Assembly (NCBI GenBank): GCA_943324415.2
Contig: CALPLN020000002.1
Span: 1 to 37,572, forward strand
DNA length: 37,572 bases
Reading direction: 5' to 3'
Source of the DNA: Sediminibacterium ginsengisoli
GTDB taxonomy: Bacteria > Bacteroidota > Bacteroidia > Chitinophagales > Chitinophagaceae
The notes beneath the pieces are model-generated. The model made no database searches. It had not been told where the DNA came from and saw nothing but the letters and a program-made list of their open reading frames with translations. This document shows, piece by piece, positions 1 through 37,572 of this stretch; position 1 is the first letter of the stretch, and every line of letters starts with the position of its first letter. Position numbers and translations under genes: made by a program.

Positions 1-2
1 CT

Positions 3-1301
3 CAACAAACTATCGTAATTCAACAGGATAGGATAAAGGCAATTGGACAGATCAATGCTATTCAAAAAAAGTTTAGCGCTAAATTAATCATAGACGGCAC
101 TGGGAAATTTATCATGCCTTCTTTATGGGACATGCATGTACACTTTGGAGGTGATACATTGATCGCGGAAAATAAATTACTGCTTCCCTTATATACGGCA
201 ATGGGTATTAGCCATGTTCGAGATTGTGCTGGTGATATAAGTGATTCAGTAATTGCTTGGAAAAAAGCTATCCAAGAAAACAAATTACAAGGTCCAAATA
301 TTTTCACCTCTGGTCCAAAATTAGAAGGCATTCATTCTATTTGGCCTGGCGACTTAGAGATAGGCGACGAAGCTGGTTTGAGCAAAGCACTAGATTCGCT
401 TCAGAAATTACAAGTAGATTTTGTAAAGATTACAGACAATACGCTGGAACCAAACTTATTTTTGAAAAGCATCCAGGCTGCAAGAAAAAGAGGATGGCAG
501 GTTACTGGACATATCCCGGCAACGATGACTGTTGCCACTTATGCCAATGCTGGCTTATCCGCTATAGAGCATATTGGTTATTTGCAAAGAGCTGCGTCGG
601 ATAAAGAAGATAGTATCACACAGTTAAGGGCAGCAGGTAAGATTAATAATAAAGAAGCCGCTGTTTTGTATTTAAATACGTTCAATAAAGAAGTGGCTAT
701 ACAAAAGTTCAAAAATTTAGCAGCCAATGGTACTGCTGTTGTTCCTACCATCAATGGAAGTTTTAAAACCACTTATTTAGACCAATTCGATTTTACAAAA
801 GACGACTATTTAAGATACCTTGGACCGGCATTAAAAAGAACCTACGCATGGCGAATCAACAGAGCAGCCAATGACAATGCAGAGGCGATTCAATTTAGGC
901 ATGCTAACTTTGAAGCTGCAGCGAGTTTACTGCCTATCTTATACAAAGCTGGGGTCACAATTTTAGCAGGAACGGATGCAGGTTATTTAAACTCATTTAA
1001 CTATCCCGGACTTGGCATGCACGAAGAGTTGGCAATGATGGTAAAGTATGGCCTGACACCTAGAGAAGCTCTCTTGTGTTCCGTCGTAAATGGGCCTGCT
1101 TTTTTTGGATTGCAAAATGACTATGGTGCAGTAGCGGAACATAAAAAAGCAGATTTGATCATTCTGAACGCCAATCCACTTGTGCAAATTCAAAATACCA
1201 GAACTATTGATGGCTTTATCCGCAACGGCAAATACTTAGATAGGAAAAATTTAGATAATTTGTTGCAGCATGTATTGAAGGAGATAAGTGTATTAAAATA
1301 A
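3..1301 (+). CDS. Amidohydrolase family protein (imidazolonepropionase-like), 5' truncated by window edge
   Basis: Frame is open from base 3 (QQTIVIQQDRIKAIG...), so the listed ATG at 114 is internal; metal-ligand motif DMHVHFGG, later HIPA, EHIGYL, AGTDAG, KKADLIILNANPL. Confidence 0.85.
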   Translation, partial: QQTIVIQQDRIKAIGQINAIQKKFSAKLIIDGTGKFIMPSLWDMHVHFGGDTLIAENKLLLPLYTAMGISHVRDCAGDISDSVIAWKKAIQENKLQGPNIFTSGPKLEGIHSIWPGDLEIGDEAGLSKALDSLQKLQVDFVKITDNTLEPNLFLKSIQAARKRGWQVTGHIPATMTVATYANAGLSAIEHIGYLQRAASDKEDSITQLRAAGKINNKEAAVLYLNTFNKEVAIQKFKNLAANGTAVVPTINGSFKTTYLDQFDFTKDDYLRYLGPALKRTYAWRINRAANDNAEAIQFRHANFEAAASLLPILYKAGVTILAGTDAGYLNSFNYPGLGMHEELAMMVKYGLTPREALLCSVVNGPAFFGLQNDYGAVAEHKKADLIILNANPLVQIQNTRTIDGFIRNGKYLDRKNLDNLLQHVLKEISVLK

Positions 1302-1322
1302 TACCCACTAATAGTATACGGT

Positions 1323-1469
1323 TTAATTCAAATGCTGGTACTCCTTTGGGGTAGATCCAACTTGTTGTTTAAAGCATCTTGTAAAATGTTGAGGGTATTT
1401 AAAGCCTAATTCCCCTGCAATTTGGTTGACTGACTTATCTGTCTTATTTGCCCTATATCCTTCATGTTT
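1323..1469 (-). pseudogene. Remnant of AraC-family C-terminal HTH domain
   Basis: Minus-strand reading gives KHEGYRANKTDKSVNQIAGELGFKYPQHFTRCFKQQVGSTPKEYQHLN-stop, matching the second AraC HTH and the tPkEYr signature; stop codon upstream at 1470-1472; no N-terminal portion present. Confidence 0.7.
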
Positions 1470-1502
1470 TCAGGGTGAAAGAGGGTGTGAAGCATTAATA
1501 CC

Positions 1503-1510
1503 TATATTTG
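1503..1510 (+). promoter_or_regulatory. Bacteroidota -7 element TATATTTG upstream of terC-like gene
   Basis: Exact TAnnTTTG 20 bp before the ATG at 1530. Confidence 0.45.
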
Positions 1511-1529
1511 CATTTGTAAAAACGCATAT

Positions 1530-2219
1530 ATGTTAGACGCAATTATCCCATTGATCTCCTTAATACTTCTAGAAGTCATTTTAGGTATTGACAATGTAAT
1601 TTTCATCTCCATTTTATCGGATAAGTTGCCTGATAGCCAAAGAAACAAATTAAGGTATTGGGGGCTTGGTTTAGCCATGGTGATGCGTCTAATTTTATTG
1701 ACGTTAATTTCTTGGATTCTAAAATTGGATCAACCTTTATTTACGTTTTTAGATATAAGTTTCTCAGGTAAGGGGATCATTTTGATCGCCGGTGGTTTAT
1801 TTTTAATCTATAAGAGTACTGTTGAGATTTATCATAAAACAGAATTGGCCAATCAGAGTGAAGTGCCAGTTGTTCCAAAGGCGAGTAGCTTCAAAAGATT
1901 ATTGATGGAGATTATACTTTTAGATTTAGTATTTTCTATTGATTCGATCATTACTGCGATTGGCATGGCACAAGAATTATGGGTCATGTATACATCGGTT
2001 ATCGTGGCTGTTGTAATTATGATTTTTGCTTCGCAGCCAATTAGTTATTTTATCAAAAAGCATCCTTCCTTCAAAATATTGGCTTTAAGCTTTTTAATGA
2101 TGATTGGTATTTCTTTAATTGCAGAAGGCTTTCATTTGGCGATACCTAAAGGCTATATTTATTTTTCAATGGCTTTTGCTTTTGTAGTTGATATCATACA
2201 AATGAAGACGGTAAAATAG
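1530..2219 (+). CDS. TerC family integral membrane protein
   Basis: LLEVILGIDNVIFISIL and LLDLVFSIDSIITAIGM paired motifs typical of TerC. Confidence 0.85.
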   Translation: MLDAIIPLISLILLEVILGIDNVIFISILSDKLPDSQRNKLRYWGLGLAMVMRLILLTLISWILKLDQPLFTFLDISFSGKGIILIAGGLFLIYKSTVEIYHKTELANQSEVPVVPKASSFKRLLMEIILLDLVFSIDSIITAIGMAQELWVMYTSVIVAVVIMIFASQPISYFIKKHPSFKILALSFLMMIGISLIAEGFHLAIPKGYIYFSMAFAFVVDIIQMKTVK

Positions 2220-2223
2220 TCCT

Positions 2224-4416
2224 ATGCAATCACCCGTATTTTTAATTACGCCACCATTTACGCAGCTAAATACGCCTTATCCTGCAACGGCATATATCAA
2301 AGGATTTTTGAATACTAAAGGTATTTCAAGTGTCCAGGCAGATCTGGGGATTGAGGTGACATTGGCTGTTTTTAATAAGGAAGGATTATCGAAGTTATTT
2401 GAGGCTATCGTTGAAAAGGAATACGAGCTTAGTCCCGATTGTCAACGTATACTTGCTCTGAAAAACAACTATATCAACACGATTGATCAAGTGATTTTAT
2501 TTCTACAGGGTAAGTTGGATACCATTGCGCATTTAATTTGTACGCGTTCATTCTTACCAGAAGCAAGTGCTTTTGATCAATTAGATGATTTAGCATGGGC
2601 ATTCGGTGCGATGGGCAAGCAGGATAAAGCAAAGCATATCGCTACAATGTACTTAGAGGATCTTGGCAACTTGATTAAAGCAACAATTGATCCTTATTTT
2701 GGTTTTAGTCGTTATGCAGAAAGTCTCGGAAGATCTGCTAATTCATTTGACGAATTGTATGAAGCACTCAATGCGCCTGCAACTTATTTAGACACTATTT
2801 TATTAAGTCTATTTGAACAACATATTCAAAAAGTACAACCTAAACTAGTTTGTATCTCAGTGCCATTCCCTGGAAATCTGTATACTTCTTTGAGGTGTGG
2901 ACAATGGATTAAGCAGCATCACCCTGAAATCAAAGTGGCAATGGGTGGTGGCTTTGCCAATACCGAACTTCGTTCCTTGTCTGATCCAAGGGTGTTTGAG
3001 TTTTATGATTTTATTACATTGGATGATGGGGAAACGCCGATTGAATTATTAATTGATCATATTGACGGTAAAAAAGAAGTACATGATTTAAAACGCTGTT
3101 TTGTATTATTGAACGGAGTGGTGACGTATATGAATGAATCCATTTATCCAGACTATAAGCAACACCAGCTGGGGACGCCTGATTATGAGGGTTTATTGTT
3201 GGACCAATATATCTCTGTGATTGAGTTAGTCAATCCAATGCATAGTTTGTGGAGTGACGGAAGATGGAATAAACTAACGATGGCCCATGGGTGTTATTGG
3301 GGTAAATGTACGTTTTGTGATATCTCTTTGGACTATATTAAAACCTATGAACCTGCAACAGCTAGTTTATTGGCAGACAGGATGGAGACCATGATTGCCC
3401 AGACTGGTCAAAATGGCTTTCATTTTGTAGACGAAGCAGCACCACCCGCATTGATGAAGGCTTTAGCAATTGAAATCATTCGTCGTAAGTTAGTGGTAAG
3501 TTGGTGGGCCAATGTACGCTTTGAAAAAAGCTTTACACAGGACCTTTGTCTTTTATTGAAAGCTTCTGGATGTATTGCGGTGAGTGGAGGGTTAGAGGTT
3601 GCATCAGACAGGTTATTGGATCTAATTCAGAAAGGAATCACAGTAGCACAAGTTGCTAGAGTAAGCAAGCATTTTAATGATGCAGGAATCATGGTACATG
3701 CTTACTTGATGTATGGCTTTCCTACACAGACAGTGCAAGAAACGGTTGATTCTTTAGAAATGGTACGTCAGTTATTTGAAACAGGTGTATTAAAATCTGC
3801 CTTCTGGCATTTGTTTACGATGACTGCGCATAGTCCAGTTGGGTTGGCACCTGAAAAATATAAAGTCAAAAAAGTAACAGATGCAATTGGCAGTTTTGCC
3901 AATAATGATATCGTCCATACAGATCCCACAGGTGCGAATCATGAGATATTTGGCTTTGGCTTAAAAAAGGCATTGCTTAATTATATGCATGGTGTTTGTT
4001 TTGAATTCCCATTACAAAAATGGTTTGAATTTAAAATACCAAAAACCACGATTGAGCCAAATTATATCCAAACACAAATTGATGCGGTAGAGATAGGTAC
4101 TACAAATTATAAAGCAATATGGATAGGATTAAAACCGAATGCAACCATTGTTCAAAAGGCAAAGAAAGGCAATAAGTGGGAAGAGCTGAATTTACGTTTT
4201 GAGACCAATAAAAACACTGTTTCAATCAATGTGTCGCCAGAAAACGGTGCATGGTTAATGCAGCTATTGTCAAAAATACATATAGATACCTCTGTAGGTA
4301 TGCCTTTGGCAGAGATCAAGGCGGATTATGCAGCTGCAGGTTTGGAAGGCTTTGATTTGTTTTGGGATAATAAGCCCATCAATACCTTGCATAAAGCAGG
4401 GCTATTAAGAATTTAA
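2224..4416 (+). CDS. B12-binding domain-containing radical SAM protein
   Basis: N-terminal cobalamin-binding-like region (PKLVCISVPFPGNLYTSLRCGQWIKQHHPEIKVAMGGGFANTE), then CYWGKCTFC cluster motif and radical SAM barrel features. Confidence 0.85.
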   Translation: MQSPVFLITPPFTQLNTPYPATAYIKGFLNTKGISSVQADLGIEVTLAVFNKEGLSKLFEAIVEKEYELSPDCQRILALKNNYINTIDQVILFLQGKLDTIAHLICTRSFLPEASAFDQLDDLAWAFGAMGKQDKAKHIATMYLEDLGNLIKATIDPYFGFSRYAESLGRSANSFDELYEALNAPATYLDTILLSLFEQHIQKVQPKLVCISVPFPGNLYTSLRCGQWIKQHHPEIKVAMGGGFANTELRSLSDPRVFEFYDFITLDDGETPIELLIDHIDGKKEVHDLKRCFVLLNGVVTYMNESIYPDYKQHQLGTPDYEGLLLDQYISVIELVNPMHSLWSDGRWNKLTMAHGCYWGKCTFCDISLDYIKTYEPATASLLADRMETMIAQTGQNGFHFVDEAAPPALMKALAIEIIRRKLVVSWWANVRFEKSFTQDLCLLLKASGCIAVSGGLEVASDRLLDLIQKGITVAQVARVSKHFNDAGIMVHAYLMYGFPTQTVQETVDSLEMVRQLFETGVLKSAFWHLFTMTAHSPVGLAPEKYKVKKVTDAIGSFANNDIVHTDPTGANHEIFGFGLKKALLNYMHGVCFEFPLQKWFEFKIPKTTIEPNYIQTQIDAVEIGTTNYKAIWIGLKPNATIVQKAKKGNKWEELNLRFETNKNTVSINVSPENGAWLMQLLSKIHIDTSVGMPLAEIKADYAAAGLEGFDLFWDNKPINTLHKAGLLRI

Positions 4417-4426
4417 ATCCATTAAG

Positions 4427-4747
4427 ATGCATGTTGAATGGGTAAGAGATTTTTGTTTGACTTTTAAAGATGTGGAAGAATGTCAGCCATTCGGTCCAGA
4501 GCATCTCGTATATAAGATTAAGGGTAAAATGTTCTTACTTCTTTCTTTGGATGAAATCCCGCCAAGGGTCAATGTAAAAACAGATCCAGAAAGATCAATT
4601 GAATTAAGAGAATCTTATCCTGACAATATATTACCGGGTTATCATATGAATAAGAAGCATTGGAACACACTTGTTTTAAATGCTAGACTTAGTCCATCTT
4701 TAGTGCAAGAATTGATTCGTGATTCTTATGCATTAGTTAGTAAATAA
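4427..4747 (+). CDS. MmcQ/YjbR family protein
   Basis: VEECQPFGPEHLVYKIKGKMFLLL...VNVKTDP...PGYHMNKKHWNTL. Confidence 0.85.
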   Translation: MHVEWVRDFCLTFKDVEECQPFGPEHLVYKIKGKMFLLLSLDEIPPRVNVKTDPERSIELRESYPDNILPGYHMNKKHWNTLVLNARLSPSLVQELIRDSYALVSK

Positions 4748-4865
4748 ACTTAAATACTTATTCTTAAAATTTTGCCAATTATCATTTGCATAAGCCACTT
4801 TAACATATATTTTAATTGTATGTAACTTTTTCCCGATATTTTCGTTCAACTTTAAAATAAATTGA

Positions 4866-7634
4866 ATGAATTTTCTCTCTCCTAGCTGGCTTAAGCTAGT
4901 TTTACTCAACGGGCTTGTTTTGCTTAGTTTATCTGTTTCTGCTCAATTAAATAGTATAAAAGGTGAAATTAAAGATACGGTTGATAAGAAAAGTCTCTAT
5001 AACGCCTCCGTGGTTTTGCTACATGCCAAAGATTCTGTTCTTTATAAAACAATACGAACTCAATTAAATGGACAATTTTCATTCAACGCAATTCAAAAAG
5101 GCGCATATGTTTTAATGATTTCATATCCTCAATATGCTGATTATTTAGAAAAAATTGAACTAAAAGAAAGTGATATTAATTTAGGCATCATTCCATTAAA
5201 TACAAAAGTCCACTTATTAAAGGAGGTCATCATAAAAAATACAGTTTCTGCAATTCGAGTTAAAGGCGATACTACAGAATATAAAGCCGATAGCTTTAGA
5301 GTTACACCCAATGCGGATGTGCAGGAATTAATAAAAAAAATGCCTGGATTTCAAGTCAACTCCAAAGGAGAGATTACAACCCAGGGTGAAAAAGTAAATA
5401 AAGTATTGGTTGATGGAGAAGAATTCTTTAGCGATGATCCTGCAGTAGTGACAAAAAATTTAAGAGCGGATGCGGTGGACAAAGTACAAGTTTTTGATAA
5501 AAAATCTGACCAAGCGGCTTTTACAGGAATTGATGATGGGCAAACCAGTAAGACGATCAATTTGCAATTAAAAGAAGATAAAAAAAATGGCCATTATGGT
5601 AAGTTCGAACTTGGCTCAAATTTAGATACCTATAAGAATGGGAAAGCTTTAATTAATGCGTTTAAAGGAAAGAAGAAGTTTGCCGGCTATCTCACCACTG
5701 ATAACACAAAGTTTGAAGCGTTAAGTTGGGATGAACAAAGAAATTACTCAGACGGGGGCAATACGGTGACCACATTAGGGGATGACGGAAGTATGAGTAT
5801 TTATTTTTCTAGTGGTGGTGATGATTATGACGAACAAATAGGTTTGCCTAATCAACAAAGCGGAGGAGTAGTACTTGCTAATAAATGGGGTAATACTTCC
5901 ACCAACAATACTGGTCAATATCAAAGATTGCAATCTAATGCGAAAGGAACTAGTTACACGCAAACAATTCTTTCTAACGCAATTTTAAATAACAACACTA
6001 CGAATGACCAAGTGCTTGATAAAAGAAAGTATCGTTTCAATACTATTAATGAGTGGGGTACAGATAGTACAGGTTTGTTTAAAATTACTTTAAAAGCGGC
6101 TAATACTTTAAAAGAGGCTAGTGCGCAATATTTTGGTATTACAACGAATGAATCCGGTAGTCGTATCAATCAGACAGAAAGACAGACAAGTTTAGCAGAG
6201 AACGATAAACTTTTAGTTTCAAATTTAAGTTATAGAAAGAAGTTTGCTAAAAAAGGTAGAACAATTTCGGTGCTTTCTGATTTGAATTTTAATGATAAAG
6301 CACAAGATGCAACTTTGATCTCTGAAAACAGTTTCTATGACGCAGCTAATTTACTCAGCTCTGTAGACAGGGTAGATCAAGTTAAAGCCAATCAACAAAC
6401 AACTTCATCTATCGCTTCAAATATAGTGTACACAGAACCATTGAGTGAAAAATCGTTTTTAATTTTTAAATATGGGCTTACAATAGCTAAAAATGATGCA
6501 GAAAGAGTGACTTCAAATAATAATGGTGCAATTGTAGACTCATTGAGTAATCACTTTGTGTTTAATACAGTTAATAACAGTGGGTCACTCAGTTATCGTT
6601 ATGTTGCTAAGAAAGTAAATTTTATCATTGGATCGGGAATGGGGACAGCAAACTATCAGTTAAACGATTTGGAATTGGGTACAAACAGAGCAATCAATTT
6701 TACAAATTTTATTCCAAGCGCTTCTTTAAATTTTAATCCTAAACAACAAAGAAGAATTAGGTTTAATTACAATGGCAATACTATTAACCCTACACTCCAA
6801 CAGATACAGCCAATTATTGACAATTCGGATCCTTTAAATATAGGGGTGGGTAATGCTAATTTGCAACAAGGATTTTCAAATAAGTTCTCGTTTAATGCAA
6901 ATGATTATAAAGTACTAAAAAGTCGATCTATTAGTTTGAATGCAAATTATACTGCTACAAACAATGCTATTACCAATAGCAGTCAAGTGGATACCAATGG
7001 GCGTACAATACGTAAATACGTTAATGTAGACGGAAGTTTTAATTACAATTTCAGTGTAGGTTATGGATTGGATGTCTATAAAGGGGTAAATCTTCGTGTG
7101 CAAATGGGTAAAAATTTCAATCGTTATATCAACTTCGTGAATGATGTCAAAAATACCAATGACAATAATGGAATAGACTATACTTTAAGTTTGAATTACT
7201 GGAGCGATACTTGGTTTAATTTCTATTGGCAATTAATGGCAACCAATAATCAGTCAACATCTAGCATTAGAGCTAATATCACTACAAACTATTGGTCATA
7301 TTCAAGTTACGGTAATTTTAATTTCAACTTTAAAAAAGCTAAAACCTATATTTCAATTGAGAATGACATCAATATCTATCAAAAATCGGCTGCTTTCCCC
7401 GATCAAAGAAATATCTATTTAGTGAGCCCGTCAATTCGTAAAGTAATTGGGAAAAAAGATCAGTTTGAGTTAAAATTATTTGCATTTGATATTTTCAATC
7501 AAAATAATTATGTAAGAAGAAATATATCAAGCAATTTTATTTCAGAGACCACTAATAATGGTATTAGACGTTATTTCTTACTTGGATTTGTGTATAATTT
7601 TTCTAAAAATAGTAAGCCTCCAAGTTTTGATTAA
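4866..7634 (+). CDS. Outer membrane beta-barrel protein (TonB-receptor-like, carboxypeptidase-like N-terminal domain)
   Basis: Signal peptide, KGEIKDTVDKKSLYNASVVLL, plug-like KKMPGFQVNSKGEITTQGEKVNKVLVDGEEFFSDDP, long beta-rich C-terminus. Confidence 0.85.
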   Translation: MNFLSPSWLKLVLLNGLVLLSLSVSAQLNSIKGEIKDTVDKKSLYNASVVLLHAKDSVLYKTIRTQLNGQFSFNAIQKGAYVLMISYPQYADYLEKIELKESDINLGIIPLNTKVHLLKEVIIKNTVSAIRVKGDTTEYKADSFRVTPNADVQELIKKMPGFQVNSKGEITTQGEKVNKVLVDGEEFFSDDPAVVTKNLRADAVDKVQVFDKKSDQAAFTGIDDGQTSKTINLQLKEDKKNGHYGKFELGSNLDTYKNGKALINAFKGKKKFAGYLTTDNTKFEALSWDEQRNYSDGGNTVTTLGDDGSMSIYFSSGGDDYDEQIGLPNQQSGGVVLANKWGNTSTNNTGQYQRLQSNAKGTSYTQTILSNAILNNNTTNDQVLDKRKYRFNTINEWGTDSTGLFKITLKAANTLKEASAQYFGITTNESGSRINQTERQTSLAENDKLLVSNLSYRKKFAKKGRTISVLSDLNFNDKAQDATLISENSFYDAANLLSSVDRVDQVKANQQTTSSIASNIVYTEPLSEKSFLIFKYGLTIAKNDAERVTSNNNGAIVDSLSNHFVFNTVNNSGSLSYRYVAKKVNFIIGSGMGTANYQLNDLELGTNRAINFTNFIPSASLNFNPKQQRRIRFNYNGNTINPTLQQIQPIIDNSDPLNIGVGNANLQQGFSNKFSFNANDYKVLKSRSISLNANYTATNNAITNSSQVDTNGRTIRKYVNVDGSFNYNFSVGYGLDVYKGVNLRVQMGKNFNRYINFVNDVKNTNDNNGIDYTLSLNYWSDTWFNFYWQLMATNNQSTSSIRANITTNYWSYSSYGNFNFNFKKAKTYISIENDINIYQKSAAFPDQRNIYLVSPSIRKVIGKKDQFELKLFAFDIFNQNNYVRRNISSNFISETTNNGIRRYFLLGFVYNFSKNSKPPSFD

Positions 7635-7667
7635 ACATTTTCAATTATTTCATTATAATATTATCAT

Positions 7668-8417
7668 ATGTTCCGTTTTATTTTAATTTCCTTTTTATTC
7701 ATTACTCAGTCAGTAAAAGCACAACAATTTATTAATGCCGGCAAATTGACTTTTGAACGAAAAGTGGCACAAATCACATTGATGGAAAATCTATACGAAA
7801 ATGGCGGGGATGATAATTTTTGGCTAGTAGAAATGAAAAAAGTGTACCCTAGAATAGTAACAGATAGCTATACTTTAGAATTCAATAATAATACTACTTT
7901 ATTTAAAGTGGAGAAAGAAAATTCAGATACCAAGTACATGTTAACTGGATTAAAGCCTTCAGATCAGAATTACGTATATCAAGATTTCAATCAGAATATG
8001 ACAACTATGAGTAAAGGGTTATTTGAAAATGAATACTTAGTAAAAGATAGTTTACGACAATTTCAATGGAAAATTACAGGCGAGGTGAGAGATATTGCTG
8101 GTTTTGAATGTAAAAAAGCCTTAACTAAAATCAATGACTCCGTAGTGGTTGTAGCTTTCTATACGGATCAAATAATGGTAAAAGGTGGTCCAGAAAATTT
8201 CAATGGACTTCCAGGTATGATATTAGGCTTGGCTGTCCCAAGATTATCTCTTACTTTATTTGCTACAAAGCTTGAATTAACAAGCACTCCCTTGAATGTC
8301 AAATTGCCTTCAAAACCCAAATTTGTAAAACACAGCCAAATCCTTCAAGATGTAGAAAAAGGCCTAAAGACTTGGGGTAAAGAAGCTAAGGCAATAGCTT
8401 GGATATCTAATTTATAA
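7668..8417 (+). CDS. GLPGLI family protein
   Basis: Signal peptide; signature segment GGPENFNGLPGMILGLAVP. Confidence 0.9.
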   Translation: MFRFILISFLFITQSVKAQQFINAGKLTFERKVAQITLMENLYENGGDDNFWLVEMKKVYPRIVTDSYTLEFNNNTTLFKVEKENSDTKYMLTGLKPSDQNYVYQDFNQNMTTMSKGLFENEYLVKDSLRQFQWKITGEVRDIAGFECKKALTKINDSVVVVAFYTDQIMVKGGPENFNGLPGMILGLAVPRLSLTLFATKLELTSTPLNVKLPSKPKFVKHSQILQDVEKGLKTWGKEAKAIAWISNL

Positions 8418-8423
8418 ATCCAA

Positions 8424-8479
8424 CCCCCTTTGGCTCATTGTGTAAAGTGAGCCAGATTTCGTTCTGGACGAAAAGGGGG
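8424..8479. terminator. Candidate bidirectional structured terminator between convergent genes
   Basis: CCCCCTTT (8424-8431) pairs with AAAGGGGG (8472-8479); interior GGCTCA/TGAGCC (8432-8437/8448-8453) and an alternative CCAGA/TCTGG hairpin; lies between + GLPGLI and - dodecin genes. Confidence 0.5.
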
Positions 8480-8488
8480 CGGATTAAC

Positions 8489-8701
8489 TTATTTTTTGGT
8501 TAAATCAATTGCGAAACTCAATTTTAACGTCACTCGGTATTCGGTGATTTTATTATTTGTAACAATTGCTGTTTGATCTTGAACCCATACGGATTTAATG
8601 TCTTTCAAGGTTTTGCTAGCGTGTGTGACTGCAGTTTGTGCAGCATCTTCCCAACTTTTAGTTGAATTAGACATCACTTCAATTACTTTTACGGTACTCA
8701 T
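8489..8701 (-). CDS. Dodecin family protein
   Basis: 70 aa, KVIEVMSNSTKSWEDAAQTAVTHASKTLKDIKSVWVQDQ...ITEYRVTLKLSF is dodecin-like over its full length. Confidence 0.9.
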   Translation of the reverse strand: MSTVKVIEVMSNSTKSWEDAAQTAVTHASKTLKDIKSVWVQDQTAIVTNNKITEYRVTLKLSFAIDLTKK

Positions 8702-8747
8702 AACATTTATTTAATGTCTAAATTATTAGATAGTAATGTAATTGACA

Positions 8748-8761
8748 ATGACGCCTATCTT
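8748..8761 (-). promoter_or_regulatory. Crp/Fnr-like box, dodecin promoter
   Basis: Reverse complement AAGATaggcGTCAT; centre 8754.5 is 29.5 bp upstream of minus-strand -7-like TAATTTAG (8718-8725). Confidence 0.5.
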
Positions 8762-8769
8762 ACTTTGTA

Positions 8770-8783
8770 TTGATTAATGTCAT
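8770..8783 (+). promoter_or_regulatory. Crp/Fnr-like box, middle of three
   Basis: TTGATtaatGTCAT; centre 8776.5, exactly 22 bp from each neighbouring box. Confidence 0.65.
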
Positions 8784-8791
8784 TCTTAAAA

Positions 8792-8805
8792 TTGACGACA
8801 ATCAA
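8792..8805 (+). promoter_or_regulatory. Crp/Fnr-like box, promoter of the 8853 ORF
   Basis: TTGACgacaATCAA; centre 8798.5 is 29.5 bp upstream of TAATTTTC (8828-8835). Confidence 0.65.
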
Positions 8806-8852
8806 ATCTGCAAATTTGTAGAACTACTAATTTTCATTTTTAATTGAAACTT

Positions 8853-9314
8853 ATGTCTACAATCCTTGCAGAATCATATTTATTGGAGTTGAAAGCTTGG
8901 CTAAAAATTATTTCATTTTATAAAAATCAAATAGAAGTTTTTAAGCATAAATTATTTCAAGCTGTAAAAGTACCAGTCTTAATTAAAGATAGCGCAAGGG
9001 TAGAAGCCTATCAAGTGCACTTAATCGCATTTCAAGATTTTCTGTTTGAAATAGAAGAGTCAATACTAAGTCAAATTGAAGAAATTGATGTGAAATATAT
9101 GTTTGATGATATGCAAAAAAATGAAGCAATAGAACATCGTCAGATCTTGCTTAGGTATAAACTGTATACTGCAGAAAAAAAATACCTAAGTTTTAGAGAA
9201 GTCTTATCACAATATCTAATCAGTATTTTTGAACTTGTTATACTCGCTAAATTAAATAATCGCTTACCTGATTTGCGTTCTACTGGCAGAAGGCCTACAA
9301 ATATTACAGTTTAA
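8853..9314 (+). CDS. Hypothetical protein, predicted helical (153 aa)
   Basis: ATG at 8853 (listed start 8844 is TTG); helix/coiled-coil-like composition; own regulated promoter candidate. Confidence 0.65.
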   Translation: MSTILAESYLLELKAWLKIISFYKNQIEVFKHKLFQAVKVPVLIKDSARVEAYQVHLIAFQDFLFEIEESILSQIEEIDVKYMFDDMQKNEAIEHRQILLRYKLYTAEKKYLSFREVLSQYLISIFELVILAKLNNRLPDLRSTGRRPTNITV

Positions 9315-11036
9315 GTCCTCTTCGGATACGCCTATATTGAGCACTTGTTTATTTTTTGAATTATATCTAAATATACTTATGCCCTTTGCCTTCCAGAAAT
9401 ATGCTGTACTGAATATGGCAGCAACTTCTTGAATGCTACTCGTTTCTGGTAAATTGATCGTTTTTGAAACCCCATTATCAGTGTATTTCTGAAATGCCAA
9501 TTGGTGTTTTAAATGCCATTCAGGTGTAATTTCTTGAGCAGTTTTAAATAGATTTCTGATGGCTACAGGAATTTCAGAAATATAAGCAATTGAACCATAT
9601 TTTAGTACTTTGCTCATGATATCAGAACTGTAAAGCTTTTGCTTATTTAGAGTCGCAATAAACTTTTTATTTACGTGCTCGAATATGGTTTCTTCTAAAA
9701 TATGTTTCTGTTCATAAGCTAAAGCAAAAATAGGTTCTATAGACGAACTTACGTTGGCTATGATGGATATGCTCCCTGTTGGGGCTATGCTTGTTCTAGT
9801 TGCATTGCGCATCGGCATATCTGGTGCGAAAATGCTTTTATTCCAATCTGGGAAACTGCCCCTTTCTCTAGCCAATGCAGCTGAAGCTTCTTTCGCCTTT
9901 TCGTTTATAAATTGCATTATTTTCTCTCCTAATAGGACTGCTTTATCCGAGTCGTAAGGAATCTCAAGTTCTATCAGTACATCCGCCCAGCCCATTACAC
10001 CCAGTCCAATTTTACGACTCTTTAGTGAGGTATTTTTTATCTCAGGAGTAGGATAAGTGTTTATTTCAATAACGTCATCTAAAAATCGGACGGCAGTCAC
10101 TATCGATTCCTCTAACATCCTCCAATGAATCTCCTTAAAACCATTGTTGTCTTTTAGAAATTTAATTAAGTTTAATGAACCAAGATTACAAGATTCATAA
10201 GGCATTAATGGCACTTCGCCACATGGATTGGTTGCATTCATTTTACCTATAGCTTGCAAGGGGTTCTGTTCGTTAATGGTGTCTATAAATAACAATCCAG
10301 GGTCTCCAGTAGACCAGGCAGACTGAATAATTTTATGCCATAAACTTTTTGCATCTACTCTTTTCTCTACATTTTTATAATTTGGGTGAATCAATGGCCA
10401 TTCGTCATTTTTTTCAACTGCTTGCATGAATGCATCAGTGATAGCGATGGAAAGATTAAAATTATTTAGAGCAGACGACTGTTCTTTAGCCTCTATGAAT
10501 GCTTCAATATCAGGATGATTGATGTCTAATATCGCCATATTGGCGCCCCTCCTTCTACCTGATTGTTTAACCCCTTCTGTTAAAGCATCAAAATCTTCTA
10601 TAATTGATAATGGGCCGGATAGATGTCTGCAAATGGAATAGGCGTAATCGTTCTTTGGCGAAATCTTTGAAAAGTTAAATCCAACTCCTCCACCACTAGA
10701 TTGGATTAGTTTTGCATATTTAAAGCTATCATGAATACTTTGCATTGAATCAAAAATGGGCAGCACAAAGCAGGCACTAAGTTGTTGCGCTGTACTTCCT
10801 GCATTCATTAATGTGGGAGAATTGGGTAAAAAAATTAAGTTAGATAGACAGGCGTAAAATTTACTTTCCCATAATTCGGCTTGATCTTTTCCGCCCCATT
10901 GGTATTCTGCATGGGCAATGGATTTTGCAACTCTTTTGAAGAGTTGATCAGGGGATTCAATGATTTCCCCATATCCATCTTTTAATAGGTATCTTTTTTT
11001 TAACAGATATTGACTATGCTCTGATAGATCATTCAT
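9264..11036 (-). CDS. nrdJ: Adenosylcobalamin-dependent (class II) ribonucleoside-diphosphate reductase
   Basis: FLPNSPTLMNAG, SACFVLPIFDSM, SSGGGVGFNFS, NPCGEVPLMPYESCNLGSLNL, APTGSISIIANVSSSIEPIFAL; C-terminal CNIC. Convergent 51-bp overlap with the 8853 ORF. Confidence 0.9.
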   Translation of the reverse strand: MNDLSEHSQYLLKKRYLLKDGYGEIIESPDQLFKRVAKSIAHAEYQWGGKDQAELWESKFYACLSNLIFLPNSPTLMNAGSTAQQLSACFVLPIFDSMQSIHDSFKYAKLIQSSGGGVGFNFSKISPKNDYAYSICRHLSGPLSIIEDFDALTEGVKQSGRRRGANMAILDINHPDIEAFIEAKEQSSALNNFNLSIAITDAFMQAVEKNDEWPLIHPNYKNVEKRVDAKSLWHKIIQSAWSTGDPGLLFIDTINEQNPLQAIGKMNATNPCGEVPLMPYESCNLGSLNLIKFLKDNNGFKEIHWRMLEESIVTAVRFLDDVIEINTYPTPEIKNTSLKSRKIGLGVMGWADVLIELEIPYDSDKAVLLGEKIMQFINEKAKEASAALARERGSFPDWNKSIFAPDMPMRNATRTSIAPTGSISIIANVSSSIEPIFALAYEQKHILEETIFEHVNKKFIATLNKQKLYSSDIMSKVLKYGSIAYISEIPVAIRNLFKTAQEITPEWHLKHQLAFQKYTDNGVSKTINLPETSSIQEVAAIFSTAYFWKAKGISIFRYNSKNKQVLNIGVSEEDLNCNICRPSASRTQIR

Positions 11037-11048
11037 TGTAATGGGATA

Positions 11049-12146
11049 TTAATAATACTGTATGAGCACAATTTTTTGGTAATCTTTTAATACATCTTCG
11101 TCAACAAATTCAACAATTCCGCCTGTAGCTAATGTTTTCTCAATCACATCATCAACTGCGTCTTTGATATAAAGATCATTATGCAATACGTCGTCGTAGT
11201 CAAATATGATTTCTTTTTTAGCTCCCTGTCTTGCCGGATAAACATAGTTTTTTTCAATAATTAAATGTTTTCCCTTCTTTTCTGTCGCCCTTCTCCAGAC
11301 TTCTTTTATCCCTACTGCTAATGTTTTATTGCCCATTGCATCATCAATCACTTTGATTAGATCTTCCTTCTTTTGTTTATTCCATTTTGTAACATAGGGC
11401 TCTACTAGATCTAGTAGCTGTGGTTCTGTATATTCTTCATAATTCCCATGGATATATTCGGTGATATACTTTTTGTGGTGGCTTACTTGTTTAAAGTGTC
11501 CAATGGTTTTTGGTGTACCCATAAAAAAAACTGGAATATTGTACTGGAGTATGATCTGTTTTAATTGAATATCTATATTGTGTAGAAATTTATCCAATTG
11601 GTTTTCTTTAATTTTTGACTCATCAGAAAAATTGGCCACTTTTTCAGGCATATCGTGATATAGCCCATCAATATCAACTGCTTTTATGCTTTCCAATTTT
11701 AATAAGCTATTTGTATTCCCAAGATAAAAAGTACCCGCCTTGCTACTAATGATCATTAAGATGTATTTATGAATCTCTTTTTTAGCATAGACTAAATCTC
11801 TAATTTCAAAAGAGTCATCAATCACGATCCTGTCTTCAAGAGGCATATCCAAATAATAAAATTTTTCTAAAATAGGGGACACAAAAATGGCAATACTTTT
11901 GGTTACTTTAGTATAGTCGATTTCTGAAATGACATGCTTCAGTTTTTTAATGACAGGGTTTGCTATACTTTTAGGGTAGGTCTTTAGCAGTTCTGCACTT
12001 GTTTTATGGACCATCACTTTTAAGTGACCAGTTATTTCCTTTTGAGGATTTACTTGTATATCTACAGATATTATAATCGATATACTAGGATAGTAGCTTT
12101 CTGTTAATATCAAGTCTGAATAAGATTCTGATTGCATTGTTTTCAT
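11049..12146 (-). CDS. baeRF-like (bacterial archaeo-eukaryotic release-factor-like) protein
   Basis: eRF1/Pelota-like C-terminal pattern: VFFMGTPKTIGHFKQVSHHKKYITEYIHGNYEEYTEPQLLDLVEPYVTKW...KTLAVGIKEVWRRATEKKGKHLIIEKNYVYPARQG; family assignment from pattern only. Confidence 0.6.
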   Translation of the reverse strand: MKTMQSESYSDLILTESYYPSISIIISVDIQVNPQKEITGHLKVMVHKTSAELLKTYPKSIANPVIKKLKHVISEIDYTKVTKSIAIFVSPILEKFYYLDMPLEDRIVIDDSFEIRDLVYAKKEIHKYILMIISSKAGTFYLGNTNSLLKLESIKAVDIDGLYHDMPEKVANFSDESKIKENQLDKFLHNIDIQLKQIILQYNIPVFFMGTPKTIGHFKQVSHHKKYITEYIHGNYEEYTEPQLLDLVEPYVTKWNKQKKEDLIKVIDDAMGNKTLAVGIKEVWRRATEKKGKHLIIEKNYVYPARQGAKKEIIFDYDDVLHNDLYIKDAVDDVIEKTLATGGIVEFVDEDVLKDYQKIVLIQYY

Positions 12147-12158
12147 GCTGTATTACAT

Positions 12159-12632
12159 TTAATTTCTTTTATAGAGACCAACCAATGTTCCAAATGCTAG
12201 TATATGAGGCGACATTGCTTTTTCTAATTGGTATTTTGTACAATTGGTATCGAGGTTGAATAAAAAGGTATCGAGTGCATAAACTTTATAATGATAATGG
12301 TGAGTTCCATTAGGCGGACATGGGCCACAATATTTATGCATACCAAAATCATTGATGCCCTGTTTGGCCCTAATTTTATTCGGTTTTATGCTTGTTTTAG
12401 GGTGAATATTCCATGCTACCCAATGCACCCAAGTGCCAACTAGGCCATCAGGATCATCTACAATGATTGCTAAGCTTTTAGTATCGGCGGGCAATCTGCT
12501 TATATTGATTTCTGGAAGTTCATTGATGCCATCACAAGTATACTGCTCTGGAATGAAAGAATTTGGCGTAAAAGCAGGACTTGTTACCTCTAGTGTAGTA
12601 GTATTGGTTGCTATAGATAAGTTGGCTAGCAT
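12159..12632 (-). CDS. YbhB/YbcL family Raf kinase inhibitor-like (PEBP) protein
   Basis: IPEQYTCDGINELPEINISRLPADTKSLAIIVDDPD...WVHWVAWNI...GPCPPNGTHHYHYKVYALD. Confidence 0.92.
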   Translation of the reverse strand: MLANLSIATNTTTLEVTSPAFTPNSFIPEQYTCDGINELPEINISRLPADTKSLAIIVDDPDGLVGTWVHWVAWNIHPKTSIKPNKIRAKQGINDFGMHKYCGPCPPNGTHHYHYKVYALDTFLFNLDTNCTKYQLEKAMSPHILAFGTLVGLYKRN

Positions 12633-12642
12633 TTTATATAAT

Positions 12643-13473
12643 TTAGCTTCTATTTGCTATGAATACAGGTATTGCGTGTTCTTGAATTAAGTCACTTACA
12701 AAGCTCTTGTGAAATAACGACCCCAATCCAGTTCTTCCATAAGCTCCGCTTATTAATAAGGCGTTCTTTCTTTCTAAAAATAGACTGTTGAAATAAGCAT
12801 TTGGCGCAGCGTTATTTTTGAAAATAGTTAAATCATTAAAATGTTTTACTGCAAATTCTTCTAGTAAAATCTGATCAGGTATTTCATGTTTTTCGTCTTC
12901 CTTAGAATACACCACAATTGTTTTATGATTTGCTAATTCTGGAAATAAATAAGCGAATTGTTTAATTGCAAACATGGAATCCTTAGTTCCATCATAGGCT
13001 ATGATATTACATTTAGGAAATACATACTGCTCAGGAATTACCAATGCGGGGCACTCTATCTCTTTTAATGTTTCCACTAAATATTCGGATACTTTATTAA
13101 CTCCATAATCTTTGTAGAATGTTTCAGATCCAAGCAGCATTAAATCTGCAAATCTAGACTCTTTAATGAGTGTTGCTATAGACGAGTCGTCATAGTCTTT
13201 ATGTATTTTATATTCAATATCATTGTTTTGACATTCTTTTTCAAATTTTTCAATGACTTGTTTTATCTCATCGGCGTCTACATCTTCAATTAATGGTATA
13301 AAATAGGTGGAACCAATACCTTCGCCAGCATAATTCCATAATCTAGCATAATCCTTTTTGGGAATAAACACACCTGTTAATGCAATTTTGCTTCTTTCGT
13401 TTAATGATTTTACAAATTCCATAGCGCCTTTAGAGTAATTCGTGCCATCAATTGCTAATAAGATTTTTTTCAT
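12643..13473 (-). CDS. Universal stress protein family
   Basis: MKKILLAIDGTNYSKGAMEFV N-terminus; ADLMLLGSE; C-terminal LISGAYGRTGLGSLFHKSFVSDLIQEHAIPVFI. Confidence 0.88.
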   Translation of the reverse strand: MKKILLAIDGTNYSKGAMEFVKSLNERSKIALTGVFIPKKDYARLWNYAGEGIGSTYFIPLIEDVDADEIKQVIEKFEKECQNNDIEYKIHKDYDDSSIATLIKESRFADLMLLGSETFYKDYGVNKVSEYLVETLKEIECPALVIPEQYVFPKCNIIAYDGTKDSMFAIKQFAYLFPELANHKTIVVYSKEDEKHEIPDQILLEEFAVKHFNDLTIFKNNAAPNAYFNSLFLERKNALLISGAYGRTGLGSLFHKSFVSDLIQEHAIPVFIANRS

Positions 13474-13505
13474 AATTATATATATTTTAATGAATCTACC
13501 GTCTA

Positions 13506-13513
13506 CAAACTTA
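13506..13513 (-). promoter_or_regulatory. -7 element TAAGTTTG, usp-nrdJ operon promoter
   Basis: Exact TAnnTTTG on minus strand upstream of ATG at 13473. Confidence 0.65.
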
Positions 13514-13535
13514 TGTTGCTTGTTTTCTTAATACA

Positions 13536-13549
13536 ATGACGATCATCAA
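13536..13549 (-). promoter_or_regulatory. Crp/Fnr-like box, usp-nrdJ operon promoter
   Basis: Reverse complement TTGATgatcGTCAT; centre 13542.5 is 29.5 bp from the -7 element. Confidence 0.7.
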
Positions 13550-13616
13550 ATCTTTTACTGATTCTCATTAGTATTAGGATATATGATTAAGTAAGAATTT
13601 CAAATCATATCCTTTT

Positions 13617-13630
13617 TTGATCATGGTCAT
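13617..13630 (+). promoter_or_regulatory. Crp/Fnr-like box, hsp20 promoter
   Basis: TTGATcatgGTCAT; centre 13623.5 is 29.5 bp upstream of TAGTTTTG (13653-13660). Confidence 0.7.
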
Positions 13631-13652
13631 TTGATTACTTTTCAACTAAAAG

Positions 13653-13660
13653 TAGTTTTG
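13653..13660 (+). promoter_or_regulatory. -7 element TAGTTTTG, hsp20 promoter
   Basis: Exact TAnnTTTG. Confidence 0.6.
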
Positions 13661-13688
13661 ATGATTATTTAAAATTTAAAATTATTTT

Positions 13689-14132
13689 ATGACAAATTCA
13701 TTGGCAAGGCAGGCAAGCATGATGCCCACAATTTTTGACGATTTAGTAAATCCCTGGACAGATTTGTTAAGTAATTTTCGACTGAGCGCTAATAATTTTT
13801 CGGTGCCAGCAGTAAACATTACCACTCAAAACGGAGACTATAAAATCTCTATGGCAGTACCTGGCATGAAAAAAGACGATTTCAAGATTGACTTTGATGA
13901 CAATCTTTTAACCATTAGTTGTTCTAAAGAGGAGTCCAACGAAGACAAAAACGAAAGATTTACTAGAAAAGAATACAATTATTCTTCTTTTAGCAGAACC
14001 TTTACGATACCGAACGAAGTAAATGCCGACAAGATTGATGCCCACTACGAAAATGGTGTATTAAGTATCAAGCTTCCGTCTAGGGAAGAGTTTAAAAAAA
14101 TTACTGCATCCAAGCACATTCCTATTAAGTAA
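13689..14132 (+). CDS. Hsp20/alpha-crystallin family small heat shock protein
   Basis: VNITTQNGDYKISMAVPGMKKDDFKIDFDDNLLTIS...FSRTFTIPNEVNADKIDAHYENGVLSIKLP. Confidence 0.95.
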   Translation: MTNSLARQASMMPTIFDDLVNPWTDLLSNFRLSANNFSVPAVNITTQNGDYKISMAVPGMKKDDFKIDFDDNLLTISCSKEESNEDKNERFTRKEYNYSSFSRTFTIPNEVNADKIDAHYENGVLSIKLPSREEFKKITASKHIPIK

Positions 14133-14162
14133 CCAATCTCCAATAACACTGTTTGCTCAATG

Positions 14163-14191
14163 GCCCAAGACAACTTGTTTTGGGCTTTTTT
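14163..14191 (+). terminator. Intrinsic terminator after hsp20
   Basis: GCCCAA/TTGGGC stem (14163-14168/14180-14185), interior ACAA/TTGT, then T6. Confidence 0.8.
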
Positions 14192-14289
14192 GATTGCTAA
14201 ATTAATTCAGCTAGTCAGTAGATATACTGAAGCATTGTTTATGATCAGTTTTATATATATAAAATTAATGACTACAATTATGTTCAGTT

Positions 14290-14303
14290 TTGATTTAGGT
14301 CAG
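14290..14303 (+). promoter_or_regulatory. Crp/Fnr-like box, exopolysaccharide operon promoter
   Basis: TTGATttagGTCAG; centre 14296.5 is 29.5 bp upstream of TAAGTTTG (14326-14333); weaker box ATGACtacaATTAT (14268-14281) exactly 22 bp further upstream. Confidence 0.65.
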
Positions 14304-14325
14304 TTTATATATTTTTCATCATGAC

Positions 14326-14333
14326 TAAGTTTG
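14326..14333 (+). promoter_or_regulatory. -7 element TAAGTTTG, exopolysaccharide operon promoter
   Basis: Exact TAnnTTTG, 35 bp before the ATG at 14368. Confidence 0.65.
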
Positions 14334-14367
14334 TTCTCCGATATCATTTTATCTAACAATCATAGCA

Positions 14368-15171
14368 ATGACATATAAAATCAAAAATATATTTATCTAT
14401 TTAACCATGCTAATATCAATGGTATCTTGTGTTTCAAGTAAACCAACAACCTATTTTAACAATGCTTCAGATACCTTATTGGTTCATAATGCATTAAAAA
14501 ATAGTACAAATCATAAGGCTTTAACAATCCAAAAAAATGACATTTTAAATATTTCAATTTCAAGCCTAAATCAAGACGCATCTGCCATTTTTAATACAAC
14601 CAACAATTATGTGTTTACCTCCTCTACCAGTTCGGGGTCAAATACACAGTTAAGTGGTTACCTGGTTAATGAGGATGGCATGATCCACCTTCCAATTTTA
14701 GGAAATATAAAGGCAATAGGGTTAACAAAGAATGAGTTGACGAATAGTATTAAGCAAATTATTATTGAAAAAAGATTATTAATGGATCCAATCGTGAATA
14801 TTAGGCATGTCAACTATGAGGTGACTGTATTGGGGGAAGTGGGCAAACCTTCGGTTATATCTGTTCCAAATGAAAATATATCATTACTAAAGGCCATTGG
14901 GTTAGCTGGAGATATTACGATTTATGGAAGAAAAGACAATGTATTGCTAATTAGAGAATCAGATGAGATAAAACAAATCAAGTATATCGATCTAAACTCT
15001 AAGGACTTTCTACAATCCCCTTATTATTATCTACAACCAAATGACATTATCTATGTTGAATCTAACAAAAATAAGGTGGCTAGTGTGGGCAGAGGTACGA
15101 GATTATTGCCAGTCTTTTTATCTGGCCTATCAGTTGTTATTTTATTAGTTGATCGTGTTTTTTATCAATAA
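14368..15171 (+). CDS. Polysaccharide biosynthesis/export lipoprotein (Wza-like)
   Basis: Lipobox-like SMVSCVSS; IQKNDILNISISSL; VLGEVGKPSVISVPNENISLLKAIGLAGDITIYGRKDNVLLIRE. Confidence 0.9.
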   Translation: MTYKIKNIFIYLTMLISMVSCVSSKPTTYFNNASDTLLVHNALKNSTNHKALTIQKNDILNISISSLNQDASAIFNTTNNYVFTSSTSSGSNTQLSGYLVNEDGMIHLPILGNIKAIGLTKNELTNSIKQIIIEKRLLMDPIVNIRHVNYEVTVLGEVGKPSVISVPNENISLLKAIGLAGDITIYGRKDNVLLIRESDEIKQIKYIDLNSKDFLQSPYYYLQPNDIIYVESNKNKVASVGRGTRLLPVFLSGLSVVILLVDRVFYQ

Positions 15172-15178
15172 TACAATT

Positions 15179-17500
15179 ATGAAAAAAAATATAGACTATA
15201 CCATACAGAAGGAGGAAAGCTTATTTATAGGGGCAATCAGAAATTGCATTCAAAATTGGCCTACCTATTTAATTATTTCTACCATTCTTGGCATCGCTAG
15301 TATGGCCTATCTAAAAATATCGCCAGTATATTACCAGGCAAATGCCTTACTCATTATTAAAGATGAAAAGAAAGGAAATGAAGATTCTAAATTAATGGAG
15401 TCATTAAACTTAATGAGTGCAAAAAGAATCATTGAAAACGAAGTGCAAGTTTTGCAATCAAAAGCCATTATCGACAGGGTCGTACAGAAATTATACCTCA
15501 ATGCACCAATTTATATAAGCAATAGTTTAAATAAAAAAAGAGCCTACTTGAGCAGTCCCATTTTCATTGAACTAAATAAGGGAGAAACCATTAAAAACGG
15601 GATCGGTGCGATTCGGTTTAATTACAATGAGAAGGCCCAGTTAGTCACATTAAACGACCTTTATATTTACCCTTTAAATCAATGGGTTAACACACCCTTT
15701 GGAATGCTAAGATTTATTCCAAATACCCAAAGAATTCCATCAAACGAGGCATTCTATTTTGAACTTTTGAATAACGAAGCAGCAGCTAATACACTTTCTA
15801 GTCAGCTCAAGGTGACTGCTACTAACAAACTTTCTAGTGTGATTAATCTCCAATATAAAGAGGGGGATCCTAGGCTAGCAGAAGCTGTTTTGAACGAAGT
15901 CATCAGCATCTACAATCAAATGATCCAATCCGAAAAGAAAGAATTGGCAAAAACAACACTTCAATTTATTGATGTCCGATTAAATGTCATAGGCGGTCAA
16001 TTGGATTCTATCGAAAATAAAATTAGATCATTCAAAGGAAATAGTAATGCTGTTGACATTGGGACTCAGGGTCAACTTTTCCTTCAAAATGTGAGTTTAA
16101 ATGACCAAAGATTAACGGATATCAATCTAAAGCTAGATATGGTGAATGAACTTGATGACAATATAGCTAGTAAACAACATGGTTTGTTAATTATGCCAAC
16201 CACATTGGGATTGATAGACCCTACATTGACTCAATTAATCACCACATTAAACGATTATGAACTTCAGCATGATAAGATTAAAAATACAACAGCTTCGAAT
16301 AATCCATTAATGGTGTCTTTAAATGAGCAAATTTCTGCCACTAAGGGTCGAATACAGGAGAATATGAAAGCGTATAAAGCATCCTTAGAGAAAAGTAAAA
16401 ATAGTTATGCGCAGAATAACGAGAAGTATGCTAATATGCTTGAGTCGATTCCAGCAAAAGAGCAAGCATTGCTTGAAATAAGCAGAGATAAAAATATAAA
16501 GTCAAATATTTACGCATTTCTTTTGCAAAAAAGAGAAGAAACTGAGATTGCTTATGTTTCAGCCATTTCAGATAAAAGTACGATTTCAAATGCCTATGCC
16601 TCTTCTGATCCAGTGAGTCCAAATCATTTATTGGTATACGGCTCTGCACTGTTGTTATTAATTGGATTCCCAATCGGTTTTGTGGGTTTAAGAGATAGTC
16701 TTGGTGGGTCTATACGTTTTAGGCGTGATATTGAAAATCAGACAAATCTTCCGATTGTAGGTGAAGTTGCACAAGCAGAATGGAAAGATCAAAAATTAAT
16801 ACAGTATGGTGAACAAACAAAGCAATATGAGTCATTTAGGAAAATTAGGTATGCTTTGGCAAATAAAGGAATGGCAGGTAGAAATAAAAAATTGTTAGTT
16901 ACTTCTGGTATTGCAGGTGATGGAAAGAGTTATATCGCCACCAATTTGGCCCTCAGTTTCGCTGATGTTGGGAAAAGAGTGGTTTTAGTTGATTGTGATT
17001 TTAGGCATGCAAGTATGTCAAAATCATTTAATTTTTCCAAGTCAGAGGGTATGACTGATTTCCTTTCTGGTTTGGTAGCGGAGAATGATATCATCAATCC
17101 TATACCAGAGTATAAAAATTTATTTTTCATTCCAGCAGGATCGATACATCAGAACACAACTTCACTATTAGAGAATGGCAGTATTGCTGATTTATTTGAT
17201 TATTTAGAAGATCATTTCGATCTTATTATAATCGATTCTCCTCCCTTGATGGATGTTGCTGATGCGTATTTACTAGCTAATTATTGTGATACAACGTTAT
17301 TTGTAATAAAACATGGCTATACTCCAAAAAACATAGTTGAGTATATCCTTTCTAGTGGCGAGATTAACTCTATTAGTGATACCATGATTCTTTATAATGG
17401 CGTAAAGGACCAGTTTGAGGGGGCTTCTAGAAATAGAATTTTAGGAGATATCAATTCGAAGTATACTATCGGAAGAGGGCAAATCAAGTTGTTAAATTAA
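15179..17500 (+). CDS. Chain-length determinant / tyrosine autokinase-like (Wzc-like)
   Basis: Wzz N-terminus, coiled coils, Walker motifs GIAGDGKSYIATNLA, VLVDCDFRHASMSK, LIIIDSPPLMDVADA; ATG at 15179 preferred over 15149. Confidence 0.9.
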   Translation: MKKNIDYTIQKEESLFIGAIRNCIQNWPTYLIISTILGIASMAYLKISPVYYQANALLIIKDEKKGNEDSKLMESLNLMSAKRIIENEVQVLQSKAIIDRVVQKLYLNAPIYISNSLNKKRAYLSSPIFIELNKGETIKNGIGAIRFNYNEKAQLVTLNDLYIYPLNQWVNTPFGMLRFIPNTQRIPSNEAFYFELLNNEAAANTLSSQLKVTATNKLSSVINLQYKEGDPRLAEAVLNEVISIYNQMIQSEKKELAKTTLQFIDVRLNVIGGQLDSIENKIRSFKGNSNAVDIGTQGQLFLQNVSLNDQRLTDINLKLDMVNELDDNIASKQHGLLIMPTTLGLIDPTLTQLITTLNDYELQHDKIKNTTASNNPLMVSLNEQISATKGRIQENMKAYKASLEKSKNSYAQNNEKYANMLESIPAKEQALLEISRDKNIKSNIYAFLLQKREETEIAYVSAISDKSTISNAYASSDPVSPNHLLVYGSALLLLIGFPIGFVGLRDSLGGSIRFRRDIENQTNLPIVGEVAQAEWKDQKLIQYGEQTKQYESFRKIRYALANKGMAGRNKKLLVTSGIAGDGKSYIATNLALSFADVGKRVVLVDCDFRHASMSKSFNFSKSEGMTDFLSGLVAENDIINPIPEYKNLFFIPAGSIHQNTTSLLENGSIADLFDYLEDHFDLIIIDSPPLMDVADAYLLANYCDTTLFVIKHGYTPKNIVEYILSSGEINSISDTMILYNGVKDQFEGASRNRILGDINSKYTIGRGQIKLLN

Positions 17501-17525
17501 TTTTTTTCTGGTTTTACATACGTTT

Positions 17526-17580
17526 CTTTCCTTTTTTAAGCTTCAAAATGTAACTGAAGTCGGCGAAGCCGTAAGGAAGG
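17526..17580 (+). ncRNA. Candidate structured three-way-junction leader upstream of NusG-like gene
   Basis: P1 17526-17533/17573-17580 (8 bp incl. one GU), P2 17541-17545/17555-17559, P3 CGGC-GAA-GCCG 17561-17571. Confidence 0.4.
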
Positions 17581-17612
17581 CGAAACATTTAGATCACTCA
17601 AATCATTCAAAT

Positions 17613-18140
17613 ATGGAAAAGCTATGGTATGTGGTTTACACAAAGTCAAATTGCGAGAAAAAGGTGTCATGTCTATTGACTAAACATGGAATTGACAATT
17701 ATTGTCCATTAAATAAAACAATGAGACAATGGGCAGATCGGAAGAAAATGGTATTGGTACCAATTTTCACTTCTTATGTCTTTGTTCATATCCCTTCAGA
17801 TAGGTTGTATCAAGTAAAGCAAGCCAGTTCTGATATCATCAATTTTGTTTATTGGCTTGGGAAGCCAGCAGTAGTAAGAAACAATGAAATTGAAAATATA
17901 AAATTATTCTTGGATAAATATAGCAATGTAAAACTTGAAAAAAAATCAATCCGTGTCAACGATACAATTAAGGTAATAAGTGGCCCATTCTTAAATATGG
18001 AAGGAAATATTAAATCCATCGAGCATAATAAAGTAAAATTAGTACTGCCGTCTTTAGGTTATATGATGATAGCAGAAACATCCATACACAATATACAAGT
18101 TGTTCCTAATGGGTATCAACTAGAAAGAATGATTTCATAA
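17613..18140 (+). CDS. NusG-like transcription antitermination protein (UpxY/RfaH-type)
   Basis: KLWYVVYTKSNCEKKVSCLLTKHGIDNYCPLNK...PIFTSYVFVHI...VKVISGPFLNMEGNIKSIE (NGN + KOW pattern). Confidence 0.9.
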   Translation: MEKLWYVVYTKSNCEKKVSCLLTKHGIDNYCPLNKTMRQWADRKKMVLVPIFTSYVFVHIPSDRLYQVKQASSDIINFVYWLGKPAVVRNNEIENIKLFLDKYSNVKLEKKSIRVNDTIKVISGPFLNMEGNIKSIEHNKVKLVLPSLGYMMIAETSIHNIQVVPNGYQLERMIS

Positions 18141-18161
18141 TATCAATCAATTTTTAACACT

Positions 18162-19043
18162 ATGATGCATTTGCTAAAAGCTGCTTTAAAGAGGATGGTT
18201 GCTAATTTTTATATCTATTTTGGATACATCAATAGGGCAAAAAAAAAGATCATAAAGAGTGATTCTGTTGTCTCAATTTATTTTCACAATCCTTCATTTA
18301 AGACATTTAATGATTGTATGCAATGGCTAATAGATAACGATGCCGTCTTTTTAGGACCTAGTGATTTACTGTCCTTTCAATCCAATCCGAATAATACAAA
18401 CAAGCTAAGAGTGCTCATTACAGTTGACGATGGGTGGAGAGAAAACTTATTAAATATAGTTCCGATTGCTCATTTTAATAAAATTCCAGTTACAATATTT
18501 GTTAGTACTGAACCTTTAATAGAAGGCGGCGGATACTGGTGGTCTTATATAAAAAAAGCAGTAAAAAAAGGATACACTGCTTGTACTATCCCATTTTTGA
18601 AAACCATTCCCAATCAAAACCGATTGAGTATCGTCAACCACTTAAAGTCAATGATTCATATCGAGCGTGAATCAATGACCGTCGAGGAATTGAAATCGAT
18701 TGCCATTTCGCCATATATACAAATTGGCGCTCATACTATTACGCACCCTATTCTTACCAATTGCAATGATGATTTAGCAGCTAAAGAAATCATACAATCA
18801 AAGACCGTACTAGACGCAATCCTTCCTGCTCCAGTTAATTGCTTTTCGTATCCAAACGGAAATTATTCGGAAAGAGAAATCAATATTCTTAAAAATAATG
18901 GGTATCAAATCGCTTTTGCGAATACACCTGGCTTGATTCATCTAAATCCTACAATGGATTTATTTAGATTGCCAAGATTTGAAATCTTGGATCATGCTCC
19001 ATTGAATGAAAATATCTGCAGAATGCTAGGTGTCTGGTTTTAA
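18162..19043 (+). CDS. Polysaccharide deacetylase family protein
   Basis: LRVLITVDDGWRENLLNIVPIAHFNKIPVTIFVST...IQIGAHTITHPILTN...FSYPNGNYSEREI. Confidence 0.9.
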   Translation: MMHLLKAALKRMVANFYIYFGYINRAKKKIIKSDSVVSIYFHNPSFKTFNDCMQWLIDNDAVFLGPSDLLSFQSNPNNTNKLRVLITVDDGWRENLLNIVPIAHFNKIPVTIFVSTEPLIEGGGYWWSYIKKAVKKGYTACTIPFLKTIPNQNRLSIVNHLKSMIHIERESMTVEELKSIAISPYIQIGAHTITHPILTNCNDDLAAKEIIQSKTVLDAILPAPVNCFSYPNGNYSEREINILKNNGYQIAFANTPGLIHLNPTMDLFRLPRFEILDHAPLNENICRMLGVWF

Positions 19044-19053
19044 ACAAGTTTAT

Positions 19054-20352
19054 ATGGCTCCATTTTTATATAAAATATTAGCAGGGACGGTCTTGATTAT
19101 TTTTGCTTTTATGTTGCTATGGGTTAAGGGCAATAAGAATATTCCATTTATAGAATATGTGCTGTATACATTTCCCTTTATTTCCATTACTTTATTACCC
19201 TCTATTGGATATCCAACAATTTTCGACATTACCACATTCACATTCTTATTATTTTTTTATAGACCTAGAAGTACTAATGGCGTTTCATTAAAAAAATACG
19301 GCTACTTATTAATCCTATTTTTTATTTCACTACTTTTTGGAGGCATAGGTGCAGAGTCTATTTCTTATGATACAATGCCAGATCTTGTTCAGCTTATTTG
19401 TGTATTCTCCTTTGTTAAAATTGTTTTTGATGAAATCGTGCTAGATCCTTTACTATTTGATCGAATAGTTCAATTATTAAACACTGCTATTTTCCTTTCT
19501 ATTTTGTTTTTAATTTGTCAATTTATTTTTGGGCCACAATTTAGTTTTGATAAGACAGCTAATGTGAACGTTTTACAAGGGAATAACATACGTTTCCCTA
19601 GTTTCTTTCAAGATCCCCAGAAATATGCCCAGTTTTTGTCAGCGGGATTCTTTGTTTCATTAATTCAAACTAAAGCCAGAAATAGTACAAAATCGACTTT
19701 TTATATTTTACCAATAACAATATTGGCTGCATTGTTATTTTCTGGGGGCAGGGCTGGCTTACTGGGTTTGATCCTAGGGGTTGGCTTGATTGTATTGCTT
19801 GGTAATTCCAGGTATCGAATAGCGATTATTATTGCAGCAATTGCTATTGCGTTAGTTAGTTCACAATATGCAGCACAAATGTCCATATTTAATCGTGAAT
19901 CAACTGTTTCAGATGCCTATGAATTTCGATTTGAAATTTGGAAAGATGCTTTTGAGATTTTCAAAGCACATCCCTTTTTCGGAATCGGTATTGGCAATTA
20001 TGCAGCCTATGTCAGTATCCATAATCCAGATCAATACTGGGTAGCTAGCAATGTGTATACTGCATATGACCATCCGGAAAGTGGCTATTTAAAACTTTTG
20101 ACAGAATATGGGTTAATTGGTTTTGTGCTTTTCTTTTCTATGATCTTATATCCAGTCATAAAAGGGGTACAGTATTACTTAAAACATAAGGATTATACTT
20201 CTTTATTACTTATAGCGGCAATCCTTTCATGGATGGTTGGGTTCACAACTGTCTATTCCTTAAGTGATAGCAGGATTGCAGTTTATATAGCAATCATCGT
20301 CACACTTTTAATCATTCGATACAAAGTAAATCTAATAAATGAACCTATTTAG
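19054..20352 (+). CDS. O-antigen ligase/polymerase family membrane protein (Wzy-like)
   Basis: Multiple TM segments; ALLFSGGRAGLLGLILG and HPFFGIGIGNYAAYV...DHPESGYLKLLTEYGLIGFVLF; ATG at 19054 or GTG at 19030. Confidence 0.8.
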   Translation: MAPFLYKILAGTVLIIFAFMLLWVKGNKNIPFIEYVLYTFPFISITLLPSIGYPTIFDITTFTFLLFFYRPRSTNGVSLKKYGYLLILFFISLLFGGIGAESISYDTMPDLVQLICVFSFVKIVFDEIVLDPLLFDRIVQLLNTAIFLSILFLICQFIFGPQFSFDKTANVNVLQGNNIRFPSFFQDPQKYAQFLSAGFFVSLIQTKARNSTKSTFYILPITILAALLFSGGRAGLLGLILGVGLIVLLGNSRYRIAIIIAAIAIALVSSQYAAQMSIFNRESTVSDAYEFRFEIWKDAFEIFKAHPFFGIGIGNYAAYVSIHNPDQYWVASNVYTAYDHPESGYLKLLTEYGLIGFVLFFSMILYPVIKGVQYYLKHKDYTSLLLIAAILSWMVGFTTVYSLSDSRIAVYIAIIVTLLIIRYKVNLINEPI

Positions 20353-21793
20353 AAACTATTATACCCTTTTTTCAACATTCAAGTCAAAGTTGCTTGTAAA
20401 TAGTTTCTGGGGAGTTGCTGCTAACCTGTTACAAAATATATTATTCAGTGTATTTTTTATTATTGTTGCTAGAGTCTACAATCCAACAGATTTTTCTAGT
20501 TATATTTTAGCAAATACACTTTATGGGCTGCTCCTTGCTTTTTCGTCCTTAGGTCTTGGACAATGGTTTGTTAGAAGATTGCTTGAGGATATTGATAAAG
20601 AGCGGCTAATTCATCAATTTTTCAAGTTACAGTTCATCATTGGAGTCGCTTTTTACTTGCTTATCATGGTTACAACATGGATGCTTTATAAAGACCATTT
20701 AGTTAGACAACTTTCTTTGATCATTGGCATTAATATCCTATTTGACAATATTATTTATGTTATAAAGCATGTCAATATTGCTCAAATGGATCAAAAAAAA
20801 ACCTTTTTAATTCAAACAATCGAAGCGGTTTTAAAATTCATTTTAGGTTTAGTCGTAGTTGTATTTCCAGTATCGATGGTCACTTTGGCTTTGATAATTA
20901 TCACACTTAGATTTATCACACTAAACGCCTTCATAAGCTTAGGCACCTCTTTCCCAGTCAGGATAGCCTATTTGTTGAAAGTGAAAATCGATACAAAAGT
21001 GATTAAAGAGATTGTAAGTGACAATTGGCCATTTATTGTAATTGGCAGTATGTCTGTATTGTATTGGAAAATTGGTAATCTTTTTATTGCGAACTATTTA
21101 TCCTTGAAAGAAGTGTCTCATTATGAAATTTCGTATAAATTATTTTCAATGGCTGAAATTGTTCCTGTGATTGTCTCCTCCTCAGTATTTCCAGTGCTTT
21201 TGAAAAAGTTAAACGAGGATAGGACAGCTGCAATGAAATTTTACAATAAAGTATTTATAGCTTATACATTATACGGATTTTTGTCTTTCACTTTTATTTA
21301 TTCATTCGCTGAACAAATTGTCCCTTTTTTATTTGGCTCTAAGTATATCATCACGGCCAAGTATTGTAAAGAAATGTTTTTTACAATACTCATTTTTCCA
21401 ACTGCTATTTTACAGGCAAACTTGATCATTTCTTTACACCGAGAAAAAATCGATATGTGGTTAAATATATTGAGTCTGATACTAAATATGATCTTGTCCA
21501 TGATTGGCTTATATTTTCTTAAATCTATCACAGCGATCAATCTAGCAATTTTCATTTCATTCCTCTTATTTCATTTACTACAAGACTTTGTCCTGATCAA
21601 GCTTAATATGTCGACATTCAAAATTTCAATGTTGTTTTATCTAACCCTCTTTACGGCTTTGTGTATGTATTATGCAGCCTTATCGTACTTTATACCAATC
21701 GTAGCTTTCTGCTTGTTTTGGTTATGCGTATGTGTAATGGTCGGGTATTACATGCATCTTTATTTTAAAAGACAATTAAGTCGCGCTATATAG
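20339..21793 (+). CDS. Oligosaccharide flippase family protein (Wzx-like)
   Basis: About 12 hydrophobic segments; SFWGVAANLLQNILFSVFFIIVARVYNPTDFSSYI N-terminus. Confidence 0.82.
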   Translation: MNLFRNYYTLFSTFKSKLLVNSFWGVAANLLQNILFSVFFIIVARVYNPTDFSSYILANTLYGLLLAFSSLGLGQWFVRRLLEDIDKERLIHQFFKLQFIIGVAFYLLIMVTTWMLYKDHLVRQLSLIIGINILFDNIIYVIKHVNIAQMDQKKTFLIQTIEAVLKFILGLVVVVFPVSMVTLALIIITLRFITLNAFISLGTSFPVRIAYLLKVKIDTKVIKEIVSDNWPFIVIGSMSVLYWKIGNLFIANYLSLKEVSHYEISYKLFSMAEIVPVIVSSSVFPVLLKKLNEDRTAAMKFYNKVFIAYTLYGFLSFTFIYSFAEQIVPFLFGSKYIITAKYCKEMFFTILIFPTAILQANLIISLHREKIDMWLNILSLILNMILSMIGLYFLKSITAINLAIFISFLLFHLLQDFVLIKLNMSTFKISMLFYLTLFTALCMYYAALSYFIPIVAFCLFWLCVCVMVGYYMHLYFKRQLSRAI

Positions 21794-21806
21794 ATACATC
21801 TGACAC

Positions 21807-22967
21807 ATGACAGTTCTTTATTATACCCAAACATATTATCTAGATGCGGCAATTGAAACCATTAGATCTCTTGACTCCGCCAATCTTGATTTGCATTTAG
21901 TGATCGAGATTACACCTGATTCTAAATGTTCCAATATCATCAATATAGCTAGTTTAGAAAATGCAGATGCAGTTACTAGTTTTACAGCATTATTAGGAAA
22001 GGAAACTGCAGCCAACTTTAAGCCGTATTTTAAAGCGGTAAAATCTGTTCAATTTCTTGTGTTTAAAAAAAAGAAGGCATTTAGTATCGATGCTTTAAAA
22101 GCCTTATACCGATTCTCTAAATTGTTGGATAAAATCAAGCCCAATGTAATTCATTTTGATACGGTGACGTTAAGGTCATTACTTATCTTGCCTAAAATAG
22201 TGGGTCTTAAAAAAGTCATAACGATTCATGATCCTATTCCGCATCTTGGGGAGTCTACTTGGAAAGTAAGGATGACAAATCGAGTTTATTTTTCATTAGC
22301 GAATCATTTCATTTTCTACTCCAATTATGCCAAAAAACAATTTGAAATACAGTATCCTTTTTGTACGCAATCAAGAACAGTAATACAATTCCAGCCGTAT
22401 ACCTATAATCAGCTCTTTATAAAGTCAATGAATACGTCGATTGATCCATATATTTTATTTTTTGGAAGAATTTCTTATTACAAAGGAGTTGATTTATTCA
22501 TTTCCATTATTCCTGAAATCTTAAAAAGGTTTCCCAATCAACAATTCATTATTGCAGGTCGTACAGAAGGGTATGAGATCAATGAGGAGATGATTAATAA
22601 GTATAAAAATAATATCCTGTTCATAAATCAATATATAGACTCCTCTGATTTAGTGAGTTTAATTCAACATGCTAAGTTCTTAGTTTGTCCTTATCGTGAT
22701 GCGAGTCAAAGTGGCGTTTTAATGACAGCCATGGCCATTGGGAAGCCAGTGATTGCCACTAATGTTGGCGCTTTCCCGGAATACATCCAAGATGGCTATA
22801 ATGGCCTTGTAGCCGAGCCAAATCACGATTCAATCTTAGATCGTGTATTGCATTATTTAGAGTTCGATCGTTATAAAGAGGCTGAAACTTATGTGAATCC
22901 TACTTTTTCTCAAAGTATAGCAACATCAAATCAAAATTTAATAGCACAAACCTATTTTAATGAATAA
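21807..22967 (+). CDS. Glycosyltransferase (GT4-like)
   Basis: ILFFGRISYYKGVDLFI...CPYRDASQSGVLMTAMAIGKPVIATNVGAFPEYIQDGYNGLV. Confidence 0.88.
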   Translation: MTVLYYTQTYYLDAAIETIRSLDSANLDLHLVIEITPDSKCSNIINIASLENADAVTSFTALLGKETAANFKPYFKAVKSVQFLVFKKKKAFSIDALKALYRFSKLLDKIKPNVIHFDTVTLRSLLILPKIVGLKKVITIHDPIPHLGESTWKVRMTNRVYFSLANHFIFYSNYAKKQFEIQYPFCTQSRTVIQFQPYTYNQLFIKSMNTSIDPYILFFGRISYYKGVDLFISIIPEILKRFPNQQFIIAGRTEGYEINEEMINKYKNNILFINQYIDSSDLVSLIQHAKFLVCPYRDASQSGVLMTAMAIGKPVIATNVGAFPEYIQDGYNGLVAEPNHDSILDRVLHYLEFDRYKEAETYVNPTFSQSIATSNQNLIAQTYFNE

Positions 22968-24081
22968 CAATACTATACCTACTATCGCATTTGTCATCCA
23001 TGGATTATGCATGGGTGGTGCAGAGAAATTTACCATTACCTTATTGAATCATTTACATCAAAACGGGTATCCTGTATTTTTAATCTCATTAAGTGAAGAC
23101 CGCACGTTGGAAAATGAGTTACATCCAAATATTCCCATTTTCACGTTACTCAGGAAATCCAAATACGACTTAACCATCAAGGATAAAATTGCTTATGTCT
23201 TGAAGCAAAATCAGACTGATAAAGTCTTCTGTGTTAATTCGTATGCTTATTTTTTGACGAAATTGGCATTGCGAAAAAACAACCATATTGATGTTTATCT
23301 CTCTTTACATTCAACGGTGTCGTCTAGTATCAAAAATTATTTTCAAAACTTATTCTATTTCAGAGTGATGGATCCAACTGATCATATTGTTTTTTTATGC
23401 CAAAATCAAAAGGAATATTTATCAAAACATTATTTTATTTCCAATCCGAATCAGCATGTCATTAACAATGGGGTAGATACCAATTATTTTAGGCCTAATA
23501 AGGAATCAGATGGAATTAAAACTGCAGCAAGGACGCGATTTAATTTAAGTCAAGACGAATCTGTCATATTAAAAGTGGCAAGAATTGCACCGGAAAAAGG
23601 TCATTTAGATGCTATTGAGGCTTTATACATATTACACGACAAGTATAAAGAATCTGCACATCTTATTTTCGTAGGCGATGGGCCATCCTTGTTTAAATAT
23701 AAAATCAGAAAGTCAATTGCTGAAAGAGGCCTAGAAAACTTTATTCATCTAGAAGGTAACCAACAAGACGTAAGGGGGTATTACCAATTTGCTGATCTAT
23801 TTACTTTGACATCCCATAGTACAGAAACCTTTTCAATTGCTGCGCTAGAAGCTATGGCTTATGGGCTACCCTGTTCTATGACAGATGTGGGAGGAGCAAG
23901 TGAAATGATTGTCCCTGGGGTAAATGGACTTTTAACAACACCGCATGATCCCTTATCGATGGCAGAGAGTTGGTATACTTTACTTTCTGTAAAACCAAAG
24001 CGTGATATAATTAGAGCACATGTTGTAGACCATTTTGACAAAGACCAGATGCTTGCTCAATACGACGCTATTTTATTATAA
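22960..24081 (+). CDS. Glycosyltransferase family 4
   Basis: GLCMGGAEKFTITLL...VARIAPEKGHLDAIEAL...HLIFVGDGPS...FSIAALEAMAYGLPCSMTDVGGASEMI. Confidence 0.9.
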   Translation: MNNNTIPTIAFVIHGLCMGGAEKFTITLLNHLHQNGYPVFLISLSEDRTLENELHPNIPIFTLLRKSKYDLTIKDKIAYVLKQNQTDKVFCVNSYAYFLTKLALRKNNHIDVYLSLHSTVSSSIKNYFQNLFYFRVMDPTDHIVFLCQNQKEYLSKHYFISNPNQHVINNGVDTNYFRPNKESDGIKTAARTRFNLSQDESVILKVARIAPEKGHLDAIEALYILHDKYKESAHLIFVGDGPSLFKYKIRKSIAERGLENFIHLEGNQQDVRGYYQFADLFTLTSHSTETFSIAALEAMAYGLPCSMTDVGGASEMIVPGVNGLLTTPHDPLSMAESWYTLLSVKPKRDIIRAHVVDHFDKDQMLAQYDAILL

Positions 24082-24089
24082 AAATTTTT

Positions 24090-25148
24090 ATGCCTGATAT
24101 TTTTTCAAAAGTGCTCTATGTAGGGCCTTTAAACCCTTATGGTGGCATTGGAGCAGTTTCAAGGACATATGAGGAAAATATAAAGCAATATAATTTTATT
24201 GCAACCCATAAAGACCAATCTAAGCTAGGCAACACTATTTTTTTTACTTACAGTTTAGTTAAAATAGTTACTTTTTTATTTTTAAATCGAAATATAAAAA
24301 TAGTCCATCTACATAGTGCTTCAAAAGGAAGTTTTATCCGAAAAATCATCATTGCATTATTTGCAAAAATAGGAAGTAAAAAAGTGGTTTTTCACATGCA
24401 TGGAGGGCAGATGAAAAAGTTCTATGGTCAATTAACCTGGTCAAGAATTATTTTCAAAAGTATACTTTCTAAAATTGACGTTTTTATATGTTTAACTGAA
24501 GAGTGGAAAAATTACTTCCAAAATCAACTTGAATTGCAGAACGTGGTAGTACTTGGTAACCCAGTAAAAATAGCCAATGCAGTTACGCATAAACCATTCA
24601 ATAATACAATATCACTTTTATTTTTAGGAAGTCTTAATCCCAATAAAGGCATATTTGATTTGTTAACCTATCTCCGTTCTAATGTCTATTTTAAAAACAA
24701 ACAAATTCGTTTACTCATTGGTGGCACAGGGGATGTCGATACATTGAATGGTTTCATACAAGATCCTGCATTCTTGAATCAAATTAAATATATTGGTTTT
24801 GTGAGTGGTCAGTCTAAAGAGGATGCCATAAAAGATTGTGATGTCTTTATATTGCCATCTTATTTTGAAGGCCTACCGGTATCCATATTAGAGGCAATGG
24901 GTCATGGAAAACCTGTTATAAGCACTCGTGTAGGTGGTATTCCATCTGTAGTGCAGGAAAACAAAAATGGATGGTTATTTAATGCAGGTGATTTTAGGCA
25001 ATTGGACAAAATTTTTGATGAGATCATACACCAAAAATTTCCACTTAAACTCTACCAGCAAAATGCTTACAACACAGCATCTGAATTTTCTTCTGAAAAA
25101 GTTTTGTTGAATTTATCTGGTATCTATAAAAATTTATTGAATGAATAA
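24090..25148 (+). CDS. Glycosyltransferase family 4
   Basis: PYGGIGAVSRTYE...FLGSLNPNKGIFDLL...LPSYFEGLPVSILEAMGHGKPVISTRVGGIPSVV. Confidence 0.9.
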   Translation: MPDIFSKVLYVGPLNPYGGIGAVSRTYEENIKQYNFIATHKDQSKLGNTIFFTYSLVKIVTFLFLNRNIKIVHLHSASKGSFIRKIIIALFAKIGSKKVVFHMHGGQMKKFYGQLTWSRIIFKSILSKIDVFICLTEEWKNYFQNQLELQNVVVLGNPVKIANAVTHKPFNNTISLLFLGSLNPNKGIFDLLTYLRSNVYFKNKQIRLLIGGTGDVDTLNGFIQDPAFLNQIKYIGFVSGQSKEDAIKDCDVFILPSYFEGLPVSILEAMGHGKPVISTRVGGIPSVVQENKNGWLFNAGDFRQLDKIFDEIIHQKFPLKLYQQNAYNTASEFSSEKVLLNLSGIYKNLLNE

Positions 25149-26412
25149 GTTTACCGTTTTTTCATTGATTGGGTACATTCGGATAGTGCTTATTGATGTA
25201 TTAGGAGGCACTACGATCTTAAAAACATTAACCAGATTTAAAGCAGAAGAACTACTTCCAAAAGATGAATTGAAGCAATTAAGCAAATCAAGACTGGACC
25301 AATTATTTCATATTGCTAAAACCACCACCCCTTATTATAAAGCTGCTTCAAATTACGAAGGGCTAGAAGTACTGGAGAAAGCGACAATTAGGCAATCCAA
25401 TCACGAATTCATTTCTAGTAGTTTTAAGCAGAAAATGTACCCTAAATCAACTGGGGGGTCTACAGGCATTCCTTTGAATTATTTAACGACACCAGCATCT
25501 AGATCGGCAATGTGGGCGGGCATTTTAATGTCTTGGCAGGTAGCTGGGTATCAATTCGGCGATAAAGTGGCCTTTATTGCAGGGACATCGATCGTTAAAA
25601 CAAATCTTAAACACAAGTTATTTTATTTTCTTTTCAATATAGAGGTGTATTCCGTTTACGATCTTTCGGATAAAAAACTAAAGGAATACATTCGTAAAAT
25701 CAATGAATCTAAAGTGGCCATCATCTATGGCTATGCATCTGCCTTAGGTCATATTGCTACTTACCTACTTCGTCATGGACCGATTGAATTCCCTTATTTA
25801 AAAGGCATTATTTGCACTGCTGAAGTGTTAACTGAGAATACACGGCATCAAATTCAAACTGCCTTTTTTGTTCCAGTATTCAATCAATATGGATGCAATG
25901 AAGCAGGGGTATCTGCGTATGAATGTAAGCATCATCAAATGCACCTCATTAGTTCAAGGTCATATTATGAGGTTGACTCCGAACAACATTTAATTTCTAC
26001 TGATTTAACCAATTTGGGTTTTATCATCATGAAATATAAGACGGGAGATTTGATTGAGTTTGATGAAGCTACTGTTTGTGCATGCAAAAGCAATTATCCC
26101 ATTATAAAGCATATCATGGGAAGGACCTGTGATATTGTCACAGATTATGAAGGTCATTCTTTACATAGTTGTTTTTTTAATATTTTATTCAGGGACGATA
26201 AAAGTATCAAACAGTTTCAGATTGTTTTTAGCGATACAAGTTTAAAAATTTATTTAAATGTAGATCCTGATTTAGCGGTGGAAGCACATTATGAAAAATA
26301 CATCACTGAAATTAAAAAGCATCTTCATTTTGATAGTTATAAGCTCATATTCAATGCCCCATTTTTAAAGTTTGAAAATGCAAAACATCGTTTTGTCATA
26401 CAAGAAGATTAA
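25141..26412 (+). CDS. Phenylacetate-CoA ligase-like (PaaK/CapK-type) adenylate-forming family protein
   Basis: STGGSTGIPLNY, FNQYGCNEAGVSAYEC, IMKYKTGDLIEFDE. Confidence 0.8.
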   Translation: MNKFTVFSLIGYIRIVLIDVLGGTTILKTLTRFKAEELLPKDELKQLSKSRLDQLFHIAKTTTPYYKAASNYEGLEVLEKATIRQSNHEFISSSFKQKMYPKSTGGSTGIPLNYLTTPASRSAMWAGILMSWQVAGYQFGDKVAFIAGTSIVKTNLKHKLFYFLFNIEVYSVYDLSDKKLKEYIRKINESKVAIIYGYASALGHIATYLLRHGPIEFPYLKGIICTAEVLTENTRHQIQTAFFVPVFNQYGCNEAGVSAYECKHHQMHLISSRSYYEVDSEQHLISTDLTNLGFIIMKYKTGDLIEFDEATVCACKSNYPIIKHIMGRTCDIVTDYEGHSLHSCFFNILFRDDKSIKQFQIVFSDTSLKIYLNVDPDLAVEAHYEKYITEIKKHLHFDSYKLIFNAPFLKFENAKHRFVIQED

Positions 26413-26422
26413 AACAAAGCCT

Positions 26423-27445
26423 ATGAAAATCTGGTTTGATATTTCTAATTCTCCGCATGTAATTTTATTTCATGATTTAATCAAAGATCTTGAGGAAAAT
26501 GGTCATGAAATTGTCATTACAACTAGACCTCTTGCCAATACAATTGATTTATTGGATCAAAAAAAACTTAGCTATGAAATCATCGGGAAACATTACGGCA
26601 AGCAATTTTTTAAAAAATTAATGGGATTCCCAATTAGAGTGCTACAATTGGTAAAATATTTAAAACAAGAAAACATTGATATTGCTATCGGTCAAAGCTC
26701 CTTCCACCTCCCCCTAGTGGCTCGCTTTCTAGGGGTGCCTTCTATCTATACCAATGACAATGAACATGCAGTTGGTAATATAATCGCTTTTTATTGCGCC
26801 AATAAAATTTTAATACCTGCTAATTTTAAATTAAATAAATACTTGAATTACAATTGGGTTAAATCTAAAATTGTATATTATCCTGGGGTTAAGGAAGGGA
26901 TCTACCTTTGGATTAAATTTCAAGAGTTAGCAATCAAAAGAAGCTTAAAAACAAAAGGAGATATTAAAATTTACATTCGCCCCGAACCACAGACAGCGCA
27001 ATATTATAAGGGAGCCTTATTTTTTTTAGATGATATCATTTTAGAACTACAGGAAGCGTTTTCGGTGACAATTTTAACTAGAAATACGGATCAATTGATC
27101 CATTATTCAAATCCTAGATTTAAACATAGTCAGGTGCCTCAAAAGCCATTGAGTTTTGACGATATAGCCGAAGATTGTACTCTTTTTATTGGCGCTGGTG
27201 GTTCAATGACCAGAGAATTTGCCTTACTTGGCATCCCAACTATCTCTGTTTATCAGGATACACTACTTGCCGTAGATCAGCTGTTAATACAGCACAATTT
27301 ACTATTTCATTATCCACAACTTAGTTTAGACAAGATACACTATGTGCTGAATCAAATGAACAGCACGGATGCTAAAAATGACTTTATGGAAATGGGTAAA
27401 TCTGCTTATGGAATTTTAAGATCAAATATTGTTTCCTACAATTGA
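26423..27445 (+). CDS. DUF354 family protein (glycosyltransferase-like fold)
   Basis: MKIWFDISNSPHVILFHDLIKDLEENGHEIVITTRPLANTIDLLD and GAGGSMTREFALLGIPTISVY; ATG at 26423 preferred. Confidence 0.85.
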   Translation: MKIWFDISNSPHVILFHDLIKDLEENGHEIVITTRPLANTIDLLDQKKLSYEIIGKHYGKQFFKKLMGFPIRVLQLVKYLKQENIDIAIGQSSFHLPLVARFLGVPSIYTNDNEHAVGNIIAFYCANKILIPANFKLNKYLNYNWVKSKIVYYPGVKEGIYLWIKFQELAIKRSLKTKGDIKIYIRPEPQTAQYYKGALFFLDDIILELQEAFSVTILTRNTDQLIHYSNPRFKHSQVPQKPLSFDDIAEDCTLFIGAGGSMTREFALLGIPTISVYQDTLLAVDQLLIQHNLLFHYPQLSLDKIHYVLNQMNSTDAKNDFMEMGKSAYGILRSNIVSYN

Positions 27446-27485
27446 TTTGATTGCACAACTGTTGTCACCTTTTAAATTTAATGAT

Positions 27486-28499
27486 ATGATTCGAGTCGCT
27501 TTAATTGGAGCGGGTAAAATGGGTATTTCTCATTTATCCATTCTGGGAGCACATCCACAGGTAGAAGTTGTAGGTGTAGCAGACAATGCCCACCTTGTCA
27601 CTGATTTTCTGGAAAAATATGCGCAATATCGATGTTTTGCAGATTACAATAAGATGATCGAAGTGACTAAGCCCGATGCTGTAGTTGTAGCCGTGCCTAC
27701 AAAACTACATTCCTTATTTGTTTGGAATCTTTTAAAAAATGGCATCCATGTTTTTGTAGAAAAACCTTTTTGTTTAGATGTGGATGAAGGTCTTGGATTA
27801 ATTGAAATGGCGAGAACCAGAAATTTAGTGAATCAAGTTGGTTACCATAATAAGTTTATTGGAACTTTTACGGAGGCCAAAAAAATTATAGATACTGGAT
27901 TGATCGGTAAAATTCAACATTTTACTGCAGACATGAATGGGCCTGTTTTTATTAGAAGTAAACAGCAAAACTGGCGCTCAAAAGAAGACGAAGGTGGCGG
28001 TTGCTTACTGGATTATGCTGCGCATAGTATCGATTTAATTAATTACCTAGTGGCGCCTATAGACAAAGTACATGGATCCATGTTAAAACAATACTATAAT
28101 GCCAATGTGGAAGATGGTGTATATGCATTACTTGAAACAAAAAATCATATCAGTGGGGTATTAAATGTCAATTGGAGCGATGAAACCTATCGAAAAATGG
28201 CAACGACAATCACTATTATAGGGACAAAGGGGAAAATAATTGTAGACACTACTGAGTTGAAATTGTATTTAAAAGAAACCCCACATCATCTAAAATACAG
28301 TAAGGGCTGGAATCTTATTCAAATTAATGAATTAAGTGAGTCTGTTGATTATTATTTAAGAGGGGAGGAGTATTCAGCACAATTAGACTATTTCATAAAG
28401 GCTGTAAATGGGGATGTGCCCAATAATATCAACAATTTTGAGTCAGCCAATCAAACTGATAGAGTCATTGATTTAATTAGAAATTTCAAAACAAATTAA
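27486..28499 (+). CDS. Gfo/Idh/MocA family oxidoreductase
   Basis: MIRVALIGAGKMGISHLSIL, VVVAVPTKLHS, VFVEKPFC; ATG at 27486 preferred. Confidence 0.92.
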   Translation: MIRVALIGAGKMGISHLSILGAHPQVEVVGVADNAHLVTDFLEKYAQYRCFADYNKMIEVTKPDAVVVAVPTKLHSLFVWNLLKNGIHVFVEKPFCLDVDEGLGLIEMARTRNLVNQVGYHNKFIGTFTEAKKIIDTGLIGKIQHFTADMNGPVFIRSKQQNWRSKEDEGGGCLLDYAAHSIDLINYLVAPIDKVHGSMLKQYYNANVEDGVYALLETKNHISGVLNVNWSDETYRKMATTITIIGTKGKIIVDTTELKLYLKETPHHLKYSKGWNLIQINELSESVDYYLRGEEYSAQLDYFIKAVNGDVPNNINNFESANQTDRVIDLIRNFKTN

Positions 28500-28500
28500 G

Positions 28501-29406
28501 ATGGAAAGAATATTATTTGGAGACAATCAATTTTTTGGTGTGAACCATAGCTCAGACGAGAAGTCTAGAGCACAAGCGATTCAATTTAAGGAAGATGCCA
28601 CTATTCTTAAAACTTTAGATTATGCAATTGATGAGGGTGTAAATACGTTTATGTGTACCACGCATGATCGTATATCCGCTATTTGCGATGCCATTCGATC
28701 TAATACAATCAAGTACCATAACTTTAAAATCTATCCATGTTTGCCGTATGCACATAAATATGCCAATGCAGTGACAGAGCTAGGTTTATTAGGGACACTT
28801 AAACAATATGTACCTGGTAATTTTTTTGGCTCCCTATTTAGAGGCGGTGTGGCTATTGTGTCTAAAGATTATATCGCAATGATGAAGTTGCTAGTTGATG
28901 CCGAAATGAAAATGTTTAAAGGGATACCTACACCTGTAATTTTCTTACAAAATGTGATAACTGATTTGCTTTTAGGGCTTGGGATGAAAGACGTCATTAA
29001 AGCGTATCACCAATATATTATATCAGAGTACAATGCGGAACCTGGTTATATCACTATGAATATGCCTAAGCTTTTGGATTTTCTAAATGCAGCAGGGATT
29101 GAAAATCCGATTATCTGTACCTCAATCAATGTAGATGGATTTAGAATGTCTGGCGGTAAGGAGGCATATGAAAAAGTTTTAAGAGAACGTGAACTGCGCG
29201 TGATTGCTATGCAAGTACTATCAGGTGGCGCTAAAAAGCCCAAAGAAGCGATCTCTTATGTTTGTGGTTTACCTAATATTAAGTCCATCTTATTTGGTGC
29301 ATCATCTAAAGCCAATATTAGAGAGACCGTTTCTATCATACGTGATTATGATCTCGATGACGAAAATGTAATAATGGAAGAGTATAACCATATAAAAATA
29401 TATTAG
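28501..29406 (+). CDS. Uncharacterised protein, possibly TIM-barrel/aldo-keto-reductase-like, exopolysaccharide cluster
   Basis: ILFGDNQFFGVNH, YAIDEGVNTFMCTTHDR, RVIAMQVLSGGAKKPKEAISYVCGLPNIKSILFGASSKANI resembles AKR C-terminal logic; no firm family. Confidence 0.6.
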   Translation: MERILFGDNQFFGVNHSSDEKSRAQAIQFKEDATILKTLDYAIDEGVNTFMCTTHDRISAICDAIRSNTIKYHNFKIYPCLPYAHKYANAVTELGLLGTLKQYVPGNFFGSLFRGGVAIVSKDYIAMMKLLVDAEMKMFKGIPTPVIFLQNVITDLLLGLGMKDVIKAYHQYIISEYNAEPGYITMNMPKLLDFLNAAGIENPIICTSINVDGFRMSGGKEAYEKVLRERELRVIAMQVLSGGAKKPKEAISYVCGLPNIKSILFGASSKANIRETVSIIRDYDLDDENVIMEEYNHIKIY

Positions 29407-29408
29407 TA

Positions 29409-30500
29409 ATGTTAATCACCATCGTAGCAGGGGCAAGGCCAAATTTTATTAAAATAGCCCCCATCATCAGGGCAATTGAAGCGGCCAAAAATAGTGGGGT
29501 GGATATCGATTTCAGGTTAGTGCATACCGGACAACACTTTGATCAAAGGATGAGTGGAGATTTTTTTGACCAATTAAATATACCCGATCCAGACACCAAT
29601 TTACAGTGTGCATCTGGAACTTCGATAGAGCAGACTGCCTCTATCATGTGTTTGTTTGAAAAAGAATTATTACAGAACACACCCGATATTGTGTTAGTAG
29701 TTGGAGATGTTACCTCTACTATGGCGGCAGCTATTACAGCCAAAAAATTAGGCATCCACACAGTACATGTAGAAGCTGGTATTCGTTCTGGAGACTTAAC
29801 GATGCCCGAAGAATTAAATAGAATCCTAACAGATGCGATTTGCGATACTTTTTTTACAACAAGTGTCACTGCGTCTGAAAATTTGATTGCTTCTAGTAGG
29901 TCTGAAGAAAGTGTTCATTTTGTTGGCAATACCATGATTGATACATTGTTGTTTCATTTAAAAGACATAAAAAAACCAGATTGTTGGGATAAGCTACAAC
30001 TAGAAGAAAAAAATTATTTGCTATTGACCTTACATAGGCCATCCAATGTAGACGATCCTATTAAGTTGCAAGCTTTATTATCAGAAATCGCAATTTTATC
30101 GCCTACTACTCAAGTTGTATTTCCTGTTCATCCTAGAACCCTACATTGTATTGAAACCAATCACATACATACCTATTCCATCCAGTTAATTCCAGCTCAG
30201 CCCTATTTGGAATTCATCTATTTGGTTAAGCACGCAAAAGGGATTATCACAGATTCAGGTGGTATTACAGAAGAAGCGACTGTGTTGAATGTGCCTTGTA
30301 TTACGATGCGCAATACAACCGAACGTCCCGAAACCGTAACTCATGGAACGAATGTTTTAGTAGGAGACGATATGGAGCTACTAGCAGCAAAACTAGATGA
30401 TTTACATAAGGGGATATGGAAATCTAACTTAGTTCCTGCTCTTTGGGACGGTCAGTCTGCGGAAAGAATTGTAAATATTTTATTATGCAACAGGGCCTAA
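29409..30500 (+). CDS. wecB: UDP-N-acetylglucosamine 2-epimerase (non-hydrolysing)
   Basis: GARPNFIKIAPIIRAI, HTGQHFDQRMSGDFF, VVGDVTSTMAAAITAKKLGIHTVHVEAGIRSGD, TDSGGITEEATVLNVPCITMRNTTERPET. Confidence 0.95.
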   Translation: MLITIVAGARPNFIKIAPIIRAIEAAKNSGVDIDFRLVHTGQHFDQRMSGDFFDQLNIPDPDTNLQCASGTSIEQTASIMCLFEKELLQNTPDIVLVVGDVTSTMAAAITAKKLGIHTVHVEAGIRSGDLTMPEELNRILTDAICDTFFTTSVTASENLIASSRSEESVHFVGNTMIDTLLFHLKDIKKPDCWDKLQLEEKNYLLLTLHRPSNVDDPIKLQALLSEIAILSPTTQVVFPVHPRTLHCIETNHIHTYSIQLIPAQPYLEFIYLVKHAKGIITDSGGITEEATVLNVPCITMRNTTERPETVTHGTNVLVGDDMELLAAKLDDLHKGIWKSNLVPALWDGQSAERIVNILLCNRA

Positions 30501-31876
30501 AATATTTATTAAGCAATGCACTTTTTGCATTAGATCTTATTGGACTAAATCTACTCATTTTTATTTTATTACTTTTTTATCAATGGTCATTAAGCGCATT
30601 CAATTTTAATCCATACATCCAATTATGGGTGATGGCAAATTTGATTTGGGTCATTGTTGCTGTTGCTGTTCGTTTATATGGGAGTATGTTGGTACTAAAA
30701 TTTGAATTATTTGTAAAACGAACATCGCAGTTATATGTATTATGGGTAATGTTGATGCTATTGTATTTAGTAGTAATTAGAGAAGTTGATTTTTCAAGAA
30801 GCTTCATCTTACTTATACTAATCTGCTTTCCATTGGTCTTGGGGGTGAATAGATGCTTGTATTTCGCAATCCATAAATACGTCAAAAAAAGAGGTACTTA
30901 TGTTAGCAAAATCATGATCGTTGGCTATAATGACATGTCTAAAAAGCTAGCTAAATATTTTGAGGAAGAGGGTATTAATACCGAATTGATTGGGTTTATC
31001 GAAGAACCATTGAATGTGCATGAATTGACAAATTACCCAATTTTAACGAATCTTGACAATGCCATCGAAATCGCTAAAAAGATGCAAGTCCAAGAAATTT
31101 TCTCTACCATTATGCCTGAACAAAATGCAATCATCTATCATTTAATGCATGAGGCAGAGAATAGTTGTGTTAGGTTTAAGATTATTCCTGATTTATCTGT
31201 GTTCTTAAAAAAGCCCGTTGTCGTAGATTATCTCAGTGATATGCCAGTATTGGCATTAAGGGGAGATCCATTAGAAGACATGGGCAATAGAATCAAAAAA
31301 AGAATATTGGATTTAATGGTTAGTACGACAGTTTTACTATTTATTTTATCTTGGTTAATTCCTTTAATTGCCATTTTAGTCAAGCTAGAATCTAAAGGCC
31401 CCATATTTTTTCGACAACTCAGAAGCGGTAAGAATGACAAGCCATTTTTCTGTCTAAAGTTCAGGAGTATGCGAATGAACGAAGCATCAGATCAGCTTTC
31501 TGCTACCAGAGATGACCCAAGAATTACAAGAATTGGTCGTTTTTTGCGTAAATCAAGTTTGGATGAATTTCCTCAATTCATTAATGTTCTTTTAGGGGAA
31601 ATGAGTTTGGTTGGACCAAGGCCGCATATGTTAAAACATAGTACTGAATTTTCCAAGATGGTCGCACATTATATGTCAAGACAATTTTTAAAGCCTGGAA
31701 TTACTGGTTGGGCTCAGATCAATAGTTATAGAGGTGAGATTAGATCTCAAGAAGAGATAGAGGGTAGGGTGGCCAGTGATCTTTGGTATTTTGAAAACTG
31801 GACAATTTGGCTAGACATTCGAATCATGTTTTTAACTGTTTATCAAGTTTTCGCAGGGCATAAAAATGCCTATTAA
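30485..31876 (+). CDS. Undecaprenyl-phosphate sugar-1-phosphate transferase (polyprenyl glycosylphosphotransferase)
   Basis: N-terminal TMs, then KRILDLMVSTTVLLFIL...GPIFFRQLRSGKNDKPFFCLKFRSM...RKSSLDEFPQFINVLLGEMSLVGPRPHM...LKPGITGWAQIN; ATG at 30485 preferred. Confidence 0.93.
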   Translation: MQQGLKYLLSNALFALDLIGLNLLIFILLLFYQWSLSAFNFNPYIQLWVMANLIWVIVAVAVRLYGSMLVLKFELFVKRTSQLYVLWVMLMLLYLVVIREVDFSRSFILLILICFPLVLGVNRCLYFAIHKYVKKRGTYVSKIMIVGYNDMSKKLAKYFEEEGINTELIGFIEEPLNVHELTNYPILTNLDNAIEIAKKMQVQEIFSTIMPEQNAIIYHLMHEAENSCVRFKIIPDLSVFLKKPVVVDYLSDMPVLALRGDPLEDMGNRIKKRILDLMVSTTVLLFILSWLIPLIAILVKLESKGPIFFRQLRSGKNDKPFFCLKFRSMRMNEASDQLSATRDDPRITRIGRFLRKSSLDEFPQFINVLLGEMSLVGPRPHMLKHSTEFSKMVAHYMSRQFLKPGITGWAQINSYRGEIRSQEEIEGRVASDLWYFENWTIWLDIRIMFLTVYQVFAGHKNAY

Positions 31877-31886
31877 TATTTTATAA

Positions 31887-31905
31887 GCAAGCAAATTTTG
31901 CTTGC
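31887..31905 (+). repeat. Perfect hairpin GCAAGCAA-att-TTGCTTGC in intergenic gap
   Basis: 8-bp perfect inverted repeat, 3-nt loop, between transferase and dehydrogenase genes; may attenuate or be processed. Confidence 0.6.
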
Positions 31906-31929
31906 ATCATTTTCTCCAAAAATTTCATT

Positions 31930-33183
31930 ATGAATTATGAACACCAAGTAGCTGTCATTGGCCTAGGGTATGTAGGATTGCCACTGGCACTAGAATTTTC
32001 TAAAAAATATCCTGTTGTAGGATTTGATATAGATCGAGACAGAGTTAATGAATTACAAAATGGACATGATCGGACAAGGGAAGTTGAATCTGCAGCTTTA
32101 TTGTCTGATATGCTGTTTTCCTCAAACCTGGAGGACATTGCCAATGCCAATACCTATATTGTAACAGTGCCAACACCCATAGATCATTTTTACAAACCTA
32201 ATTTATTGCCCATTTTAAAAGCGACAGAGATGATTGGAGGGCTTTTGAAAAAAGGGGATATCGTCATTTATGAGTCAACGGTTTATCCAGGATGTACAGA
32301 AGAAGATTGTGTTCCCGTACTTGAAAAAATGAGTGGGTTAACATATAACCAAGATTTCTTTTGTGGCTATTCTCCTGAAAGAATTAATCCCGGAGACAAG
32401 GTGAATACTTTGACTACGATTAAAAAAGTTACTTCTGGTTCTACAGCAACCATCGCTCAGGTAGTCAATGAGCTTTATAAATCCATCATTGTAGCTGGCA
32501 CCCATCTTGCGCCAAGTATAAAAGTAGCAGAAGCATCTAAAGCCATAGAAAATGCACAAAGAGATATCAATATCTCCTTTATTAATGAGTTGGCCTTAAT
32601 TTTTGATCGAATGGATATTGACACGCATGACGTTTTGGATGCGGCGGCTACAAAATGGAATTTTTTAAAATATAAGCCAGGTTTAGTGGGGGGGCATTGT
32701 ATAGGGGTGGATCCATATTACCTCGCCCATAAGGCAGAGTCATTGGGGTATCATCCACAAGTCATTTTATCTGGCAGAAGGGTCAACAATCAAATGGGAC
32801 AATTTGTAGCTAGTAAAGTTATCAAGCTCATGATCCAGAAAAATTTAAAAATTAATGGATCGAAAGTATTAATCAATGGGTTTACATTTAAAGAAAATTG
32901 TCCTGATATTCGAAATTCTAAAGTCATTGATATATATACTGAATTGAAAGCATTTGGTTTAGAAGTGGATGTATATGATCCATGGGCCGACCCAGTACAA
33001 GTTAAAAATGAGTATGATATTGATTTAATTGAAATACCTCAAAATGGCTATGACGCAGTGATACTAGCGGTTTCACATGATGCATTTAGCGATTTAGATA
33101 TTCAAATCATCACCAACGACAATGCCGTTGTATTTGACACCAAATCTGTCATGTCTAGATGCACAGTGGATGGCAGGCTCTAA
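31930..33183 (+). CDS. Nucleotide-sugar dehydrogenase (TviB/WbpA-like, UDP-HexNAc 6-dehydrogenase)
   Basis: VAVIGLGYVGLPLALEFSKKYPVVGFDID, VPTPID, YESTVYPGCTEE, SPERINPGD, KVAEASKAIENAQRDINISFINELA, GLVGGHCIGVDPYYL. Confidence 0.93.
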   Translation: MNYEHQVAVIGLGYVGLPLALEFSKKYPVVGFDIDRDRVNELQNGHDRTREVESAALLSDMLFSSNLEDIANANTYIVTVPTPIDHFYKPNLLPILKATEMIGGLLKKGDIVIYESTVYPGCTEEDCVPVLEKMSGLTYNQDFFCGYSPERINPGDKVNTLTTIKKVTSGSTATIAQVVNELYKSIIVAGTHLAPSIKVAEASKAIENAQRDINISFINELALIFDRMDIDTHDVLDAAATKWNFLKYKPGLVGGHCIGVDPYYLAHKAESLGYHPQVILSGRRVNNQMGQFVASKVIKLMIQKNLKINGSKVLINGFTFKENCPDIRNSKVIDIYTELKAFGLEVDVYDPWADPVQVKNEYDIDLIEIPQNGYDAVILAVSHDAFSDLDIQIITNDNAVVFDTKSVMSRCTVDGRL

Positions 33184-33209
33184 TGGCCTAACAAGAATCA
33201 ATTAATTTA

Positions 33210-33223
33210 CTGACAATAATCAG
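33210..33223. promoter_or_regulatory. Crp/Fnr-like box (CTGACaataATCAG)
   Basis: Fully symmetric variant of the box; no good -7 element at 29.5 bp, so role uncertain. Confidence 0.4.
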
Positions 33224-33480
33224 TTTTATTATTTGTTGATAGGCATAATATTACATTGAAAAAGACGTTAATATGACATAGCAATATACTCCCCCTAGTG
33301 TATATCCCCATTTTGTAGCTATTTACTCATTCGCCCCCATTCCCGCCCCCGCCCCCATTTTATTCCCCACTTGCCCTACAGGTATTGGTATGCTAATATC
33401 AATCCAAAACTATTTTGACAAATAGGTATTGGGCAAAATGTGTTTAAAATTTATTACATCATTTAATTAAATCAGCTTTT

Positions 33481-34521
33481 ATGAAAAAAATTCTACTTAT
33501 TGAAAAGGATGAAGATATCAGATCGAATCTAGCACAAGTGCTTGAGTTGGTTAATTATGAGGTTTTTACGGCCCAAGATGGACATCAAGCAGCCGAACTA
33601 GCAAAACGCGAAGAGCCTGAAATGATCATATGCGGCTCCTTACTCCCTTTATTAGATGGGTATGGATTGTTTCAAGAATTACAAAATCATCCTGCTACGC
33701 AGCATTCAAAAGTGGTATTTTTTACGCCAAAACAATTAAATGGAAATGGCCATGCTAACGGACAGCTACAAGCAAATGGACATATGGATGTATTAAGTGA
33801 AGTAGTCAATCCAATAAGACAACAATTTAATTTTTCAGAGAAGCCAATGACAGCAATCTCAGAGTCACAAACCGAAGTCATTCGTTTGAATGGGATAGAG
33901 GATGTATTAGAGGTGCTGATAAAAGACAGAGACATTTTATACTATAAAAAGAAGCAAATCATTTTCTCTGAAGGGAATTGTTCAAGAAATTTATATTTCG
34001 TTAAAAAAGGTAAAGTTAAAATCTATCAAACGAATGATATTGGCAAACAATTGGTGGTGGATCTGTATGCAGAAAACGATTTTATTGGCTATATCCCATT
34101 AATAGAAAATTCCAATTATACCGAAATAGCAGAAGCATTAGAAGAGACAGAATTGATTGTCATTCCAAGAGGCGAGTTCAATCAATTGATCAAGACCAAC
34201 CAGCAAGTCATGAATTTATTCATACATCTGTTATCAAAAAGTGTTTGTGAAAAAAAATCACAAATGATTGGCTTAGCCTATAATTCTTTACGTAAAAAAG
34301 TGGCTGATGCTTTGGTGCGTATCAATGATAAATACAATAAAGAAAACTCGCCCGCATTCAGCATTGACATTAGCAGAGACAATTTAGCAGCCATTGCAGG
34401 CACTGCTACGGAATCTTTGATCAGAACATTAACAGATTTTAAATCAGAAAAGCTAATTGATATTTCCAATAACTGTATTACCATCTTGAATAAAAAAAGA
34501 TTAGAAGATTTAAGTAATTAA
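33481..34521 (+). CDS. Degenerate receiver domain fused to Crp/Fnr-type regulator
   Basis: Receiver-like MKKILLIEKDEDIRSNLAQVLELVNYEVFTAQDG, cNMP domain (IFSEGNCSRNLYFVKKGKVKIYQTNDIGKQLVVDLYAENDFIG), HTH (SRDNLAAIAGTATESLIRTL). Confidence 0.88.
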   Translation: MKKILLIEKDEDIRSNLAQVLELVNYEVFTAQDGHQAAELAKREEPEMIICGSLLPLLDGYGLFQELQNHPATQHSKVVFFTPKQLNGNGHANGQLQANGHMDVLSEVVNPIRQQFNFSEKPMTAISESQTEVIRLNGIEDVLEVLIKDRDILYYKKKQIIFSEGNCSRNLYFVKKGKVKIYQTNDIGKQLVVDLYAENDFIGYIPLIENSNYTEIAEALEETELIVIPRGEFNQLIKTNQQVMNLFIHLLSKSVCEKKSQMIGLAYNSLRKKVADALVRINDKYNKENSPAFSIDISRDNLAAIAGTATESLIRTLTDFKSEKLIDISNNCITILNKKRLEDLSN

Positions 34522-34522
34522 T

Positions 34523-34536
34523 TTGATCAGTATCAG
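34523..34536 (+). promoter_or_regulatory. Crp/Fnr-like box upstream of AraC gene (distal)
   Basis: TTGATcagtATCAG; centre 22 bp from the proximal box. Confidence 0.55.
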
Positions 34537-34544
34537 CTAACACT

Positions 34545-34558
34545 TTGATCACGGTCAT
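34545..34558 (+). promoter_or_regulatory. Crp/Fnr-like box upstream of AraC gene (proximal)
   Basis: TTGATcacgGTCAT; centre 34551.5 is 29.5 bp from TAGCTTTA (34581-34588). Confidence 0.6.
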
Positions 34559-34593
34559 TGAATTTCATTAGTTTACCAACTAGCTTTATCATC

Positions 34594-35154
34594 ATGAAAT
34601 TATATATAAAAAATATGGTTAGTCTTCGATGCAAGATGCAGGTGAAGGCAGAGCTTGAAAAAATCGGTGTTAATCCAGTCCAAATTGAATTGGGCTGGGC
34701 GGAAATTAAAGACGGATTGACCGACAAGCAAAAAGTAATCCTAAAAAATAATTTATTCGTTGCAGGCCTTCCGCTCATTGAAGATAAAAAGATTGCAATC
34801 ATTGAAGGCATCAAAAATGCAGTAATTGAAATGGTGCATCATGCGGACGAGCTCCCCATTGTCAATTACTCGGAGTACATTAAAAATAGGTTGCACATGG
34901 ACTATGTCTATTTGTCAAATATTTTTTCCGAGATAGAAGGGCGTACCATTCAGCAATTCATCATTACACATAAAATTGAGAAAGTAAAAGAACTATTGAT
35001 GTATGATGAATATAATTTGACAGAGATCTCCTATAAGCTGAACTACAGTAGTGTAGCCCATCTGTCTAATCAGTTCAAAAAAATAACAGGCTTATCTCCT
35101 TCTTGTTTTAAAAAAACGAATATGAGTCGGACAGAAATTCTAGAAAATGTATAG
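34594..35154 (+). CDS. AraC family regulator with N-terminal HMA-like domain
   Basis: MKLYIKNMVSLRCKMQVKAELEKIG (HMA-like) and C-terminal EIEGRTIQQFIITHKIEKVKELLMYDEYNLTEISYKLNYSSVAHLSNQFKKITGLSPSCFKK; ATG at 34594, listed 34558 is TTG. Confidence 0.85.
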   Translation: MKLYIKNMVSLRCKMQVKAELEKIGVNPVQIELGWAEIKDGLTDKQKVILKNNLFVAGLPLIEDKKIAIIEGIKNAVIEMVHHADELPIVNYSEYIKNRLHMDYVYLSNIFSEIEGRTIQQFIITHKIEKVKELLMYDEYNLTEISYKLNYSSVAHLSNQFKKITGLSPSCFKKTNMSRTEILENV

Positions 35155-35168
35155 CAGTAAAATATACA

Positions 35169-35208
35169 ACTTATTCAAGTTCTTATGTAACAATAATCTT
35201 GAATAAGT
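35169..35208. repeat. Perfect 11-bp inverted repeat ACTTATTCAAG-N18-CTTGAATAAGT
   Basis: Arms 35169-35179 and 35198-35208, between AraC stop and OmpA-family start. Confidence 0.7.
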
Positions 35209-35270
35209 AAGCAACTTTGTTTTCATCTAACACATGTCATCGTGTGATTCAAAATTTCAAATAGTTAATT

Positions 35271-36650
35271 ATGAAAAAATATTACCTTAAAATCAGTGTA
35301 ATTATTTTTATTGCTTTTATAGCAATTGCAGAAATACATGCACAGGAAACATCAAGCCAGTCAGTAAAATTATTCAATGGAACCAAAGACTTTAGTACTT
35401 GGTCAATTGGGGTCAATGTAGGTGGCTTAATGCCCATGTCTGCATTTGGAGGTAGAAACGATTTCTCGGAATGGGAGACCAACTTTGGATATGGCTTTTA
35501 TGTTAAGAATCAATTTTCACACCTATTTGCTTTACAAGCAGATTTTTTAGGGGGTAAATTAAGTGCCAATAACAATCGTCTTTGGGCAGGATTACCCCCA
35601 CCTAGTCCATATAGTTCCTACAAAACCAATTTAAATTGGTCTGCAAGTTTAAGTGCTGTTGCTACGCTAGGCAATATCAATTGGTCTCAATTAAACACGG
35701 CCATAAAACCTTATTTAAGTTTTGGAATGGGTCTGGTGAACTATGAAGCGACTTTGATGACTGTTGAAAACATCGAAATCAATGGGCACCCTGATGGTTC
35801 GGTATCCACTTTATTTATCCCAGTAGGACTTGGTTTTAAAGCGAGGTTATCGCCAACTGCTAATCTAGATTTTGGCTATAAGGTAGGTTTTATGGATGCG
35901 GATGATATGGATGGTTATTATAAAGAGCCTATTGTGAATGATCGTTTTTCATATGCACATGTTGGAATTGAGTTTGCTCTACAAAGCAAGACAAAAACAC
36001 AATTGGCTAGACACAATGCACCAAGACAGATGTCTAAAGAATTTTCTGATCGAGATTATGCACTAGCAGAAGAGATCCGGTTGTTAAATACACATATAGA
36101 AGCTAGAGACAATGAAATTAAATCGCTAAAAGCGGAGCATACAAGTATGAAGAAGGATACGGATGCAGATGGTGTAAGTGATCTTTTTGATAAATGCCCA
36201 GGTACGCCAATTGGAACAAGAGTCGATGGTGCTGGTTGTGCATTTGTAAATACGGTTGTTGAAAGAACCGTAGCCGAACCTTCAAAAATGGAAATTACAG
36301 CCGATGATTACAATGTCATTAAAGAAGCTTCTGAGCATTTACAATTTGAAACTGGAAGTGCTGTTTTAAAATCACTTTCTTATGCTTATTTACATAGAGT
36401 GGTTGATATTTTGTTGAAGAAAAATTTAAGTATCAGACTGTCTGGTTACACAGATAATATTGGTTCAGATGCTAGTAATTTAAAGTTGTCAAAAGCAAGG
36501 GTCAATACTGTTAAAGCCTATCTTGCAAAACAAGGTATAGGGGCTGAACACATTACTGCCAGTGGTTATGGAGAGGCCGATCCTATTGCAACCAATAAAA
36601 CTGCAGCAGGTAGAGCAAAAAATAGAAGAGTAGAATTTGCTTTTTATTAG
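35271..36650 (+). CDS. OmpA family outer membrane protein with beta-barrel and TSP3-like linker
   Basis: Signal peptide; DTDADGVSDLFDKCPGTPIGTRVDGAGC; LSGYTDNIGSDASNLKLSKARVNTVKAYL...GYGEADPIATNKTAAGRAKNRRVEFAFY. Confidence 0.92.
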   Translation: MKKYYLKISVIIFIAFIAIAEIHAQETSSQSVKLFNGTKDFSTWSIGVNVGGLMPMSAFGGRNDFSEWETNFGYGFYVKNQFSHLFALQADFLGGKLSANNNRLWAGLPPPSPYSSYKTNLNWSASLSAVATLGNINWSQLNTAIKPYLSFGMGLVNYEATLMTVENIEINGHPDGSVSTLFIPVGLGFKARLSPTANLDFGYKVGFMDADDMDGYYKEPIVNDRFSYAHVGIEFALQSKTKTQLARHNAPRQMSKEFSDRDYALAEEIRLLNTHIEARDNEIKSLKAEHTSMKKDTDADGVSDLFDKCPGTPIGTRVDGAGCAFVNTVVERTVAEPSKMEITADDYNVIKEASEHLQFETGSAVLKSLSYAYLHRVVDILLKKNLSIRLSGYTDNIGSDASNLKLSKARVNTVKAYLAKQGIGAEHITASGYGEADPIATNKTAAGRAKNRRVEFAFY

Positions 36651-36744
36651 ACCTCATTTTTTAAAATAAATTTAATGATTGTTGAAGTTACATATGGCAA
36701 TAAAATTTATAGGTTTGTTTAAATGTAAGTTTGGTTAATTTTGG

Positions 36745-36777
36745 GGGATTAGTAGCAATTGTTACTAATCCCTTTTT
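36745..36777 (+). terminator. Strong intrinsic terminator
   Basis: GGGATTAGTAG (36745-36755) pairs with TTACTAATCCC (36762-36772), loop CAATTG, then T5. Confidence 0.85.
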
Positions 36778-36859
36778 AGGATTTAACTACAACAAATACG
36801 TGCTATTTTATGGCAAATATGCCATTGTGTTAGCTATCCAAATAACACATATTTGTTCT

Positions 36860-37105
36860 ATGAAAAAATACCATAACGGTACACTTGAGAAAGCTGATTT
36901 TATTAAAATAGTTGGATTAAAGCTAAGGTCAATTCGACTAGAGCATAAAATGACGATCGAGTCTGCAGCTTTTAACGCAGACATGGATTATACCCAACTA
37001 AGCAGAATTGAATTGGGTAAAATAAATACCAGTTTTTTTCAGATATACAAAATATCAAAATCATTAAACGTTCAGATGGTCGACATCGTGAATGATTTGC
37101 CTTAA
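36860..37105 (+). CDS. Small helix-turn-helix (XRE family) regulator
   Basis: GLKLRSIRLEHKMTIESAAFNADMDYTQLSRIELGKINTSFFQIYKISKSLNVQMVDI; listed start 36731 would run through the terminator, so ATG 36860 preferred. Confidence 0.85.
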   Translation: MKKYHNGTLEKADFIKIVGLKLRSIRLEHKMTIESAAFNADMDYTQLSRIELGKINTSFFQIYKISKSLNVQMVDIVNDLP

Positions 37106-37142
37106 ATCGTTTGGGGAAACGTATAAGGTATGGATGAGTAAG

Positions 37143-37171
37143 CGGGCCTTATCTTCATTTGGCCCGTTTTT
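37143..37171 (+). terminator. Intrinsic terminator after XRE gene
   Basis: CGGGCC/GGCCCG stem (37143-37148/37161-37166) followed by T5. Confidence 0.75.
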
Positions 37172-37205
37172 ATTGAATAGAACTCGTCCAATAAAATAAT
37201 AATCC

Positions 37206-37213
37206 TATTTTTG
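37206..37213 (+). promoter_or_regulatory. -7 element TATTTTTG upstream of small ORF
   Basis: Exact TAnnTTTG 18 bp before the ATG at 37231. Confidence 0.5.
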
Positions 37214-37230
37214 TAGCTAATACATTGTTT

Positions 37231-37395
37231 ATGGGATTCGCAATCAATAAAAAAATAGCAGATAAAAAAACAGCCTCTAATGCAAAAACCAATGTGCAAG
37301 CGGGTGGCAGTTCTAAATTTATCGCAAAAGCAAGCACTAAATCTTCTGGTGCAAGTAAAAAACCAATTAAAACAGGTGGATCAAGAGGATCTTGA
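37231..37395 (+). CDS. Small basic Lys/Ser/Ala/Gly-rich protein, 54 aa (not in ORF track)
   Basis: MGFAINKKIADKKTASNAKTNVQAGGSSKFIAKASTKSSGASKKPIKTGGSRGS-stop; flanked by -7 element and strong terminator. Confidence 0.6.
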   Translation: MGFAINKKIADKKTASNAKTNVQAGGSSKFIAKASTKSSGASKKPIKTGGSRGS

Positions 37396-37428
37396 TTTTT
37401 AAACCTACATAAAGACCTTAGTCTACTC

Positions 37429-37462
37429 AAAAAGGAGGATTTCAAACGAATCCTCCTTTTTT
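37429..37462. terminator. Strong, possibly bidirectional intrinsic terminator
   Basis: AAAAAGGAGGATT-tcaaacg-AATCCTCCTTTTTT. Confidence 0.88.
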
Positions 37463-37572
37463 GTGCCTTTATCTTGGAAACTCATAAAATAATTTTATTT
37501 AAATATTAATTATATATAATATGTATATCGTTTATATGCTATTTAATAGCCTTAAATAATAACAAATGTTCC

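Follow-up and report, generated by a model that had tools for sequence, protein, structure and literature searches.

In Escherichia coli, class II and class III activation by CRP and FNR places one dimer at -41.5, over the upstream promoter element, and a second dimer further upstream, on TGA...TCA palindromes. The rhizobial FixL-FixJ-FixK system combines a PAS histidine kinase, a receiver and Crp/Fnr-type DNA binding upstream of cbb3 oxidase and CcoI/FixS-type genes, and the DevR/DosR regulon includes USPs and a small heat-shock protein. DevR/DosR of Mycobacterium tuberculosis is a kinase-driven, autoregulated response regulator that binds cooperatively through its receiver to close-packed sites, the proximal one lying over -35, and its sites are shared in the divergent tgs1-Rv3131 promoter (PMC3029386). 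The region between a dodecin gene and orf8853 in the window (the whole 37,572-nucleotide stretch of Sediminibacterium ginsengisoli DNA analysed here, contig C2 of a 1.78 Mb, 75% complete draft genome) resembles each of these systems in part. Like the E. coli promoters, its array offers a predicted -41.5 dimer site and a second upstream site built on TGA...TCA palindromes; it differs in belonging to Bacteroidota sigma-A promoters with TAnnTTTG and no -33 element, in having a second site that abuts at exactly 22 bp (-63.5) regulon-wide, and in a middle box common to two divergent promoters. As in FixL-FixJ-FixK, a PAS kinase, a receiver and a Crp/Fnr-type binding domain are associated with arrays ahead of cbb3 genes, but here a single fusion protein, RR-CRP, combines the receiver and Crp domains, and the promoters carry two phased boxes. 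DevR is a NarL-type protein with other DNA sites, whereas the output domain of RR-CRP is HTH_Crp_2 and not NarL-type, making the parallel functional and not one of homology. The likeness to Fnr-type iron-sulphur sensors lies in relatives that encode a short Crp protein with a cysteine cluster and share the same 22-bp code; none was found in this genome, and the N-terminal cysteine cluster that marks Fnr iron-sulphur proteins is absent from RR-CRP. Among open-access papers we found no description of such an array or regulator. Tandem Crp/Fnr activation in general is already known; the base-exact tandem arrangement looks like an undescribed form of it.

The dodecin gene (8489-8701, minus strand; PF07311, E 8.5e-26) and orf8853 (8853-9314, plus strand) diverge from a 151-bp intergenic region with three boxes, matched against the consensus WTGAYNNNNRTCAW at 10 scored positions. 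Box 1, ATGACGCCTATCTT (8748-8761, minus strand, centre 8754.5), agrees at 9 of 10 positions, and both box 2, TTGATTAATGTCAT (8770-8783, assigned to neither strand, centre 8776.5), and box 3, TTGACGACAATCAA (8792-8805, plus strand, centre 8798.5), at 10 of 10. The placement of the boxes at exact 22-bp steps in the original prediction was correct, and shuffling the intergenic region gave a 22-bp triple of equal quality in 0 of 20,000 trials, a 10+10 pair at 22 bp in 0 of 20,000 and, with all spacings of 14 to 44 bp allowed, a 10+10 pair in 0 of 3,000. The first T of the dodecin -7 element TAATTTAG (8718-8725, minus strand) is at 8725, exactly 29.5 bp from the centre of box 1, and the first T of the orf8853 -7 element TAATTTTC (8828-8835, plus strand) is at 8828, exactly 29.5 bp from the centre of box 3; each element keeps 5 of 6 consensus bases, a match this good having a chance of about 0.013 at one given position. 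The assignment of the left box to dodecin and the right box to orf8853 is therefore supported. Given exactly 29.5 bp between the centre of either outer box and its -7 element, box 2 is the predicted distal (-63.5) box of both promoters, with boxes 1 and 3 as the predicted proximal (-41.5) boxes of dodecin and orf8853, respectively. The middle box had been said to fit neither -7 element, which is true and is now accounted for by its distal role on both sides, and the proposed sharing of one site between two divergent promoters is refined accordingly. A further suggestion, that the site acts as a switch, found no support: there is no sign of mutually exclusive binding, and the layout is that of co-activation. 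Box 1 is the weakest of the three, with one good half-site (ATGAC) and ATCTT as the other, and its PWM score as a proximal box is 5.7 against a median of 12.1 in other promoters; box 3 reaches 10.5 on the same scale, and box 2, scored as distal, 13.8 in one direction and 13.2 in the other (other-promoter median 14.1). Box 1 and both -7 elements of this region are thus imperfect matches.

The register between box and -7 element recurs well beyond this locus. In Flavobacterium psychrophilum, TAnnTTTG is found at -12 to -5 (PMC9723704), and with the motif so placed the box centres are predicted at -41.5 and -63.5. Across 152 gene-facing sides of 119 unique arrays, a TAnnTTTG match (TA kept, at least 5 of 6 overall) starts exactly 29.5 bp from the nearer box centre in 78, with the next highest position reaching 6; relaxing the TA condition raises the count to 100 of 152. 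No -33 element was seen in the aligned promoters of this array set. When all perfect intergenic boxes are pooled, -7 elements peak at +29.5 (27) and +51.5 (31), two positions 22 bp apart, with at most 6 elsewhere. The predicted centre of the proximal palindrome, 29.5 bp upstream of the -12 T, is the location near -41.5 that characterises class II promoters. A second upstream dimer site in fixed register, as in tandem or class III promoters, is present in both window promoters and in 62 of 86 promoters picked by one box and a -7 element only, where the second box stands at 22 bp and any other spacing accounts for at most 3. Divergent promoters that share an array mostly have two boxes in common, the proximal box of either gene being the distal box of its neighbour (8 cases, with 22 bp between proximal boxes). 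Proximal boxes 44 bp apart, with one middle box for both genes and a -7 element on either side, occur among the arrays examined only at dodecin/orf8853, a rare arrangement seen in this single case; the other 22-bp triples (L167 and G185) have one -7 element only, that of G185 lying near a class II ribonucleotide reductase gene and a USP gene. Beside an Fnr-like gene (L236-L242, around position 1420), a 22-bp pair is followed, where the -7 element is expected, by TATCTTGC, in agreement with the TAnnTTGY variant described for F. psychrophilum. Separately, two near-identical inverted repeats, TTGATAGTTGTCAG...CTGACAACTATCA, at G010:C1:975163-975214 and 1861336-1861386 may be copies of a dispersed repeat resembling box pairs.

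The original prediction depended on the 22-bp phasing being found in related genomes, and it is present there, the peak falling on exactly 22 bp; the named relatives are Chitinophagaceae and other Bacteroidota. Of the intergenic box pairs in the window and 20 related regions, 24 are spaced by 22 bp, and no other spacing accounts for more than 3. A set of 80 named Bacteroidota loci (1.32 Mb) has 98 intergenic pairs at 22 bp against a mean of 4.15 at other spacings (maximum 11, at 19 bp). These loci were picked around RR-CRP genes, a selection that does not apply to the genome-wide pair counts; the coding sequence of these loci has no comparable 22-bp peak. Counted by the first gene downstream, the arrays precede 63 distinct families, of which 39 have an exact -7 element, and therefore do not represent one orthologous promoter counted repeatedly. 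Other in-phase spacings (32-33 and 42-43 bp) are enriched neither among the 80-locus pairs nor in the 86-promoter set, which rules out that location on the same helical face is what matters. A common helical face, as claimed earlier, is thus insufficient. Because the other same-face spacings show no enrichment, exact nearest-neighbour packing, and not helical phase alone, is the conserved feature. In 41 genomes, strict pairs of whatever gap were too few to reveal a spacing preference. Class-wide counts give 471 pairs at 22 bp against 236 at the comparison spacing in 99 Bacteroidia genomes taken irrespective of regulator content, which suggests that the code reaches beyond the order Chitinophagales.

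Within the window, four other promoters combine a -41.5 box with an exact -7 element, and three of the four also have a distal box. An operon on the minus strand encoding USP, PEBP, baeRF family 3 and class II (adenosylcobalamin-dependent) ribonucleotide reductase (9264-13473; Pfam and NCBIfam, the reductase by TIGR02504 above cutoff) is preceded by a promoter at 13506-13571 with its -7 element TAAGTTTG at 13506-13513, proximal box at 13536-13549 and distal box at 13558-13571. The HSP20 promoter (13617-13660, plus strand; PWM) has a proximal box at 13617-13630 and the -7 element TAGTTTTG at 13653-13660, without a good distal box. The polysaccharide-export operon (14368-33183) has an exact-architecture promoter on the plus strand (14268-14333; PWM), with boxes at 14268-14281 and 14290-14303 and the -7 element TAAGTTTG at 14326-14333, an arrangement that would link capsule or exopolysaccharide production to the low-oxygen/stress regulon. 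The promoter of an AraC-family gene (34523-34588, plus strand), with boxes at 34523-34536 and 34545-34558 and the -7 element TAGCTTTA at 34581-34588, is the top score of the window PWM scan, for which the matrix was trained without window sequences. The further 22-bp pairs of the window are accordingly 14268/14290 and 34523/34545, together with the weaker 13536/13558 and 33188/33210; the last (33188-33223, plus strand) lies upstream of the RR-CRP gene and has no good -7 element at the expected place (TAATATTA). C-rich runs (repeated CCCCC) also occur upstream of RR-CRP, at 33291-33370, in AT-rich intergenic DNA. A PWM scan of 1.13 Mb of the genome returned 8 matches, all intergenic and none coding, and those outside the window precede a cytochrome c gene adjoining kinase/RR-CRP, a gene for a CcoI-like copper-type ATPase, and a 170-aa gene that matches no Pfam family.

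Four dodecins of the genus keep the geometry of proximal box and -7 element, the -7 of G010 being off by 1 bp. The window has a good distal box, G010 a partial one and G023 a weak one; G003 has none. The expected phasing at dodecin orthologues is thus borne out within the genus for the proximal box and -7 element, but not consistently for the distal box, and two dodecins of other families show none of the box/-7 architecture. In G023, the dodecin gene diverges from an RR-CRP gene across a 22-bp array. The product of orf8853 has no Pfam or NCBIfam match, and a single-sequence search found no relative; it was detected only by the profile of a neighbour family, an HMM of 65 proteins encoded beside RR-CRP and built without orf8853, which scored it at 26 bits (E 1.2e-8, bias 8.8; 34 window proteins). 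This family of helical proteins of about 126 aa, unnamed and likewise without Pfam or NCBIfam match, is encoded at L097:9661-10059 and at about 64 other loci beside RR-CRP genes, with orf8853 as a distant member. The profile match and the same promoter architecture in 17 of 63 family members indicate that orf8853 is probably a real gene of this regulon, with some doubt left because helical proteins can score by composition.

Genes or operons downstream of 22-bp arrays include kinase/RR-CRP, cbb3 oxidase CcoN-O, CcoI, FixS/CcoS, cytochrome c, two USP groups, HSP20, dodecin, DoxX, FtsH, NiFe hydrogenase, PNPOx and DUF892 proteins, and 22-bp pairs also precede class II ribonucleotide reductase. 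This is a low-oxygen and stress gene set, from which we infer low oxygen as the signal.

Comparison of 22-bp with 23-bp pair counts in 151 genomes connects the arrays to two regulators, an excess being found only where RR-CRP or an Fnr-like protein is encoded. In the genus, the counts are 186 v 57 with RR-CRP only (35 genomes), 145 v 67 with the Fnr-like short Crp only (30 genomes), 95 v 32 in the Fnr-like-only subset with close copies (16 genomes) and 24 v 37 with neither regulator (23 genomes); other families of the order show a like pattern, with 27 v 35 where neither is present. Within the genus, RR-CRP and the Fnr-like protein come close to excluding each other (Fisher p 1.6e-6), and their recognition helices are almost alike (GTATESLIRTLSDFK in RR-CRP and GTATESTIRLLSDFK in the Fnr-like protein). 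The Fnr-like protein has an N-terminal CxxCx8C cysteine cluster, matches Fnr models below cutoff and has no receiver; the 22-bp code therefore does not need one. That RR-CRP alone explains the arrays is ruled out by their presence in Fnr-like-only genomes. A PAS histidine kinase often adjoins RR-CRP, and 22-bp arrays precede such operons. The canonical RR-CRP of this genome, split over contigs C52 and C120, is 76-80% identical to that of a relative and has a kinase beside it. The window RR-CRP (33481-34521, plus strand; receiver, cNMP-binding and HTH_Crp domains by Pfam) sits at the end of the polysaccharide operon with no kinase neighbour, and its receiver is degenerate. It has lost the acidic pair, the phospho-acceptor Asp and the Lys that 13 of 14 aligned RR-CRPs keep: Asp52 is changed to Gly, and the acidic pair and KPF motif are gone. 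It is possibly a phosphorylation-independent paralogue of the canonical copy.

We read the geometry, its recurrence, its association with the regulators and the downstream gene content, all of which are observed directly, as a symmetric divergent promoter assembled from a two-dimer module for a Crp/Fnr-type activator, with the middle box serving both genes. We hold this to be likely, with binding, cooperativity and activation deduced from the DNA. The module would consist of a distal box, a 22-bp step, a proximal box and, 29.5 bp further, TAnnTTTG, giving centres at -63.5 and -41.5. A Crp/Fnr-type activator would fill the array, here most likely the kinase-coupled RR-CRP, acting as the canonical C52/C120 copy, perhaps joined by the window's divergent one. 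The dimer at -41.5 would cover the site of the missing -33 element and touch RNA polymerase, while the abutting dimer at -63.5 may steady it through dimer-dimer or alpha-CTD contacts; cooperativity between dimers is plausible at this packing. The middle dimer could back either side of the divergent pair, and the predicted outcome is joint induction of dodecin and orf8853 with the low-oxygen/stress regulon. Points that weigh against this reading are the imperfect box 1 and -7 elements, the uneven distal box at dodecin orthologues, the degenerate receiver of a window RR-CRP that has no kinase neighbour, the occurrence of the code with an Fnr-like protein as well, and the 75% completeness of the draft genome.

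An alternative that accepts the promoter code as real assigns it to a Crp/Fnr protein other than RR-CRP, for instance an Fnr-like iron-sulphur regulator. The excess of 22-bp pairs in Fnr-like-only genomes (145 v 67) and a recognition helix almost that of RR-CRP would both suit such an exchange, as would a genome that is 75% complete and a window RR-CRP without its phosphorylation site. However, a whole-genome search of this 75%-complete draft found no Fnr-like gene and returned RR-CRP itself as best match, and the near-exclusivity of the two regulators in the genus, with a canonical RR-CRP and its kinase present here, makes this substitution improbable.

Two further readings question the module itself. 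In the first, each outer box would make up a single-site class II promoter independent of the other, and the middle box would serve for repression or looping, or as a switch between the two genes. We judge this very unlikely: the middle box is indeed the strongest of the three, and some promoters of the set, including those of window HSP20 and the G003 dodecin, lack a good distal box, but promoters picked by proximal box and -7 alone mostly have the 22-bp partner (62 of 86), and the -63.5 box is clear of the RNA polymerase core site, at a position filled in non-divergent promoters too. Chance spacing in AT-rich, TGA/TCA-rich DNA deserves almost no credence. Single boxes are common, the window having 22 copies of TTGAN6TCA where about 11 are expected, yet no shuffle reproduced the triple, two -7 elements fall on the bases predicted for them, 63 first-gene families have the geometry upstream, and the 22-bp excess is lacking where both regulators are absent; the comparative data already contradict a chance origin.

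Taken more broadly, we lean towards a view in which Bacteroidota use a base-exact two-dimer code (-63.5 / -41.5 / TAnnTTTG) as one low-oxygen/stress activation unit, the sensor having been exchanged in evolution between an iron-sulphur Fnr-like protein and a kinase-driven RR-CRP while the DNA code stayed unchanged, and a third in-register site would allow one middle dimer to act for both promoters of a divergent pair. How transcription is activated in Bacteroidota is poorly understood, and this proposal supplies a testable mechanism of dimer-dimer packing. It also ties the unnamed protein family of orf8853 to this regulon. Two different sensing modules appear to feed one unchanged DNA code, and a code exact to the base would make the low-oxygen/stress regulon predictable from sequence alone in Chitinophagales.
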